From a bacterium (lineage in GTDB: Bacteria > Electryoneota > RPQS01): a stretch of 64,000 nt of DNA. Numbering within the stretch: the first letter of the stretch is position 1; each line of letters begins with the position of its first letter. Under the pieces are notes generated by a model. It was not told the DNA's origin. It did not search any database and saw only the letters and a list, made by a program, of their open reading frames with translations. Shown here in pieces: positions 1-64,000 of this stretch. A program made the position numbers and the translations under genes. The stretch is from positions 882,219 through 946,218 of the forward strand of contig JAHDVH010000002.1 in the NCBI GenBank assembly GCA_023382385.1, read 5' to 3'.

Positions 1-3000
1 AACAAAAGCAAAGATGTTACGCACGCCAAGCAAGGCTATTACGAACATCTGCTCGACCAGCCGCACATGACGCTCGCACCGTGGGACGGCCGGCCGGATT
101 CAATCATACGGGGGAACCGCAAGGTGGAAAAGCAGACGCTTAAACCGGATTACTACTACGCCAACGCGCGCCGCAATCTTGCTGAACGCGTTCCGAAAGA
201 CGCCCGCAATGTGCTCGACGTCGGCTGCGGCAACGGCGCGACCGGAAAACTGATTGCCCAACTCACCGGCGCCCGCGTGACCGGCATTGAAATTCATCCC
301 GAAGTCGCGCAAGTCGCGCGGCAGGTGCTCGATGATGTGCATGTGCTCGACGTTGAAGCCGACCCGCTGCCGTTTGCTCCCAGACAGTTCGACTGCATTC
401 TCTGCGGCGACGTGCTGGAGCACCTGATTGATCCTTGGAACGCGCTGAAAAAGCTGCTCGTTCACCTGAAACCGACGGGCTGCATCATCGCCAGTCTGCC
501 CAATGTGCGCAACCTCGGTGTGATTGCCAAACTCCTTGAAGGCTCGTGGAACTATCAGGAGTACGGCATTCTCGACAGCACGCACCTCCGCTTCTTCGCG
601 AAACAGGATATGCAGCGACTCTTTGCTCAAGCCGGACTGCGCGCGGAACTCGTCGAAGTTGTCCGCGACCCGTTGTTCGAACGTCAAATGCAGAACCCCG
701 CTCAGGAAGTGCGCACTCTGGATATGGGCGGACTTGTGCTGCGCGACGTCTCTCCGCAGGACTTGGACGAATTGACTGCACAGCAATTCATCTTCGTGGC
801 CAAACCCGACGCCGCCGTCCTGCCGAAACCAAAACCCGAAGTCTCCGTCGTGATTCCCGTGTATAACAATTTGCCCTACACGAAGTCCTGCCTCGACTCC
901 CTGTTCAACACAGCCGAGCGGACGCCTCACGAAATCATCGTCGTCGACGACGGCTCCACCGACGGCACGGCGGACTATCTGGCAACGCTCGGGGACAAGA
1001 TTCGCGTCGTGTCACACGACCGCAATTACGGATTCGCGCGTTCGTGCAATGACGGAGCGCGCGCATCTGTCGGACAACTTGTTGTCTTCCTCAATAACGA
1101 CACCGAAGTTCTGCCGAACTGGCTGGACGCGATGGTCACGACGATATCAGCGGATCGCAGCATCGGCATCGTCGGCAATCTGCAAATCTTCCCGCAGTCG
1201 AAACTGGTGCAACAGGCGGGTATCGTCTGCGACGAGCGCAAGCACGTGCACAGCATCTACAACAACCAGCTTCCGGCCGACCATCCGGTCGTGCAGAAGC
1301 CGCGCGAGTTTCAGTTCATCGCCGGCAGCTGTCTAATGATTTGGCGGCAGCTATTCATGGAAGTCGGCGGCTTTGATGAAAGCTTCAAGAATTCATGCGA
1401 GGACATCGACCTGTGTTTGCGCGTCACGCAGACCCGCCGCAAGGTCTGGTATTGCCCGCAGAGCCGCATCTATCACCATGAATCCAAATCCGTCTCCGGC
1501 CACGACAAGAACGGCGCGAACTACCGTCTGCTGCTCTCGCGCTGGCAGGACCTGATGATTGCCGACGCGGACCACTACTATCTTGAAGACGGTTTCATGC
1601 GGCTGAGCGATGGCCGAATCGTTCCTTTGGACAAACAGGAAGACCCCTCACCTATGGCCTCTGACACGCGCATCGCACTGCTCACCACCTATCATCAACG
1701 CTGCGGCTTGGCAATCTATGCCGAGCAGCTTTGCGAAGCTCTGACAAACAATGGCGAGACGGTGCTGATTCTTGCGGAAAAAACCACAGAACTTACGGCG
1801 GCGGATTTGCCGAATGTCGTTCGTTGCTGGTCACGCGACAAAGACGGCGGCCGCGAAATCCTGCAGCAACTGCTCACACACAAGATTCAAGTGCTGCACG
1901 TCAATCACGGCGGCATCTTCGCGCTGGACGGCTGGCTGCTCGATGTGTTGAAACAGGCTCGTGCGCACAACATTCGCGTCGTGACAACGTTCCATTCGAC
2001 CGAAACGCGGGACGAGCGTCTCGCGGAAATCGCACGCTTCAGCGACGCCTGCTGGGTGCATCATCCGCAGAATATCGTCGAACTGGTCGCGCTTGGCGCA
2101 TCGCCCGAACGCATCGAGGCAATGCCGATTCCTCTGCCCGCACTGAACTTCGCCGACCTCGCGGAAGCCAAACTCGCTCTCGAATGGAACCCCGCACAAA
2201 AAGTCGTAGCGACGTTCGGCATGGTGGACCCGCACAAAGGGATTCTCGAACTTATCAATGCCTTCCCTGCATTGCAGCGGACGACGGATGCCAAACTGCT
2301 GATAATCGGCGCACCGCATCCCGCCAGCGAAACAAGCTGCGCCTATCTGAGTCAGTGCATGAATCGCGTGCGTGAATTAGGTATGGACGACCACATTCGC
2401 TTCCTGACCGACTTCATGCCCGAAGCGGAACTGACCGCCACGCTGCAGGCGTGCGATGTCATCGTATTGAACTATCAGAGTCAGCGCTTTGAAGGCTCCG
2501 CCTGTCTGACGCGTGCTCTTGCAGCAGGTCGCCCGGTCGTTACGTCAAACGCTCCGGCACTCGACGTGGCCGCACCCGTGACTCTGCGTACCACAGAACA
2601 GTTCGATTTGCAGCACGCAATCCTGCGCGCGCTGAACAATCCGTTCCTGACACGCGCGCTGAAGGACGCGGTGAAAACCTACGCAACGGCTATCAACTGG
2701 GAGAATTCGGCGAAGAACTACTTGGCGAGCTACGAGCGGGTGTTGACTCGCGAAGCGGCCTGCACGACGGACCTGCTGAAATACTATGCCACGCATCCCG
2801 ACGAAATCTACAACGAACCTTTGCAGCGTGAACGCGTTCGCTGGCTCGCAAGCAAAGCGAGCGGCCGCATCCTCGAAATCGGCCCCGCAAACGGCTATGT
2901 CGTCGAGTTCTGCAAAGGACATGAGGCTGTGGACATCTACCGCGAGCGGCTCGATGTCGCCCGTGCTTTGCGCGGCGGCATCACCTTTACCTATGGCAAC

Positions 3001-4563
3001 GTCGTCAGCGGACTTCCCTACAAAGACAAGAGTTTCGACGTGGTGATGTCTCCTGAGATTTTTGAGCACGTTGAATGGGAACAGGCCGTCATCGCACTGA
3101 AAGAGTGCATGCGCGTCGGGAAACGGGTGTTAGTCACCATTCCGAACGCGGACAAGCCGGACTATAATCCGGACCTCGTGCACAACATTGAACATCGCTG
3201 GCTGGTGACTCGACAATTGCTGGAAGCGTGGCTAAAGGAAGCGGGAGCGGTAAACTATGAACTGGATTGCTCGAGCGACCTCGACTTCTACTTAATCGAC
3301 ATCGACAGCACGGCAACCAAGCCCTCTGTCACAGTCTTGCCGCGCGCGCAGCGGCTGCCTCACTTTGAGGTCAGTCCCGGCCCGGCGGTGACGCTTGCGA
3401 TGGATGCCTCGCTGCTGACGGACGATACGCTAATCGTAAGCGGCGCAGGACGATTTTTCATTGAACTGCTGAATAGTCTGCGCGCCGTGCGACCCGAGTG
3501 GACTCTTAAGCTGGTCACCCCGCATGCGAATAATCTTCGTGAACGGTTAACACAGGCGGGAGCTGCGCACGCGTTTGAGGTGGTGGGGTGGAAGGAGCTG
3601 CGTCGTGGAGCGGCGGATGCCCTGTTGCTGCCGCATCCGACCGGCGAGGATACACCGGAATATGTGCAACTTGCGCGAGAGCTTGGATTGACCGTCGCCT
3701 GCCTGATGCATGATGTCATTCCGCTGGCCTATCCGCAACTCTATTTGACGCAGGATCCGCTCGCGCGGGATCGGTATGTCGCTTCGCTGCGCGCGCTGAA
3801 TGAAAAGTGTGACCTCTTCTATTGCTCTACGCAGGCTACGGTTCAGGAGCTGCAAATCCGGCTCGGCATGCAGCTCGCAAGACTGCGGACGATTCACGGA
3901 GCACCGACGCTTACAGCGGAAATGGCTTCAACGAGTTTCGAGAACTCAGAACTTCGCGGGATGCAGGAATCTGGAAGTCTTTACTTTCTGCACGCGGGCG
4001 AATTGTCTCCGGTGAAGAACCTGCGGACGATACTGCGCGCGGTAAATGAACTGCGGCAGACGGTGGATAGTAATCTGAAGATTGTTCTCGCTTGCAACGT
4101 CACGCCGCCCGCCGCAGAACAGATTAAACACGCTGCTCGACTTGACGGCCTCGATACGGGAATGCTCGTGCTGCCGCGCGACGTCAGCGATACAGACATG
4201 GCGCGTCTCTATCAGAATGCTGTTGGCTGTCTTAGCCCAAGTTTGATGGACGGGTTGTCGCTGGAGTTGCTGAATGCGCTTGCTCTGGGCACACCGGTTG
4301 TCGCGGGCCGGACTCCGGCACAGGAAGAAACTTGCGGAGAAGCCGCGCTGTATGTGGACCCGCAGCATGTCGAAGAGTTAACTTCGGCTGCCGGCCGGTT
4401 GCTGACAGACCGGCAAACTTGTCTGCGGCTAAGCGAGGCGGGGAAGAGAGAGGCTGCGCGTTACAATTGGACACGCAGTGCGGAGAAGTTCGCGGTCTAC
4501 CTGACCGAATCGCTCGTGAAGAAAGGAGCGGTGCGCGCTTTGCCCTCTAAGGTGCACGCATAG
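1..4563 (+). CDS. Multidomain methyltransferase/glycosyltransferase fusion, 5' partial
   Basis: A very large cell-surface glycan enzyme fusing two methyltransferases with three glycosyltransferases. Counting from the ATG at 67: class I SAM-methyltransferase at about residues 45-240 (LDVGCGNG at 49), GT2 domain at 258-490 (VVDDGSTDG near 295, NNDTE near 343), GT4-like domain at 535-890, second methyltransferase at 930-1090 (LEIGPANGY near 935), second GT4-like domain at 1105-1480. The same frame is open without a stop from base 1 to the ATG at 67 and reads as ordinary protein, so the true start is probably outside the window. In known families such fusions assemble and modify O-antigen or capsule chains at the cytoplasmic face of the membrane. 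Which sugars or acceptors are used cannot be told. A hairpin follows directly after the stop. Confidence 0.9.
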   Translation, partial: NKSKDVTHAKQGYYEHLLDQPHMTLAPWDGRPDSIIRGNRKVEKQTLKPDYYYANARRNLAERVPKDARNVLDVGCGNGATGKLIAQLTGARVTGIEIHPEVAQVARQVLDDVHVLDVEADPLPFAPRQFDCILCGDVLEHLIDPWNALKKLLVHLKPTGCIIASLPNVRNLGVIAKLLEGSWNYQEYGILDSTHLRFFAKQDMQRLFAQAGLRAELVEVVRDPLFERQMQNPAQEVRTLDMGGLVLRDVSPQDLDELTAQQFIFVAKPDAAVLPKPKPEVSVVIPVYNNLPYTKSCLDSLFNTAERTPHEIIVVDDGSTDGTADYLATLGDKIRVVSHDRNYGFARSCNDGARASVGQLVVFLNNDTEVLPNWLDAMVTTISADRSIGIVGNLQIFPQSKLVQQAGIVCDERKHVHSIYNNQLPADHPVVQKPREFQFIAGSCLMIWRQLFMEVGGFDESFKNSCEDIDLCLRVTQTRRKVWYCPQSRIYHHESKSVSGHDKNGANYRLLLSRWQDLMIADADHYYLEDGFMRLSDGRIVPLDKQEDPSPMASDTRIALLTTYHQRCGLAIYAEQLCEALTNNGETVLILAEKTTELTAADLPNVVRCWSRDKDGGREILQQLLTHKIQVLHVNHGGIFALDGWLLDVLKQARAHNIRVVTTFHSTETRDERLAEIARFSDACWVHHPQNIVELVALGASPERIEAMPIPLPALNFADLAEAKLALEWNPAQKVVATFGMVDPHKGILELINAFPALQRTTDAKLLIIGAPHPASETSCAYLSQCMNRVRELGMDDHIRFLTDFMPEAELTATLQACDVIVLNYQSQRFEGSACLTRALAAGRPVVTSNAPALDVAAPVTLRTTEQFDLQHAILRALNNPFLTRALKDAVKTYATAINWENSAKNYLASYERVLTREAACTTDLLKYYATHPDEIYNEPLQRERVRWLASKASGRILEIGPANGYVVEFCKGHEAVDIYRERLDVARALRGGITFTYGNVVSGLPYKDKSFDVVMSPEIFEHVEWEQAVIALKECMRVGKRVLVTIPNADKPDYNPDLVHNIEHRWLVTRQLLEAWLKEAGAVNYELDCSSDLDFYLIDIDSTATKPSVTVLPRAQRLPHFEVSPGPAVTLAMDASLLTDDTLIVSGAGRFFIELLNSLRAVRPEWTLKLVTPHANNLRERLTQAGAAHAFEVVGWKELRRGAADALLLPHPTGEDTPEYVQLARELGLTVACLMHDVIPLAYPQLYLTQDPLARDRYVASLRALNEKCDLFYCSTQATVQELQIRLGMQLARLRTIHGAPTLTAEMASTSFENSELRGMQESGSLYFLHAGELSPVKNLRTILRAVNELRQTVDSNLKIVLACNVTPPAAEQIKHAARLDGLDTGMLVLPRDVSDTDMARLYQNAVGCLSPSLMDGLSLELLNALALGTPVVAGRTPAQEETCGEAALYVDPQHVEELTSAAGRLLTDRQTCLRLSEAGKREAARYNWTRSAEKFAVYLTESLVKKGAVRALPSKVHA

Positions 4564-4573
4564 CCTGATACAC

Positions 4574-4601
4574 GAAGACCCGCGGCTGAAAGCGGGTCTT
4601 C
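4574..4601 (+). terminator. Hairpin after the glycosyltransferase gene
   Basis: A perfect 10-bp stem (GAAGACCCGC / GCGGGTCTTC) with an 8-nt loop starts ten bases after the stop codon at 4563. No T-run follows, so it may act as a 3' stabilising hairpin or a weak terminator. Confidence 0.6.
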
Positions 4602-4662
4602 AATCAATAGGGCATGGATCGTGAGGTTCAGCAAAACGCCAGTGACATACAGAAAAGGAAAA

Positions 4663-4713
4663 GCCCGCGAATCACTTCACGGGCCTTCAAAGGTGGCTGG
4701 CCTTCGTGGACTC
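4663..4713 (-). repeat. Terminator-like hairpin plus tRNA-3'-end-like remnant
   Basis: On the minus strand a hairpin with 8 of 9 bases paired (arms GCCCGTGAA / TTCGCGGGC) is followed by TTTTCCTTTT, a good terminator for leftward transcription. Just before it, the minus strand reads GAGTCC, seven other bases, then CCAGCCA. The 3' end of tRNA-Gln at 33458-33477 has GAGTCC and CCAGCCA at exactly this spacing and is also followed by a similar T-tailed hairpin. The T-loop and acceptor bases are not conserved, so this is not a working tRNA. It may be a decayed copy of the tRNA end. Confidence 0.35.
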
Positions 4714-5037
4714 ATTTAGACACTGCTTGGCAACCACAGAAAGGCTTGATATGCCTGATCTTGGGGCTCTTCTGGGGGCAGAAGCGGCTTGAACGAGCGG
4801 CATCCAGATGCGCGGACGGAAAACAATCGTCCGGCATGTTTGCCAAAGTATGCTTCCGATTAGCGAGCCCGCTTAAATGGTCTTCGGCCTGCATAAGAGA
4901 TTTGGAGTGTTCCGACCGACTAATTCTTCAAGCCTACGACGCGACAGTTGTGCGAAGATAGATACAATCATCCGCACCGAGACAGTACCCCTGAAATACC
5001 CTGAAAGACAACAATCACAATGTATCTGTGGCGTCGT
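4714..5037. other. Gene-free stretch
   Basis: No reading frame here looks like a protein and no clear promoter or repeat was seen. It separates the left core gene from the minus-strand accessory operon. Confidence 0.5.
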
Positions 5038-5364
5038 TCAGGGCCGATCAGAGGTTTCGATGCATACAAGCAAGTTGTCAGCGATCAATTGAATTGATGG
5101 CCAGAAGCTGCTCAGGGTGCCTGACCCTAAACGGTAGACGGAGCTATGGCCCTCCGCGTCCGTGATGTAGAACTTCCAGAACTGAGCCGGATGCGCATCG
5201 AGTGTTATGCGAACCACGGCTGAACCACCAGAAAGCAGCGCCGTTCCGACCTCATAGTCCTGAACCGGACTGGTCAAATCGACGGTAGGGAGCCCCAGTT
5301 GTTCGAAAAGGGGAAGGTCGTCGGAATAGGTACGGACACGAAATGAGAGTGGGGAATCGTCCAT
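5038..5364 (-). CDS. Hypothetical 108-residue protein
   Basis: A small acidic protein with no motif I recognise, no signal peptide and no membrane segment. It starts with ATG at 5364, preceded by an AAGGAAG Shine-Dalgarno-like sequence about nine bases upstream, which supports it being real. It is the last frame of the leftward gene series and lies about 240 bases beyond the nuclease-like gene at 5601-6104, so it may or may not belong to that operon. The terminator-like hairpin at 4663-4684 would end its transcript. No function is proposed. Confidence 0.5.
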   Translation of the reverse strand: MDDSPLSFRVRTYSDDLPLFEQLGLPTVDLTSPVQDYEVGTALLSGGSAVVRITLDAHPAQFWKFYITDAEGHSSVYRLGSGTLSSFWPSIQLIADNLLVCIETSDRP

Positions 5365-5600
5365 AGGTATCGGCTTCCTTGAACTTAATATGATTGGGTC
5401 AAGAAGGTGTCAAGCTTACTTTACAAAGTCAAGGTAAGATGTTCAACTTCTGCGTGAAACTCTGACCATGCCTCATCAGCGTGGCTTCTGCAATCTGAAC
5501 TATTTCCCTTTAACTTCGCCCGCTCGACGCGGTGAGTCGACGATTCCTTCATAAGCCACCCTTAGGCTCCAGTGGCCCAATCTGCGTATCATTCCCATGA

Positions 5601-6104
5601 TCAGTCTCGAACTTCTCCGGGTGCTGACCTACACCAGTCCATCGTTTCAGGGTCCTGGTCGAAATAGCGGCTAAACCGATCCCACCTTTCAAGACATTGA
5701 GGCCATGCTTCAGCTGGTAGCCTATACATCTTTCGAGACCAGCCTGCCTGAACAAACTTCCCTACCCACACCGACGGCACGATAAAAACCCTTGGTGACC
5801 ATGTTCGTTCCGAACTTTCCCGTAAGTCTACAAACGCATACCAGAGACTCTCGCTGCATCGCTCGACCGCCGATGGACCGACATCCCACTCACAAACCTC
5901 TTTGCCATATCTCTTCGGTCGATGTGCCCATCTTGAGGTCTTAACCTGAATTGACAGCGACGCTGAGCCATTGGGTTCAGCCACAACAATGTCTACACTT
6001 GGAACGTTCCCAAGCGTAATGGCAGCGTGAATCTCCCGGATGCCCAGACAGTATGCAACATAGTGCTGTCCAGCAGCGCCAATAAATTGCGAACGTGCAG
6101 GCAA
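5601..6104 (-). CDS. Small PD-(D/E)XK nuclease-like protein
   Basis: A 167-residue protein with the outline of a restriction-endonuclease fold: an N-terminal helix with GAAGQHYVAY (residues 9-18), then the strand pair PSVDIVV (about 35-41) and SIQVKTSR (about 51-58). This corresponds to the catalytic D...(E/Q)xK pattern of stand-alone PD-(D/E)XK proteins. The second acidic residue is Gln, which several families in this fold also have. The start is TTG at 6104, chosen because GAGGAG lies six bases upstream. It follows the Mrr-like gene by 151 bases on the same strand, at the tail of the DISARM-like operon. A role in cleaving foreign DNA is inferred from fold and location only. Confidence 0.6.
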   Translation of the reverse strand: MPARSQFIGAAGQHYVAYCLGIREIHAAITLGNVPSVDIVVAEPNGSASLSIQVKTSRWAHRPKRYGKEVCEWDVGPSAVERCSESLWYAFVDLRESSERTWSPRVFIVPSVWVGKFVQAGWSRKMYRLPAEAWPQCLERWDRFSRYFDQDPETMDWCRSAPGEVRD

Positions 6105-6255
6105 GAAAAACTCCTCTCTGTGTCAAGCAATGGACTTACTTTGCAGATCACTCGACTTGCCGATGTTACCTACTCTTGATTCACCCGTCGGAGCATATCC
6201 TCCAACCATCCTCTGTCAAGCACAAAGTTGACGACTTTCGTATACTCGCCATCGG

Positions 6256-7233
6256 TCACGAATGCCTGTATGTGGCCCAAGTGATCCCGTTTGAAATTAG
6301 GGCTCGTTGGGCCTCTTCCGCAACTCCTGACCCATAGAATAGCCGAAATAGCCCATCAGGAAGATCAAATGAGAATAGGGCATCTCCATGAATCGTTGTT
6401 GCTTGTTCGGCTCGATACATGAACCAATTTGTTCCACGATAGTATATGGTCACATCCTCCATGGTACGGAGATTGGAAATCACATCCGGTCTGGAAGGAA
6501 CCAAAAATAATGGAAATCCACCTCGAATCACGGCCATAAGCGCCCCACCTATTCGTCTGCATTCGTCTACGATCGGTCGAATTGCATTCCGGAATTCTCG
6601 TATCACGTTTTCATCATTTTCCTCGTCTCCATTCGCAAAGTTATCTTCTCGCATCTCGCCTAGCTTCACTCTAATCATCCTTCGTGCAACGGACAGTTCA
6701 AGTGGAACGCTCTTGTCAGAAGTCCCTCCAAGTTGTTGGTAACTGACTTCTCGAAACTTCTCCAGTAGTGGTCTAATGAACGTCGATCTTGCAAGCGGGA
6801 TTAAATTGCCATCTTGCGCAAAAGCGTAAGTCTCTGCGGGTTTGCTGAATCCAAGATTTGTGAAAATTGCATACTGATAGTGGTATCGACGAGAGGAAGC
6901 GGCAGGTTGTACGGAGCGTGGACACCACCATTCACCCACGTCCTTCAATACACCAACCGCATTTCTTACTATTTCCAGTCCAACTTTGTCTGTTAAGAAC
7001 TTTGCTTCTCCGAGCAACCTTTGTGGATGACTAAACGGCTGCTGAATATCGAAGTCCGCAATTGCATCTATTTGATGAACTTCTCCTCGCCCGCGAACCT
7101 CCAATCCAGATTTGCCGTTCTGAAGTGTTCCATCGTTACCCGCGGATAAAACGGTTCTATATCCAGACTGTCGTAGAAGAAACAGCAGGACTTCCTCAAG
7201 GAGCATTCCACGTATTTGAGCCATACTCGCCAC
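6256..7233 (-). CDS. Mrr-like restriction endonuclease-fold protein
   Basis: A 325-residue protein. The N-terminal third shows a PD-(D/E)XK core: helix MLLEEVLLFLLRQSGY (residues 10-25), then HQIDAIADF (about 53-61) and RLLGEAKFL (about 72-80), matching the E...D...ExK arrangement of Mrr-type nucleases. The rest is mixed alpha/beta without a motif I know and might bind DNA or a partner protein. The start is GTG at 7233, with AGGAG about seven bases upstream; an in-frame ATG lies three codons on. Only 39 bases separate it from the DUF1998 helicase stop, so it is very likely co-transcribed with the helicase-methylase genes and may be a nuclease arm of that module, in place of the PLD nuclease DrmC of classical DISARM. 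Confidence 0.7.
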   Translation of the reverse strand: MASMAQIRGMLLEEVLLFLLRQSGYRTVLSAGNDGTLQNGKSGLEVRGRGEVHQIDAIADFDIQQPFSHPQRLLGEAKFLTDKVGLEIVRNAVGVLKDVGEWWCPRSVQPAASSRRYHYQYAIFTNLGFSKPAETYAFAQDGNLIPLARSTFIRPLLEKFREVSYQQLGGTSDKSVPLELSVARRMIRVKLGEMREDNFANGDEENDENVIREFRNAIRPIVDECRRIGGALMAVIRGGFPLFLVPSRPDVISNLRTMEDVTIYYRGTNWFMYRAEQATTIHGDALFSFDLPDGLFRLFYGSGVAEEAQRALISNGITWATYRHS

Positions 7234-7272
7234 GGACTGTCTCCTCGTAATTATGGGGTTCGAAAAAGGGAA

Positions 7273-10200
7273 CTACTTCGCATCGCCTAATGCCTTCGAA
7301 ATAGTCACAATGTGCTGCCGCATGATTTCCGGATCAGTTAGGTCGCGAGATTGGACGACAATGACTTTGTAGCCAAAGGCTTCCATAAGGCCGCGGAGGG
7401 CTTGATCTTTGATTTGTTGCTGCGGATCACCGTGCAGCGATCGACTCATCCCGTCAAGATAGACAGCTACCTTTATGTCCGAATTGTTCGGATCAACATA
7501 TAACCAGTCCGGGATGGAAATCATGCCATCGGCGAGTCGTACTGTCTCCCGTAATTTGCCTGCTGGAATATGATGTTCGCGAAGTATCTGGGCGAGTTCA
7601 GCTTCAGGTCTATTGGACGGCGTACCCGTGCCCGCACCGGACTCCTCAAAGATAGCGTCGATTGTCCTATATGGTTCCGGTTGGTTTCTCAGCTCTTCAA
7701 GCAGGGCATTTGCCACTGTGCGGTCGAGATGCTCATGGTATACTTGATTGCGATAGGTCAACAAACACGAGTAGCAGGCTTGATCGCAGCTCGCTTTGCA
7801 GTCTAAGACGTCAGCCGCGGCTGTCATGAGCTCATCCCATCGGCTCAGCATTTGATCCAATATACCCGAACCACCAACCATCGGATCATAAATCAGGAAA
7901 TTCACCATCTCGTGCTCATCTGGAATTGGCAAGAGTTCCAAATCCCCGCGGCCCATATCCATAATGCGAGCAGCCGCTGTCCGGAGCGTCTCCCCAATAT
8001 TGATACCTTCTGGCAAGCCACTCAGCTTATGGAAAAGCAGAGCATCGACGTCGGTTTTAGTGGTTAGGGCCAGTTGCATAGGTTCGCGGCCGCACCTTTC
8101 TTGGTGGTGCGCGTCAAATCGCTCTTTCTCTTTGTCCACAACATACGGACTCTTCGCGGCACCACAAATCGGGCAAATATGGAATCCGAGCTCGCCGGAA
8201 CCGGCCTTGCCCGCCTCACCTAAGTTGACAAGTTCGATTCCCTGGCCTCGTAGATGATGGACCTCGTACTTTCCAATCTTGAATGCTCGACCACCACGAT
8301 GATGATCAAGTAATCGGCCTGCTATAAGAACAGGCATTGCAAATCTAAGAACCTCATCCTCTGTAATCCGGCCCTCATGTGCCAGGTCCAAATCTGAGAT
8401 TGGGATTGCGCTGACAGCTTTGAGACCAGACTGCCCATAGTCAACCGTCGCACCGGCACGTGCGACATATTGTTTTTTCGGATCGACGTGAAGGGTAGTG
8501 ATACCGCCTTCGGCCTCTGGAGCGAAGTGGTAACGCGTAACATAGAAAGTCCCCCGATTTGCATAGAGTCGGTTGCCTGCCACGAATTCACGCAAGGCCA
8601 CAGCTCGCGGCCGAGACAATTCAAATCGCACCGGCCCGGACCGGCGTGCAAAGCCAGACAAGGCTGAAGCAACGATGCCGCCCTCGTAAATTCCATAGCC
8701 CGGAAGAAATCCCTCCGAGCTTAGAACGATCAGCGTGTAAGTCGAGTTGTCCCGTTTCACGACGCTCTTGATAAAGTCATCGCATCGTCGAAGCAACTGC
8801 TCCTCTTCCTTTTCAATAAGCCCTATTCTCTGTCGACGCTGAATCTCCTCGCGTGTCTTTCGAGCCCAGCCAAGTCGATCATGAAGACGCTCCAATACCA
8901 ATTGAAGTTCGTCCGGCAGCCTCACGAGAGCCTGTTCAATGCTCTGCATAGTGATCAAAGCGGCCTCGTCTCTCGGCCAATGGGCCAGAAAAAGCCCGTG
9001 TATCTTCTCAACGAGCGAGCTTTTCTGACGGTCAATCGATTCGCCCAATTTATCCATTGACGGAACTGTTGTACGGAAGTGATCTTCGTCATCCAACAGA
9101 TACTCGCGAATGAACAAGGGAAATGCCTCGTTGAGCACCTTCTCAATATGCTCGGCAATATCAGTTCCGTCTTGAGATTGTAGCAGGAGCTCGGAAAGCA
9201 CCGCAGCACGGACATGCTTCTCCAGCATAAGTGGATTTCGAAGATTGAAAGCCGGTGCAGCAATCGATCCGCCAAGAAGCCTTAATGGGTCTTCAAAGAA
9301 ATATCGATCGTGGTTCGCGTGACGGCAATGCGTCGTGATCACAGCCATACGCTCCTGTCGACCCGCGCGTCCTGCCCGTTGCCAATAATTGTTTGGCTGT
9401 GGAGGGACATTTCTCATTAGGACCATGTCCAAGCCACCAATGTCAACACCTAACTCCAGAGTCGGTGTAGCAACCAGGCAATTCGTCCGTCCCTGGGGTG
9501 ACTTGAAGTCCTGTTCGACCTTATTCCGCACCTCGCTTGGCACCTGTGCAGTGTGCTCTTCGGCGTTCACCATCGTGAACGGACGCCGCATGACTGATGT
9601 GTTGTAGTCTTCCCAACTCGGTTCTTCACGAACGGTGGTTCCACCGCAGTACCTTCGCATACACACGTTTCCCGGTGCAGAGCGCGTCGATATCCTCTGG
9701 CACTTCTTGCACCGATGACGTTCTTCCTGAACAGCAATGCGAACCTTGCTCGAATCGATCTGCCCTACATCATGTTCTATCACGTCGCCATTGGCGGTTC
9801 GGATGTCGACTGTTTCCACAATCCCAAGTTTGTTCGTCAATAGCTCCCATAATGATTCGGTTGCCAGATTGAGGTCAAGTGACTGTGAGTTGCTTGACCA
9901 AGCCTTGAGTAGCAATTGTACCAGCGAATTCCCCCGAGAATTCGTCATGCTCCGCCAGTACTTCGCTCTTCGGCCATTTGGCGACCGCGGAGTGAGAACC
10001 ATTCCTTCTGGCTTGAACTCGCGGACCGGTAGCAGTCCTGCCTGGACCCAAGGGTCGTCCTTTTTGTGATAATGCGAAAATACCGGATCGCGATCGACAT
10101 ACAACATACGCCCCCGTCGCCAGGTGTCCAGAATTAGCGACACTCCTTGGACCGCTTCCGTTGGGGTAATTCCGACAATGTTCGCCCACTGTACAACGTC

Positions 10201-12651
10201 AGACTGTTCAGGAGTCAATCCCTCATAATCCACTCGTGCTAACCCCATGGCCTCAAGGATTTCACGTTTGCGCAATCCGGAGGTGAACTCACGGAGGACC
10301 ATATACTCAAGGGCTCTTCCAACACGAATCCACAGGTTCCGCTGTTCAAAGGTCTGATCGGCAAACTCCTCCACCATTTCCGGCAGCAGTACTTCAACTA
10401 ACCGACGCTGACGCTTGAACGACGCCTGTAGCTCATCAGTCAATTCGTCTAACGACAGCGACCGATCGGCACTCCTCATAATCTCATACATCATGTGTCG
10501 CAATCGAATGCGTCGTCCATGATCTTGAATCCAACCGGCTTGAAACGCGGCGTCTTGTCGACTGTCCGCGAAAATCACAAGTTTCTGATGCCCTTTTGGA
10601 GCTGAATTAATCATTGCCTGTGCCAGGACATGTACATCGGCGACGGCTACTGCACGAACCTTTCGCGCAGGTTCAAGCATCCGTCCCCCGATCTTCCGGC
10701 TAAGTGCTCCACATGTGGGACAGCTGCTTAATTGGCCACCAAGGACCAAGACTGGCAGCAGCGGCTTATCATGGCCACACCCCTCTGCCAGACACCGACT
10801 CCCACCAGTGACATGTAAAGCACCGCAAACTCTACAAACGAAGGCTGTCATGAACTTCTTGGCGGCAGTACTTTCCTCATCCTCATCAACTTCATCCAAC
10901 AGCCTGTTTGTCATCACTAAGCGAGTTCCGCTTGGGTCAGCTGCCCACCAGGCACTCGATTCACCGGTAGTTGTTTCCTGCAAGTTCCCGCTTGTGAGGG
11001 AAACTCTGTGTCCGCTGCCTTCAATAATCTTTAGTTTTCCGTAGTTGCGCTCGAAGAAGTGTTGACCACATTCTCGACAGACTGCGACAGGGAATAGTCC
11101 GTCATCATGAACGAGTGGCAGCGTGTCTTTCGCTTTAGATTGAGATGGGAAGAGCTGTAGACTTGTGGTTACACCGTCACCATCCGCGGCAACAACCATT
11201 TCGTCCAGGCCTCGAACGAAGAAATGCACCTTGGGTCGCAACAGAGACTCGCCCGCTCGTCCGGCAGCCGCTCCCAACGTAAGGTAAGCCAACAACTCGG
11301 CGGTGGTTGCCTCACCGGCTAAGCAGCGATTATGTTTCACGGCATTGGAAACTATCCACGCTCCCTCTGCAAGTTCTTGAGGTCGCTTCAGTATCTGCGC
11401 GCACTGGAAAACGTACTCATTACTTACAAGGTGATCGAACAAGCTACCACGCCAATCGTCGCCGGGATTGAAAGATGTTCCTGTAAGCGACTCTACTTCG
11501 GTTATTAACGCAGACACATCAATCGGTTCATTCAACGCGGTGAGCAGCCTGCTCAAGCGCTCCGTTCCAACACCCTGAGGCGGCTCGGGCTTGTAACGGT
11601 TCTTTGGCCACTCACGTTGTACATACGACTCCCCGACAAGCTTCACGGTCTTTTCACCCACGCCGAAGAAACGTGAGGCAAACCGGATCGCAGCCTGTCC
11701 ATCATCTTTCTTGTCCGGATCAGTCAGCGTCGCTGAAGTTCCGATACAGATGACTTCTTCCGCGGCTTTGTTTGCCAGCAAGCGGAGCCGCCTGATCAGA
11801 CATGCAACCTCAGCACCGGCAGCCCCGTCGTAGGTATGAGCTTCATCGAAGACCAAATACTTGAGTGGCGAGCTCGCAAACAACTTGACATCTGGAAGGC
11901 GCGTCAACAGAATCTCGAGCTGGCGATAGTTGGTGATCAGAATCCGCGGCATTCGTTCGCGGATTTCCTCTTCAGAAAGGCACTCCTCGTGCGGAGCCAA
12001 GGCACGAGCTGCCTTATCCCTCTGACGTGCTTCTTCCAGTCGCTTTTTCCGTTCGTCGAGATAGGCCGTTCGCGATGATCCATCGAATCGGTCCACCAGC
12101 GGACTCTGGCCGCTCCTTGGTGTCGAACCGATCCATTGTCCAAATGTGATTCCGGTACCCGCGAGCATCACGCGCAAGCGCTCAAGCTGATCGTTCGCCA
12201 AAGCGTTCATCGGGTAAATTAAGATCGCAGTCAGCCCTTTGAGCACGCTTTGATCACGCTGCCTCAGTAAGTCATCGATGATCGGATAGAGAAATGCCTC
12301 TGTCTTGCCCGATCCGGTACCCGTGCTGATCAGGACGTGCTTGTTTGCCTTGACCGCCTCGAATACTTCCTGCTGGTGCCGGTACATCTTAGGATACCCG
12401 ATAAGTCCCGGCATGACCGGATGCAGCACACCCTTGCTGGCCATGTCCGCAATCGGATCACCCGCCGCGAATGCCTCAGATAAGGTCACGTACGGACCCT
12501 TGATGAGTGGCATGTCCAGCGGCGTCGCGGAACTCAAGAATGCACGTGCCTGCTCAGCAAGTTCCGGATCGGCCATAGGAAAGGCCGACAGCAAATAGCG
12601 CCGGAACTCTTCGGCTACGTTATTGGCAAAGACAAGGGGATTGATGGACAT
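7273..12651 (-). CDS. DEAD/DEAH helicase with DUF1998 and C-terminal nuclease-like domain (DrmA/DrmB-like)
   Basis: A 1792-residue superfamily 2 helicase. Walker A STGTGSGKTEAF lies at 109-120, DEAH (VFDEAHTYDG) near 268 and the C-terminal helicase motif YWQRAGRAGR near 1090. Cys pairs (CREC near 523, CRVC near 605, CPTC, CKKC near 985) suggest zinc-binding inserts. The DUF1998 region ends in the Cys cluster CKASCDQACYSC near 1625. The last 110 residues (IPDWLYVD, AVYLDG, then GYKVIVVQ) resemble Vsr/DUF559-type nuclease folds. DISARM normally carries separate DrmA (helicase) and DrmB (DUF1998) proteins; here one chain covers both, as in MrfA/YprA-type helicases. The ATG lies two bases after the methylase stop, so the genes are translationally linked. 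Role: probably ATP-driven recognition or processing of invading DNA, inferred. Confidence 0.85.
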   Translation of the reverse strand: MSINPLVFANNVAEEFRRYLLSAFPMADPELAEQARAFLSSATPLDMPLIKGPYVTLSEAFAAGDPIADMASKGVLHPVMPGLIGYPKMYRHQQEVFEAVKANKHVLISTGTGSGKTEAFLYPIIDDLLRQRDQSVLKGLTAILIYPMNALANDQLERLRVMLAGTGITFGQWIGSTPRSGQSPLVDRFDGSSRTAYLDERKKRLEEARQRDKAARALAPHEECLSEEEIRERMPRILITNYRQLEILLTRLPDVKLFASSPLKYLVFDEAHTYDGAAGAEVACLIRRLRLLANKAAEEVICIGTSATLTDPDKKDDGQAAIRFASRFFGVGEKTVKLVGESYVQREWPKNRYKPEPPQGVGTERLSRLLTALNEPIDVSALITEVESLTGTSFNPGDDWRGSLFDHLVSNEYVFQCAQILKRPQELAEGAWIVSNAVKHNRCLAGEATTAELLAYLTLGAAAGRAGESLLRPKVHFFVRGLDEMVVAADGDGVTTSLQLFPSQSKAKDTLPLVHDDGLFPVAVCRECGQHFFERNYGKLKIIEGSGHRVSLTSGNLQETTTGESSAWWAADPSGTRLVMTNRLLDEVDEDEESTAAKKFMTAFVCRVCGALHVTGGSRCLAEGCGHDKPLLPVLVLGGQLSSCPTCGALSRKIGGRMLEPARKVRAVAVADVHVLAQAMINSAPKGHQKLVIFADSRQDAAFQAGWIQDHGRRIRLRHMMYEIMRSADRSLSLDELTDELQASFKRQRRLVEVLLPEMVEEFADQTFEQRNLWIRVGRALEYMVLREFTSGLRKREILEAMGLARVDYEGLTPEQSDVVQWANIVGITPTEAVQGVSLILDTWRRGRMLYVDRDPVFSHYHKKDDPWVQAGLLPVREFKPEGMVLTPRSPNGRRAKYWRSMTNSRGNSLVQLLLKAWSSNSQSLDLNLATESLWELLTNKLGIVETVDIRTANGDVIEHDVGQIDSSKVRIAVQEERHRCKKCQRISTRSAPGNVCMRRYCGGTTVREEPSWEDYNTSVMRRPFTMVNAEEHTAQVPSEVRNKVEQDFKSPQGRTNCLVATPTLELGVDIGGLDMVLMRNVPPQPNNYWQRAGRAGRQERMAVITTHCRHANHDRYFFEDPLRLLGGSIAAPAFNLRNPLMLEKHVRAAVLSELLLQSQDGTDIAEHIEKVLNEAFPLFIREYLLDDEDHFRTTVPSMDKLGESIDRQKSSLVEKIHGLFLAHWPRDEAALITMQSIEQALVRLPDELQLVLERLHDRLGWARKTREEIQRRQRIGLIEKEEEQLLRRCDDFIKSVVKRDNSTYTLIVLSSEGFLPGYGIYEGGIVASALSGFARRSGPVRFELSRPRAVALREFVAGNRLYANRGTFYVTRYHFAPEAEGGITTLHVDPKKQYVARAGATVDYGQSGLKAVSAIPISDLDLAHEGRITEDEVLRFAMPVLIAGRLLDHHRGGRAFKIGKYEVHHLRGQGIELVNLGEAGKAGSGELGFHICPICGAAKSPYVVDKEKERFDAHHQERCGREPMQLALTTKTDVDALLFHKLSGLPEGINIGETLRTAAARIMDMGRGDLELLPIPDEHEMVNFLIYDPMVGGSGILDQMLSRWDELMTAAADVLDCKASCDQACYSCLLTYRNQVYHEHLDRTVANALLEELRNQPEPYRTIDAIFEESGAGTGTPSNRPEAELAQILREHHIPAGKLRETVRLADGMISIPDWLYVDPNNSDIKVAVYLDGMSRSLHGDPQQQIKDQALRGLMEAFGYKVIVVQSRDLTDPEIMRQHIVTISKALGDAK

Positions 12652-12653
12652 AA

Positions 12654-15600
12654 TTACTTTTTCCTTCTGCGACCGAATTCTTCTTCCCCAAACAGATTTG
12701 TCGGTATCGGATTGCCGAGCAAGTCCCGGCGAGTTCCGTCCGCATCAACTGTGGTAGCCGCAACTGGAGCAGTAGCCGGTTCGTCTTTAAGATATTTGTC
12801 GAGTTCCTTTTCGCTGCCCAGCAGGGCAATTGCGTCTTGCTTGCAGTGGTCCCAGGTCCAGCCGTGGCGGGGGTCGTCTTCGGCGAAAAGTTCCGGTCGC
12901 CAACTGTGGCAGCCGGTGCGCTTCATGATCAGCGGTTGATTCAAGCCTTTGGCTTTCGCGGCTTGCTCATTGGTGAGTTCCGGAATACCGAGCATTTCGA
13001 AGAACTCATCGTTGGAAAGCTCGGCCGCGGAGTCTGCGGACCACTTGCCTTCCTTCAGTTTGCGGAAGGCGTTGGCCGCAAGTCCGGTCAGGCGTTCGGC
13101 GTAGGGCAGTTGTTTGTCCACGCGCCAGAAACCTTTGGGGTCGGAGGGATCATCGCGCACAATCCAATCGAAGTCATCTGGATCGAGCCCGTACAGGTCC
13201 GCGCACAGCGCATCAATCTCCACGCGTAGCCGCAGCCGGTCCGCCTCTGTCACCGCCCACCACTGCTTCCACTCTTTCTGTTCAAGCTCCGGCAACTCCT
13301 GCTTCAGCTTCAGCCACTCCGGTGCAAAGCGGCGGTGAATGAAGGTCAAGCGTGACAACAATGCGATGATAGTCTCGTGATGGAGAGCAGAATGAGGAAG
13401 GAGTCCCTCTTCAACAATGAACCAATTCACGTTTATTCCACCAAGCTTCGCCCTAAACGTAACATCGAATAACATAGAGCTAACAACACCTGCGAACTTC
13501 AGACATGACCAGAAGTCTCCTTCATTAACGAGCAGGACCGAAGCACTATTCCCGCACGGAACCGGGCCAATTGCTGATCCAATCGCAGTGCGTGTATTAG
13601 TCCCTGAACCTGTCGACATAAGTGCGAATTTGAAGCCTCGGCACCTGTTGTCCGATGAAATGTAGGTGTCTTTAGAAATCAAATATTGCGGCTCGAGTGC
13701 CTTGGAATCAAAAGGAATCTCACGCCACTCTGCACTTCTTCCCTTTCCGCTCACCCAACCCTTCTGCATCGGGTCAAACTGCCCAATCATCCGGCCTTCA
13801 TACAGCGGCAGCGCCACGTCCCCCTTCGGTCCAATCCACCGGCCAAACACATCCGGCTTGTAACCCTGCGCTTCCCACTTCTCCCGCGGCGGAAAGAGCT
13901 TAGAGTCGTTAGTCATATGGAATTCAGTCGCGTATTTGATTTCCCAGCCTGGCTTGTTGTCGCCGATGCGGAAGGAGTGATCGTAAATCTTGCGCGAAAT
14001 TTCCAAGTCGCGCGCCGTGCGCACTTCCGGCAGCGATTTCGAGCGCGGCGAGAACAGTGGAATCAGCGAGCGGTCGAATTCAAACACCGGCGGCTCGCTC
14101 TGCTCCCACTCCGTCACGTCATGCACCATGAACGCGGCCTTCAACTTCTGTTCCCCTCCGTTTACGGGGGGGTTAGGGGGGGACTTCTGAACAATCACGG
14201 CCGCAAACTTGAAGCTTGAGTGAATATCAAAAATCTTCTTCCGGTTCTCGAAGCTGAACAGCCAATCCCATGTGCACTTATCCAGAAACAGCTCGCGCAG
14301 CTCCTGCGTGCCGGAATCGGTGTAAAGTCCGGACGGTACAATCAAGCCCAGCCTGCCGCTCTTGCCTAACAGCGTGTGCGCGATTTCCAAAAACATCTTG
14401 TACGAGTTCAAATCCGCGCTGCCCTGATAGCAAAACGGATGCGGCTGTCCGGCAAATCCAATTCGTTTCCTAATTCTGTCGAGCCACAACTCCTGATACC
14501 CTTTGGATGCCGCACCTTTGGCAAGCGCAACATCGAAAAACGCACAGACTCCGCTCACCCAATTAGACATCGCCTTGAACTGCGCTGAATAGTCCAGCCA
14601 GCGTTCCGCGCATTCAGGAAGTTCCTTGAACAGTTCATTCTGTTGCCGCAGCGCTTCCTGTTTGTCGTAGGTGCGGTAGAGCGGATCGTAGTTGGAAAAG
14701 AACTCATGCGAGTTCGGCTTCATCACCTCCCACGGTGGATTGCCCAGCATGGCGTCGTAACCGGAGCGCGTCGGCGTGAACACATCGGGGAATTCCAATT
14801 CCCAGTGGAAGAAGCGCAGATCGTGGGCGAGGCGGGTGATGATTTCATCGCGTTTCTGTTCCCCTCCGTTTACGGGGGGGTTAGGGGGGGTCTGATGAAA
14901 CGTCTTCGGCGTGGGCACGTGTTTCGCCGACTCGGCATCCATGGGCCAGAACCAGACGGCGCACCACTCATCCATGGCGCGCTTCAGCCGCTGCACGTGC
15001 GGATTTTTCTGCAAGGCATTGTACTCGGCTTCGCGCGCTTCCACTTCCCACGCGCTGAGGCTGTGCAGCCGGTCGTATTCCGCGCGCGCTTCGGCCACCA
15101 CGTCAATCGGCTCCAGCTTTTCGGCGGGAAAGAGCGGAATCGTCTCGCGGAAGTTCGTATCAATCAGCGAGCGCATCTCTTTCTTGATGATGCCGTCGCC
15201 TGTTCGCCGCTTGCCTTCAAACGAACCCTTCAGGAAGGTTTCAATCCGGCTCGTGCGTTCGCCGTCCTTGCCGTCGCCGCCCTCGCGCTCCCATGCTTTG
15301 ATGGGATAATCCAGCACGCGGTCCAGCCAGCAGCCCACCAGCGCGTTGCCGACCTTGATCTTGTGATCCAGAAAGCCGAACGGCAGTTTCTCGTCCATGG
15401 TTTCGACCCACAGCGACACGCGCGCAAACTCCACGGCCAAGGGATTGATATCCACGCCGTAAATGCAGCGCTCCACCACGTGCCGCCGCAGCAGAGCCTT
15501 GACGCGCTTGGCAAACAGATGCCCGCGCTGCTCGTCATCCGGCGGAAACGGCACCAGCTCCTCGCCGTCCGCACCCTCGCGCGGCTTGCCGAAGGGCAGC

Positions 15601-17726
15601 GTGAGCTTGGCCGCCGCGACCGCGTCTTCCAGATTGCAGTGATGCACCAGCGACTTGTACAGCGCTTCGGTAAGATAGTGCAGCGCCGCGACAAGAAATG
15701 ACGCGCTGCCGCACGCCGGATCACAGACTTTCAGGCTGAGAATTTCTTCGGGAGTTTTGGGAGTCTTGTCCGCCTTGTAGCACAACGGCTCAAGCGTGCG
15801 GTGCACCGTGGGTACAGCCAGTTGCGGCTTGGTGTAGAACGTCCCCGAACCCTTGCGCACATTGCCCGCACGCACGAGGAAGAATTCACCGTCGCCGACC
15901 ACGCGACGAATGAGCGTATTCGCAACCTCTTCGACACGCTTGTCAAAGGCGTAGTCGGATTCGTTCCTACGCTTCTTAGGCGCAAGTCCGGCCACCTCAA
16001 CAGCTTTCTTGGCCCAGGCCCGCGCTCGCTGATCGGCATCGAGATGCTCCGCTGAGAAAACTGGTGTTTCGTCAGTCTCGGGCGCGACGGGCTGTGCTTC
16101 TACAGTAGAATCAGATTCTGCTTCAAACAGCGGAGCGGGTTCCGGCTCGACTTCCTCGGCCTCTTCTTCCTCCTCAACTTCCTCACTCTCGCTTGACGAT
16201 TTGCCGGTGGCTTTCTCTTTGCCAAGTTTGGTCAACAGGTCTTTGAGACCTTTCGGATCAGCCGTGAGCATCCCTTCCAATCGCTCGAGCGGCAGCACAG
16301 GCTCGCGACCGATGTTCAGGAACACTTGCGCGTTGTCGGTGGCGCGCTTCAGCTTGTAGTCGAGCAGACCTTCGTAGATGATGCCAATGAACTCCGTGCG
16401 CAGCGCCGTGTAATCCACGGGGCCTTCCACCTCGCGGCGCGTGCGACCGACAATCACCGGCAGCTTGCCGCGCAAGAGCCTGCGCAGAATGCTGTACACC
16501 GTGTGGTCGCTAATTGGAACTTCGCGTTCGAGCACATACAGCGCGCGCAAGACAGGATCGGAATCACTCGCATTGCCGGGGCGGAAAAGCAAGCCGCCGT
16601 AACGCGTGGCCGTGAAATTCGCGTGACGCGAACCTTCGTGCACCAGCCGGAACAGCGCCACCAATCGCGGCCAGGCATATTTGTATTCCACCAGCCGGTT
16701 CTCGCCTTCGCGTTGGCGCTCTTCATCCAGCGTTTCGAACAGCGACTTAATGCTGTATGACTCCGTGTACAGCGCGTCACTGATCGGAAACAGCCCGCGC
16801 GACTCGGCGAACAGACAAACGACCGCGCGCATGACGATGCGAACCGTGGCCTGCAAGAGCGCGTCGTGCACCTCGGCATCGGTTAAACGACTCCCCGCAG
16901 GCGCCGTGTAAATACACTCCAGCAAATCGGTTTTACGCCGCGCTTCGATGGATAAGGCATCCGTCAAATGCTCCACCGCGCGCCTGACAGACTCGCCGAG
17001 CACGCTGGATAAATCTGCTTGCCGCTTGCGCGACTCTTCAACTGCTTCCAGCAGACTGAGCGGACGCGTCTTCTTCGGATCATCGGAGCGCGGCGGATTA
17101 AGCGTGCCCGACGAGAGCAGCTGCTTCAGCCCCGCGAGTTCCTGCTCGCCTTCGCCTTGATCGAACCAACGCTCCACTTCCCACTCGCACCACGACTCGG
17201 TATCGAGTCCGGCGTAAACCAATCGCACCTGCAAACCGTTGATGAGCAGACCCAGCCGATTGCCTGTGCCGCGCAGAAGCTCAAGTAATCTCGCATACGA
17301 CGTGCGACCGCGGCCACGACCGACATGCGGATTCGTATCCACCATGATGAGCAAGCGTGACTCCCCGACTTCCACCGCTCTATGCGGTCGCACCGCTTCT
17401 CGACGGCTGCCCACCTGAAAGACTGCGGTCATCGACTCTGGGAACTGCCCCTGCTTGCGAACATTCGCTGCGAAATAGCCGAGGAATCCTTCAAACAGCG
17501 CGTCTGCAAACTGAAGGACAGCTTTCTCCGTGATCGCAAGTGAGTCTTTGGGTCCAGAGTGAATCGCCGCCTGAAAACGCGTGTACGCTTGCCGCAAGTA
17601 GTCTATGTCATTCCAGCGAATCTTGTCCGGCTGATTGAAGCGATCCACCATGACCGCGGGCGACAAGAGCAGTCCCTGATGACGAAGCCGCGACCACCAC
17701 GCGTGAGCATCGATTGTGGGCTTCAT
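12654..17726 (-). CDS. Eco57I-type N6-adenine DNA methylase/restriction protein (DrmMI- or type IIG-like)
   Basis: A 1690-residue protein. SAM motif I (VCDPACGSASFLVAAL) lies near 665 and catalytic motif IV (LGNPPW) near 995, the gamma-class order of N6-adenine methylases of the Eco57I group. About 600 residues precede the methylase, ending in a very acidic linker (EEVEEEEEAEEVEPE near 515), and a long target-recognition/helical region follows it. In the SNF2-methylase-DUF1998 helicase context it corresponds to DrmMI, which marks self DNA, but it is longer than I would expect. A separate nuclease motif was not identified in the N-terminal part. Two copies of an in-frame insertion (PPNPPVNGGEQK) interrupt the chain. 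The start codon overlaps the SNF2 stop as ATGA. Confidence 0.88.
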   Translation of the reverse strand: MKPTIDAHAWWSRLRHQGLLLSPAVMVDRFNQPDKIRWNDIDYLRQAYTRFQAAIHSGPKDSLAITEKAVLQFADALFEGFLGYFAANVRKQGQFPESMTAVFQVGSRREAVRPHRAVEVGESRLLIMVDTNPHVGRGRGRTSYARLLELLRGTGNRLGLLINGLQVRLVYAGLDTESWCEWEVERWFDQGEGEQELAGLKQLLSSGTLNPPRSDDPKKTRPLSLLEAVEESRKRQADLSSVLGESVRRAVEHLTDALSIEARRKTDLLECIYTAPAGSRLTDAEVHDALLQATVRIVMRAVVCLFAESRGLFPISDALYTESYSIKSLFETLDEERQREGENRLVEYKYAWPRLVALFRLVHEGSRHANFTATRYGGLLFRPGNASDSDPVLRALYVLEREVPISDHTVYSILRRLLRGKLPVIVGRTRREVEGPVDYTALRTEFIGIIYEGLLDYKLKRATDNAQVFLNIGREPVLPLERLEGMLTADPKGLKDLLTKLGKEKATGKSSSESEEVEEEEEAEEVEPEPAPLFEAESDSTVEAQPVAPETDETPVFSAEHLDADQRARAWAKKAVEVAGLAPKKRRNESDYAFDKRVEEVANTLIRRVVGDGEFFLVRAGNVRKGSGTFYTKPQLAVPTVHRTLEPLCYKADKTPKTPEEILSLKVCDPACGSASFLVAALHYLTEALYKSLVHHCNLEDAVAAAKLTLPFGKPREGADGEELVPFPPDDEQRGHLFAKRVKALLRRHVVERCIYGVDINPLAVEFARVSLWVETMDEKLPFGFLDHKIKVGNALVGCWLDRVLDYPIKAWEREGGDGKDGERTSRIETFLKGSFEGKRRTGDGIIKKEMRSLIDTNFRETIPLFPAEKLEPIDVVAEARAEYDRLHSLSAWEVEAREAEYNALQKNPHVQRLKRAMDEWCAVWFWPMDAESAKHVPTPKTFHQTPPNPPVNGGEQKRDEIITRLAHDLRFFHWELEFPDVFTPTRSGYDAMLGNPPWEVMKPNSHEFFSNYDPLYRTYDKQEALRQQNELFKELPECAERWLDYSAQFKAMSNWVSGVCAFFDVALAKGAASKGYQELWLDRIRKRIGFAGQPHPFCYQGSADLNSYKMFLEIAHTLLGKSGRLGLIVPSGLYTDSGTQELRELFLDKCTWDWLFSFENRKKIFDIHSSFKFAAVIVQKSPPNPPVNGGEQKLKAAFMVHDVTEWEQSEPPVFEFDRSLIPLFSPRSKSLPEVRTARDLEISRKIYDHSFRIGDNKPGWEIKYATEFHMTNDSKLFPPREKWEAQGYKPDVFGRWIGPKGDVALPLYEGRMIGQFDPMQKGWVSGKGRSAEWREIPFDSKALEPQYLISKDTYISSDNRCRGFKFALMSTGSGTNTRTAIGSAIGPVPCGNSASVLLVNEGDFWSCLKFAGVVSSMLFDVTFRAKLGGINVNWFIVEEGLLPHSALHHETIIALLSRLTFIHRRFAPEWLKLKQELPELEQKEWKQWWAVTEADRLRLRVEIDALCADLYGLDPDDFDWIVRDDPSDPKGFWRVDKQLPYAERLTGLAANAFRKLKEGKWSADSAAELSNDEFFEMLGIPELTNEQAAKAKGLNQPLIMKRTGCHSWRPELFAEDDPRHGWTWDHCKQDAIALLGSEKELDKYLKDEPATAPVAATTVDADGTRRDLLGNPIPTNLFGEEEFGRRRKK
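14146..14182. repeat. Interspersed GC-rich repeat, copy 1, inside the methylase gene
   Basis: A 37-base sequence of C-run, TTTACG and two G-runs that recurs exactly at 14854-14890. On the coding strand it adds SPPNPPVNGGEQK in frame without disturbing the reading frame. Confidence 0.85.
14854..14890. repeat. Interspersed GC-rich repeat, copy 2, inside the methylase gene
   Basis: Exact second copy of the 37-base repeat at 14146-14182, about 700 bases away in the same gene and orientation. It adds TPPNPPVNGGEQK shortly before the catalytic NPPW region, between LKRAMDEWCAVWFWPMD and RDEIITRL. Confidence 0.85.
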
Positions 17727-20700
17727 GCCAGGTCCTCCGCAGTCGGCTGAATCAGATACTCCACGGCCAGCGGTAAGACGCGGACATCACGGATCGTGAA
17801 GCGTGCAGGCAGCAGTTTCTCAAGACGCATTTTCTGCTCGCGTTCCAAGCGTCGCTTGGTCTCTTCAACATTGAGCTGCAAGACTTCGAGAATCTCTTTG
17901 AGCTCCATCACGCGGCGCTCGCGAGTGACGTTGATATCTTCAAAGAACGTCTGCTGCGACGCAACAACTTCGGCTTCCGTAATCTGCTGCGCGACTTTCT
18001 CGAGTTCTTTTCCGCGTCTGCTTTCATCCAGCGCCTTCAGGCGGATATCGTAGGCTTCCTTCGTGGATTTCTGATTCTTCTTCAGAGCTTCGGCAGCAAC
18101 CTTCTCAAACTGCGTGGCAAGCTCCGATTGGCGTTTGAGCATGTACTTATCAAGCTCGGCCCGATGATCGTCCCACTTTAGGCGAAGTGTGCGCCACCAC
18201 TGATCACGACGCGCTTCCGATTTGATGGGCAGCGGACGCTCCGCAAGCATTGTCTTACGGAAGTCCGGATCAACCACTTGCAGCCGCGACCCTTCAACGC
18301 GAAACACTTCGCTGAAGACTTCATCATGCAGCGGCTCGCGGAGTTCATTCGTCACCGTGATGGTGTAATGCAAAACAGCCAGTGCTTCAAAATTCGATTT
18401 CTGCACCGCGGCGACTGTCCAGCGCCGGATTGGATTCAAACCGTAGGGCTCATGAAGTTGACGCTTTAGAACCGACATGGCTCGCTGCATGACCGGATGC
18501 CCGAGCCGCAACAGAACCTGGTGCTTTTTCAACCGCAAGAGACGCCTGCCACTGATTTCCTCAGTCACCAAGTTCTCGTCGAACACGAGTTGCGGTCGGT
18601 GCTGTCCGCGGCCGACCGTCAATTGCTCCTTAACCAGTGACTCCCATGAAGGTGGCGGATCGAGGTAGAAGAAACCGGACTTGCCCGAAATCGGCGTAAG
18701 CTCACCCTGGCCTTCCACCGTAACAGCAGTACGCAGTATCGCTTCCAATGCAGCGGGTGTGATACCGAGCGCGGTTTGTGTGTGCTCGAGCATTCGACTG
18801 GCCTGCTGATCGGCAGCGATAATTTTGTCTTCCCCCTCCGCGGGTACATCTTCGTTTTCAGAGCTCTGTTTGCGCGCTTCTTCTATTTCCGTATCAAGAA
18901 CAATCAAGTCTGTCTTGCGACCACGGAAGTGATTCTGCAATGCCTGATCGAACACCTGCTCCACGCTGCCCAGGTCCTCGCGGACCGTCTCCACCTTCTG
19001 GGCTACTTTGAGCAAGAAGTCCAAGTCCTCATCCTGATCACAACGAAAGTAGTGAATCTGAACATCTCGCAATTGGCCATGTCGCCAAACACGACCGTTG
19101 CGCTGTTGAAGTTTGGTCGGTGACCAAGGAATATCAAAGTGAATAATCCAGCGGCACTGATCCTGAAGGTTGATACCTTCCGACGCTGCGTCTGTCGCCA
19201 AGAGCAATCTCACTTCAGATTCTTCTGACTCGAACTCCTCCTGAACAGACTTGAATTCTGAAGTTCCCATTCCTCCAAACAGGAGTGACATCGTATTCGC
19301 ATTGAAGCCTTCTTTCAAGAACCGTTGCCGCAGAAATTCCAGAGTCTCTCGATACTCGGTGAAGATAATGAGACGCTCATCATTGCGGAGCTGCTTGCCA
19401 TTGGTGAACAGATTCTTCTTCACCCACTGAACCAGAGCTTCTGTCTTCGAATCTATCAGACCGGCAATCTTCAAATCCTCATCATCGACTTCAATTGCCG
19501 ATCTGCTGTACCCAAGTGCTTCAAGTGCAGCGCCAACCTTTACCTGTGCGGCTTCGAACGCGTTGCGACGTTGACGAAGCCACGCGCCACCGTAGCGAGA
19601 TAAGTCTGCTTCTGCAACAGAGCGCTCTGAATCGTTCGCCGATACGTCTTCGGATCGTTCCGACGCTGTCTTTGTTAGACTGAAAAGGTCTTCCTGTGCA
19701 TCGTCGGGAGTTCTCTCGACATGTCGCCACCAAGTTCTGGCAAATGCAAACGGACACGAGAGCAAGCGCTTCGTCAGAACACTGAACACAAAATGACCGA
19801 TCCATCGCTCGGCAGCAGTTCCGGATTCTTCAAGGTGCTTCTCGCCTGCCTTGCGATACTCTCGGACTGAATCATACAGAGCTGCTTCCTTGTCGATCAA
19901 GTTGATTGGTATTTCAGCAGGAGGCAGGAAGTCCGCAAAGGGAGCGTGTAGCGTGCAACGCTTGATATCATCCTTCAACCGTCGAATCTTCGTGTCCTCA
20001 AGATTGACGTGATCAACATCTGTCATCTGTGGGCGAATTTGAAAGCGCACCGGGTCAAGGAGTTCTAAAAGGCCGGTGAAGCTGACTGTCCGTCCGTTGT
20101 GCGGCGTTGCGGTGAGAAAGATTCGGTGCTCGAATAGAAAACGGATTTCTGTGAGCATCTGATGACGCTGACTGGACCGACGGCTGTTCTGTGGAGCGAA
20201 GTTGTGCGCTTCATCCACAATGAGCAGGTCCCACGGAGCATAGGGCACATCCTTTCCGTTTCCCCGCTCTGCATCCGGTCCTTCACCTGAGCCCTGAAGG
20301 AACTGCTGCCGGATGTCCGCCATACGCAAAAAATCCATGGAAGTGATGATCCGTGGGAACGCCTTCCATGGATTTGTATCCATGCCGAACCTCTTGCGGA
20401 TTTCGAATGTGGAATCGCTATCAACAATCTCGAACTCCATGTTGAATTTCCGCTTCAGTTCAGACTTCCATTGTCGTTGCAGTAGCGCCGGGCACAAAAT
20501 AAGAATGCGGCGAACACGTCGGCGAAGCAAGAGTTCTTGCAAAACCAGACCTGCTTGAATTGTCTTGCCAAGCCCAACTCCGTCCGCCAACAACAGGCTG
20601 ACGCGCGGCATTTGTAGCGCACGAATCACCGGAACGATTTGATACGGATGAACCTGAACCGCAGAACTCCATACTCCGAGCAACGGTTCATGATCGATAT

Positions 20701-21016
20701 CGTTAGCAGACTCAAGTCTATTCAGCCGAGCCCATCGATGCGCATTAACAAACGGTCGAAGTGCGCTCGGATGATCAGGAACATGCTCGCCAATGGTTGG
20801 CAGCGCCGAAGTACCGAGTGCCATCGCTGAAGGCTCCAACTCCCACAACAAAGTCTCGCGTTCTACTTGCTGCCGATCATCGAGGTACTCAATCTCAATA
20901 ATGTGAGTGCGTCCGCTGCCGTCGAGATTATCGTGAGCGCTTACAGATCGGACCGTCGCCAAGCGGTTTCGAATTCGGACAGCTTGACCGATCTCGGGGG
21001 ACTGGACAGTAGTCAT
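17723..21016 (-). CDS. SNF2-family helicase (DrmD-like)
   Basis: A 1097-residue SNF2/RapA-type ATPase from the ATG at 21016. This start is preferred to an in-frame ATG 43 codons upstream because the upstream part reads as low-complexity leader. Motif I is DGVGLGKT near 143, motif II VDEAHNF near 265, and motif VI QQRNGRVWRHGQ near 632. After the ATPase core come about 400 residues with long charged helices (for example RRLEREQKMRLEKL near the C-terminus). In class 1 DISARM the first gene, drmD, is an SNF2 helicase followed by the methylase, the order seen here. The stop overlaps the methylase start by four bases. RapA-like transcription-recycling ATPases share the fold, but the neighbours favour defence. 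Confidence 0.85.
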   Translation of the reverse strand: MTTVQSPEIGQAVRIRNRLATVRSVSAHDNLDGSGRTHIIEIEYLDDRQQVERETLLWELEPSAMALGTSALPTIGEHVPDHPSALRPFVNAHRWARLNRLESANDIDHEPLLGVWSSAVQVHPYQIVPVIRALQMPRVSLLLADGVGLGKTIQAGLVLQELLLRRRVRRILILCPALLQRQWKSELKRKFNMEFEIVDSDSTFEIRKRFGMDTNPWKAFPRIITSMDFLRMADIRQQFLQGSGEGPDAERGNGKDVPYAPWDLLIVDEAHNFAPQNSRRSSQRHQMLTEIRFLFEHRIFLTATPHNGRTVSFTGLLELLDPVRFQIRPQMTDVDHVNLEDTKIRRLKDDIKRCTLHAPFADFLPPAEIPINLIDKEAALYDSVREYRKAGEKHLEESGTAAERWIGHFVFSVLTKRLLSCPFAFARTWWRHVERTPDDAQEDLFSLTKTASERSEDVSANDSERSVAEADLSRYGGAWLRQRRNAFEAAQVKVGAALEALGYSRSAIEVDDEDLKIAGLIDSKTEALVQWVKKNLFTNGKQLRNDERLIIFTEYRETLEFLRQRFLKEGFNANTMSLLFGGMGTSEFKSVQEEFESEESEVRLLLATDAASEGINLQDQCRWIIHFDIPWSPTKLQQRNGRVWRHGQLRDVQIHYFRCDQDEDLDFLLKVAQKVETVREDLGSVEQVFDQALQNHFRGRKTDLIVLDTEIEEARKQSSENEDVPAEGEDKIIAADQQASRMLEHTQTALGITPAALEAILRTAVTVEGQGELTPISGKSGFFYLDPPPSWESLVKEQLTVGRGQHRPQLVFDENLVTEEISGRRLLRLKKHQVLLRLGHPVMQRAMSVLKRQLHEPYGLNPIRRWTVAAVQKSNFEALAVLHYTITVTNELREPLHDEVFSEVFRVEGSRLQVVDPDFRKTMLAERPLPIKSEARRDQWWRTLRLKWDDHRAELDKYMLKRQSELATQFEKVAAEALKKNQKSTKEAYDIRLKALDESRRGKELEKVAQQITEAEVVASQQTFFEDINVTRERRVMELKEILEVLQLNVEETKRRLEREQKMRLEKLLPARFTIRDVRVLPLAVEYLIQPTAEDLA

Positions 21017-21371
21017 AGTTGGGATTTCGGAGCTGTGAAGCAAAGGGAGAGGGTCTCCTGAGTGAGGCAAGGCGGAGCCTAACAGAAGTCGTGAGGACAG
21101 GCTGGACAGAGCCGCGGGGATATCAAGTGGTGCCGATACCAGCAAGTCAATATAATATAACCATTAGCAATAGAAATTTCAAGAACTTGTTTAGACTCGA
21201 TTTGCGAGACTCTCACAGGCATCCAGTACGGAGATTGTGGAATACCAGCCCGCTGAAGGCGTCGGGACTGCGGGGCAATGTTGGTAATTCAATGGTTTAC
21301 AAGCTGCTGTATAGGCGAGGCCTCAATTGTGCGGGGCTCCGGGCGTCCATTCTGAATCAGATTTCTGAAAG
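21017..21371. other. Gene-free leader upstream of the SNF2 operon
   Basis: About 350 bases without a convincing gene. The minus strand carries an AT-rich patch (TATATTATATT near 21150-21160) about 135 bases before the SNF2 start that could hold the operon promoter; no clear -35 could be fixed. Confidence 0.4.
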
Positions 21372-21402
21372 AAAAGGGAGGCCGCCATTCGACGACCTCC
21401 TT
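21372..21402 (-). terminator. Terminator of the NACHT-nuclease gene
   Basis: On the minus strand AAGGAGG and CCTCCCTT form a stem around a 14-nt loop and are followed by a T-rich tail (TTTTCTTTC). It lies 124 bases beyond the stop of the NACHT gene, separating it from the SNF2 operon. Confidence 0.6.
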
Positions 21403-21525
21403 CAAATTGACCAGTGCAACCATAACGTACATGATCTTCTGAAAGGGTTCCAGATCGCCCAAAGAATCCTTCATTGATCCCTCATGTTCAACGAAAAGTA
21501 ATTCGAACGACCGCCTCCGCCGCAC

Positions 21526-24500
21526 CTACGGAAGTCGAAGGTTAAGCTGAAAGAGCTCGACTCTGTCCCGCGTAGATGCGAGAGACTCTGCCTGGGCACG
21601 CAATTGTGCACCGATATTCTCAAAGGAGCCATTCTTCGCAGAAGACTTCTTGCGCTCGTCGCTATTGTCCCAGCTATCGCAATAGAAGTGCGCAACAATG
21701 TACAGTCCTGCACGCACTCTATTCTGAGCCATGTACCGATCGAAGAGCTGAGTCTTCATTGAATTCAGAAGCTTGGGATTCCAACATCCTTTAACTTCTA
21801 AATAGATAACCATCGGCTCAACAGAAACCAAATCTTGCTGACAGAGAGCTTCAATGCGAATATCTGGCTTCTGCCCGCTCTCGCTTCCCATTCGCCTGCG
21901 AATCTGTACTTCACGATTCACAACAATTCTCTTGTCAACAATCCTTTTTATGAGCTCTCTGGCGATGTAATCCGACACATCTTCCTCGTCCTTGGGTCGC
22001 AAAGCCTTGTCTGGAAGTTGATTCCAAAGCGACTTGACTGACGGATATTCTTGATGCTGAATTTCCGACTGAATATCACCCATCGCCTTGATCATGATGT
22101 CGAGCAGTTGCCTTGGAGACTGAACGTACCGATTAGATGCGTTGTCAATTAGCTTGCTGACTTCGCGGGGAGTCATGGGCCGCCACGTGGCCGTTCGAAG
22201 GCGTTCCTTGGTGTCCGCAATGACATACCGAATCCAATCCTGACGTGGGCATTGTTCATGAAGCCTTTCGAGCGTGACGATAGATTCCTCCGATACTCGA
22301 TTGGCAATCTGAGTTACAAGGGCATTCCTGAACGACACCAAATTGTCCAAATTACTTACGCTGTGCGCGCCAATATGTTCTGGATCCTGTTCTGGTGGGA
22401 ATTCCCTCGTAACCCACAAATAGAGCTCGGCAATATCGCTCAGTGGCCAGTTACGGGTAAAGGCGTCGGACCTCTCAAAACGACGCCCTATCGCGAGCGC
22501 AAAAGTTCTGGCAAACTTCCTACTGCGGTTGAGCAACTCTTGCAGGAAGGACCAAGTCACGGTATCCGTGTCAGCGGCCAACGTCAGTACCAATTCGATA
22601 AGCCGCAACTTGCCGGTTTGGCTTCTCGGGAGTTTGTCTTGAATTGCGCCAATGGCCCAAGAGGTGGCCGATTCATGGCCGTGCGAGATCAAGATGTGAA
22701 GGAGCTTCGAAGCAGCACGCGGTGGTGTCTTACTGTCTTTCAGTAGACCAAGCAAGTGGTCTGCGAGGCGGTCGGACCAACAGGCTTTGATACGTTCGAC
22801 ATAAATGACGTCCTTCGATCGAACAACATCCGCTCGTACAAGACGAAGAATCGTGTCAGCGACCAATGTTGGGTTTGATGACTTTGCAAAGTCCAGCAGA
22901 TTGTTATAGGCCTCATGATCGTCGGTGCCGTCCATGAATGCCATGTGAGGTGGTAAGGCAAGGATTACGGGAATCCAACGCAATTGCATTGCGTCGGTGA
23001 ATCTGTTCAATTCCTCCGGCTGCTCTTGAGCAAGAAGAGTGAGAGCGGTACGCCCAGATAGGGCTAAAGACGGAAAGGAGTTTGTTTCAATCCACTCATC
23101 AATCAGAGGATCACTCTCTTTCAGAAAAAGTAGCCCGGCGGCCACAACGCGAGCACGCGTGGCGATATCGGCTGCCCGCCAGCCGTCGGTATTCCGAACG
23201 TCGAATAGGATGCCTGAATGATGCGGGTGTTTGTGCGCCAATGCATACGGTACAAGCCACCAGAACCCGGCATCCTCAGTTTCCGTGCGATTGAGGATAT
23301 CATCAAGAAAAGGTATCTGGGATTCACGCGCGGCTTGCTGCTCCTTTCTCTTTTCTTCTTCCCTGACATGCTCCAGATTCCGGGCCTGTCTCTCACGTGC
23401 GCGCTGTGCTACGTCCGACTTAAGCTCGAGGCCGTTCACTGGATTTCCGAACTCATCGTTCAGTTCAGATACCCTCTGACATACGTCGATCACCTTGCTG
23501 ACTTCATTGATAATGGCAAAGTCAACAGTGTGCCATACTAACATGGAAATAAGCCTTCGCTCCGCCTCCGGGCGGTCTTCCTGAACCAAAGATAAGAGCC
23601 AATCAAAGTCCGAGTTCAAGAGCCATGGATCATTGTTGCCCAAGAAGCTCAGTGCAAGTCGTCCGGTACGAGCCTCTGAACCAGCACAAAGCGGAATTAG
23701 GAGTCGGACTACTTTCCTGCGGTGTGCCTCGTTCGCAAGGAGTGCATCCTTGAACTTATCTGGCTCGTTCCATTCCGAGATGGACAGGTGTTTTTCAAAG
23801 CGCGCGGCCACTGCATTGGCGAAGGCCTCGGCGACACTATCGTCTTCAACATTCTCCCAAGCAAGTTCAAAGACACCCTGCGCCAAGCGATTGTGCCCCA
23901 ATGAACCGTATTGGCCGGGATGCCGAGCCAGCCAATTGAGTGCTGGAACCAGGTGTTCTCTTTTCAGTGAGCGCGGTAATGTCCAAGAAAGAAAGTGATG
24001 ATAATGTCCGATTCTACTCGAGAATCTGTCCGGCGTCAGGAGTTCGAATAGCTCTTTTGCTGTGAGGCATGTTGGCCACATCGCCTCGAGCGCAGAGGCC
24101 TTCAGGTCGTCGTATGGGTCTTCGCCGGACTCACTTCGCGCAATGAGGAGCAAGGTCCTTAGTTCTTCGCTATCTGCGCATTCAACTGCTGCGTTTATGG
24201 CAGCAATACGGATTTCATGCAGCTCACTTTGGTTTAGGGACACTGCCACCAATGGTTTGCCGATTTGTTTGACTTTGCAAGACTGAGCCATGCGAATCGC
24301 GGCGATACGGACACGAGCGTCTTCCCCTTCATTAGTAATGTACCGGTCAAGTTGTCCGGCGATATTCGAGTGATTGAGCTTATGCGCGTGCTGGTCGGCC
24401 TCACTTCCGTACGGTCGAAAGTCCCGGTTGCGATATCCGTCCAAGACCGCATCAACGAGTTTTTCGCGCGTTTGCTGATCGAGTATTGGAAGATCCGCAA

Positions 24501-25695
24501 GCATCAGAACAACCGGCTCCGTGGCAAGTACGAAGCGACAGAATTCGGGCTTCAAGTTCACGAGCCATGCTGCCAAACCATGCAGTTGAGGTATTAGCTT
24601 GCCATCTGGATGCTGGAGGATGTCACGCAGTTGGTTTTCGGGCAGGTCTTTCAAGAACTCTGCGGCCAAATACTCTGCAAAAGTAGAGTGCGCCCACCCC
24701 GTGTAGTCCCCGACCTTCGTAAAGAGTCCCGTGTCTATAGCTTGGGTAAATGAACCTTTCGTTAGGCCTTGAGCCATGAAGTCGTCAAGCCCTAAGCATA
24801 CTACGTCATAATTTGGTTTATGGCTTCCAGGGTGAAATGTCCTGATATCTGTTAGCAATGACACTGCTGCGATACGTGAAGCGCTTCGAACCAACTCAAT
24901 GGGGTCGTCGGCCTCATATCCGGGCGCAGTGAGGTTATGATGTTCTTTTGAGCATAGAAATTTGCAGCCATCGCGGTACAATTCGGCCAGAGAATTGGGA
25001 AATTCACCTGAGCGCTTGTAAAGCGGTAGCAAGAAGTTGAGCAGCGTTACCGGACGAGTTGCGAGGGGAACCAGATCTTTCTTGAGAGCAACCTGAATGA
25101 AGTCATCCGAAGAGACGCCGAACGCCGCACAAGCCATTGCGACACTGCGGCGATTCAGCGCTGAAAGCTCCATGACCGCAGTCGCTTTCTCGCCGAATAG
25201 ACTCTGAAGTTGCTCTGTCCATGCTGGATTCCATCTCGCGGAGCGGCACGCTATGCGGAGCTTGATATTGCTTCGGTCGCGCGTCCGAAGCTCTTCAATG
25301 ATCGATAGAAGAACACCATCCTTTGCAGTGTCAACACTATCAAAGAACATGTAAATTGGTTGATCATTCGCCGTAGTTAACTCCGCCCGAGGACCAAATA
25401 CTTTGCCGTAGAGAGCGTCGTCGCTCGTGTGGATTTCAAGGTCTATGGGGACGACTCTTGCGCCCTCCGGTTGCTTCATGGCAATTGACCTTTTCCATTC
25501 GGTGCTTTTCCCAACACCCGGATCGCCCAGCATGATTAGGCATTGAAAGGCGTCGAGGTCCTCGAATTTCTTCAGGTTCGACGCAGAGCCTTCTGGGTCA
25601 TCGGGGAAACCGCTGAACGAGACGGATAGCTGGCCACCCCACGGCAGCCAGTAGCGAGTCCAAGGAATGTTCCTGATTTTATCGTCGCGTGACAT
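21526..25695 (-). CDS. NACHT/STAND-type NTPase with helical repeats and C-terminal PD-(D/E)XK nuclease
   Basis: A 1389-residue protein from the ATG at 25695 (an in-frame ATG 48 codons upstream is rejected because that part overlaps a hairpin and reads as non-coding). Walker A is MLGDPGVGKST near 54-64 and Walker B YMFFDSVDTA near 120, followed by the helical region typical of NACHT-like ATPases. A long middle section of helical repeats (HEAT-like, many LL.xA patterns, roughly 400-1150) is a probable sensor. The C-terminus has KPDIRIEAL near 1275 and VIYLEVKG near 1297, the D...ExK core of PD-(D/E)XK nucleases. Avs/bNACHT defence proteins join an NTPase switch, a repeat sensor and a nuclease effector, usually with the effector at the N-terminus. 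A role in phage-triggered DNA cleavage is inferred. Confidence 0.72.
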   Translation of the reverse strand: MSRDDKIRNIPWTRYWLPWGGQLSVSFSGFPDDPEGSASNLKKFEDLDAFQCLIMLGDPGVGKSTEWKRSIAMKQPEGARVVPIDLEIHTSDDALYGKVFGPRAELTTANDQPIYMFFDSVDTAKDGVLLSIIEELRTRDRSNIKLRIACRSARWNPAWTEQLQSLFGEKATAVMELSALNRRSVAMACAAFGVSSDDFIQVALKKDLVPLATRPVTLLNFLLPLYKRSGEFPNSLAELYRDGCKFLCSKEHHNLTAPGYEADDPIELVRSASRIAAVSLLTDIRTFHPGSHKPNYDVVCLGLDDFMAQGLTKGSFTQAIDTGLFTKVGDYTGWAHSTFAEYLAAEFLKDLPENQLRDILQHPDGKLIPQLHGLAAWLVNLKPEFCRFVLATEPVVLMLADLPILDQQTREKLVDAVLDGYRNRDFRPYGSEADQHAHKLNHSNIAGQLDRYITNEGEDARVRIAAIRMAQSCKVKQIGKPLVAVSLNQSELHEIRIAAINAAVECADSEELRTLLLIARSESGEDPYDDLKASALEAMWPTCLTAKELFELLTPDRFSSRIGHYHHFLSWTLPRSLKREHLVPALNWLARHPGQYGSLGHNRLAQGVFELAWENVEDDSVAEAFANAVAARFEKHLSISEWNEPDKFKDALLANEAHRRKVVRLLIPLCAGSEARTGRLALSFLGNNDPWLLNSDFDWLLSLVQEDRPEAERRLISMLVWHTVDFAIINEVSKVIDVCQRVSELNDEFGNPVNGLELKSDVAQRARERQARNLEHVREEEKRKEQQAARESQIPFLDDILNRTETEDAGFWWLVPYALAHKHPHHSGILFDVRNTDGWRAADIATRARVVAAGLLFLKESDPLIDEWIETNSFPSLALSGRTALTLLAQEQPEELNRFTDAMQLRWIPVILALPPHMAFMDGTDDHEAYNNLLDFAKSSNPTLVADTILRLVRADVVRSKDVIYVERIKACWSDRLADHLLGLLKDSKTPPRAASKLLHILISHGHESATSWAIGAIQDKLPRSQTGKLRLIELVLTLAADTDTVTWSFLQELLNRSRKFARTFALAIGRRFERSDAFTRNWPLSDIAELYLWVTREFPPEQDPEHIGAHSVSNLDNLVSFRNALVTQIANRVSEESIVTLERLHEQCPRQDWIRYVIADTKERLRTATWRPMTPREVSKLIDNASNRYVQSPRQLLDIMIKAMGDIQSEIQHQEYPSVKSLWNQLPDKALRPKDEEDVSDYIARELIKRIVDKRIVVNREVQIRRRMGSESGQKPDIRIEALCQQDLVSVEPMVIYLEVKGCWNPKLLNSMKTQLFDRYMAQNRVRAGLYIVAHFYCDSWDNSDERKKSSAKNGSFENIGAQLRAQAESLASTRDRVELFQLNLRLP

Positions 25696-25761
25696 AGGTT
25701 TGAGGGTGTCTTGGTGGGCCGAAGTGCCCTTTAATCTACCGCTAAATCCCTGTAAACACAA

Positions 25762-25783
25762 GAGACGGCCCCAATGCCGTCTC
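25762..25783. terminator. Short perfect hairpin between NACHT gene and type IX gene
   Basis: Arms GAGACGGC / GCCGTCTC with a 6-nt loop. It lies 67 bases upstream of the NACHT start codon. No T-run is clear on either strand, so it could be a transcription barrier or a 5' UTR structure. Confidence 0.45.
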
Positions 25784-25861
25784 GTCTTCTGGCCAGAATT
25801 CGCAATCCATCTGCCCCCACCGCCGCTTGCCTTCCGCAACTTTTTGGTTTACATTTAGATA

Positions 25862-26029
25862 TCCTACCCGAGCAAGCCGGGGAAACTCAGCGCTCAGACA
25901 CACAATCAAGAATAACGGCGAAGCCTGTTCCCTCCTTAGGGACACAGGCCTCTGGCGCGTGCTTGGTGGTGTGCTTTGCTCGGGTAGGACCGGCAGGCTA
26001 TCGCCGTAACGCCCAGTGGCTTTTTTTGT
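25862..26029 (+). promoter_or_regulatory. Highly structured 5' leader of the type IX-secreted protein gene
   Basis: Three interleaved pairings are visible. A 14-bp perfect inverted repeat (TCCTACCCGAGCAA at 25862 with TTGCTCGGGTAGGA at 25976) encloses about 100 bases. Inside it a hairpin has arms GCCTGT / ACAGGC with an inner CCCT / AGGG. ACGGCGA (25915) can pair with TCGCCGT (26000), outside the first stem, as a pseudoknot or an alternative fold. TGGCTTTTTTT at 26017 then ends the block 20 bases before the start codon, as in a transcription attenuator. I could not match it to a known riboswitch. Confidence 0.5.
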
Positions 26030-26047
26030 TACCCAGCGGAGGCAATT

Positions 26048-27715
26048 ATGAAGGCGTGGAGATGTTTTTTTGTTTTCGCAGTGTTGCCACAGGTGGCGAT
26101 TGCTCAACCACCTACTATATGGGAACGAGCCTATGGTGGCTCGGAGGTTGAGGAAGGCAAAACGATTGAACAAACGGTAGATGGTGCCTTTATTGTTGGT
26201 GGGTTCACTTACTCATTCGGATCAGGTGGTACAGACATGTGGCTCTTGCGGCTAAGCGCAAATGGCGATAGTCTATGGAGCCGAACATTTGGCGGAGAGG
26301 GTAATGAATTCTGCAGTGGCCTTGCCGTTATGCCTGATGGATATCTACTCTGTGGCGCAACAACGTCTTTCGGCGTGGGTGGCGAAGACATTCTACTTGT
26401 TAAAGTGAGTAGCGACGGAGATTCACTGTGGAGCAGAACGTATGGACGTGCAGGGAATGATCTCAGCAATGTTATCCTTTCCACACCCGAAGGAGGATTC
26501 TTACTCGGCACGGAAGGAGTTATGTCTATTCTCAAGATCGACGCAAACGGCGACAGCCTGTGGTCCCTTTCGCTCGGAGGCGCTATCCATACAATCACAT
26601 CTACTGCTGATGGTAACTACGTCGCGGCAGGCTATTGGGGTAACGGTTGGCCCGGCGATGCAAACATGTGGATGTTTAAGTTCACGCCTGACGGGGATGT
26701 TCTTTGGACTCAAACCTATGCCGACTGCGGCGATCAATGTCACAGCGTAGCAGAGACTCAGGCTGGTTTTTCACTCTTTGGCTACTCCAAGATCGCCTGT
26801 GGAGCTGAACAATACTGGGTACTCAAGACGGACCTTAGTGGTGACCCTATTGAGACTCACAATTATGGCGGAGGCTCCTACGACTATTGCTACGGGGGTT
26901 TTGTGGGCACAGACAGCGGATCTATGCTCGCAGGCTATACTTGGTCGTTTGGCAGCGGCCTGCGCGACGTGTGGCTCGTAAAGACCGATTCTGAGGGGAA
27001 TATGCTTTGGGACCAAACGTATGGCGGTAGCGATGATGACCGCGCGGAAGAAATTAGGGAATTACCTAATAGAGAATGCATTGTAGTTGGGAGCACAAGT
27101 TCGTATGGAAGTGGGAACTCTGATGTATATGTGATCCGGTTAGGTCAAGATGACTCAATCCTGCCTGTGGAGTTGCTGGACTTTGAAGCCTTGCCCGGTG
27201 ACCAACAAGTTATTCTTCGTTGGTCAACCGCATCCGAATCCAATCTCGAATACTTTGCAATCTCGCGGGACGGCGTTAATATGGCTCAAATCCGCGCCTT
27301 CAACTCTGCTCTTGGGCACGAGTACGCATGGCTCGATCATTCGGTTGCCTCGGGACAAACTTACCTGTACACCTTGGCTTCCACGGACTTTGATGGGCAC
27401 ACTGATGTACTCGCAACAGCATCAGCCCGGCTGCCTGACCCTTCTGTTGCCTCGGACTACTTGCTTGGTCAGAACTTTCCCAACCCATTCAACGCGTCTA
27501 CTAACATTACATTCTCTATTCCGGATGCGAACTTCGCAACACTCAAGGTCTACAACCTACTTGGCCAAGAGGTGGCAACGCTGTTTGAGGGATGGCAACC
27601 CACGGGTAAGCAAACCGTCACGTTCGACGCGTCGGACGCGTCATCGGGAGTTTACCTTTACGAACTCTCATCGGGCAAATCGTCAATGTCCAGAAGGATG
27701 ATCTTGTTAAGGTAA
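26048..27715 (+). CDS. Secreted repeat (beta-propeller-like) protein with type IX sorting domain
   Basis: A 555-residue exported protein. Residues 1-19 are a signal peptide ending VAIAQ. From about 25 to 370 there are repeats of roughly 50 residues, each with a form of GDSLWSRTFGG followed by a short gap and a DGG/GYLLCG-type strand, as in delta-60 or kelch-like propellers. Residues about 373-460 (LPVELLDFEALPGDQQ) resemble the fibronectin/Ig-like linker that precedes sorting domains. From about 471 (LGQNFPNPFN to the C-terminal RRMILLR) is a type A sorting domain, which directs transport across the outer membrane by the type IX system. GGAGG at 26038 is well placed for the ATG. The gene stands alone between a structured leader and a terminator. 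Ligand unknown. Confidence 0.88.
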   Translation: MKAWRCFFVFAVLPQVAIAQPPTIWERAYGGSEVEEGKTIEQTVDGAFIVGGFTYSFGSGGTDMWLLRLSANGDSLWSRTFGGEGNEFCSGLAVMPDGYLLCGATTSFGVGGEDILLVKVSSDGDSLWSRTYGRAGNDLSNVILSTPEGGFLLGTEGVMSILKIDANGDSLWSLSLGGAIHTITSTADGNYVAAGYWGNGWPGDANMWMFKFTPDGDVLWTQTYADCGDQCHSVAETQAGFSLFGYSKIACGAEQYWVLKTDLSGDPIETHNYGGGSYDYCYGGFVGTDSGSMLAGYTWSFGSGLRDVWLVKTDSEGNMLWDQTYGGSDDDRAEEIRELPNRECIVVGSTSSYGSGNSDVYVIRLGQDDSILPVELLDFEALPGDQQVILRWSTASESNLEYFAISRDGVNMAQIRAFNSALGHEYAWLDHSVASGQTYLYTLASTDFDGHTDVLATASARLPDPSVASDYLLGQNFPNPFNASTNITFSIPDANFATLKVYNLLGQEVATLFEGWQPTGKQTVTFDASDASSGVYLYELSSGKSSMSRRMILLR

Positions 27716-27738
27716 ACGTTCACTCTTGCCAACTGAAC

Positions 27739-27766
27739 GGCTCGGATTATCCGAGCCGATTCTGTT
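27739..27766 (+). terminator. Terminator of the type IX gene
   Basis: GGCTCGGATTATCCGAGCC forms a perfect 8-bp stem with a 3-nt loop, followed by GATTCTGTTTT, 24 bases after the stop codon. Confidence 0.8.
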
Positions 27767-27946
27767 TTGAGACACCATGCATGTAGACCTCCGTAAATGA
27801 CGGGCGAAGTGTCGCCAATTTGCCCGATCGTTTTCGAATTTGAAAATGATCTCAAAAGAAATGGAAAGGCGGTTCGCTGCAGTTTAGAACGTTATGGTCC
27901 ATCCTTTTCGAGTCTTTGCGGTGGATTCGGTCGACGAGTGCACCTA

Positions 27947-27963
27947 AACATTTGTCAAATGTT
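27947..27963. promoter_or_regulatory. Perfect palindrome, candidate operator
   Basis: AACATTTG-T-CAAATGTT, an 8-1-8 inverted repeat 110 bases before the HTH gene start at 28075. It has the form of a dimeric repressor site, perhaps for the HTH protein itself. Confidence 0.45.
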
Positions 27964-28074
27964 GTAATAGACAGTGTGCCGAATGAGTTTCCAAGAAAAT
28001 CTGAAAATGGTCTATGCGTGTCCGCGCCACATTCGACTATGACTTGGTACAACGACACCAACACCGAAATCAAC

Positions 28075-28359
28075 ATGTCACATCAAATCCCTTCTATCAA
28101 TACCATTCATCGCGCCATGGTCATCGCTAAGGCGCAGCAAAGAGCGGCACAGATCAAGCAAATCCCCGAACTCGAGACACTCAGTCCAAGGGAGGCAGCG
28201 GAAGTTCTGCATGCGGACGTTCGAGCTATTCGCCGCGCTATCCGTGAACGCAGACTTTCCGCTTTCAAGATCGGGGCACGGAAGTGGAGAATTAGAGTTG
28301 TAGATTTGAACAAATATGTGGAGGTCCTTACGGCGGAGTGGCTGGCGGGAAAGCCATAG
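28075..28359 (+). CDS. Excisionase-like helix-turn-helix protein
   Basis: A 94-residue protein. Residues about 37-85 form a winged HTH of the excisionase/MerR (HTH_17) type: LSPREAAEVLHADVRAIRRA, then the wing FKIGARKWRIRVVDLNKYVE. The ATG at 28075 is preferred to an in-frame ATG at 27916 because the domain lies wholly after it and the upstream part contains the palindrome; no clear Shine-Dalgarno is visible. Such small proteins direct excision or repress early genes of integrative elements. It lies tail-to-tail with the possible replication gene at 28450-29526, and two more relatives are in the window (30202, 46169). Confidence 0.7.
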   Translation: MSHQIPSINTIHRAMVIAKAQQRAAQIKQIPELETLSPREAAEVLHADVRAIRRAIRERRLSAFKIGARKWRIRVVDLNKYVEVLTAEWLAGKP

Positions 28360-28449
28360 TCGGAAACACAATTTCCGCCAAACACAAACGGAATTCGGCC
28401 CTCCAGCGGTATTCATGATCCCGTCGAGGCTACTCTGGCTAATCCCGGC

Positions 28450-29526
28450 TTAAAGGCCAAACGACCGCCTAAGGGCTGCCAAAAGAGCTTCGTGCAGCCC
28501 TTCGACGTAGTAGACACCCTTTGTTTCGAGAGTGCCGATAGTCAGCCCCTCAATCTGGTGGAGCCGTTTGATGCGATACCTGTCACCGAGTAGATCGGCC
28601 TCACTCTTCACCCCCTTCAGCCATTTCAATAAGGACTCATTCTCGGCATACTTCTTAGCGGCATAGAGCGGCACAATCATAGAGTCCGGAAAGATACCGC
28701 ATGTTCGTAGACTCTTCTCGATATACTCCGCCATCCTCCTGCGATCCCCAATGTCCGATGAAGAAAGCGTTTCACCTTTCTCAAATCCTAATCCCCTACG
28801 TATCGCCGCCGGGTTTTGGCATCGCAATTCAAGGCGCACGATCTCATGGCCACCCGACTTCTTCTTTCGGTCATACGTACTTGCTTCTTTTGATGGCCTG
28901 CGAGATCTTGAGCTGAACTTAAGATGTACAGGACTTTGTGATTTCACACGCCCACTACGTTGGTCTACTGGAAGTGTCCCAAGGCTTCGAATCAACTTTG
29001 TTGTTTCAGGGCACAAGATGTCGAAACCTAAGTCAAGTCGGCTAACAGAAACAGGGTAGCCGGTGAACAAGCATGGGCACTCGACGTGGTTCTCTACCAA
29101 CTCTGCAATTCGAGGCCAAACAGATGACCACTGTTCAATTGGCAAGAGGTCACTACCTTCGAACGGGAAGTCACCTGAAGGTTCAAAAGTCATGATGAGT
29201 CTGTTGTACCGATAACTAAGCCTCACAACTTTCGGCTCTGTCCACCCTGAGTTTTTTCCGCAAAACTCCTGCTTAACATCTTGTCTCGCCCAGTAGTCCT
29301 TCCCTCTGATTTTCAACCCTGTTTTCATATCTCCGGTTATTATGCCGATTCGCCTCAGCTTCTTCCATTTGAGCGCCGATCGTGGCACTACAATTGTAAA
29401 CTTAATTGTGTGATAGCCAAAGAGAATCTCTGCTGCCCGCGCATCGAAGGTTTTCCCGCGTGGTCCTTTCTTGACAAATCGGAGCTCATGGCTACGTCCA
29501 AAAAACTGCGCATCGTGATTATTCAT
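28450..29526 (-). CDS. Possible plasmid/phage replication initiator (Rep_trans/gene II-like)
   Basis: A 358-residue basic protein without a signal peptide or membrane segment. The pattern VSRLDLGFDI (about 165-174), then a stretch with STYDRKKK and VRLELRCQN (about 218-240), is like the Rep_trans and filamentous-phage gene II families (SRxDLxxD ... YxK ... RxELR). I did not see a clear HUH pair, so catalytic class is uncertain. An inverted repeat lies 10 bases upstream of its start, and its neighbours are excisionase-like proteins and a recombinase, which fits a small integrative replicon. It could instead be an uncharacterised mobile-element protein. Confidence 0.4.
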   Translation of the reverse strand: MNNHDAQFFGRSHELRFVKKGPRGKTFDARAAEILFGYHTIKFTIVVPRSALKWKKLRRIGIITGDMKTGLKIRGKDYWARQDVKQEFCGKNSGWTEPKVVRLSYRYNRLIMTFEPSGDFPFEGSDLLPIEQWSSVWPRIAELVENHVECPCLFTGYPVSVSRLDLGFDILCPETTKLIRSLGTLPVDQRSGRVKSQSPVHLKFSSRSRRPSKEASTYDRKKKSGGHEIVRLELRCQNPAAIRRGLGFEKGETLSSSDIGDRRRMAEYIEKSLRTCGIFPDSMIVPLYAAKKYAENESLLKWLKGVKSEADLLGDRYRIKRLHQIEGLTIGTLETKGVYYVEGLHEALLAALRRSFGL

Positions 29527-29535
29527 AGTCTCTCG

Positions 29536-29560
29536 TAATTCAGTGTTTATGACTGAATTA
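29536..29560. promoter_or_regulatory. Inverted repeat at the start of the possible rep gene
   Basis: TAATTCAGT / ACTGAATTA with a 7-nt loop: nine perfect pairs, 10 bases before the ATG at 29526. It is a candidate operator or origin hairpin for the adjacent gene. Confidence 0.45.
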
Positions 29561-30201
29561 GTGTTGAACGAGTTTCAATTGTCGCACACATAGTATTACT
29601 GGTCTAATGAACCCCTTGGCGGGTATTTCCATGTTTGCGAATCTGTTTTCCGGGAGAAATAGATCTACATCCTACGTGTCACAGTCACCTTCCTTTGTTG
29701 TGGGCTCCCTCGAATGTGGTTGTGGCCGATGTCATAATGTAATCTTCACATGAGAAAAACACAAATCCATTTAAGAAAATTGTTCCGAATTCGCCGCGAA
29801 CTTGAGAATTTACGAGTCCGCCCGTTCTCAATTCGTTCGATGTTGAAAAGAGATTTACATCTATATGTTACGTGCACCATAACAATAAAATGGAACTGGC
29901 CCGTGTTTTCGTCTGTGACTATCTCCGATCGGTTCAACACAAATATCGCTTTTCTTGGCCGTGCAACTTGACTTACTACTCGCGATTGATTATGGTTGCA
30001 TTACATCACGGCCACATTTGCTCGTTTGAGCGGTGAGTCGCGGTAAAGTACCTATCACAGCGTAGCAATAGTGTTGTTTTTGTGGTTCTGTTGAAAAACG
30101 GACATAGAGGCAACACTTTTCATTTTTTGAATGTTGCGTCGCGCGAATGGAAACACTTAGAATTCATAGTTCGCACTATTACATTGACTTGGAGATCGAG
30201 A
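29561..30201. other. Gene-free AT-rich stretch between divergent genes
   Basis: About 640 bases of visibly AT-richer sequence with only short frames. The end contains an imperfect inverted repeat (GCAAC ... GTTGC, about 30110-30137). It presumably holds divergent promoters for the genes at 29526 and 30202. Confidence 0.4.
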
Positions 30202-30486
30202 ATGAGCAAAAGAGAACTAAAAGTAAATCCTCCTGCGTTTATCGGTGCGCGCGATGCTGCGAAGCAACTTGGGTTAAGTGTGCCGACCCTCTACCGCTAC
30301 ATCAAGACCGAGGGCCTTCCTTGCTTCCGAATCGGTGGTTCCTATAGGTTTCGGCAGTCCGAACTGGATGAGTGGATTGAAAAACACAGGGAGCCAACCA
30401 ATTCCGTACGGCAAGACGCGCGATCATTGTTACTTGATGCCGTCTCGATCTTGGACAAGTACCCCGATGAGCCAACCAAAGAGTGA
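30202..30486 (+). CDS. Excisionase-like helix-turn-helix protein
   Basis: A 94-residue protein from the ATG at 30202 with GGAG seven bases upstream; the longer frame back to 30082 has no such signal. Residues 13-60 are a textbook HTH_17/excisionase domain (FIGARDAAKQLGLSVPTLYR, then CFRIGGSYRFRQSELDEWIE). The last 30 residues are a helical tail. It probably regulates or directs excision of the element that carries the serine recombinase downstream. Confidence 0.75.
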   Translation: MSKRELKVNPPAFIGARDAAKQLGLSVPTLYRYIKTEGLPCFRIGGSYRFRQSELDEWIEKHREPTNSVRQDARSLLLDAVSILDKYPDEPTKE

Positions 30487-30657
30487 ATACTGTGTGGAGT
30501 GTGTGGGCGAACTGAAAAGGTCAGTCGCTGGCGCTTCCCATATTGCACAGCACGGCGTATTTGAGATGAAGCCATTAGCTGCCGTTAAGGATACTTCTAC
30601 AAGTGGAAGCTTAGAGAATTGAATCGTAAGGGAAATACAGAACAAGGAGGATTGACA

Positions 30658-31308
30658 ATGAAAGCAAAGAACACGACGAGAAAGACAACCAAAGCACCTA
30701 TGAAGACGAGCAAGTATACTGCCGTGTCGCTCGTTTGGAACAACTGGATCCGCATTAGCACCCAATCGGTTTGGACGGATCAACTCCGAGTGAAGTCATC
30801 AATTACATTTAAAGTCGACGGGGAACGGCTGACAATGCAGAATTCAAAAGGTCTTATCGTATTTAGCGTTGACACTTATCGCGGGCGACGATGTCTAAAT
30901 ATCCTAATTCTCGAGGAGTATCTATCTCTATTTCAGGAAAACGGTAATATCATGGACTACGCAAATAGGTCGCGAGTTGGAGGCAAGTTCCGATACCAAG
31001 AAACAAAACGGACTTCCGGGGACGCGATTACTCTTGAGGGAATCAGAGCAATTAGAGTCGTTGTAGCCTCAATGGAGGGTGGCTTTCCATTGCAAAAAGG
31101 CTCAATCGCTCTGGTCATCGATGATGAAGATGCGTATTCGGCGGAGGACGTTAGTGGCAATGTTATGGTAAGCAATGGCGTAACCGAAGACAGCAAAATA
31201 GTCACACATATTCTCATAGTCGAAGATCACGACGAGTGTTATCTCCGAAAGTGTGTACGAGAAACTGGGCGTGAATCTTTGTCGCTTAACAACACGCCAC
31301 CGGATTGA
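30658..31308 (+). CDS. Hypothetical 216-residue protein
   Basis: Start at ATG 30658, ten bases behind a strong AGGAGG; an in-frame ATG at 30619 lacks one. The first 25 residues are very basic and rich in Lys and Thr, the rest is mixed and turns acidic toward the C-terminus (VIDDEDAYSAEDV). No domain was recognised. It lies between the HTH gene and the recombinase operon on the same strand, so it is probably part of the mobile element. Confidence 0.55.
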   Translation: MKAKNTTRKTTKAPMKTSKYTAVSLVWNNWIRISTQSVWTDQLRVKSSITFKVDGERLTMQNSKGLIVFSVDTYRGRRCLNILILEEYLSLFQENGNIMDYANRSRVGGKFRYQETKRTSGDAITLEGIRAIRVVVASMEGGFPLQKGSIALVIDDEDAYSAEDVSGNVMVSNGVTEDSKIVTHILIVEDHDECYLRKCVRETGRESLSLNNTPPD

Positions 31309-31678
31309 TTTGCAGTGCTTAGGCATTTCTCAAGAATTCACGATGTGCCGCATGAAAGCAAACGCTAACAAGGAATGAATCCGGAATTCCCGAGCTCCCT
31401 TGTGAAACAACAGAGCGTCTCCAACCTTCGCGCATACTTTCAGATCCTTGATGACTGGGACAGGTGCATGAAGCATACAGAAGCCAACACTACGGCAGCT
31501 TTCGACCAACCTCGGTCGATGAAGCGACAATTGGCGGAACCTGGGAGAAGGCGATCGGAGCCCCTTTGCCCAGAGATTGCCTCATCGACATTCGTTCAAA
31601 TTCTCATGATTCAGCATGAAATCGGCGAATTTCCGCCGCCTTCGGGTCACTTGCCTAACAGAAGAAGCCACCTTGAGC
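31309..31678. other. Gene-free stretch before the recombinase promoter
   Basis: No convincing gene. A 122-codon frame (31375-31743) runs through it but has atypical composition and spans the promoter at 31679. Confidence 0.4.
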
Positions 31679-31707
31679 TTGACACTTCGAAAAGTACATG
31701 TTATTGT
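31679..31707 (+). promoter_or_regulatory. Sigma-70-type promoter of the RHH-recombinase operon
   Basis: TTGACA at 31679, a 17-base spacer and TATTGT at 31702. It lies 33 bases before the ATG of the ribbon-helix-helix gene at 31740. Confidence 0.6.
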
Positions 31708-31739
31708 TACGCTAAGAGATCAGTGCAGTGTAAGCTCAG

Positions 31740-31916
31740 ATGACCAAGCAACCACAACAGGACAAAGAAGAACTAAATCGCATGATCCACATTCGTGTAA
31801 GTGACGAAGCGCATCGGCAGTTGCGGATCTTTGTTGCTCGTCGCCAGACCACTGCTCAGAAGTGGCTCACAGAGTTGGTCATGCGTGAACTCGAGCGCGA
31901 GAAGGACAAGTCGTGA
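31740..31916 (+). CDS. Small ribbon-helix-helix-like protein
   Basis: A 58-residue protein. After a short polar leader comes MIHIRVSDEAHRQLRIFV, a beta-strand and helix typical of CopG/Arc ribbon-helix-helix DNA-binding proteins, and then a second helix TTAQKWLTELVMRELERE. The stop TGA overlaps the GTG start of the serine recombinase by four bases, so the two are translationally coupled. It probably represses its own operon and hence recombinase expression. A relative with the same layout precedes hsdM at 61073-61261 (LIHVRLPEDVHRRLKTKV). Confidence 0.75.
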   Translation: MTKQPQQDKEELNRMIHIRVSDEAHRQLRIFVARRQTTAQKWLTELVMRELEREKDKS

Positions 31917-33490
31917 GTCTCGGATTGGGTATGCACGGAGCGCGTCGAAGAGCTCTTGTTTACGCACGTGTTAGTTCAAAAGAACAAGAGAAAGAAGGAT
32001 TCAGCATTCCTGCCCAATTGGGCCTGCTCCGCGATTACGCAACTCGGCAGAATCTCGCGATTGCTCAGGAATACGTTGATATCGAAACCGCAAAACAGGC
32101 AGGACGGACCGCATTCACCGAAATGGTGAACTTCCTCCGAAGGCAGCAACAAAGCAGAAATGGTACCGAACGCTGCAGAACGATATTGGTTGAGAAGACA
32201 GACCGGCTGTTGCGGAACCTGAAGGACTGGGTTACCTTGGACGACTTGGATGTTGAGATCCACTTGGTCAAGGATGGCACCGTGTTGTCCGATGAATCAC
32301 GTTCGTCTGAGAAGCTCATGCACGGCATCAAGGTACTGATGGCAAAGAACTACATTGATAACCTATCTGAAGAGGTAAAGAAAGGCCTTGCCGAGAAAGT
32401 CCGGCAAGGCCTCTATCCTGGGAAGCGTCCGTTGGGCTACCGCCATGTAGAGCGGAACGGCAAAAGAGTTATTGAAGTCGAGCCGAATCTCGCTTCGGGA
32501 ATCGCCAAGCTCTTTGAACTTTACGTAACCGGACGATATTCGTTGCAGGACCTTGCCGAACGGTCGGATGAATTCGGGTTGAAATACAACGAAACTGGAA
32601 ATCCAATCAGAAAGACAACCGTTCAAAAGATTCTAACGAACCCGATCTACCATGGCGAATTTCGTTGGAAAGGTGCCATTCACCAAGGTAGCCATGAACC
32701 AATCATATCGAGAGAGCTTTTCGAGCAGGTACAGATCCAACTGGCATTGAATGGAAGCACCAAGACAACGAAAGAGAAGAGGACTTGGGCATTTCAAGGG
32801 TTAATGAAATGCGGGCACTGTGGCCATGCGATGATTGCTGAGATCAAGAAGGGAAAGTACATCTATTATCACTGTGCCAACTACTTGAGAGGCTGCAAGA
32901 GCGACTGGATCAAGGAAGGCGAGGCTGCCCGCCAATTCGGAGAAATACTGCAGGCAGCGCGTATTCCAGATGTCCTTGTGCCTGCGATTGTGAGGATTCT
33001 GCGCGACGGCCATGCAGACAAGAAACGCCACCACGAAGAGGCCGTGAAGGCCCTACAGAGCCGTCATAGGCACCTTCAGGCGCGGTTGGACGCGATGTAC
33101 GAGGACAAGCTCGACGGGGCTATCACAGCCGAGTATTTCGAGCGAAAGGCCCAAGAATGGCGCCGGGAGCAGTCCACGCTGACTCGCAAAATCGAGCAGC
33201 ACCAAGGTGCCGACACGGATTATGCCGATTTTGGAGTCCGTCTGATCCGACTTGCCCAACAAGCAGGCGAACTCTATCAATCTCAAAATAATACCGAGAA
33301 GAGAAGGCTTATAGAAATCGTATTATCGAACTCAACTTATAAAGACGGAATCATCTCGCCAGTTTATCGTAAGCCTTTTGATATTATAGCGATTAGAAAC
33401 GAAGAAGCAAGAAAGGAAAAGGCCGTAAGTGACTCCACTTACGGCCTTAGTCCCCGATGGCTGGGGAACAGGGACTCGAACCCCGATTAA
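31913..33490 (+). CDS. Large serine recombinase (integrase/resolvase type)
   Basis: A 525-residue large serine recombinase. The N-terminal catalytic domain begins ALVYARVSSKEQ, where the first Ser after RV is the nucleophile, and includes VEKTDRLLRNLKDW. The Recombinase domain (about 165-270) contains GKRPLGYRHVE and ILTNPIYHGEFRWKG. A zinc ribbon follows (MKCGHCGHAM ... YYHCANYLRGC) with a coiled-coil region near 370-430. The start is GTG at 31913 overlapping the upstream stop; ATG 31934 is an alternative. The last 25 or so residues are read from the tRNA-Gln terminator and the 3' end of the tRNA itself, so the C-terminus appears to cross the junction between element and host. It would integrate and excise an element at this tRNA. 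Confidence 0.9.
   Translation: MSLGLGMHGARRRALVYARVSSKEQEKEGFSIPAQLGLLRDYATRQNLAIAQEYVDIETAKQAGRTAFTEMVNFLRRQQQSRNGTERCRTILVEKTDRLLRNLKDWVTLDDLDVEIHLVKDGTVLSDESRSSEKLMHGIKVLMAKNYIDNLSEEVKKGLAEKVRQGLYPGKRPLGYRHVERNGKRVIEVEPNLASGIAKLFELYVTGRYSLQDLAERSDEFGLKYNETGNPIRKTTVQKILTNPIYHGEFRWKGAIHQGSHEPIISRELFEQVQIQLALNGSTKTTKEKRTWAFQGLMKCGHCGHAMIAEIKKGKYIYYHCANYLRGCKSDWIKEGEAARQFGEILQAARIPDVLVPAIVRILRDGHADKKRHHEEAVKALQSRHRHLQARLDAMYEDKLDGAITAEYFERKAQEWRREQSTLTRKIEQHQGADTDYADFGVRLIRLAQQAGELYQSQNNTEKRRLIEIVLSNSTYKDGIISPVYRKPFDIIAIRNEEARKEKAVSDSTYGLSPRWLGNRDSNPD
33421..33446 (-). terminator. Terminator of tRNA-Gln
   Basis: GGCCGTAAGT / ACTTACGGCC, ten perfect pairs with a 6-nt loop. On the minus strand TTTTCCTTTCTT follows. 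It lies 11 bases beyond the tRNA 3' end and inside the C-terminal codons of the oppositely oriented recombinase. Confidence 0.85.
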
Positions 33491-33532
33491 CAGATCCAGA
33501 GACTGTTGTCCTGCCAATTAGACGATTCCCCA
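33458..33532 (-). tRNA. tRNA-Gln (anticodon CUG)
   Basis: A 75-base cloverleaf with encoded CCA. The acceptor stem is TGGGGAA / TTCCCCA with discriminator G. The anticodon loop is CTCTGGA with anticodon CTG, the T-stem CGGGG / CCCTG encloses TTCGAGT. The acceptor sequence TGGGGNA and G73 match bacterial tRNA-Gln. The top base pair of the anticodon stem next to the loop is T-T. Confidence 0.93.
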
Positions 33533-33714
33533 AAAACAGGATTTTATTGAGCTTAAGTGGTAAGAAACCAACCTTAAGGAACGGTAATATAAGGCAGTCT
33601 GACTCGAGAATCAAGTCAGGTGCGATGAAAAATCTGGCCAGTTTTTTGCAATCTTTTGGATGACGTAAATTGTAAATGATTGTAATCCGAAAAGCTATAG
33701 GTGACAAACGGCCC

Positions 33715-35802
33715 ATGGACCCGTCGCAAAATGCCTACGAAGTGACCACTCCGCTCCTCCGACAGGTTCCTCAGGCGGCTCTGGACGCCGTTTTTGGAGC
33801 TGCGGGACTCGTCACAGCAGACCTGAAGTTGTCGGTTGTCGGTCGTTCGTGGGACGAGTTTATGGCTCGCTCCGGTCGCAGTGATTTGGCCCGCAATGCT
33901 CTGCTGGGAAGTTCAATTCTGCTGTTCTTCCGCAACGACGAGCAACGCCGCGTGTTTGAGAGTCTGCTGCACTCGATGCACTCCGACGAACTCGGCGTGC
34001 ACAATCAGGTGGTTGACCTCGGCACCAAGGAGAAGCCCTTCTATGTGCAGCTTCACGTGCAGGGACTTTGGCAGGACGGGGTGTTTGCCGGCTACTTCGT
34101 GCATTGCCTCGACATCACACGCGAACACACCAACCGGTTAATGCTGATCGAGCGCGACCGCGAGTTTCAATCGTTGAAAGAGGCTGTGGAGAAAGCGGAA
34201 ACTTCGGCGCGCGAGCTGCAGGAGAAACTGCGTGTGTCCGCAGAAGAGATTGCGCAGCGCGAAGCTCAGCTCAAAAAAGTGACCGAAAAGTCCATGCGCA
34301 TGGAAAGAAGTTCCCGGGAAGCTCTCGAGCACTCGGAAAAAGCCGTGGAAAAGTCTGCGCGGCTCCAGCACGAATTGGACAAACTGCGCAAACAGCAGAG
34401 TGAGAACACGCAGGCCGCGCAGGAGCTTGAGAAGCAGTCGGCAGAGTGTACGAGACTGACCCGTGCGCTGGAAACGGCGCAAGCCAAGTGCGACACTCTT
34501 GAGCAGGAACTGCAGACGTCAATAGCCCAGCGTTCCACGCTCGAGCAGGAATTGCAAATGCTCCGCGAGAGTCAGAACGGCCAAGCAGAAGGTGTCGCGA
34601 ACGCTGCGCAGGAAATTGCGGCCTTGCAGGCAACGCTTGGCGAAATGACAGGCATGAAAGACTCGCTTGAGCAGGAATATCAGAAACTCCTGCAGGAAAA
34701 CGAACAGAGTCGGAAAGAAACCGCAGAACTTCGTGCGGCACTTGAAGAACTGCGAAGCAACCCTGTTGTCGTCGCTGCGCCGCCTGTGCAGGACACAAGT
34801 TCGGCCGAGCTGCTCACAATGATTTCTCTGCCCGCCTGCTCTCTCGATCTTGAGGGCAAGCTTGTTTGTGCCACCGGTTCATTCTGGGAAGAATTGGGTT
34901 CGGTTCCGGAACAGGGTGTGGGTCAGTCATTTGCTGACTGGTTAAGTGACAACGAGGCTGCGCGCTTTGCAGCATGGCTGGAAAGTCAGACAGACGCCTG
35001 TTGCGATGTGACGGCGGCGGATGGTAGTTCGTGGCGAGCCTGCGCGGTGGTCGGGAGCAACGGGACTTGGCAAAGCGTCATAATTGAAGCCGGCACCGCT
35101 GCGGCCGCAGTTCAACCCTTGATTCAACCGGCCCCTCACGCTGCGACCGGACCGTCACAGGTGAGAGCACTATCCCGCGAATTGGCAGACGAGTTCAGTA
35201 ATCTCCTGACCGGCGTGCTGGGACATGCGTCGCTGGCCGCAGCCGAGATGGACTCACATACTTCCCGCGACATCATCGCAATCGAGCAGACGGCACGTGA
35301 AGCCGCACAGCTGGTGCGCAAACTTGCCGCGCTGAGCGGCAGCGGCAAGCACGTGCAGGATAACGATCTGGCAAAGATGCTCAAACAGTACGTTAAGAAG
35401 ATGCCGCCCGAGTTCTATGGTGTTTCTCCACAGCTTGTGTTGTGCGACGACGCGTGTCTTGTGCACGGCGACACGGGATCTCTCAAGATGGTGCTTGAAG
35501 CGATATCCGCTCATGCGCGGGACAAAGCAAGCGAGGATGCGCAGGTTTGCTACACACTGTCTCGCGCAGATGAGGACGTTTGTCTCTCTTTGTCGTACAA
35601 CGGAAGTGCGGGCTATCCGGCGGGCTGGCATGAAGGGCAGCCGCCGTCCATCGGCCAATCGGGTTGGGATTTGATTTTTGCCCGTGAGGTCGTACGCGGA
35701 ATGGGAGGGGAAATTGAGTTGACGGACGACGGAGAACGCACAATGCTGCTGATGACCATGCCTTTGGTCAATCAAGAGGAGCAGGTGCGTAACCGAAGTT
35801 AG
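33715..35802 (+). CDS. PAS/coiled-coil protein with degenerate histidine-kinase module (pseudokinase)
   Basis: A 695-residue cytoplasmic protein from ATG 33715 (AGGTGA ten bases upstream; an in-frame ATG lies at 33676). The order is a PAS domain at about 15-140, a long coiled coil at 145-360, a second PAS-like domain at 365-460 and a histidine-kinase-like end. The phosphoacceptor helix reads LADEFSNLLTGVLGHASLA where active relatives have AHDFNNLL, so the His is Asp492. The ATP-binding part lacks the N-box Asn (ISAHARDKA) and the DxGxG motif; only the end (FAREVVRGMGGEIEL) is recognisable. It most likely senses and scaffolds, or binds a partner kinase or receiver, rather than phosphorylating. 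It stands alone with its own terminator. Confidence 0.75.
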   Translation: MDPSQNAYEVTTPLLRQVPQAALDAVFGAAGLVTADLKLSVVGRSWDEFMARSGRSDLARNALLGSSILLFFRNDEQRRVFESLLHSMHSDELGVHNQVVDLGTKEKPFYVQLHVQGLWQDGVFAGYFVHCLDITREHTNRLMLIERDREFQSLKEAVEKAETSARELQEKLRVSAEEIAQREAQLKKVTEKSMRMERSSREALEHSEKAVEKSARLQHELDKLRKQQSENTQAAQELEKQSAECTRLTRALETAQAKCDTLEQELQTSIAQRSTLEQELQMLRESQNGQAEGVANAAQEIAALQATLGEMTGMKDSLEQEYQKLLQENEQSRKETAELRAALEELRSNPVVVAAPPVQDTSSAELLTMISLPACSLDLEGKLVCATGSFWEELGSVPEQGVGQSFADWLSDNEAARFAAWLESQTDACCDVTAADGSSWRACAVVGSNGTWQSVIIEAGTAAAAVQPLIQPAPHAATGPSQVRALSRELADEFSNLLTGVLGHASLAAAEMDSHTSRDIIAIEQTAREAAQLVRKLAALSGSGKHVQDNDLAKMLKQYVKKMPPEFYGVSPQLVLCDDACLVHGDTGSLKMVLEAISAHARDKASEDAQVCYTLSRADEDVCLSLSYNGSAGYPAGWHEGQPPSIGQSGWDLIFAREVVRGMGGEIELTDDGERTMLLMTMPLVNQEEQVRNRS

Positions 35803-35836
35803 CGCGGGCGAAGTCGCCAACACCTCAGTGTGAACG

Positions 35837-35863
35837 GCCCGTCGCTTCGTACGACGGGCTTTC
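35837..35863 (+). terminator. Terminator of the pseudokinase gene
   Basis: GCCCGTCG / CGACGGGC with a 7-nt loop, followed by TTTC, 35 bases after the stop codon. Confidence 0.75.
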
Positions 35864-35903
35864 AATTTGAAAGAGTCCGAGGAAATCCGTACCTTCTGCC
35901 GCT

Positions 35904-37694
35904 ATGAAAGCCCCCCCGACCGCTATCCTCACTCTGCCAACGCAAGAGCGGTTTCGCTATAGGCACGTTTCTTTCGGCGCTCCGACTGCGGTCTGGATGG
36001 CTGCGCGCACTGACGAACTGCGGCAGTGTCTGGCGCGGACGGAAGAGTTTCAACGCGCCGGCAAATACGTTGTTGCAGTTGTAACCTACGATGCGGCGCG
36101 AGCCTTTGACTCTGCACATGCCGCACACGAGCCGGGTGCGCTTCCGCTGGCTTGGTTTGCCGCATTTGACCGTCCCGGTGAGTATGAGCCATGTGCGCGG
36201 CCCTTTCAGCTTGGCGCTCCGCAAGTGCAGACAAGTGAAACGGAATATGTCGCGGCGGTGCACCGAGCACTGGAACATATCCGCGCGGGCGACGTGTATC
36301 AAGTGAACTATACTGTTCGCGCGCACTGTGAGTTTCATGGCAGCGCGGCAGGCTTGTTTGATACTCTCGTGCGGGCCGTTCCGGTTCCGCATGCGGCGTT
36401 CGTAGACACAGGCGCCGTGCAGATAGTTTCCCTTTCACCGGAACTGTTTCTCCAGCGGGTCGGCGGCACGTTGCTCACACGACCGATGAAAGGCACGGCG
36501 TCACGCCGCCCGTCGTGGGACGTGGACGAAGCCGCGCGTCTCGCCCTGCAGCACAGCGAAAAAGACCGTGCGGAGAACACGATGATCGTGGATCTCATGC
36601 GCAACGACTTGGGCCGCGTCTGCAAAGCGGGAACGATTCGTGTCCCGGAACTGTGCGTTGTCGAACGCTATCCGACCGTGCATCAGATGATCAGCACCGT
36701 GACGGGTGAACAACTTGAGGACGCCTCGCTCTTTGACATTATTGCCGCAACATTTCCGCCGGGCAGCGTGACAGGCGCGCCGAAGATTCGCGCAACGGAA
36801 ATAATCAGGAATCTCGAGCATACACCGCGCGGGATGTACTGCGGAACGATCGGGCTGTTCATGCCGGGCGGAGACTTCGTCTGCAGCGTGGCGATTCGCA
36901 CGCTGGAGATTCAAGGCAACGTGGCGACGCTCGGCATCGGATCGGGAATTGTTGTGGACAGTGTTGCGGAACGCGAATGGGAGGAAGTGCTGCTGAAGGC
37001 AAAGTTCGCCGAACGCCGTCCACAGGAGTTCGCATTATACGAAACTTTTCGCTGGCAGCCGGAGCTTGGGTTTCGCAATCTTCACAGCCACTTACGTCGT
37101 CTGAAGCGTTCGTGCGATTACTTCGCGCGTCCGTTTCCGCTAAGGCGGATTCTCGCCGTTCTGCGCGAGTTAAAGGCGACGCTCGGGAACGAGCACAACC
37201 GCGTTCGCTTGAATGTCGATCATGATCAGGTGAGTTTTCAGCTTATGCCCGAAGAGCTCGGCTGGCCGGAGCGGGGAGTGGTTTTGATGATCCCCGAAGC
37301 GCGGCTTGATCCGGACGATCCGCGACTCTATCACAAGACGACGCTTCGCCCGGAAAAACTCGCGGCCCGCGAGTCGGCGAAAGCGCGCGGGGCGGACGAA
37401 TGTCTGTTTCTGAATACGCGCGATGAGTTCACCGAGGGAACGATTGCGAATGTGATGTTCAAAGTGCGCGGGGAATGGCTCACACCAAGTCTGTCCTGCG
37501 GCTTGCTGCCGGGCGTCTGGCGCGACATGCAGATTCATTCCGGACGCGCGCGTGAAGAGATCGTGCGTTACGACGATTTAGACAGAATTGAGGAAGTGCG
37601 TATCGGGAACTCTGTACGCGGGGAAGGGAAAGTGATACGCATCATTCGGGAAGACGGCCGCGAGGTGTATCGAGATAAGGGAGAAGCCCGTTGA
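35904..37694 (+). CDS. pabBC: Bifunctional aminodeoxychorismate synthase component I / aminodeoxychorismate lyase (PabB-PabC fusion)
   Basis: A 596-residue fusion. The first 375 residues are the chorismate-binding PabB domain, with the signature FPPGSVTGAPKIRATEIIR near 288 and GIGSGIVVDS near 343. It adds amino nitrogen to chorismate. From about 380 (LYETFRWQPELGFRNLHSHL) to the end is a PabC-type PLP lyase of fold IV, which would release pyruvate and yield p-aminobenzoate for folate; ECLFLNTRDEFTEGTIANVM is typical. The lyase Lys was not assigned with certainty: KTTLR near 474 is the candidate region. PabA, the glutamine amidotransferase, is not in the window. The stop overlaps the TTG start of the next gene. 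Confidence 0.9.
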   Translation: MKAPPTAILTLPTQERFRYRHVSFGAPTAVWMAARTDELRQCLARTEEFQRAGKYVVAVVTYDAARAFDSAHAAHEPGALPLAWFAAFDRPGEYEPCARPFQLGAPQVQTSETEYVAAVHRALEHIRAGDVYQVNYTVRAHCEFHGSAAGLFDTLVRAVPVPHAAFVDTGAVQIVSLSPELFLQRVGGTLLTRPMKGTASRRPSWDVDEAARLALQHSEKDRAENTMIVDLMRNDLGRVCKAGTIRVPELCVVERYPTVHQMISTVTGEQLEDASLFDIIAATFPPGSVTGAPKIRATEIIRNLEHTPRGMYCGTIGLFMPGGDFVCSVAIRTLEIQGNVATLGIGSGIVVDSVAEREWEEVLLKAKFAERRPQEFALYETFRWQPELGFRNLHSHLRRLKRSCDYFARPFPLRRILAVLRELKATLGNEHNRVRLNVDHDQVSFQLMPEELGWPERGVVLMIPEARLDPDDPRLYHKTTLRPEKLAARESAKARGADECLFLNTRDEFTEGTIANVMFKVRGEWLTPSLSCGLLPGVWRDMQIHSGRAREEIVRYDDLDRIEEVRIGNSVRGEGKVIRIIREDGREVYRDKGEAR

Positions 37695-39070
37695 GTCCGG
37701 TCTTCATCGGAATACTAATCTACATCAGTATCGCGTTGATCATCGGACTGGTCGTGTCGCGCAAGGTGCATAGCGAGAGCGACTACTTGATTGCGGGCCG
37801 ACAACTCGGATACCTGCTCGCGACGTTCTCGATTTTCGCGACGTGGTTCGGTGCTGAGACTTGCGTCGGAGCCTCTGCCGCAATCTATGATCGAGGGCTG
37901 TCCGGCGGCAACGCCGATCCATTCGGCTATACGATTTGCCTGCTGCTGATGGCACTGCTGTTTGCCGGGCCGATGTGGAAGAAGAAACTCACGACGCTTG
38001 CTGATCTTTACAAGGACCGCTATTCACCGGGAGTTGAGAAGCTCGCGGCGATAATCATCGCGCCAAGCTCCTTGATTTGGGCGGCGGCGCAGATTCGCGC
38101 CTTCGGCCACGTGCTTTCGGTGTCGTCCGAATTGCAACTCGAAACGGCGATCCTGATTGCGACGGTTATCGTTCTGATCTACACCGTGAGCGGCGGATTA
38201 TGGGCGGATGCCTACACGGACGTGATTCAGGGATTTGCGCTCATCTTTGGTTTAGCAGTGCTCGCCGTAGTGATCGGCACACATGAGCAGACGCCGAGAT
38301 TCAATGACCTGCTGAGGAACATCTGGACGGGCAGCGGCAATGCGGAGCCGGAAAGCTGGTTGTCCTCGCTGGACGGCTGGGCGGTGCCGATCTTTGGTTC
38401 AATCGTTGCGCAGGAGCTCATTTCGCGAGTGCTCGCTGCGCGATCCGCAACCGTTGCGCGCCGATCGGCGTTTGCGGCAACGGCAATCTATCTTTTGATT
38501 GGGATGATTCCGGTTTATATCGGACTGGCGGGAGTGTCGCTGTTGCCCGGAATTGAAGACTCGGAACAGTTGATGCCGCAGCTTGCATTGACGTATCTGC
38601 CGACCGTGCTCTATGTGATGTATGCAGGTGCGCTCGCCTCCGCAATTCTCTCGACGGTGGACAGCGCGCTGCTGGCGGCCTCGGCGTTAATCGAACACAA
38701 TGTGATTCTTGCCAGTCGGCCGCAAATCAGCGAACGCAATCGTCTCTTGATTGCGCGCGGCGGTGTGCTTGTGCTGGGAATTGTCGCATACTTTTTGGCG
38801 ATTTATGGCACGACGACTTATGAAATGGTCGAAATGGCCTCAGGCTTAGGCAGCGCGGGAATCTTTGTGATTTCGCTCTTCGCCCTGTATTCTCGGCGGG
38901 GCGGCCCATTGGCGGCGACGGCCGCACTGATTGTCGGCTTAGGGGTGTCGGTGTGGGGAAGCTACATCCAACCGTTTGACGGGTCGTATGTGTTCTCGAT
39001 TGCGGGGGCATTTCTTGTATATTATCTGATCTCTTTGCGCGAACCGTCGCGCGATTTGGCGAAAGAGTAA
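37691..39070 (+). CDS. Sodium:solute symporter family (SSS) transporter
   Basis: A 459-residue integral membrane protein with about 12-13 hydrophobic helices. The N-terminal helix, then SESDYLIAGRQLGYLLATFSI and WFGAETCVGASAAIYDRGLS, and IYTVSGGLWADAYTDVIQGF near 160-180 are characteristic of the SSF family (proline, pantothenate and similar solutes carried with Na+). The start is TTG at 37691, overlapping the pabBC stop (TTGA), so the two are probably co-translated. Substrate is not determinable; the PabBC neighbour is suggestive but not proof of a folate link. Confidence 0.88.
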   Translation: MSPVFIGILIYISIALIIGLVVSRKVHSESDYLIAGRQLGYLLATFSIFATWFGAETCVGASAAIYDRGLSGGNADPFGYTICLLLMALLFAGPMWKKKLTTLADLYKDRYSPGVEKLAAIIIAPSSLIWAAAQIRAFGHVLSVSSELQLETAILIATVIVLIYTVSGGLWADAYTDVIQGFALIFGLAVLAVVIGTHEQTPRFNDLLRNIWTGSGNAEPESWLSSLDGWAVPIFGSIVAQELISRVLAARSATVARRSAFAATAIYLLIGMIPVYIGLAGVSLLPGIEDSEQLMPQLALTYLPTVLYVMYAGALASAILSTVDSALLAASALIEHNVILASRPQISERNRLLIARGGVLVLGIVAYFLAIYGTTTYEMVEMASGLGSAGIFVISLFALYSRRGGPLAATAALIVGLGVSVWGSYIQPFDGSYVFSIAGAFLVYYLISLREPSRDLAKE

Positions 39071-39073
39071 AGC

Positions 39074-39376
39074 ATGATTCGGCATGTGGTGATGTGGAAA
39101 CTCCACGAATTCGCAGACGGGCACAACAAAGCTGAAAACGCACTCCGTGTGAAGAGCGCGCTCGAGAGTCTGATCGGCAGGGTTGACGGTTTGATATATC
39201 TTCAAGTGGGCGTCAATCAGCTTCCCGGCGAACAGGCGTTCGATCTTGTCTTAATGTGTGACTTTCGTGATTGGGAAGCACTCGAATCGTACCGTACGCA
39301 CCCGCTTCATCTGGGGGTGATTGAATTGCTGAACAAAGTCCGCTCGGGTCGCGTGGTGGCGGACTGGGAGGTCTGA
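39074..39376 (+). CDS. Dabb (stress-responsive A/B barrel) domain protein
   Basis: A 100-residue protein beginning MIRHVVMWKL and containing YLQVGVNQLPG and AFDLVLMCDFRDWEALESYR, the classic dimeric alpha/beta barrel (Dabb) pattern. It starts three bases after the transporter stop and ends before a strong bidirectional terminator, so it is the last gene of the pabBC operon. Family members are small stress-induced proteins or enzymes of varied chemistry; the role here is unknown. Confidence 0.85.
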   Translation: MIRHVVMWKLHEFADGHNKAENALRVKSALESLIGRVDGLIYLQVGVNQLPGEQAFDLVLMCDFRDWEALESYRTHPLHLGVIELLNKVRSGRVVADWEV

Positions 39377-39393
39377 ATATCTCAATGATAGAC

Positions 39394-39425
39394 AAAAGAG
39401 GCCGACCTTGCGGTCAGCCTCTTTT
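39394..39425. terminator. Bidirectional terminator
   Basis: AAAAGAGGC(C)GACC / GGTC(A)GCCTCTTTT with a TTGC loop. It has an A-run on one side and a T-run on the other, so it serves both the rightward pabBC operon and the leftward ABC operon, which converge here. Confidence 0.9.
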
Positions 39426-39447
39426 CATTTGGAGAAATCAGAGATTA

Positions 39448-40152
39448 TCAGGCAACCAGCAATGCCTCGGCTTCTTTAGGGACTCGCCCGTTCATGACAA
39501 TACGTCCCGCTTCAAGCCGGAGAGTCCGTTTGGCTCTCTTGGCGGCGCTCGGGTCGTGCGTAACCATGACCACAGTTTTCCCCTCACGATTCACTTCCGA
39601 CAAAAAGGCCATGACTTGTTCTCCGGTCTCAGGATCCAAGTTGCCGGTTGGCTCGTCAGCCAGAATGACCGCCGGATCAGATGCGAGCATGCGCGCCAGC
39701 GCAACTCTTTGCTGCTGCCCGACGCTGAGTTCGGACGGTTTGTGATCACGTCGATCTTTCAGGCCGACACGTTCCAGCAGTTCCAACGCCCGCTCCGCCT
39801 GCCGATTGCCGGGAATTCCACCCAATAACAGGGGAATCTGGACATTCTCCTGCGCAGTCAGGTAGGGGATCAAGTTAAACGTTTGGAAAACGAATCCAAT
39901 TCTTCTGCGCCGGAGTTCCGCTCTATCATCCGGAGACAAGTCGTAAAGCGAGTGATTCTCCAAATAGACTTTTCCTTCAGTCGGAGAAAGCATTCCGCCC
40001 AAACAGAGGAGCAGAGTGCTCTTTCCGCTCCCGCTGGGGCCAACCAATGAGACAAAGTCCCCTTGCGGAATATCCAACCACATATCATCCATCGCAACAA
40101 CAACGCTGCCGCGGTGCTTATAGTGTTTCTTTGCGCCTTCAACCTTGAGCAT
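39448..40152 (-). CDS. ABC transporter ATP-binding protein (MacB/LolD type)
   Basis: A 234-residue ATPase with Walker A GPSGSGKST (about 38-46), Q-loop FVFQTFNLIPYLT, signature LSVGQQQR (about 143), Walker B VILADEPTGNLDPETG and switch VMVTHD. The LolD/MacB subfamily pairs with FtsX-like permeases, as here: the permease stop is three bases upstream. It is the last gene of the ArsR-controlled operon. These systems use ATP hydrolysis for mechanical work across the envelope, such as lipoprotein release or efflux. Confidence 0.92.
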   Translation of the reverse strand: MLKVEGAKKHYKHRGSVVVAMDDMWLDIPQGDFVSLVGPSGSGKSTLLLCLGGMLSPTEGKVYLENHSLYDLSPDDRAELRRRRIGFVFQTFNLIPYLTAQENVQIPLLLGGIPGNRQAERALELLERVGLKDRRDHKPSELSVGQQQRVALARMLASDPAVILADEPTGNLDPETGEQVMAFLSEVNREGKTVVMVTHDPSAAKRAKRTLRLEAGRIVMNGRVPKEAEALLVA

Positions 40153-40155
40153 CGT

Positions 40156-41376
40156 CTATACCTCCTGCAGAGTCGTACATGGATCCAATCGGGCCGCCCG
40201 CCATGCAGGCAGTAGACTTGCCAGCATGGTCAACGAGAGTGAAATGCCTAACGCAAGAAAGAGCAGCGTGGCCATCGGCAGGACGGGCACACCAGCGAGC
40301 TTTGGCCCGGAGACAACAGCAAGGGCTGTTCCGAAGATATATCCTCCCACTCCAGCGGCCAGACCAAGCAGAATCGCTTTCAGCATGAAGATCTGCACGA
40401 CCATCGAGGAGCTTGCGCCAAGCGCCATCAGAGTCCCGATTTCCTTGCGGCGCTCGAATACGTTCGCATACATGTAGTTTGCGATGCTCGCGCCACCGAC
40501 CAATGTGATAATAATCAGAAAGACAGTCGACAGTCGCGACATCGTGCGGTTTGTGCTCAATTGAGTGTCCACAATCTGCGTGATCGTGACCACCTTTGCA
40601 TCCGGCAGGAGTTTGTTGATCTTCTGCACGAGTCCTTGGGATATCTGGTCGCAGCAGCCTACGACCTCAATTGCGCTGACCACGGAACCGCGTCCGGTCA
40701 TCTGCTGAACGGTATGCAGATGCGCGAATATTCTGGCATCATCCACAGTTCCGGTTTCCGGCAGGATCGCCGTAACGACAAACTCGCGGTCCATGATTGC
40801 CAACTTGTCCCCTTCGCGCAGAGCAACTTTCCGGGCAACATCGGAGCCGATCAGTACTTCGTCCTCCGCGAGGGTTTCGATAACTCGATTGCGAACGAGA
40901 GTTTCTTTGGGCGATGTCGGCGTCAGTCCCGGAATGATGGCGACAGTTCCGCAGTTTTCGGGCCGTGAGAAGATGCCTGCCCCTTCCCAAGCGGCCTTTG
41001 CCGCAAACTCTTCTTTCGGGAGAATACCGGTAAGCGTTGCTCTCGACCCGGCCAATGTGACAGGCACGGAGAGTTTCGGAGAGAGGTTGTCCAGCCCCTC
41101 CAAGTCAGAGCTGGTCAGAATGTCAACATACTCTTCGGGAATTTCTTCGGTCTGCAAATCGGCAGAATAGTAGTCCTGCATAGTGACAGACTTGGGTAAG
41201 ATAAGGACGTTTGCTCCCAGAGCATCAAGTTCCCTGGCGACCGCCTTCTCGGAGTAGAAAGTGATATTCTTGATGGACACGATGACCGTGATCCCCAAGA
41301 GAATAGCCATGAAACTGGTGGCAAGTTGATTCTTTCGCTCGAAAATTTCGCGCCAGACAAGGGTTCGAAGTTTCAT
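40156..41376 (-). CDS. FtsX-like ABC permease
   Basis: A 406-residue permease with one N-terminal helix (SFMAILLGITVIVSI), a periplasmic MacB_PCD-type domain of about 230 residues and three C-terminal helices (STVFLIIITLVGGASIANYM, then two more from about 320) containing the cytoplasmic coupling segment FERRKEIGTLMALGAS. It forms a complex with the ATPase encoded next. Its start is one base after the stop of the thioredoxin-like gene. Confidence 0.9.
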   Translation of the reverse strand: MKLRTLVWREIFERKNQLATSFMAILLGITVIVSIKNITFYSEKAVARELDALGANVLILPKSVTMQDYYSADLQTEEIPEEYVDILTSSDLEGLDNLSPKLSVPVTLAGSRATLTGILPKEEFAAKAAWEGAGIFSRPENCGTVAIIPGLTPTSPKETLVRNRVIETLAEDEVLIGSDVARKVALREGDKLAIMDREFVVTAILPETGTVDDARIFAHLHTVQQMTGRGSVVSAIEVVGCCDQISQGLVQKINKLLPDAKVVTITQIVDTQLSTNRTMSRLSTVFLIIITLVGGASIANYMYANVFERRKEIGTLMALGASSSMVVQIFMLKAILLGLAAGVGGYIFGTALAVVSGPKLAGVPVLPMATLLFLALGISLSLTMLASLLPAWRAARLDPCTTLQEV

Positions 41377-41377
41377 A

Positions 41378-42415
41378 TCACTTGCTCTTTGCCTTGGTCT
41401 CGGGGGTTGCCTTGCTGTCCAGAGACTGTGCCTTGCTGCTTGTCGTGGGAACCTGCGTTACTTTGACCTGGTTGCCCTGCACGGGAGTCTGGGCTTTCAA
41501 TTGTTGCGTCGGGGCCGGCACTTTTTGGTTGGTAACCGTGCCGCCCGTTGGGCCACAGCTCTGACCGGGTCCGCATCCTCCCGGGCCGCAGCCGCCGGAG
41601 CGGCTCTGCGCGGCGGTCAGCACCGAGCTAGTGAGTTTCGATGAAGTTGTCGCACCCTCAAATGTTCCAATGACTGTTCCCGGAGGCGCTATCAGCGCGG
41701 TCGTCGCAATTGAAGCATCAGGGTTAAGCCCAAGTTGCGTTACGAACTTTGCGGCAACTGGATCCGAGGGATCCACCATGACGACGGCGGTCGTCGGTCC
41801 ATATTTCGGATCCTTGAGGAACTCCTCAACTCCGCTCATCGCAGCGGCATTGTCAGATGTCTTCTTGTTTTGCATGCACAGAGCGACCATATTTCTTTGC
41901 TGCAGCGCCTTCAGCGTCTGCTCAGAAGCCTTGCAGCCTACCGATTCCACGAGTTTTGTGTCATCGGTCAACTGCGCGGTGGGAAAACCTCCCATGATCG
42001 CACCATTGGGAGCGAGCACAAGCATGAGGGGAAGTCGCGCACGGCTTGCTCCGAACTTCTTGACAACATCCTGGTCATTCGTGTCTGCGACATTGATTTC
42101 GACTAACTCAGCCTTTCGCGATATTTTCTTTCGCGTAGATTTGAACAGCGAGCGCGCATGTTCCAGCTGGTCGTCATCCTCGCGAAAGAAGAGTGCAAAA
42201 GCGTACTTATCTTGACTCCCCGCTTTTTCAATGGCATCTGCGGCAGGACCATTGCCAATGTGGCCGATGGGTTCGACTGCGCGCGCAGTGGCAACGCCGA
42301 AACTGGCAGACGCGCTGTCCGTTTGATGGGTGGAAAGGTTGATTACACCCATAACTGTGAAGACTGCGGCAACTATCAATAATGTTGCGATTGAAAACTT
42401 GCCTTTTCTGCTCAT
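41378..42415 (-). CDS. Membrane-anchored thioredoxin-fold-like protein with Cys/Gly-rich tail
   Basis: A 345-residue protein from the ATG at 42415 (GGAG seven bases upstream). One N-terminal membrane anchor (FSIATLLIVAAVFTVMGVI) is followed by a region with thioredoxin-like pattern (KYAFALFFREDDDQ, KAELVEINVADTND, LPLMLVLAPNG) but no CxxC. A second similar half may follow (GPTTAVVMVDPSDP). Near residue 265 comes GGCGPGGCGPGQSCGP, four Gly/Pro-spaced cysteines, a possible metal or thiol site, then a Lys/Thr/Gln-rich tail. It sits between an ArsR-family metalloregulator and an ABC exporter, so a role in metal or thiol stress at the envelope is inferred. I do not recognise a named family. Confidence 0.65.
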   Translation of the reverse strand: MSRKGKFSIATLLIVAAVFTVMGVINLSTHQTDSASASFGVATARAVEPIGHIGNGPAADAIEKAGSQDKYAFALFFREDDDQLEHARSLFKSTRKKISRKAELVEINVADTNDQDVVKKFGASRARLPLMLVLAPNGAIMGGFPTAQLTDDTKLVESVGCKASEQTLKALQQRNMVALCMQNKKTSDNAAAMSGVEEFLKDPKYGPTTAVVMVDPSDPVAAKFVTQLGLNPDASIATTALIAPPGTVIGTFEGATTSSKLTSSVLTAAQSRSGGCGPGGCGPGQSCGPTGGTVTNQKVPAPTQQLKAQTPVQGNQVKVTQVPTTSSKAQSLDSKATPETKAKSK

Positions 42416-42454
42416 AGATAACTCCGGTAACACCTATATGGTAACTTCTACAAC

Positions 42455-42871
42455 TTAAGCTTCGAGATAAATTTGCTCGTCAATCTGAGGATCGGGCTTT
42501 GGGTGAAGTGGTTTGCGAGCGGCTTGGCAGTTCTTACTCGCGTCTTTCATGATCATCTTCGATAGGCGAGACCGATCAGCAGCGATGACTTCCGCCATTT
42601 CAAGATGCTGCCGGGCCAGTCTCAGCGCATCCCTAATGAGCAGTGAGTCACTCGTGGCTGCAAGACGATAATAAACCCACCTGCCGCGTTTTTGTGTCTC
42701 AACCAAACCGGCTTCGCGAAGAATAGACATGTGTTTGGAAACCGTAGAGTCTGCAAGTCCGATGAGGTCGACCAGATTGCAAACGCAAAGTTCTCCTTCT
42801 GCAAGGCTCATGAGTAGCCGCACCCGATTTTCATCGGATAGTGCTCCTGTAATCTTGAGGAAGTCTTTCAT
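42455..42871 (-). CDS. ArsR/SmtB-family metalloregulatory repressor
   Basis: A 138-residue protein from ATG 42871 with AGGAG five bases upstream; a longer frame to 42943 crosses the operator. The winged HTH includes LSDENRVRLLMSL, then ELCVCNLVDLIGLADSTVSKHMSILREAGLV and the wing KRGRWVYYRL. ELCVC is the Cys pair that binds As(III)/Sb(III) in ArsR of the classical type, and another Cys (KNCQ) lies near the C-terminus. It heads a leftward operon with the thioredoxin-like protein, permease and ATPase. ArsR proteins leave their operator when metal binds. Confidence 0.88.
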   Translation of the reverse strand: MKDFLKITGALSDENRVRLLMSLAEGELCVCNLVDLIGLADSTVSKHMSILREAGLVETQKRGRWVYYRLAATSDSLLIRDALRLARQHLEMAEVIAADRSRLSKMIMKDASKNCQAARKPLHPKPDPQIDEQIYLEA

Positions 42872-42878
42872 TTCACTC

Positions 42879-42906
42879 CTATGTTTCGCCAGATGACGAA
42901 ACATAG
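42879..42906. promoter_or_regulatory. ArsR operator palindrome
   Basis: CTATGTTTCG and CGAAACATAG, ten perfect pairs separated by eight bases, directly upstream of the arsR Shine-Dalgarno sequence. The size and place fit an autoregulatory ArsR site; as RNA it could also form a hairpin near the ribosome site. Confidence 0.7.
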
Positions 42907-43127
42907 ACTCAATTTGAGGGAAAGTCAAGAGTCTTAAAAACAAAATCTTAATATGACAATACGTATCAACTTCACACTCTTCAAATCGTTAGATTTTTCA
43001 GCATGTTGCTCGTGTGATTGCTGATGACCCAACGAAGGAAATTCCGGTGCGCTCTTCGGTTTTCTGAAACTTTGCTCAGGACTCAAGCGTAGAACTTTAT
43101 TAAGAAAGATCATCATAATATACCGCA

Positions 43128-43685
43128 ATGCAAAACAATAACATTTCCCGCTTCGCAATCGCGACGGGACTAATTCTTCTGATTCCACTGATTGCCATGC
43201 AGTTCACTGACGAAGTGAAGTGGACGCTACTCGACTTTGTAGTTGCCGGAATTCTCTTGTTCGGCAGTGGCCTGACCTATGAACTGATCGCAAGAAGAGG
43301 GAGCAACACAATGTATAGAGCAGCGGTTGGTGTCGCAGTCGCGACCGGACTACTGTTGATTTGGTTGAACCTTGCCGTAGGGCTCATCGGAAGCGAAGAC
43401 AATCCCGCCAACACATTGTATCTTGGAGTGCTCATCGTGGGTCTCATCGGCGCCGCTCTTGCAGGCTTGGCACCGCGCGGTATGTCGCGGGCTCTTTTTG
43501 CGACCGCGTTCGCACAGTTCTTGGTTCCGGTTGTTGCGATAATGATTTGGAAGTCCGAGTTCACCATTGAGGAAACACCGGGAGTTGTGGGGGTATTGTT
43601 GTTGAATGGTTTCTTTGCTGCGCTGTTTGTAGTTTCTGCCATACTATTTCGGCGCTCCGCAGCGACAACCGCATTGAAACTTTGA
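43128..43685 (+). CDS. Hypothetical membrane protein with about six helices
   Basis: A 185-residue, very hydrophobic protein with helices at about 8-26, 33-52, 65-84, 95-114, 120-140 and 155-175, joined by short loops. I recognise no domain. The ATG at 43128 has no obvious Shine-Dalgarno, and CATAATATA lies just upstream. It is alone between arsR and ssrA, on the same strand as ssrA. Confidence 0.65.
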   Translation: MQNNNISRFAIATGLILLIPLIAMQFTDEVKWTLLDFVVAGILLFGSGLTYELIARRGSNTMYRAAVGVAVATGLLLIWLNLAVGLIGSEDNPANTLYLGVLIVGLIGAALAGLAPRGMSRALFATAFAQFLVPVVAIMIWKSEFTIEETPGVVGVLLLNGFFAALFVVSAILFRRSAATTALKL

Positions 43686-43719
43686 GATCCGCAGATTCGT
43701 TCGTATATTGTAAAGCTTC

Positions 43720-44076
43720 GGGGACGCCAAGGTTTCGACGGGATGAATGGATGGCGTTGGGAGCAGGCGGAGGCTGGGGTGCCCTCCTTAATCAGGACTC
43801 CAAACACTAAGTGCCAATGACACTTACGCTCTGGCTGCCTAATTAAAATACGGTAGTCTGTCGCCCCCGGGAACTGTCTGACGATACCGGCCGCGATATC
43901 AAACTATAGTCGGACTGGCCCGTGGACTGCCACGCAAGCGGGCGAGATTTAGTGGCTGGCTCTCGATAGATTTGGGGTTGGGACGACCCGAGAGCAAGAC
44001 AAGAATCCAACTCCTAAGCCTGTAGCGCCCGGTGTGGTCCGCTTCTCGGACGCGGGTTCGATTCCCGCCGTCTCCA
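43720..44076 (+). ncRNA. ssrA: Transfer-messenger RNA (tmRNA)
   Basis: The 5' end GGGGACGCCAAGGTTTCGAC and 3' end GGTTCGATTCCCGCCGTC with TCC A pair as a tRNA-like acceptor (GGGGACG / CGTCTCC) and T-arm. The tag frame at 43813-43842 reads GCC AAT GAC ACT TAC GCT CTG GCT GCC TAA, giving the proteolysis tag ANDTYALAA. CCA is not encoded. TATATT about 15 bases upstream may be the -10 element. tmRNA rescues stalled ribosomes with SmpB. The 3' end is the integration site of the island that follows. Confidence 0.97.
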
Positions 44077-44083
44077 CAAGAAA
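44057..44083 (+). repeat. attL (27-bp core, within the ssrA 3' end)
   Basis: The core covers the T-loop to the discriminator of tmRNA plus seven bases. It is identical to 61566-61592. Confidence 0.9.
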
Positions 44084-44130
44084 CCCAGTTTTAAGTATCT
44101 GTTTTACAGTGCTTGAAATTGGGTTTTTCG
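44081..44130 (+). terminator. ssrA terminator on the island side
   Basis: A 15-bp stem with one G-T pair on each side of an A-T match (AAACCCAGTTTTAAG / CTTGAAATTGGGTTT), then TTCG and TTTTG. The island supplies this replacement for the host terminator. Confidence 0.75.
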
Positions 44131-44145
44131 TTTTGTATATTATAA

Positions 44146-44171
44146 CTGTCACCAAGTTGTCACCACAATTT
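44146..44171 (+). repeat. Left arm-type integrase repeats
   Basis: TGTCACCA occurs twice with an 11-base period. The 26-base block matches 61425-61450 at 23 positions. Its place between attL and the integrase gene fits arm sites bound by the integrase N-terminal domain. Confidence 0.55.
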
Positions 44172-44189
44172 GCATTCGAGGGCTTTTTC

Positions 44190-45263
44190 ATGGCAACAAT
44201 TTTCAAGCGCGGGAAGACCTGGTACATTGATTACCGGCAGAATGGAGAGCGGGTCCAGCGGTCCCTCGGCGTCCATTCCAAGCGGCTTGCCGAACTCAAA
44301 AAAGGCGAGATTGAGCTGAATATTGAACGCGGGGTCCTTGGGCTTGGCAAGCGCGTGGGCAGCTCAGCGGAAGCCTTCGAGTCCTTCCAGGCGGAAATCG
44401 TAGACAAGAAGTCCCCGCCGTGGCAGAAACGAATGGAACAGCTGTTCAGGCCGTTCCGGACCTGGGTGCTCGAGCGCCCCGATCAGCTCGTCGTGAAGTT
44501 GTCTGCATCGGACATTGAGAAGTTCCTTAGCGAGCGGAGAAAGCAGATTTCTGACAAGACGCTGAATGAAGAGCTGGCAATCATCAAACGGTTCTTTCAG
44601 TGGGCCGTCGATCGCGAGTATTTGGCAAAAAACCCAGCTGCCAAGATCGACCGGTACAAGCAAGCCCCAAAAGCGGTGCGGACCTTCACTCCGGAGGAGT
44701 TAGGGCTGATCTGGAAACACGCGACACCGACTCAGCTTCCATTCTATCAGATGTTGTTATTTACTGGTCTGCGGGACGGAGAGCTCCGTAATCTGGAATG
44801 GAATGATGTTGACTTGAATTGCCGTCAGATAAACGTCCGGATCAAACAGGATTGGAAACCGAAAACGGGACGTGGCCGAGTAATACCAGTCGGTTTGGAG
44901 GCTTTTGAACTTCTGAGCACACGCGAGCGCCGCGGACGATACGTGTTCACGACTTCCACGGGCAAGCGTTGGGTTCCGCCACGGCAGCCATGGGTTGACC
45001 TCTTAGGTCGCATCCTTGACAAAGAAGGAGTAGACCTTCGCGGCCAAGTCAGCATTCACACCTTTCGCCATACGTTTGCTACTACATGCCTAACCTGTGG
45101 CATTGACATCAAGACTGTTTCGGAAATACTCGGGCATACTTCTGTCAAGATGACGGAGCGTTACCTACACCTGATGGAAGACCACAAGGCAGCTGCCATA
45201 AAGAAAGTGAGTTTTGGCCAACTCGTACCTACTGCACGGATTCTGCCAACGACTCGAAGCTAA
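44190..45263 (+). CDS. Tyrosine recombinase / phage-type integrase
   Basis: A 357-residue integrase from ATG 44190 (the frame is open back to 44034, but that part lies in ssrA and the terminator). The N-terminus MATIFKRGKTWYIDYRQNGER is an AP2-like arm-binding domain, followed by a SAM-like core-binding domain (about 65-150). The catalytic domain has the first Arg in FTGLRDGELRNLEW (near 196), HTFRHTFA (near 290), LGHTSVKMTERYLHL with the last His and the nucleophile Tyr near 326. It lies directly downstream of ssrA and would insert at and excise from the tmRNA gene. Confidence 0.93.
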   Translation: MATIFKRGKTWYIDYRQNGERVQRSLGVHSKRLAELKKGEIELNIERGVLGLGKRVGSSAEAFESFQAEIVDKKSPPWQKRMEQLFRPFRTWVLERPDQLVVKLSASDIEKFLSERRKQISDKTLNEELAIIKRFFQWAVDREYLAKNPAAKIDRYKQAPKAVRTFTPEELGLIWKHATPTQLPFYQMLLFTGLRDGELRNLEWNDVDLNCRQINVRIKQDWKPKTGRGRVIPVGLEAFELLSTRERRGRYVFTTSTGKRWVPPRQPWVDLLGRILDKEGVDLRGQVSIHTFRHTFATTCLTCGIDIKTVSEILGHTSVKMTERYLHLMEDHKAAAIKKVSFGQLVPTARILPTTRS

Positions 45264-45323
45264 CCCCCTTCAGTTCGATTGTGGCCACGGTTTCGATTGA
45301 CCGGCGGCCCTACTGCCCCTGCC

Positions 45324-45353
45324 AAAAGAGCCTCGCAACCGCGGGGCTCTTTT
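45324..45353. terminator. Bidirectional terminator after the integrase
   Basis: AAAAGAGCC(T)CGC / GCG(G)GGCTCTTTT with an AACC loop, 60 bases after the integrase stop. Confidence 0.85.
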
Positions 45354-45779
45354 CATTCGACTGATAGCCAACAGACTCACTTTCGCTTGAATTGGGTCGG
45401 ACACTGCCCGAAACTCCGAGACCAAGAGTCGCCCAGACGCTTCCCAATGAAAAAGTCCCAATTTGACGGGCGAGATGCTTCCCGGGAACACATTTCTGGC
45501 ACAAAGCTCAAGATTATTGATAGCCCAAAAGCACCCCCAATGCACACAAGTTGAACCCACTCATTTAAGCGAAAGAAGACCGCGACAGGATTGCCGGGAG
45601 TACCGGTTTTCAAATGGCACCCGTGACTTGTTTTACGACAGAAGAGATACCCAGAACAGATTTCATATACCGGCCAAAGCTTCTAAGGCGTATACTCGCC
45701 ACTTTGCACGCTTTGAAAAAAACATTAGCACATGCCTCGTGGGTACGTCAAGGCTCCACTCCGACGACGGCCAAGTCAT

Positions 45780-45865
45780 AACGGGCGCCCCGTTTGATTT
45801 GTGAAGTCCGATTTCTGAAATATTGACGTCAAAAGCATCAACTCGGACTGAACGGGCGCCCCGTT
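45780..45865. promoter_or_regulatory. Two identical operator-like palindromes
   Basis: AACGGGCGCCCCGTT (6-bp arms, CGC centre) occurs at 45780-45794 and again at 45851-45865, 71 bases apart start to start. Each is followed by similar sequence (TGATTTGT and CGAATTGT). It looks like a pair of binding sites for a dimeric regulator or a replication iteron pair. Confidence 0.55.
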
Positions 45866-45945
45866 CGAATTGTAATCACCCTACCGATACACTTTTCGAC
45901 TTCGAATCTACCCACCGGCTCCGCCTCGAAGGATTTCGGTCAACC

Positions 45946-45977
45946 AAAGCCTTAGGGTAACTGGGGCTTTTTTCTTT
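45946..45977 (+). terminator. Terminator-like hairpin upstream of the HTH gene
   Basis: AAAGCC and GGCTTT pair around a 13-nt loop, followed by TTTCTTTTTC. It lies about 190 bases before the HTH start; it ends an upstream transcript or acts as attenuator. Confidence 0.5.
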
Positions 45978-46168
45978 TTCTCGATCATTAGCGAAAGGAA
46001 ATCTTGGGATTGTTTTTGTTGATGTTGACATTCCGACAAACCAATAGCGCTCAAAAATCTCGAGTGCAAATGGAATGCTTGGACCAAAACGGAGTTAAAC
46101 AGTAGTGACGGAACTACTGAAGGCATGACAATGCTAAACACAAAGACAACTAACAAGGAGTTAAGAAA

Positions 46169-46495
46169 GTGAACGAAGAAAGAGAAAACCCGTTTCCGTC
46201 ACATAACGGGTCGAGCGCCGGTCAAGATGCCATTCTACGCAAACGGAAAAGGACACCCCGGTTGAAGCAAGTGCAGCTCATCGACGGGCATTGGGACGTC
46301 AATCAGGTCGCATACTACCTGCAAGTGTCAGCACAATCAGTTTATCGTTGGGCGAGCCAAGGTCAGCTGAAAGGCATGAAGTTCGGCGGCTGCCTGCGAT
46401 TTCCTATCGAGGATATCAAAGCGATATCCAGAACCGGCATCAAGCGACGACGATTGAAGAGCAAGAACGAAGCTACGGCAGACGAAAGGAGCTAA
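46169..46495 (+). CDS. Excisionase-like helix-turn-helix protein
   Basis: A 108-residue protein starting with GTG 46169, AAGGAG eight bases upstream. After a basic leader (RKRKRTPRLKQ) comes an HTH_17-like domain (WDVNQVAYYLQVSAQSVYRW, then GMKFGGCLRFPIEDIKAIS). It stops two bases before the primase ATG, so the two genes are coupled. Likely roles are excision of the island or control of its replication gene. Confidence 0.75.
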   Translation: MNEERENPFPSHNGSSAGQDAILRKRKRTPRLKQVQLIDGHWDVNQVAYYLQVSAQSVYRWASQGQLKGMKFGGCLRFPIEDIKAISRTGIKRRRLKSKNEATADERS

Positions 46496-46497
46496 CC

Positions 46498-47907
46498 ATG
46501 GATTACTACAAAGAAGCCTTGGTGAAATCAGACGAACCCTCGACTCAGAGACCGTGTCTTGCTATCGGCGACTTGAGCATTTTCTACCAGGCAAATGACG
46601 CCGGATACCCATGGAAAGCGGTCGGCTTGATGACCTACTCGGACGAGAAGATGATGAACGCTGTTGATTTCGATTTCTGGATTGACATCGATGCTGACAA
46701 CAAGGGCAAGCAAACAACTTTGCGGAACGTGGAAGCCTCGCTATCGAACTGCAAGGCTTTACTCGAGTATCTATCTGCGAAGCTTTCTATTGATCCGCTG
46801 GACATCGATGTGTACTTCAGCGGCCATGGTGGCTTTCACCTGCTTCTGCCGTTCAAATTGGAGAGTATACGCTCCGTAGACCGTCTCTTGGAGAACGTGA
46901 AACAGACAATTCGGGCTTTCCAGCAGGACCTTGCACCAGTATGGTGTGATGGATCACACATTGATCAGGGGATATACAATAAGAAGGGCTTGATCAGATT
47001 GCCATGGAGCAAACATGATTCTGCCCTTCGCAAAGTACCCTTGTCACCTGGCGATTTGAAAATGTCAGCGCCGGAATTAGTTGCTCTCGTTGAAGCAAAG
47101 TCAGACACCTTCCCGGGAAGCTACGATTTTCAGTGGCACAAAGAAAAGAAGAACTGCACGGCACTGGTTGAACTCGTCCGCCGTCCCCCACGTCCAACGC
47201 ACCGATCAACCGCATTATCCGGATGCACGTCAGGTTTGCTCGACAGAGTATTGGATGACGTGGCGGACGAAACACCCTGTGTCGAAGAAATCGGGAAGTT
47301 CAGATTGCCGTTGCACAGTGGCGCGAAGTTCAATCTTCCCAAGATGTTTCTGCTAAGCCATCTTAAGAGGCTGGGTTACCCGCTCGACATAGCAACGGAG
47401 ATTGTGACAGCATGGGCAGATCGATATTCACTCCGGTCACGAAGCCCAGCCAATAAGGCACGTCAGCGCCGCATTGAAGTGGAGTCAGCGGCAAGAACGA
47501 TCTTTCGAAGCCCTCCTGGCAGTAACTATGACTTTTCAGTCAATGGAAACTGCGTCAGATGCCTCAGCAACATGATGCACAAGTCAGCTGTAAGGCCGTG
47601 CGACTCAAGACTCTGTCGCCACAACTGCACGGGACCGTGGCGAGAACCCACGCGAATCCGCCTTTCAACGCTTCGGAGTAAGTGTGGAAACCCAAACAAC
47701 TTCTGGGTTTATACAACTATAGCCTTGAACGACCAAATAGTCAGCTTGGACGACCTTACGAAGGAGCTCAAGATGAGCCGGAATACAATTCGCGCGACCA
47801 TTGGAAATTTGCAGCGCCTTGGACTGGTCGTAGAAGAGAAATCTGGCAAAAGCAAAGTGATCAGAGCGACCAGATCAATCAAAAAGTCCATGTTGCTCAA
47901 AAATTGA
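46498..47907 (+). CDS. Archaeo-eukaryotic-type (AEP/PrimPol-like) primase with Cys cluster and winged helix
   Basis: A 469-residue protein from ATG 46498 with AGGAG six bases upstream. Catalytic AEP motifs are in order: FDFWIDIDAD (about 57-66), with the metal-binding DxD; VYFSGHGGFHLLLPF (about 105-119), the SxH motif; and GLIRLPWSKHD (about 165-175), the basic nucleotide-binding motif. Near 351-381 six cysteines (CVRC ... CDSRLCRHNC) may bind zinc or an iron-sulphur cluster, as the large subunit of eukaryotic-type primase does. The last 70 residues are a winged helix (LDDLTKELKMSRNTIRATIG). Such primases start replication of plasmids and phages; here it would replicate the excised island. 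Confidence 0.75.
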   Translation: MDYYKEALVKSDEPSTQRPCLAIGDLSIFYQANDAGYPWKAVGLMTYSDEKMMNAVDFDFWIDIDADNKGKQTTLRNVEASLSNCKALLEYLSAKLSIDPLDIDVYFSGHGGFHLLLPFKLESIRSVDRLLENVKQTIRAFQQDLAPVWCDGSHIDQGIYNKKGLIRLPWSKHDSALRKVPLSPGDLKMSAPELVALVEAKSDTFPGSYDFQWHKEKKNCTALVELVRRPPRPTHRSTALSGCTSGLLDRVLDDVADETPCVEEIGKFRLPLHSGAKFNLPKMFLLSHLKRLGYPLDIATEIVTAWADRYSLRSRSPANKARQRRIEVESAARTIFRSPPGSNYDFSVNGNCVRCLSNMMHKSAVRPCDSRLCRHNCTGPWREPTRIRLSTLRSKCGNPNNFWVYTTIALNDQIVSLDDLTKELKMSRNTIRATIGNLQRLGLVVEEKSGKSKVIRATRSIKKSMLLKN

Positions 47908-47980
47908 CAACATGATTTCCTAAGCCCCTTATGTTTGCTTTTGTCAGAATTGCTCATGCTTACTCAGAATCCGGTCGATT

Positions 47981-48202
47981 TCAGAGTCTGGACGTGTCAA
48001 CTACTCTATAAAGTCTGTATTGGGACTTCCCACTTGGTGTAGGCATACAGAGTATCAAATATCTGAAGTAGGGCAAGGTAGTGTCAAAATCGAATTCAGG
48101 ATCATAGGCAAGGTAGTCCAGATTTGAAGAATAACCTCTTATTGGCACGGAATCCGGCGCTGGCATTTGCATAAGTAACTCTGCGAACGGCAGCCCCTTC
48201 AT
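47981..48202 (-). CDS. Possible small protein of 73 residues
   Basis: An antisense frame from ATG 48202. The product is protein-like in its second half (YSSNLDYLAYDPEFDFDTTL, then LPYFRYLILCMPTPSG), and the interval between the primase and TPR genes has no other occupant. There is no clear Shine-Dalgarno, and the frame extends upstream across the TPR gene start as an overlap artefact. No family recognised. Confidence 0.25.
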   Translation of the reverse strand: MKGLPFAELLMQMPAPDSVPIRGYSSNLDYLAYDPEFDFDTTLPYFRYLILCMPTPSGKSQYRLYRVVDTSRL

Positions 48203-48257
48203 CGGTACACAACTTTCTGGAGAGAGGAAACCAGAACAAACCGACAAGGAGGCCGCC

Positions 48258-49970
48258 ATGGCCAAGACAAACGCCCGCAAGCCCAAGCGGGCAAACCCGT
48301 ACGCTGATCCTGAATTCCGGGAAAAGGTCCGAACAAGTGCTCGATTTCTGAACGCGCTGCGATGGAACCAATACCTCGTGTCTACGAAGGATCGTGAAGA
48401 AGTCCCGTATGTGGCCGATGCAACCTGTGAGAAGTGCGGAGAGCCACTGTACCCGATCGGCTGGGCAAGCCCGGTTAAGGGCGCAGGAGAACCTTCAATT
48501 GTACTCCACTGCCCGGACTGCATGGTATTCACCACCTTCCGAGTGGATGATCCCACGTGGTGGATACTCCGCGAGACCACGGTTTGGCCAGAGAGATTTG
48601 CTGGGAAGCTACGGGATGCAAAGCGGTTGTTGTTGGAAGCTGGCCAGAAGATGAACGAAAAGGACTTCGCCAGTGCAATTCCGCTCTTGCGGAAATCCTT
48701 TAAGCTTGATCCATTCAATGCCGTTACCGCCTACACGCTGGCAGTTGCCCTGGAAGAAATTGGTGAAATCCATGTAGCTCTGAAGTACCACGCGAAGGCG
48801 TGCGAGCTTGACCGGTTTGTCATGGAATACCGGCTTCAGTATGGCGGCGCCCTGCTTAAGGCTGGCCAACTCTACAGGGCGCAGGACGTATTTTCTGAAG
48901 CAATCGATCGGCGGTTACATGAACGGTTTAACTGGACCTTTGATCGCGATCCGCGAGCCCAGTCGCCAGAACCAGAGCTGATTCGTGCGTACATCGGGCT
49001 TGGTCTTTCGTTCGAGAAGCAGAAACTGTGGGTGCAGGCCAAAGACGCATACATTAAGGCAACTGAAGAGGACCCAGAGCATCCGTACGCATTCTGGTAT
49101 CTGGGCGGAGCGTATCACGGACTTGGTCAACCCGAGGAGGCCGCGGAGGCGCTGGAAGATGCTGTGCGGAATCAGCCGGACAGAGCTGAAATTCACTATG
49201 AGTTAGGTAATGAGTATTTGGCGCTGCATGAACCGGACTTGGCCGAAACCTGTTTCCGTGATGCTCTAAGATTGAAGCCGAGCTTTGCTGAAGCTCAACT
49301 CACGTTGGCTTATGCCTTCGACGAGCAAGGCAAGACGGACGAGGCTATCGTGCTCTATGAACACCTTGCAGAATACAATCCGGATTGCATTCCAGCCTAT
49401 ACCGCGCTGGGCTATGCGTTGCACAAGACTGGAAAAGGCGAAGAGGGCCTTGGCTGGATGCAAAAGGCCATCGAACTCGCACCCAACGAGCCCATTGCTT
49501 ACGAGGGATTGGGCTTCATACTGATCGAACTTGGCAGACCTGAAGCTGCAATTGATTCACTACAATTCGCGTGGAAGGAATTGGCTTGGGTGAATGCTGG
49601 TTACCGGCTTGGTGTTGTCTATCGACGGATGAAGCGTTGGGATGAGGCAATTTGTGTTCTCAACGATGTCATCAGGCAGCAACCATTCTTCCCAAACGCC
49701 TATTTCGAATTGGGAAACGTTTGCGCAGCCATCGGTGACATACACAAAGCCATCGAGTATTTCGAGAAAGCAATCTCACAGAGCCCCGGTCATACAGAAG
49801 CGATGCTCGAGCTCGGGCTGCTGTACGTAGCTGAGCAAGATGATCCAAAAGTAACGATGATCGTCGAGACACTGAAGCTATTGGATAAGTCAAAGGCGGA
49901 CATCTTGCAGGGGACGTTGGCTGCTGCGATTCAACGGGAGGTAAATGACACTATGGAAGCAGAACGGTAG
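48258..49970 (+). CDS. Zn-ribbon and tetratricopeptide-repeat protein
   Basis: A 570-residue protein. The basic N-terminus is followed by CEKCGEP (about 58) and HCPDC (about 90), a four-Cys zinc ribbon. From about 120 to 560 there are some twelve TPR units with the usual W/L-G-A/Y-P pattern, such as AYTLAVALEEIGEIHVAL and AFWYLGGAYHGLGQPEEA. TPRs bind protein partners. AAGGAGG lies seven bases before the ATG at 48258. It is a single gene of the island followed by a strong hairpin. It could be a scaffold for an island-encoded complex, but nothing in the sequence shows which. Confidence 0.8.
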   Translation: MAKTNARKPKRANPYADPEFREKVRTSARFLNALRWNQYLVSTKDREEVPYVADATCEKCGEPLYPIGWASPVKGAGEPSIVLHCPDCMVFTTFRVDDPTWWILRETTVWPERFAGKLRDAKRLLLEAGQKMNEKDFASAIPLLRKSFKLDPFNAVTAYTLAVALEEIGEIHVALKYHAKACELDRFVMEYRLQYGGALLKAGQLYRAQDVFSEAIDRRLHERFNWTFDRDPRAQSPEPELIRAYIGLGLSFEKQKLWVQAKDAYIKATEEDPEHPYAFWYLGGAYHGLGQPEEAAEALEDAVRNQPDRAEIHYELGNEYLALHEPDLAETCFRDALRLKPSFAEAQLTLAYAFDEQGKTDEAIVLYEHLAEYNPDCIPAYTALGYALHKTGKGEEGLGWMQKAIELAPNEPIAYEGLGFILIELGRPEAAIDSLQFAWKELAWVNAGYRLGVVYRRMKRWDEAICVLNDVIRQQPFFPNAYFELGNVCAAIGDIHKAIEYFEKAISQSPGHTEAMLELGLLYVAEQDDPKVTMIVETLKLLDKSKADILQGTLAAAIQREVNDTMEAER

Positions 49971-49999
49971 AAGCACCGAATGGCATTCCTGTAACGCTC

Positions 50000-50024
50000 G
50001 AGAGGCGCCGTGGTGGCGCCTCTC
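50000..50024. terminator. Convergent terminator hairpin
   Basis: GAGAGGCGCC / GGCGCCTCTC with a 5-nt loop, between the TPR gene (rightward) and hsdR (leftward), which converge here. No long T-run. Confidence 0.65.
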
Positions 50025-50063
50025 ATCTGATTCAATACGTACAGTCTTACGGGATTCGCATTG

Positions 50064-53000
50064 TTATTCTGCTGACGGTGACTGACTGTCTGACCGGAAC
50101 TGATCGTAGACGCGCTTCAGCAAGTGCTCACTGACCAGCTTCTTAAACTCATCCTCGTTCATGAATCGAGCTGTGATTTCCTCGTTCTGTTCCATTCTAT
50201 CGATGAACAGGTCCTCAAGTCGTTTCTTGAAAACGAAACCGAAGTTCTCCATTGTATTGGCCAGTGCTGATTGTCGAAGGTCATCACTCGCCAAGGCATC
50301 CTCTCTTATCGACTCAAAGAAAAGTTCGTCCGCTGGCTTGAAATCGGTACCAAATCGTTCATTCAATACATCGATCAATTCCGAGAGTTTGACCTGTGCT
50401 TCGTGGGTGACTCCAGAACCGACTTCGGTTGGGCCGGTCACAGTTCCAACGATTCCTGGCTCCAAGGCGATGGTTCCCTCGCTAATCTTCTGGAGTCTGT
50501 AATACTTCAAGGCAACTTCATCTTGGAATTCGTAAGCGGGTCCTTCTTGCTTTCGAGGTAGCTTTCGAAGCAGGAATCTGATGTACGAATAGAGCTTCTC
50601 AAGGTCCGAGTCTTGAAACGGTATGACCTGAGACATGAATGAATACAGATTCCGGTATGCGACCAGCGTCTTACGAAAAACTTCGCGCTCGTCTTCTTCT
50701 ATTGCCGCAAATCGGTTTACCGCTGGGTCGAGACAGGCATTCATGCGTGCGTGGTCAGAGGGTGTCTGCTTCTCTTTGGGACGATAGAACACGCGAGCGA
50801 ATTCCTGAACCTCTTCCCAATAGTAGACTTGGTAACCATCAAGCTTTGACTTGATTTCATAAAGCTGGGACACTTCGGCTTGCTCTGAGACTGTAGTTTC
50901 TTCGTAGTATGGTTGAAAGGCGGCCCTGATTTCGTCGCCCTCATTTACAAAGTCGAGCACGAATGTGTCTTCCTTGCCGGGATGAATTCGATTCAGTCTC
51001 GACAAGGTTTGGACAGCCTGTACTCCCGAAAGCCGCTTGTCGACGTACATTGTGTGAAGGAGCGGCTGATCGAATCCAGTCTGGTACTTTTCCGCTACAA
51101 GGAGGAGTCGATACTCGTCTGTTGCAAACCGCTCTGGAAGTTCCTTTTCCCGAATTCCTTTGTTCATTCCAACTTCCGTGTATTCCTTGCCAGGGAAATC
51201 CGGGTCTTCCACGGTGCCCGAAAAGGCCACCAGAGCTTTGATGTCAGCGTAGTGATTCTCATTCAGGTACTTGTCAAACGCCTGCTTGTATCGTACTGCG
51301 TGAAGGCGCGAGTCAGTTACGACCATTGCCTTTGCCCTGCCGCCAATCTTATGTCGAACGAAAGTACGGAAATGTTCCACCATGACCTCAGTCTTCTGGG
51401 CAAGGTTGTGCGGGTGGAAGCTCATGAAGCGCGCTAATGCCCTGGCCGCCTTCTTCTTGTCTACATCCGGATCATCTTCAGTCGACTTCACAAGCCGATA
51501 GTAGGTCTTATAGGTTGTGTAGTACTTCAGGACATCCAGGATGAATCCTTCTTCGATAGCCTGTCGCATGCTGTAAAGATGAAACGGAACCGGCTTATCG
51601 TCTAATCCGGGCGTACCAAAAACTTCGAGTGTCTTGTACTTGGGGGTGGCTGTAAAAGCGAAGAAGCTAATGTTCGGTTGGTGACCACGTTTGGCCATTG
51701 TGCGAAGCACCTCTTCCTCGTAGTCCGGTAAGCCTTCCTCCTCTGCTTTGGCTCGTGCTTCCTCCTTGATGGCAGCGCCTGCAAGCACGCCCTTCAGTTC
51801 AGTTGCGGATTCACCGCCTTGTGAACTGTGTGCCTCATCAATGATCACTGCATATTTGCGCCTCGGAATGTCACCTATCTTCTCGGTAACAAAGGGAAAC
51901 TTCTGGAGAGTTGTAATGACAATCGGTACGGCTGCCGAGAGTGCATTGGCCAGTTGTGTCGAATCAAGGTCAATCTTTTGCACGACACCCGACTTGTGCT
52001 CAAACTGGTAAATCGTATTCTGCAACTGTTGATCGAGTACAATACGGTCAGTAATTACAATCACACAGTCAAAGACCTTTTCGTCCTTCGCGTTGTGAAG
52101 ACTTGCGAGTTGGTGTGCCAGCCAGCCGATTGTATTGCTTTTCCCGCTGCCTGCGGAGTGTTCAACCAAGTAGTTCTTGCCCACTCCTGCTGCCCGTGCA
52201 TCAGCAACCATTTTGCGAACGGCATCAAGTTGATGATAACGCGGGAAGATCATCGTTTCCTTGCGAATCTTCCGACCGTCAACTTTCTTCTCTTCTACTT
52301 GAAGGTGAATGTAACGTGCCAAGAGGTCAAGAAGACTGTCCCGCTGCCAGATTTGTTCCCAAAGATATGCGGTCTTATGGCCTTGAGGATTATCCGGATT
52401 GCCCGCGCCTTTGTTGAGTCCCTTGTTCAAGGGCAGAAAGTAAGTGGAAGGTCCCTTGAGTTGAGTTGTCATGTACACCTCGTCCGGGTCTACGGCGAAG
52501 TGCACGAGTGCACGTTTCTTGAACTGGAAGAGGAGTTCCTTCGAATCCCGGTCATGTTGGTACTGATGAATGGCGCTCCGCCAAGTCTGACCTGTCATCG
52601 GATTCTTGAGTTCCGCCGTGATCACCGGAATCCCGTTTAGACTGATGCACAGGTCCAGCGCGTTCTCGTTCTTCTCACTGTACTTCAATTGCCTTGTCAA
52701 AGACAAACGATTCAGTGCATACAGTGTTTGAATCTCAGGGTTCATCCCGCTGGCCGGTGCGAAATAGGCAACCCGTAAGAGCTTGCCCATACACTTGAAC
52801 CCGTGACGCAAGACCGAGAGACAGCCATCGTGCTCAGAATTTAGAGATCGGCAAAGGTCATCAATGACTGTCTGCTCCGTCTGAGTTCCGGCCAACTGCT
52901 TGACGTATTCCCACTCCCTTGGCTGCGTGGACTGAATGAAGTCCAGCACATCTTTCGGGAATAGTCCGCGAACACGGTCAAACGCCTCCGGATTGCCGGA

Positions 53001-53072
53001 GCCATAGCCATGGTCAAGTAGATGCTGCTCTATGGCTGTTTCGAAGGCGTGCTCAGTGTGTGAAGGACTCAT
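50064..53072 (-). CDS. hsdR: Type I restriction enzyme, R subunit
   Basis: A 1002-residue motor and nuclease subunit. The N-terminal PD-(D/E)XK nuclease has ALDLCISLNGIPVITAELKN (about 145-165; D and ExK). Walker A is EHSAGSGKSNTIGW near 308, DEAH VIIDEAHSSQGG near 415, and motif VI LSRLNRIHPG near 695, followed by the helical C-terminal domain that docks to the methylase. With HsdM and HsdS it would translocate unmodified DNA and cut it at a distance. It is the last gene of the leftward cluster, about 4.2 kb away from hsdS, separated by four non-RM genes. Confidence 0.93.
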   Translation of the reverse strand: MSPSHTEHAFETAIEQHLLDHGYGSGNPEAFDRVRGLFPKDVLDFIQSTQPREWEYVKQLAGTQTEQTVIDDLCRSLNSEHDGCLSVLRHGFKCMGKLLRVAYFAPASGMNPEIQTLYALNRLSLTRQLKYSEKNENALDLCISLNGIPVITAELKNPMTGQTWRSAIHQYQHDRDSKELLFQFKKRALVHFAVDPDEVYMTTQLKGPSTYFLPLNKGLNKGAGNPDNPQGHKTAYLWEQIWQRDSLLDLLARYIHLQVEEKKVDGRKIRKETMIFPRYHQLDAVRKMVADARAAGVGKNYLVEHSAGSGKSNTIGWLAHQLASLHNAKDEKVFDCVIVITDRIVLDQQLQNTIYQFEHKSGVVQKIDLDSTQLANALSAAVPIVITTLQKFPFVTEKIGDIPRRKYAVIIDEAHSSQGGESATELKGVLAGAAIKEEARAKAEEEGLPDYEEEVLRTMAKRGHQPNISFFAFTATPKYKTLEVFGTPGLDDKPVPFHLYSMRQAIEEGFILDVLKYYTTYKTYYRLVKSTEDDPDVDKKKAARALARFMSFHPHNLAQKTEVMVEHFRTFVRHKIGGRAKAMVVTDSRLHAVRYKQAFDKYLNENHYADIKALVAFSGTVEDPDFPGKEYTEVGMNKGIREKELPERFATDEYRLLLVAEKYQTGFDQPLLHTMYVDKRLSGVQAVQTLSRLNRIHPGKEDTFVLDFVNEGDEIRAAFQPYYEETTVSEQAEVSQLYEIKSKLDGYQVYYWEEVQEFARVFYRPKEKQTPSDHARMNACLDPAVNRFAAIEEDEREVFRKTLVAYRNLYSFMSQVIPFQDSDLEKLYSYIRFLLRKLPRKQEGPAYEFQDEVALKYYRLQKISEGTIALEPGIVGTVTGPTEVGSGVTHEAQVKLSELIDVLNERFGTDFKPADELFFESIREDALASDDLRQSALANTMENFGFVFKKRLEDLFIDRMEQNEEITARFMNEDEFKKLVSEHLLKRVYDQFRSDSQSPSAE

Positions 53073-53173
53073 AATATTCCAAAGGGTTCATGTACACAAC
53101 TCTTCATCTGGCACCAGTGCCAGGAGAAGTCATCTCCGCGTTGAGGAGTTTTGCGTTCGGTTCGCGAATATTG

Positions 53174-54184
53174 TCACTGCCCGCATAGGAACTTGCGAGC
53201 TTTCGCCCCGAGTCTTTTAACATGCCACCGCACTCCTTTTTCGTAAATGTCTTCAATGACGCGCTTGCTGAAGTTCGAAGCGACCAAGGACATTCCTAAT
53301 TGCTCCCTTCCGACTACGGCGAAATATTGTATCGTGCTGCGTGCTAAAAGCACTTCATATTGATGATAGTGCTTGGCTACCCTGCTTTTTGCGTAGAAGT
53401 GTGATAAGGCTTTGACAGGCTTGTATAACTCTACGAATTGATGCTTCTCCATCTCCGGATCACTGTTTTCATTAAACTGAAATGCTGGCCAGAGGACTTC
53501 AAATATGCCGTCACTGCGTGTAGGAACCACGAATCGCCTGGTCCTCTCGTCAAGCTGGTCGAAGAAAGACTTGGCGCAAAACAGTCTGGGGCCCTTTTCT
53601 TCGTACTTTTCGAGCTGTGTCGCTCTAACATAGGCCATGCCCGCAAGGTTGAAGAAGTCACGTTGTTTGTTCGCGGTGTAGACAGGTGATGGGATTCGAG
53701 TTATGGAACCGTATGACAATCCGCCGCGAAAGAGTTTAGGGTACCAGTGCGTCCGTCCTTCATCTACTACGTCAACCTTGTCGACTTCTACTCGCCGAGA
53801 CGTGGGAAAGCTAATCACCGACGGATCAGTTCCTTCTTTGGCCTGCGCATAAACGTGCGATGTCAGTCCAAAGCAGTTGCTAAGATAGTTCGATAATTGT
53901 CGCACCATCAGATTCGGATCATGGCTTAGGATGATAATCGAATCACTTATGGGAAGGAAGACCTCGAAGCTGCTTATCTGATTGTCGCCTGCCATGCGGG
54001 CTAATTCAACGTTGTCATAGCTTGATGGCGGATGATTCTCTGCATCTGAAACAGCAGTCGCGGCAATCTGTTGGATGTCCAGCAGCAACTGTAGCGCCGC
54101 CTGCCTGTCCTCTTCAACAAAACTCTTGAATCCGAGAAGGTCAAGAAACGCTACTGCGTAGTCGGATGTATATTGACTCGACAT
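53174..54184 (-). CDS. Class III nucleotidyl cyclase-like protein
   Basis: A 336-residue protein from ATG 54184. The pattern AVAFLDLLGFKSF (residues 9-21), FLPISDSIIIL (about 76-86), LFRGGLSYGSI (about 145-155) and FNLAGMAYVRATQLEKYEEKG (about 175-195) follows the order of class III adenylate/guanylate cyclases: first metal Asp in FxD, second Asp in SD, the RxGxxxG strand and the terminal NxAxRL-like helix. Both metal-binding aspartates are present. The last 140 residues are an unassigned helical domain. It lies between hsdR and two secreted proteins in the island. Bacterial Pycsar defence uses short class III cyclases, but no recognised effector is adjacent, so activity is inferred. Confidence 0.5.
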   Translation of the reverse strand: MSSQYTSDYAVAFLDLLGFKSFVEEDRQAALQLLLDIQQIAATAVSDAENHPPSSYDNVELARMAGDNQISSFEVFLPISDSIIILSHDPNLMVRQLSNYLSNCFGLTSHVYAQAKEGTDPSVISFPTSRRVEVDKVDVVDEGRTHWYPKLFRGGLSYGSITRIPSPVYTANKQRDFFNLAGMAYVRATQLEKYEEKGPRLFCAKSFFDQLDERTRRFVVPTRSDGIFEVLWPAFQFNENSDPEMEKHQFVELYKPVKALSHFYAKSRVAKHYHQYEVLLARSTIQYFAVVGREQLGMSLVASNFSKRVIEDIYEKGVRWHVKRLGAKARKFLCGQ

Positions 54185-54221
54185 AATCGCCTTGCTGATT
54201 CTAAGGGCACGCAAGCGAACG

Positions 54222-54764
54222 CTATCGTGATAATCCTTCGCGATAGATCATCCTGCTTTCTGCGTCAAAAAGTGTAGATACATCGTCCAAGGCGCTTTGA
54301 AACGCGCGTAACGAGCGCGGGAACTCGGCCTCCAAGTTTCTCATGAAATCATAGTCTTTGTTTGTTCCGGATACAATTGACGTGTAATCACGTGCACCTT
54401 CAGCCGCCACAATAGCTGCCTTCGCAGCATTACCAAGAGCGATGTCAGTGCCATCAAACGGGCGAGGGTGCTTTATCTCCCGCCACTCAGTAAGCAGATA
54501 ATTAGCGTCAGCAAGATTGCTCTCGGCGAAAGCACAAAGGGCAGGTACTCCGCCATTGTACGCCCAATAGCCCGAGTGATCAAACACAAGGAATTCCGCG
54601 CGCTGTGCAACTGTCTCCAAGCGCTGGGCAAAATCAGCTGCCCATCTCATGTATAATGTCTGGCGCTCATCTGCTCGCGCGGAGTTCGTGAACGTCAAGA
54701 CAAGCGTCACCGCGAGAACGCCTACGAATACGACGTTCACCGAATTAGGAGTGGACCTTTGCAT
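54222..54764 (-). CDS. Hypothetical exported protein
   Basis: A protein of about 180 residues from ATG 54764 (54782 is an alternative). The N-terminus VNVVFVGVLAVTLVLTFTNS followed by ARAD is a signal peptide with an Ala-x-Ala cleavage site. The mature part is mostly helical with no domain recognised. It lies 37 bases before the cyclase-like gene and probably shares its transcript. Confidence 0.6.
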   Translation of the reverse strand: MQRSTPNSVNVVFVGVLAVTLVLTFTNSARADERQTLYMRWAADFAQRLETVAQRAEFLVFDHSGYWAYNGGVPALCAFAESNLADANYLLTEWREIKHPRPFDGTDIALGNAAKAAIVAAEGARDYTSIVSGTNKDYDFMRNLEAEFPRSLRAFQSALDDVSTLFDAESRMIYREGLSR

Positions 54765-54849
54765 CGGGTGGCTTCCTTTCAAGTGCTTTAAGCAGGAACG
54801 ACACGCCTATCGAGTGGCAATTATTCAAGAATGTGAGCTACATTGGACG

Positions 54850-55410
54850 CTAATTCTGATCAAGCGCCTGCCGAAGCAAGCCAATTGTATCTCCGACATC
54901 CTTGTCCTTTGTGACAGCGTAGTTTACGATACCCCATAGCGAAAGAATCGTTTCTTCGTCTTTGTTGGTGGCGCTTTCGGTGACTTTATTCACCATTGCC
55001 TTCAGTGAGTCGTAGCCCAACATAACCATGAAGCATTGCTCTCCGGCGCGAGTTACAAACCAAAAGCGTTCGTATGAGCTGCGCCCTTTCGAGACAGGAA
55101 AATCTTGAAGACATTTCAGAATTGTCTTCGCCTGGAAATAGGCAATGCTCATCTGGGCATTCTTCCATGCCTGATCGGTCATTTGTGAATATATGTCGGA
55201 GTCTGTCACCTGATAGCGAACGAGGGTGCCTTTGCGGAGCGCGAAGACGGGAGGAACTAAGGAGCGGTCCTTAGTGAGCACATACTCCCTGAATACGCGA
55301 TCATTGTCGGCAAAGCCGTTTAGGAAACCGGCGATCTTGTCTTCAGCCCTTGCAGTTGACACGCTGAGGCAGGCAACAATGGCGATGAAACAATGAACCG
55401 TGTAGCGCAT
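54850..55410 (-). CDS. Hypothetical exported protein
   Basis: A 186-residue protein from ATG 55410, with AAGGAG about eight bases upstream; an in-frame ATG 28 codons further up lacks such a signal. MRYTVHCFIAIVACLSVS with TARAED is a signal peptide. The mature protein is helical (AWKNAQMSIAYFQAKTIL) and contains two Cys (LKCLQ, EQCFM). No domain recognised. It is the first of three same-strand genes leading to the cyclase-like gene. Confidence 0.65.
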   Translation of the reverse strand: MRYTVHCFIAIVACLSVSTARAEDKIAGFLNGFADNDRVFREYVLTKDRSLVPPVFALRKGTLVRYQVTDSDIYSQMTDQAWKNAQMSIAYFQAKTILKCLQDFPVSKGRSSYERFWFVTRAGEQCFMVMLGYDSLKAMVNKVTESATNKDEETILSLWGIVNYAVTKDKDVGDTIGLLRQALDQN

Positions 55411-55773
55411 GGCTACGCTCCTTTCCGTAAGGTGGTCAGCTGGTCTCCGGCAGCTATGTTCAGCTTGACAGCCTGTCAGGTGATATTCAGCCACCGGCTT
55501 GCCTGGGGTTTTGGACCCTTGCCGAGCCGAAAGTCAAATAACCGTCAAACAAAGTCCGCAAAATCATCTCTTTAATAAACAATATTATATGAGATACTAC
55601 CTATCCCAAAATCGGCTCTTGACCCTCAGGCTTCAAATAAAGCGGGGTATGCGAGAGAAACAGTGAAAAATAGTGAGAAAAGGACCCCAATTCGTTTTCT
55701 GTTTGTTTTTATTGACTATACGTAAGGTCCGCATGACCAGAACAGCCCGGGTTGACGAATAGAAGAAAATGAA
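55411..55773. other. Gene-free stretch upstream of the secreted-protein genes
   Basis: About 360 bases without a gene. An AT-rich patch (TTTAATAAACAATATTATA, 55571-55589) may hold the promoter of the leftward three-gene group ending at 53174. Confidence 0.4.
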
Positions 55774-57225
55774 CTAAGCCCAGAAGGGAAGGTACTCAGC
55801 GTACCGGCGGGAGACGCCGCCCGCATCATCGGTTTTGGGTTTGATCAGGTTTGCCTCGTAAGTGTCTCCGATGATACGTGTCGCTGTGCTGACTCCACCA
55901 TCATCGAGTCCGAAGCGCTGCCGTACAGAAGCATTAGTAGTCTTCTGATTCGTAACGTACATCAAACAGGCGTGCTGATAGCACGCTCGAATCCGGTCGC
56001 TCTTGTCCATGCTCTTGAAGGGAATTGGGGCGTAAAGCGTTGAGCGGGTAAAACCGTTTACCTTCTCAAATTTGGGAGCAGGCAACTGAAAAAGTTCAAC
56101 GCTCGTGATAACCTTGTCGATGCCGCTGCCGCGTTCTTCGCACACATTGAGGCGACGCATGAGTGATGCGAGTCTGTCATTTCGAGACTGAGGTGGTGCA
56201 TCAATAATCCGGATCGGATCAACAAGTGATTCGCCTGGATTCGTAAACTCAATCCGGTCGCTGAAGATTTCAATCATCGGACCAGAGCCGCGGACCGAAA
56301 AGTCCTGATGGATCAGCTCATTGGCGACCAATTCGCGAAGAGCAATCTCCGGATAGATCGGTACTTGCTTGCGAAGCGCGTTTTCGATCACTTCATTGGA
56401 TGGCAATTGCAGCCTAAGTCGTGTAATCAAATTCACGAAGGACACAGCGTATCCGCGGGAGTCTTCACTTTCCTGCTTGGTTTCAGTTCGCCCTGTGCCT
56501 TTGTATTCAATCACGCGGATAGCTTTTCTGGCAAGTTGACCGAATGCCCCAAGATCATGTGCGAATAAAATGGCTCCAAGGTTAGTGATATCGTAAGTAT
56601 TATCAAGCCGCCAGCGAATTACGTCTTCTTTCAAGAACAGTTCTATCATTCTCTCTATGCTTGGGACAGGCTGGCCGAGCAACTTGAAGTAGGTTTCAAA
56701 CGAGAGCAACCGCTCAACCTCGGTACGACTCACTCCTTCACTCGCCACCTCGGATTCATACTCATACTGGCCGAGCTTTCGCCAAAGCTCGCGTTCCTTC
56801 TCTGGGTGATCCTTAAGCTTCTTTGTGTAGCTGCCAACTCTGATGAAATCTTCGGACTTGAATCGAACCGGCGTGTGCTTGGCCGCTCGAATCTCAAGAA
56901 CCACAAAGTGCTTTCCGTCATGATCAAACTCACGAAAGACAACCGCTGGCTGTGGAAAGACCAGACGCAACAGCCAGTTCTCAAGAGCCTCATTTCCGAC
57001 TTTCTCTCCATGTGGGCGAAAGGAAGTTCCGACCAAAGCATGTGTTTCGTTGTCTACGCCCCAAACGACATAACCCCATTCTCTTCCAAGCAAGGCTGTG
57101 GAGTTGGCGATGGCCGAGATGTTCTCAGCTATGGTTTCCGGTCGATCATTATTGACTTTGAACTCGGCCCATTCGGTCTCGCGAGGCATGGCAGCAAGAT
57201 TCTTCAGCAATTCAGAATAGTCCAT
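55774..57225 (-). CDS. Schlafen AlbA_2 / GHKL ATP-binding domain regulator
   Basis: A 483-residue protein. The N-terminus ETEWAEFKVNN with IAENISAIANSTALLG and GYVVWGVDNETH is the Schlafen AlbA_2 fold. The middle, ALRELVANELIHQDFSVRG and IEIFSDRIEFTNPG, is a GHKL-type ATPase, and a winged-helix end follows. This architecture is common beside type I restriction genes. The ATG shares one base with the hsdS stop (TAATG), so it is co-translated with hsdS. Function in such loci is not established; a regulator or nucleic-acid-binding accessory factor is likely. Confidence 0.85.
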   Translation of the reverse strand: MDYSELLKNLAAMPRETEWAEFKVNNDRPETIAENISAIANSTALLGREWGYVVWGVDNETHALVGTSFRPHGEKVGNEALENWLLRLVFPQPAVVFREFDHDGKHFVVLEIRAAKHTPVRFKSEDFIRVGSYTKKLKDHPEKERELWRKLGQYEYESEVASEGVSRTEVERLLSFETYFKLLGQPVPSIERMIELFLKEDVIRWRLDNTYDITNLGAILFAHDLGAFGQLARKAIRVIEYKGTGRTETKQESEDSRGYAVSFVNLITRLRLQLPSNEVIENALRKQVPIYPEIALRELVANELIHQDFSVRGSGPMIEIFSDRIEFTNPGESLVDPIRIIDAPPQSRNDRLASLMRRLNVCEERGSGIDKVITSVELFQLPAPKFEKVNGFTRSTLYAPIPFKSMDKSDRIRACYQHACLMYVTNQKTTNASVRQRFGLDDGGVSTATRIIGDTYEANLIKPKTDDAGGVSRRYAEYLPFWA

Positions 57226-58532
57226 TACACTTCTCCTCTGACATCAATCTTCCCCGTCACCGCAGCAGAAATCAAGGCGGTGCGGTACTCGCGCAGCGTC
57301 TCGATGGACGCGCGAATCTTGGCGGCCAGCTCATCGAGACGGCTTGTCTCGTGATCAAGATAGGATACTATACCTTCCTGTTCCTCACGAGAAGGAACTG
57401 GAATCGAGATATCTCCAACCGTGTCAGTGTTTAGGTTGAGCTGTGTACCCCACTTCCCAAGACCAAAGTAAGGTTGGCCGCTCGCAAGAATGTAATAGAG
57501 AAACTCAATATTTTCTTTGAACGTAGGAAAGTAAACAAAGCCGTCATGAATACAACATTTGATTTTCGTGATGATGGGTTTACCCACGGTGCCAGCAATA
57601 CTCAGGAAAATGGAACCGGGGTCTATAGGCACACTCAAACTTGCGCCCAATGCTGACAAACGCTGTGTCGTCTCAAGAAGATAACGATCACTCGCCGTCA
57701 CATCTGCTATTCTAACCCAAGCTCGCTCTCCTTCCTCATCGAAGTACTTTGCATCATCAATAGGTCTGGGTGACGCTCCACGCTTGACCGGAGTAAGCCA
57801 TTTTATCTTTTTCACTCCCCAATGTTCCGGCACTATGCCGAGCCACTCGATGCCTGAGTCTTTCAGCTTGGCATTGGGGTCGAGGCCTTTGGTGACGGCG
57901 TGGCTGATGAGGGCCCGCCGTTTCTCCTGCAAGAGTTCAATCTGCCGCTCCTTCTTCCGGATCAGCTCGTCAATCCGCCACGTCTCGCGGTCAAGGAAGG
58001 CTGCAATGGCGCGTTGCTCGGGAAGAGGGGGTAGGGCAATAGCCAAAGCCCCAATCTCGCTCGCATTTATTGCCGGATAACTAACTCCAACCGATCTGGC
58101 AACAACGTCATCAACAAAGTAAGGTGCGCGTAGTGCATGGGCAGCAAACTTGCTGCCAAGCCCGTCTCTGGAGCGGATAACTGCAAAGCCTGTTGATACA
58201 ATCAAGTTGGATTCGGGATTGTTAATTGGCGAAATGGCTCGCAAATATGTCCGAACCGTTGAGACTATAACATCACCCTCGCGCACAATCCTTCTGGCAC
58301 GAGACGGTGCCGCCGAGAAGACGTATGCCTCCTTGTTCACGATTCCGTCGGTGCTATCGACGCTGCTTATGTCAACGTATACTATTTCCGTGTTAGGGTC
58401 TGTCGTTTCCGGAAGTGCTTCATCGTTGATAGATGCGCAATACTTAAGTCGCTTTGCATCCCACCCTTCCGGCACGTTACCGAGCCATTCAATGCCGGAG
58501 TCTTTGTATTTGTGATAGGGCTTGAACTTCAT
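57225..58532 (-). CDS. hsdS: Type I restriction enzyme, specificity subunit
   Basis: A 435-residue subunit from ATG 58532 with AGGAG seven bases upstream; the longer frame to 58580 is from repeat sequence. Two target-recognition domains each begin with the same motif (YKDSGIEWLGNVPEGW near 8 and LKDSGIEWLGIVPEHW near 222) and each ends in a conserved coiled coil (LPEQRAIAAFLDRETWRIDE near 175 and SREEQEGIVSYLDHETSRLD near 382). The halves recognise the two parts of a split DNA site. The target sequence cannot be read from this. Confidence 0.92.
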   Translation of the reverse strand: MKFKPYHKYKDSGIEWLGNVPEGWDAKRLKYCASINDEALPETTDPNTEIVYVDISSVDSTDGIVNKEAYVFSAAPSRARRIVREGDVIVSTVRTYLRAISPINNPESNLIVSTGFAVIRSRDGLGSKFAAHALRAPYFVDDVVARSVGVSYPAINASEIGALAIALPPLPEQRAIAAFLDRETWRIDELIRKKERQIELLQEKRRALISHAVTKGLDPNAKLKDSGIEWLGIVPEHWGVKKIKWLTPVKRGASPRPIDDAKYFDEEGERAWVRIADVTASDRYLLETTQRLSALGASLSVPIDPGSIFLSIAGTVGKPIITKIKCCIHDGFVYFPTFKENIEFLYYILASGQPYFGLGKWGTQLNLNTDTVGDISIPVPSREEQEGIVSYLDHETSRLDELAAKIRASIETLREYRTALISAAVTGKIDVRGEV

Positions 58533-58550
58533 AAGAAGACTCCTACCGCA

Positions 58551-58622
58551 GAGAGCGCAGATGAACGCAGAGCAAGCCAATTAGATTTCTTCTCTGCGTA
58601 ACTTTGCGTTCTTCGCGGTTCA
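58551..58622. repeat. Inverted pair of CTCTGCG-type repeats
   Basis: 58551-58579 reads, on the minus strand, GCTCTGCGTTCATCTGCGCT then CTCTGCGGT; 58591-58622 reads a related form on the plus strand (CTCTGCGTAACTTTGCGTTC then TTCGCGGTTCAA). A third copy lies at 59020-59051. Together they bracket the GxxExxY gene. Confidence 0.6.
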
Positions 58623-58632
58623 AAGTTCCTTC

Positions 58633-59055
58633 TCATAACCCGTTCACCATGCGCTTGATACCATCCTTCAGCAAAAGAACATTGAAGTTAATGAGCAGAC
58701 CGATTCTGAATCCACCAAGCTTGAGATACGAGAGCAATTGCGCCTCATGAATCGGCGCGAATCTTTCAACCACCTTCAACTCGACAACCACGGCTTCGGC
58801 AACCAACATGTCAAGCCGATATCCGGCGTCAATTCTCACTCCGTCGTAAACCACCGGAAGCTCAACTTGTGCCCGCACTGGGATTCCACGCTTGCCTAAT
58901 TCATACTTCAAACAGGCTTCGTAGGCGCTTTCAAGAAGCCCCGGCCCAAGCTCCCTATGCACGCAAAGCGCCGCATCCACAATCTGTCCGCTTATCTCGT
59001 TGAGCCTCTTCTTATCTTCCTCTGCGTTCCTCTGTGCTCTCTGCGGTTCAATCAT
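58633..59055 (-). CDS. GxxExxY-family PD-(D/E)XK protein
   Basis: A 140-residue protein with the family signature GPGLLESAYE (residues 36-45) and the nuclease-fold strands YRLDMLVAEAVVVELKVVER (about 79-98; D and ExK). The first 18 residues (MIEPQRAQRNAEEDKKRL) are read through the CTCTGCG repeat and may not be functional. It overlaps the hsdM end by eight bases and separates hsdM from hsdS. The family is widespread and often scattered in genomes beside such repeats; its cellular role is not established. Confidence 0.88.
   Translation of the reverse strand: MIEPQRAQRNAEEDKKRLNEISGQIVDAALCVHRELGPGLLESAYEACLKYELGKRGIPVRAQVELPVVYDGVRIDAGYRLDMLVAEAVVVELKVVERFAPIHEAQLLSYLKLGGFRIGLLINFNVLLLKDGIKRMVNGL
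59020..59051. repeat. CTCTGCG repeat, copy at the start of the GxxExxY gene
   Basis: CTCTGCGTTCCTCTGTGCTC then TCTGCGGTTCAA matches 58591-58622 at 25 of 32 positions in the same orientation. Confidence 0.6.
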
Positions 59056-61063
59056 GCCCGGTCCCTTTCAGCATCCGAGCGATTTCGGCCTCGATCCGCT
59101 CTAAGTCTGCATCAATCTCTTCCAGCGGACGCGGTGGAACATACTTGTAGAAATAGCGATTGAAGTTAACCTCGTAGCCAACCTTGGTCTTGCTGTGGTC
59201 GATCCAGGCATCCGGCACATGAGGCAGCACCTCGCGCTCGAAGTAGGTTTGAATGTTTTCCTTCAACGGTACGTTCTCGTTATCGCGCAGTTCGGAATCC
59301 GGCTCGGGATTGCCTTTGCTATCTATGCAGACGTCCGCGGTCTCGTCACGCTCGGGCAGGCTACTCATCACGGCTTTCATAACCGGCGTTGGAACGGCAA
59401 GCTTGGCTTTCTTAAACGCGCCGGAAACAAGCTCGGCAAACTGCTCGCGATTCTTAATTACGCCTTTGCCTTGGAGCGTCTTCAGGGCAGCGATGATCGC
59501 TTCCTGCAAGCGCTTGCCCTCAGCAATCTCTTCCTGAGCGGCTTTAGTGTCTTTACGCTTCTTGCTTTCGGCGAGATTGGCAAAAGCGGACGCATCGAGC
59601 AACTTGGCGAGCCGCTCTTCGGTTACTGTAAAATTCAAGCGTAGTGGACGCTCTACCGTGATCCGCGAATAGCCGAAGTCTTCGTTATCGAAAATCTTGA
59701 CGAACTCCCCGGCCTTGAACTCTCCGTGCAGGCGAGTAATCTCGGCAATCTGCTCAATGCTGATCTCGTGGCGCTTGTTGCCGAGGCTCTTGCGCATCTT
59801 CTGGAAAAACTCTGTGGCATTGATGAGCTGAATCCTTCCCTTGCGCCGCTTCTCCTTGCGATTGGTCACAATCCAAAGATAGGTCGAGATCCCCGTATTG
59901 TAGAAAAGCTGATCCGGCATCGCGACAATCGCTTCCAGCCAGTCGTTCTCAATAATCCATTTGCGAACCTCCGACTCACCTGATCCCGCCGAGCCTGTGA
60001 ACAGCGGCGAACCGTTGAAGACAATCGCCAGCCGTGTTCCGCCCTCCTTCGCAGGCTTCATCTTACTGATCATGTGCTGCAAGAAGAGCAAAGCGCCGTC
60101 ACTGATCCGCGGTAATCCGGCTCCAAACCGCCCGCCGAAGCCCTGCTCTTCGGACTCGCGTTCAATTACTTTCTGTTGCGGCTTCCATTCCACGCCGAAC
60201 GGCGGATTGGCCAGCATGTAATCAAATCGGCCAGACGGGAAGTGATCGTCGGTGAAACTATCGCCGCAGTAGATGTTGTCCAGACTTTGACCCTTGATCA
60301 TCATGTCCGAACCACAGATGGCGTAGGACTGATCGTTGTAGTCCTGACCGAACAGCTCAAGTTTGGCATCCGGATTCAGTTCGCGCAGGTACTCTTCCGA
60401 AACGGATAGCATACCGCCGGTTCCGGCTGCCGGGTCGTACAAGCTCTTGACAATACCCTTGGTGGTTAGAATATCGTTGTCCGGAGCAAAGATCAAATTC
60501 ACCATCAGGCGAATGACTTCGCGCGGTGTAAAGTGATCACCGGCCTCTTCATTGGAAGCTTCATTGAAGCGCCGGATCAGCTCTTCAAAGATGTAGCCCA
60601 TTTCCAGATTCGAAACCTTGCCCGGATGCAAGTCAATTTCGCAGAAGCGTTGAACGACCAGGAATAGCCGGTCGGCCTTGTCCAACTTGGCAATGTGTTC
60701 TTCAAAGCCGAAGTGGTCAATGATATCCCGCGCGCGGCTGGAAAAGCCCTTGATGTAGTGCACAAGGTTGGCCGCAACGTTCGCCGGATCGCCCTTCAGT
60801 TTCTCGAACGTGAACTTGCTGGTATTGTGAAACGGCTGCCCGGCCACGCGGTTGAGGATCGGCTCAAGATTGGTCACCCTGCCGCCTTTCAGCTCCTTGG
60901 CCTTGGCCAGGACCTTTTCCTTGGTCGGTTCCAGCACGCAATCCAAGCGCCGGAGCACGGTCATAGGCAGCATCACATCTTTGTATTGGTTAGGACGGTA
61001 CGGGCCGCGGAGCAGTTCGGCCACTGTCCAAATGAAGTTAGCTTTCTCGGAGAAATTATTCAT
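59048..61063 (-). CDS. hsdM: Type I restriction enzyme, M subunit
   Basis: A 671-residue N6-adenine methylase. The N-terminal helical domain begins NFIWTVAELLRGPYRPNQYK, then FTPREVIRLMV, SAM motif I YDPAAGTGGMLS (near 213) and catalytic NPPFG (near 288). The C-terminal part carries a long helical tail. With HsdS it forms the modification enzyme. It starts nine bases after the stop of the ribbon-helix-helix gene, and so would be under its control. Confidence 0.94.
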   Translation of the reverse strand: MNNFSEKANFIWTVAELLRGPYRPNQYKDVMLPMTVLRRLDCVLEPTKEKVLAKAKELKGGRVTNLEPILNRVAGQPFHNTSKFTFEKLKGDPANVAANLVHYIKGFSSRARDIIDHFGFEEHIAKLDKADRLFLVVQRFCEIDLHPGKVSNLEMGYIFEELIRRFNEASNEEAGDHFTPREVIRLMVNLIFAPDNDILTTKGIVKSLYDPAAGTGGMLSVSEEYLRELNPDAKLELFGQDYNDQSYAICGSDMMIKGQSLDNIYCGDSFTDDHFPSGRFDYMLANPPFGVEWKPQQKVIERESEEQGFGGRFGAGLPRISDGALLFLQHMISKMKPAKEGGTRLAIVFNGSPLFTGSAGSGESEVRKWIIENDWLEAIVAMPDQLFYNTGISTYLWIVTNRKEKRRKGRIQLINATEFFQKMRKSLGNKRHEISIEQIAEITRLHGEFKAGEFVKIFDNEDFGYSRITVERPLRLNFTVTEERLAKLLDASAFANLAESKKRKDTKAAQEEIAEGKRLQEAIIAALKTLQGKGVIKNREQFAELVSGAFKKAKLAVPTPVMKAVMSSLPERDETADVCIDSKGNPEPDSELRDNENVPLKENIQTYFEREVLPHVPDAWIDHSKTKVGYEVNFNRYFYKYVPPRPLEEIDADLERIEAEIARMLKGTGHD

Positions 61064-61072
61064 ACGTCCTGC

Positions 61073-61261
61073 TTAGTCCTTGGAATGCTTCCGGGAGTGG
61101 GAATCGAGCTCGCGCGAGACCAGCAACTCGACCCAGTTTTGGATGGTCGTGTCCTGTTCGGCAACTTTAGTCTTGAGCCGCCGGTGGACATCTTCGGGCA
61201 GTCGGACGTGAATCAAACGCCCGGACCGTAGCGATTCCTGGGATTTCTTGGGCTTATTCAT
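61073..61261 (-). CDS. Ribbon-helix-helix regulator of the type I operon
   Basis: A 62-residue protein from ATG 61261; the frame upstream crosses the operator and is not used. LIHVRLPEDVHRRLKTKVAE gives the strand and first helix, TTIQNWVELLVSREL the second, typical of the CopG/Arc family. It is the first gene of the leftward operon and lies just downstream of a promoter overlapped by a palindrome, so autorepression is likely. It may delay restriction-modification expression on entry to a new host. Same layout as the small protein before the serine recombinase at 31740. Confidence 0.8.
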   Translation of the reverse strand: MNKPKKSQESLRSGRLIHVRLPEDVHRRLKTKVAEQDTTIQNWVELLVSRELDSHSRKHSKD

Positions 61262-61291
61262 GATTGGTCTGACCGGTCCTTTCGTGTAGAT

Positions 61292-61326
61292 GGCTATAAA
61301 TATAGCCAAATAGAGCAGAATATCAA
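61292..61326 (-). promoter_or_regulatory. Promoter and operator of the RHH-hsdM operon
   Basis: On the minus strand TTGATA (61326-61321), a 16-base spacer and TATATT (61304-61299) form a sigma-70-type promoter. An inverted repeat GGCTATA-AA-TATAGCC (61292-61307) covers the -10 element, the usual place for an autorepressor site. Confidence 0.7.
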
Positions 61327-61424
61327 GTTACGGCCAGTCTTGGGCGAGATTTCCGGCCACCCGACCGATCCCAACAATCGGGCAAGGCGATTTCACCAAA
61401 ATTCATTGTTTCACTCGCATGCCC

Positions 61425-61450
61425 CTGTCACCAAATTGTCACCATCATTT
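61425..61450 (+). repeat. Right arm-type integrase repeats
   Basis: Two copies of TGTCACCA with an 11-base period, matching 44146-44171 at 23 of 26 positions in the same orientation, 116 bases before attR. Confidence 0.55.
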
Positions 61451-61565
61451 GGCACGAACGGGGCAAAAACAGATGAACAGAAGCTAAGCCTGAGAATCCA
61501 AAATTCTGCTATTACAATAGGTAAACATTGGATTTCCGGTAGATAGCTCGTGATTTGACGGCGGA

Positions 61566-61592
61566 TTCGATTCCCGCCGTCTCCACAAGAAA
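61566..61592 (+). repeat. attR (27-bp core)
   Basis: Exact copy of the ssrA 3' end core at 44057-44083. The bases before it (GACGGCGGA) still resemble ssrA (GACGCGGG). Confidence 0.9.
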
Positions 61593-61625
61593 GCCCCTGC
61601 TAACATTAATGTTAACAGGGGCTTT
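61591..61625 (+). terminator. Terminator beyond attR
   Basis: AAGCCCCTG(C)TAAC / GTTA(A)CAGGGGCTT with an ATTAAT loop. It would have followed ssrA before the island entered, or belongs to an earlier element in the same site. Confidence 0.8.
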
Positions 61626-62055
61626 GCGTTACTCGAAATCGACTTTTTCGGAGAGTGTGCTAATTTTGTGCTAATCCTGTGTGTACAATCTGACCACAGG
61701 TTGCACAGTTTGGGCTGCTTCAGTTGCCACCCCATTCGTTCTACGATCCGTGGTCTGCCCCCATGTTCTGTGCCAGTTGTAGGATAACAATTGCGGCTGC
61801 ACTGCAATTCGAGGCTATTCAACTCCACCTTCTTAACACATCAACGTGCAGCAACGCCCTCCACAATTCTGTAATGCGGGAATTGGTTGCCAGACGAACA
61901 ACGTCTCCACTGCCAACCTCGCAAGCCAGCGAGTCCCATCCAAGCTGCGAACTCCTGCCGATCAGTTCTGTGAACACAGTCTTGCATTACTTTGTAAGAG
62001 AGCAAGCAAGCCACACGGAATTCATAGAGTTGTTCCATGATTATTGCTTTATGGA
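61626..62055. other. Gene-free stretch right of the island with 11-bp-period repeats
   Basis: No convincing gene. TGTGCTAAT occurs at 61656 and 61667, again with an 11-base period, just beyond the terminator, mirroring the layout at attL (core, terminator, paired repeats), but no integrase follows. Confidence 0.45.
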
Positions 62056-62084
62056 TTGACATGTAGTATTTTACGGAAGTGAAT
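62056..62084 (+). promoter_or_regulatory. Promoter-like sequence for the multihaem cytochrome
   Basis: TTGACA at 62056 and a weak -10 (TGAATA, 18-base spacer). The predicted start of transcription, about 62091, falls at the first base of the nested hairpin that follows. Confidence 0.4.
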
Positions 62085-62091
62085 AAGCTGC

Positions 62092-62167
62092 TGGATCTGC
62101 AGCGACGTCTCGTCTGATGGCGAGTGGCATTGCCCTTGCCACTTCCTAATCAGACCCCGCAGATCCA
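62092..62167 (+). promoter_or_regulatory. Three-tier hairpin in the cytochrome 5' leader
   Basis: Nested perfect stems: TGGATCTGC / GCAGATCCA (9 bp), GTCTGAT / ATCAGAC (7 bp) and AGTGGCA / TGCCACT (7 bp), with internal loops between them and a TTGCCCT apical loop. It ends 80 bases before the cytochrome start. It looks like a regulatory RNA element; I cannot match it to a known class. Confidence 0.55.
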
Positions 62168-62246
62168 CTTTGATTTGATGGACAATCATTGATTAAAAGA
62201 TGTAATAGGTGACTATGAAGAGCGCCAACTCTTGAGTCAGGATTCT

Positions 62247-64000
62247 GTGATCCGCAATTTCTTGCATAGTAATTCCCTCGTCTGGGCACTCTGCCTGTCC
62301 GTCGTTGCCGTTGTTTTCGGCGATACGGGTAATCCGCATGGCCTGATGTTGCAAGAGTGCAACCTTTGTCATGCGGTGTCAGGGTGGACTCCGCTCCTCT
62401 CTCCACTTGCCTTTAACCACGATTCGACCCAGTTCCCGCTTGTCGGCAGACATGCGGGCGTTTCGTGTTTGGGCTGTCACACATCACTTGTCTTCGCTGA
62501 TGCTTCGACAGAATGCGTTTCTTGTCATTCCGATGTGCATAGCGGACAGTTCGGCAATAGCTGCGAGCAATGTCATTCGGCAACTGGGTGGGATGAGCGG
62601 CTAAGCATGCAGCACAGACACTCAGAAACTCGATTTCCGTTAACTGGCCGGCATGCGTTGGCCGACTGCCAAGCATGTCACTGGAACGGACAACTCAGAG
62701 GTCTCGAAACAGCCTGTGCATCGTGCCACGTTGACGATTATGAAGGAACGATGGATCCCAGCCACATCGCTGCCGGGTTCTCACTTGCCTGCGAATCATG
62801 TCACAGTGCACAGATCACAGACTGGGCTGCACCGGGATTTGTACATGGAGATGAGTTTCCGCTAACGGCGGGCCACAGCGGACTTCGCTGCGTATCATGT
62901 CATTCAGACGCGGCTTACGCAACAACCGAGACTGCCTGTATTGCATGCCATCGCGATGACTATGAGGGAGTGGTGAGTCCGAACCATCATGCAAATGGAT
63001 ATCCAGAGAACTGTCTGGAGTGCCACACGACCAGTAACTGGGATGCAACGTTTAACCATAACAACACGCAGTTCCCGTTGACGGGTGCGCATGTCCAGAC
63101 ATCCTGTCAGCAGTGTCATGTGGGCGGGGTGTTTGAAGGGACCCCCGGTCAGTGTATTGATTGTCACCTTGCGGATTACAACGGCACGACGGATCCGGAT
63201 CATGCAGCGGTCGGGATCTCGACAGCCTGTCTGGCGTGTCACACGACAGAGTCGTGGGACATGGGGTTTGATCATCAGACGACAAACTTCCCGTTGACGG
63301 GTGCGCATGTCCAGACATCCTGTCAGCAGTGTCATGTGGGCGGGGTGTTTGAAGGGACCCCGGGTCAGTGTATTGATTGCCACCTTGCGGATTACAACGG
63401 CACGACGGATCCGGATCATGCAGCGGTCGGGATCTCGACAGCCTGTCTGGCGTGTCACACGACAGAGTCGTGGGACATGGGGTTTGATCATCAGACGACA
63501 AACTTCCCGTTGACAGGAGCGCATGTCCAGACATCCTGTCAGCAGTGCCACGTGGGCGGGGTGTTTGAAGGAACCCCCGGTCAGTGTATTGATTGCCACC
63601 TTGCGGATTACAACGGCACGACGGAACCGGATCACGCAGCAGCACAGATGTCCACAGCCTGTCTGGCGTGTCACACGACGGAGTCGTGGGACATGGGGTT
63701 TGATCATCAGACGACAAACTTCCCGTTGACGGGTGCGCATGTCCAGACATCCTGTCAGCAGTGTCATGTGGGCGGGGTGTTTGAAGGGACCCCCGGTCAG
63801 TGTATTGATTGTCACCTTGCGGATTACAACGGCACGACGGATCCGGATCACGAAGCAGCACAGATGTCCACAGCCTGTCTGGAGTGCCATACAACGAGCA
63901 ACTGGAACTCGACGTTCAACCATAACAACACGCAGTTCCCGTTGACGGGTGCACATGTCCAGACATCCTGTCAGCAGTGTCATGTGGGCGGGGTGTTTGA
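62247..64000 (+). CDS. Multihaem c-type cytochrome with tandem repeats, 3' partial
   Basis: The frame is open from 62193 to the window end. The start is taken as GTG 62247 (AGGA just upstream; TTG 62232 is an alternative), giving MIRNFLHSNSLVWALCLSVV, a signal peptide. At least 23 CxxCH haem-binding motifs are visible in 584 residues: ten varied ones (CNLCH near residue 38, then CLGCH, CVSCH, CEQCH and so on), then 13 in 72-residue repeats, each with CQQCH, CIDCH and CLACH or CLECH. FPLTGAHVQTSCQQCH and FNHNNTQ segments supply likely distal His ligands. Such proteins carry electrons across or outside the cell envelope. The end of the gene lies beyond the window, so total haem count is unknown. 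Confidence 0.93.
   Translation, partial: MIRNFLHSNSLVWALCLSVVAVVFGDTGNPHGLMLQECNLCHAVSGWTPLLSPLAFNHDSTQFPLVGRHAGVSCLGCHTSLVFADASTECVSCHSDVHSGQFGNSCEQCHSATGWDERLSMQHRHSETRFPLTGRHALADCQACHWNGQLRGLETACASCHVDDYEGTMDPSHIAAGFSLACESCHSAQITDWAAPGFVHGDEFPLTAGHSGLRCVSCHSDAAYATTETACIACHRDDYEGVVSPNHHANGYPENCLECHTTSNWDATFNHNNTQFPLTGAHVQTSCQQCHVGGVFEGTPGQCIDCHLADYNGTTDPDHAAVGISTACLACHTTESWDMGFDHQTTNFPLTGAHVQTSCQQCHVGGVFEGTPGQCIDCHLADYNGTTDPDHAAVGISTACLACHTTESWDMGFDHQTTNFPLTGAHVQTSCQQCHVGGVFEGTPGQCIDCHLADYNGTTEPDHAAAQMSTACLACHTTESWDMGFDHQTTNFPLTGAHVQTSCQQCHVGGVFEGTPGQCIDCHLADYNGTTDPDHEAAQMSTACLECHTTSNWNSTFNHNNTQFPLTGAHVQTSCQQCHVGGVF
63073..64000 (+). repeat. 216-bp tandem repeat inside the cytochrome gene
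   Basis: The segment beginning ATGTCCAGACATCCTGTCAG recurs at 63091, 63307, 63523, 63739 and 63955, exactly 216 bases (72 codons) apart. The first two units differ at only a few bases. The array continues past the window end. Confidence 0.95.

Follow-up and report, generated by a model that had tools for sequence, protein, structure and literature searches.

The three leftward genes at 7273-21145 of the window, the 64,000-nucleotide stretch of DNA analyzed here, very probably constitute a complete ARMADA core with a DrmD-type ArmA and no ArmD, belonging to a lineage separate from the reference systems of both ARMADA types used here. This assignment follows from the combination of a RapA/SNF2 helicase, a PglX/DrmMI-like methylase and ArmC in the order ArmA-ArmB-ArmC, and it draws on gene content and order, intact catalytic motifs, homology and a nuclease fold at the end of ArmC. 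ARMADA was described by Bell et al. in a preprint of September 2025 (PMC12458937), which relates ArmC to Druantia DruE and presents a single chain with a DUF1998 domain and a C-terminal Vsr nuclease as part of the system's architecture. ARMADA has also been proposed as a link between DISARM and Druantia. Since the system itself is already published (PMC12458937), the novelty of the present locus may lie in its lineage.

Organization of the locus

The preliminary description had read this region as five leftward genes, the first three overlapping or nearly touching, and this layout holds. Five open reading frames lie on the reverse strand between 5601 and 21145 (Table 1), with an overlap of 4 nt between ArmA and ArmB and a gap of 2 nt between ArmB and ArmC. 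ArmA-ArmB-ArmC is one operon, and motif reading finds the catalytic motifs intact in all three of its proteins. ArmC is separated from the 325-residue gene by 39 nt, and that gene from the 167-residue gene by 151 nt. Direct repeats of the tRNA-Gln end, sought in order to delimit an island, were not found, and in a genome of the same genus unrelated genes come after the counterpart of the gene that flanks the operon on its left, with the contig breaking off shortly beyond.

Table 1. Features of the locus, in window coordinates
Feature	Position	Strand	Description
ArmA ORF	17723..21145	-	RapA/SNF2-type helicase of the DISARM DrmD type; TTG ORF, with an in-frame ATG at 21016 as the likely start
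ArmB	12654..17726	-	1690 aa; PglX/DrmMI-like adenine methyltransferase
ArmC	7273..12651	-	1792 aa; helicase of the YprA family, bearing zinc-module inserts, an MZB/DUF1998 zinc domain and a Vsr-type nuclease at the C-terminus
ArmC C-terminal 157 residues	7276..7746	-	predicted active Vsr-like nuclease domain
Restriction-endonuclease-like protein	6256..7233	-	325 aa; neighbor, outside the conserved core
PD-(D/E)XK-like protein	5601..6104	-	167 aa; neighbor, outside the conserved core

ArmC and its C-terminal nuclease domain

The large helicase is the protein that identifies the system. Pfam places DEAD, Helicase_C and MZB domains within one chain of 1792 residues, and the same chain carries three CxxC motifs in the region of the zinc-binding beta-barrel insert and the four DUF1998 cysteines. 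The earlier proposal that DrmA and DrmB functions are joined in one chain is thus right about the union of helicase and DUF1998/MZB domains, but the helicase is not DrmA. A profile of the window protein matches ARMADA ArmC along its full length, over 1550-1654 columns (E 1e-131 against Type I, E 7e-116 against Type II), whereas against DISARM DrmA it recovers a helicase motif of only 69 columns at a probability of 54%, and the NCBIfam DrmA model scores it at 16.6 bits against a cut-off of 950. Profile comparison thus leads to another defined system, and together with the trees it puts the helicase in the ARMADA/Druantia branch of the YprA family, not the DISARM/Dpd branch. Both the apparent helicase-DUF1998 fusion and the tail of Vsr type are usual in ARMADA. 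The best PADLOC match of ArmC is Druantia DruE, and its best PDB sequence match, 9tu7 (2108 aa), is DruE-like. The region after RecA1, where ARMADA ArmC has a BrxA-like helical insert, is helical in a fragmentary model that gave no fold match, and it can be aligned to the ArmC of both types. Relatives of ArmC were found by an alignment-based genome scan; a scan with the single ArmC protein as query returned no matches.

Structure prediction lends support to the Vsr/DUF559-like C-terminus that had been suggested from sequence. The AlphaFold2 model of the last 157 residues has a pLDDT of 80.7, and its best solved match in Foldseek is 3r3p, the nuclease domain of I-Bth0305I (TM 0.73-0.75 on target, E about 0.009). 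Together with the invariant residues E1683, D1715, D1733 and H1740 (ArmC numbering), the model supports the ArmC C-terminus as a predicted active Vsr-type nuclease.

ArmA and ArmB

The first gene had been called a drmD-like SNF2 helicase, correctly so: ArmA passes the curated NCBIfam DISARM_DrmD model (NF038317; 669.9 bits against a cut-off of 610), matches PADLOC DrmD at 3e-200 and RapA models as well, and retains intact Walker A, DEAH and motif VI; it fits the BrxHII/RapA-like helicase gene that accompanies ArmC in ARMADA. The long Eco57I methylase of the preliminary description is likewise confirmed as an Eco57I-type N6-adenine methylase. ArmB matches Pfam Eco57I at 3e-20 and carries an intact SAM motif (DPACGSA) and NPPW; in PADLOC it scores 1056 bits as type IIG-like and 427 bits as DrmMI, and PglX models match it too.

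Relationship of clade X to the described ARMADA types

In the ArmC trees, 21 full-length proteins from many phyla, including that of the window, form a clade (clade X; SH-aLRT 100) that is separate from the references for both types, whose type labels were assigned here from gene order and the text of PMC12458937. Clade X and the Type I clade each have a support of 100, and the same set of loci is recovered in the ArmA (SH-aLRT 99-100) and ArmB (100) trees. Clade X ArmA is sister to DISARM DrmD (SH-aLRT 99-100), and clade X ArmB forms its own clade beside the Type II and unassigned ARMADA ArmB (SH-aLRT 100); a grouping of ArmB with DISARM DrmMI was not seen in the tree. The suggestion of a distinct subtype is borne out to the extent that clade X is probably a distinct lineage; how it joins the described types is not separated by AU tests (23 rows), in which neither clade X with Type I (p 0.24) nor clade X with Type II (p 0.36) was rejected.

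A more conservative reading, which we consider unlikely, is that the window holds an ordinary ARMADA Type I system of reversed gene order with nothing distinct at the subtype level. Reversed order occurs in archaeal and cyanobacterial Type I according to Bell et al. (PMC12458937), and the order ArmA-ArmB-ArmC and the lack of ArmD are common to such systems and the window; Type II has this three-gene order too. In free ArmC trees clade X and Type I group to the exclusion of Type II (support 89-93), so that a two-way split would put clade X on the Type I side, and Type I, described in the same source as the phyletically wider type with one insert in the OB region, resembles clade X in having a single insert there. 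Bell et al. may indeed have filed clade X inside Type I. Against this reading, the cyanobacterial and archaeal loci with reversed gene order (L016, L018, L020) nest within the Type I clade and not within clade X. The two groups also retain different zinc modules: module 1 is absent from all 21 clade X proteins and present in 22 of 23 from Type I, whereas module 2 is present in 20 of 21 and 2 of 23, respectively; all three Type II proteins have both. The ArmA proteins, moreover, are of another class. All four clade X members tested pass the DrmD cut-off (645-692 bits), while three of three from Type I (304-379), two of two from Type II (339-353) and the one unassigned protein (465) fail it, and Type I ArmA measures about 940-960 aa against about 1100-1140 aa in the window.

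The reading of clade X as a distinct lineage can be taken a step further, to a third ARMADA type that combines a DrmD motor, an ARMADA methylase and a YprA helicase-nuclease with interchangeable helper genes (CBASS-like, McrBC, PLD, FRG, AbiE, UvrD, small nucleases) in place of ArmD. This stronger form is tentative, and we regard it as possible though doubtful. At many clade X loci some accessory gene does follow ArmC or lie in the space that separates it from ArmB.

Neighboring nuclease-like genes

The two genes downstream of ArmC had been proposed as replacements for DrmC. PD-(D/E)XK-like motifs are visible in both (HQIDA...EAK in the 325-residue protein, D...QVK in the 167-residue protein), and their designation as nucleases follows motif reading, as neither has a meaningful match in Pfam, PADLOC or NCBIfam. 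The proposed replacement itself does not stand. No relative of either gene occurs at any other clade X locus examined, including the sister locus L009, where ArmC is 67% identical to that of the window and both small genes are missing, so the five-gene arrangement is not conserved. Relatives stand elsewhere without ARMADA, amid housekeeping or other defense genes: that of the 325-residue protein is an orphan in the same-genus genome G028 (38% identity) and recurs in a Priestia defense island, annotated as a restriction endonuclease, and that of the 167-residue protein is an orphan in G013 (49%). IMG/VR scans with the two proteins gave no matches. The two genes are most likely independent neighbors in a defense island, and a conserved five-gene unit was rejected on the sister locus and these stand-alone kin. 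That all five nevertheless act as one functional unit, with the small nucleases as effectors instead of ArmD or DrmC, seems quite improbable to us on the same evidence, even though the genes are co-directional with just 39 nt after ArmC, the ArmD that E. coli ARMADA II cannot do without is absent here, and accessory genes are common at clade X loci.

Proposed mechanism and implications

Anti-phage activity has been demonstrated for the E. coli Type II system only, which protects in a non-abortive mode, and the Type II reference L019 carries the Walker residues K110 and D234 that were mutated in the E. coli study. By analogy with these relatives, the window operon may serve in phage defense. 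In the most likely mechanism, ArmA would act as a double-strand translocase and ArmC would load on single-stranded or tailed DNA, both moving along the invading phage DNA, while ArmB may methylate host adenines or join in self/non-self sensing; the predicted C-terminal Vsr nuclease of ArmC would then cut or nick phage DNA, giving direct, non-abortive restriction. The mechanism is not wholly transferable from E. coli ARMADA II because ArmD, essential there, is missing here. With an ARMADA that naturally consists of three genes and lacks ArmD, it becomes possible to test which genes form the minimal active set.

Clade X is an intermediate, with a DrmD-grade SNF2 partner and an ARMADA helicase, and could show the exchange of modules among DISARM, ARMADA and Druantia. 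Annotation pipelines would label its three genes as DISARM DrmD, a type IIG enzyme and Druantia DruE, so that the operon is overlooked.

Comparison with known defense systems

The preliminary description took the locus for a DISARM-like operon. A relationship to DISARM stands, as the DrmD model is passed, but the helicase is ARMADA ArmC. Like class 1 DISARM (plasmid loci L129-L134; PMC9142583), the window has a DrmD-model SNF2 helicase followed by a large adenine methylase; it differs in a helicase that is not DrmA, in having DUF1998 in the same chain with no drmB gene, and in the lack of a PLD DrmC, none of the five genes encoding a PLD protein by PADLOC or Pfam. DISARM membership was rejected on the helicase and the missing DrmB and DrmC. 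A class 1 variant with fused DrmA-DrmB and DrmC swapped for other nucleases is highly improbable: the grouping of ArmA with DISARM DrmD and the DrmMI matches of ArmB speak for it, yet the comparison of profiles already refutes it for the helicase, the plasmid DISARM loci keep DrmA and a DUF1998 protein as separate genes (and usually DrmC too), ArmB does not group with DrmMI, and the supposed replacement nucleases are not conserved.

Druantia (DruE; Druantia III in L022, PMC13192584) shares the YprA-family helicase and its insert pattern with the window. Druantia III uses PLD nuclease domains, whereas the helicase of the window is accompanied by an SNF2 protein and a methylase, with no DruH. 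Although DruE is the best PADLOC match of the helicase, Druantia was rejected on its partners, and PADLOC found no DruH, DruM/F/G or DruA-D among the neighboring proteins.

The ARMADA types are closer. Type II (L019, L022) has the order ArmA-ArmB-ArmC, homologous ArmA, ArmB and full-length ArmC, and a predicted active Vsr domain. Its ArmD, a GajB-like helicase with a RelE-like RNase domain, is without counterpart in the window, where no homologue was found and the two genes after ArmC are unrelated; Type II was rejected on this point. The window ArmC also lacks the second zinc insert and the extra C-terminal domains of Type II ArmC, to which it is about 23% identical between profiles. Type I (including D. 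radiodurans MP1, L017, and Planktothrix, L016) likewise has a three-gene core and a YprA-type ArmC with a Vsr tail, and it resembles the window in not requiring ArmD, in its single OB-region zinc insert and, in some members, in the order ArmA-ArmB-ArmC; in the trees the window ArmC stands outside the clade of the Type I references used here, and of the two zinc modules it has module 2 where Type I mostly has module 1.

Operon identity

The five leftward reading frames of the preliminary description are all present in the window. The first three are tightly packed, with a 4-nt ArmA/ArmB overlap and a 2-nt ArmB-ArmC gap, and are followed by gaps of 39 nt before the fourth frame and 151 nt before the fifth. 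The ArmA frame opens with TTG at 21145, and an in-frame ATG at 21016, the boundary proposed previously, agrees with the onset of the ArmA family match. Walker A, DEAH and motif VI are intact in both helicases (ArmA and ArmC), as are DPACGSA and NPPW in the methylase ArmB. The SNF2 protein ArmA scores 669.9 bits against the NCBIfam DISARM DrmD model (curated cut-off 610), ArmB is an Eco57I-like methylase that also matches DrmMI, PglX and type IIG models, and a single ArmC chain combines DEAD, Helicase_C and MZB domains, the last being the MrfA zinc-binding, DUF1998-like domain. PADLOC ranks Druantia DruE first for ArmC and DISARM DrmA far weaker; the NCBIfam DrmA model gives ArmC 16.6 bits (cut-off 950).

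ARMADA, as a 2025 preprint describes it, has three components: ArmA, a helicase resembling BrxHII/RapA; ArmB, a methylase resembling PglX; and ArmC, a helicase of the YprA family that carries DUF1998 in the same chain, ends in a predicted active Vsr nuclease and has Druantia DruE as its nearest kin (PMC12458937). In profile-profile comparisons the window ArmC family aligned with Type I ArmC over 1550 columns (E 1e-131) and with Type II ArmC over 1654 columns (E 7e-116), versus only 69 columns with DISARM DrmA. Because the ARMADA match extends from end to end of ArmC and the DrmA match does not, the fusion and its Vsr tail represent the normal ARMADA layout. The operon had been read as DISARM-like, with a fused DrmA-DrmB bearing an extra Vsr tail; the one-chain helicase-DUF1998 architecture, the tail and the kinship to DISARM stand, whereas the DrmA identity and the filing as DISARM give way to the ARMADA profile of ArmC. 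Judged by its protein sequences, the three-gene set is ARMADA, a kind of system known since 2025, and the operon is real and complete.

Features of the operon and its surroundings
Feature	Position	Strand	Remark
167-aa protein	5601-6104	-	
325-aa protein	6256-7233	-	
ArmC	7273-12651	-	
ArmB	12654-17726	-	
ArmA	17723-21145	-	
1437-aa protein	21526-25839	-	directly upstream of ArmA, same direction
Por-type secretion sorting domain	26048-27715		
Large serine recombinase gene	31913-33532		end overlaps opposite-strand tRNA-Gln gene
Integrated element at tmRNA gene	44034-61592		27-bp direct repeat at 44057-44083 and 61566-61592

The ArmC nuclease tail and a possible mechanism

Structure prediction supports the Vsr-like C-terminus proposed for ArmC. 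A model built from 17 aligned tails (mean pLDDT 80.7) finds its best solved-structure match in I-Bth0305I (TM 0.73-0.75 on target, E about 0.009), a homing endonuclease whose nuclease domain is Vsr-like, and the sequence profile of the tail weakly matches the same entry. E1683, D1715, D1733 and H1740 are invariant in 17/17 aligned tails; in one further member, L036, the DG...H part is gone.

According to the preprint, E. coli ARMADA II protects directly without cell death, and this depends on the ATPase motifs in both helicases, ArmA and ArmC, and on NPPW in ArmB (PMC12458937). In DISARM, DrmAB loads on 5'-tailed DNA and a trigger loop bars double-stranded DNA (PMC9142583); Druantia DruE loads on 3'-tailed DNA (PMC13192584). 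Beyond the modelled fold and the motifs, which are shown here, analogy with these systems suggests that ArmC would load onto phage DNA where single strands are exposed and then move, that its Vsr tail could cut that DNA, that ArmA would be a double-strand translocase, and that ArmB may mark or sense self.

Clade X and its gene content

Searching GTDB genomes with the ArmC alignment recovered about two dozen loci whose best segments are 34-56% identical, the next matches falling to 28% and below. Hosts of this lineage, clade X, include Planctomycetota, Chloroflexota, Pseudomonadota, Fibrobacterota, Actinomycetota, Myxococcota, Acidobacteriota, Gemmatimonadota, Eisenbacteria, Cyanobacteriota and one archaeon (L035, a fragment); the nearest ArmC relative overall (67%) is the sister locus L009, from the same family as the window host. 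ArmC trees support clade X at 100 SH-aLRT, separate from Type I (represented by D. radiodurans MP1, textbook gene order C-A-B) and from Type II (represented by plasmids of E. coli and Klebsiella), the labels of these reference loci being our own, taken from the preprint text (PMC12458937). ArmA and ArmB of clade X loci likewise group into their own clades. AU tests rejected none of the alternatives tried for the branching order of these three groups (p 0.24, 0.36 and 0.42).

A further ARMADA-like ArmC group (L043-L045, L047, L048, L070, L014) lies outside all three, at least three of its loci having ArmA and ArmB upstream in A-B-C order. Clade X-like ArmC is split over several reading frames at L015 (Synechocystis sp. 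B12 plasmid, with ArmA and ArmB split too), L042 and L038; these are pseudogenes or sequencing errors. L021, on a Thermus plasmid, holds a Type I-like core interrupted by an NYN-domain gene and adjoining brxL, then an ArmD-related helicase. The clade X core of L104 sits on a 102-kb IMG/VR contig, so this system may be carried by an element that is virus-like or mobile.

Among 18 clade X loci whose upstream flank is reasonably well covered, ArmB lies immediately upstream of ArmC, or behind intervening accessory genes, in 13, and neither ArmA nor ArmB was found within about 10 kb in five (L028, L029, L036, L038, L060). Gene content in the ArmB-ArmC interval or downstream of ArmC differs between loci (FRG, PLD, AbiEi, AAA_21, HNH, McrBC, UvrD/ArmD-like and CBASS-like genes). 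An ArmD-like helicase follows ArmC at only two (L036, L042) and is missing from the window locus; yet ArmD is essential in E. coli ARMADA II (PMC12458937), so the clade would work with three genes or with other helpers.

The two small genes and the surroundings

The proposal that all five genes form one set fails in the survey: relatives of the 325-aa and 167-aa proteins were found at no other clade X locus searched, including L009, which has a CBASS-like set (SMODS and SAVED domains) downstream instead. The 325-aa protein has a single relative in the same phylum, which lies amid housekeeping genes in a same-genus genome (G028), and a further one in a defence island of Priestia; the best relative of the 167-aa protein is in G013; neither G028 nor G013 has ArmC. 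The small genes are best read as passengers of a defence island, and they may function beside ARMADA.

The 1437-aa protein carries a P-loop (GDPGVGKS), the Walker B-like motif FFDSVD and, near its C-terminus, PD...EVK, which suggests a fusion of a STAND-like NTPase with a nuclease; it has no match in Pfam or PADLOC, and its full-length relatives (28%), which occur on plasmids of Bradyrhizobium and Dolichospermum, bear the annotation hypothetical. In the tmRNA element, the 27-bp direct repeat bounds genes for a tyrosine integrase, for HsdR, HsdS and HsdM of a type I restriction-modification set, and for one Schlafen/AlbA and one CARF/HTH-like protein. The overlap of the serine recombinase gene with tRNA-Gln suggests an attachment site; a search to the left found no direct repeat matching it. 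The Por-type sorting domain also occurs in many places in the host genome, in well over 100 proteins of that genome and its sister.

Comparison with known systems

All four clade X ArmA proteins tested score above the DISARM DrmD cut-off (645-692 bits), and three Type I (304-379), two Type II (339-353) and one unassigned (465 bits) ArmA fall below it. A tree rooted on E. coli RapA places clade X ArmA as sister to DISARM DrmD (99 SH-aLRT). A tree uniting all ARMADA ArmA was not rejected (AU p 0.093), so this likeness may reflect either shared ancestry or a retained ancestral form.

In the ArmC OB region, the preprint gives Type II two zinc inserts and Type I one (PMC12458937). Counted as sequences rather than independent events, module 1 is absent from 21/21 clade X ArmC and present in 22/23 Type I, and module 2 is present in 20/21 versus 2/23; both modules occur in Type II and in the unassigned ARMADA-like group. 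Given an ArmA of DrmD type and an ArmC that mostly has module 2 without module 1, where ARMADA Type I mostly shows the reverse, clade X looks like an unlabelled ARMADA variant under type labels drawn from the preprint text.
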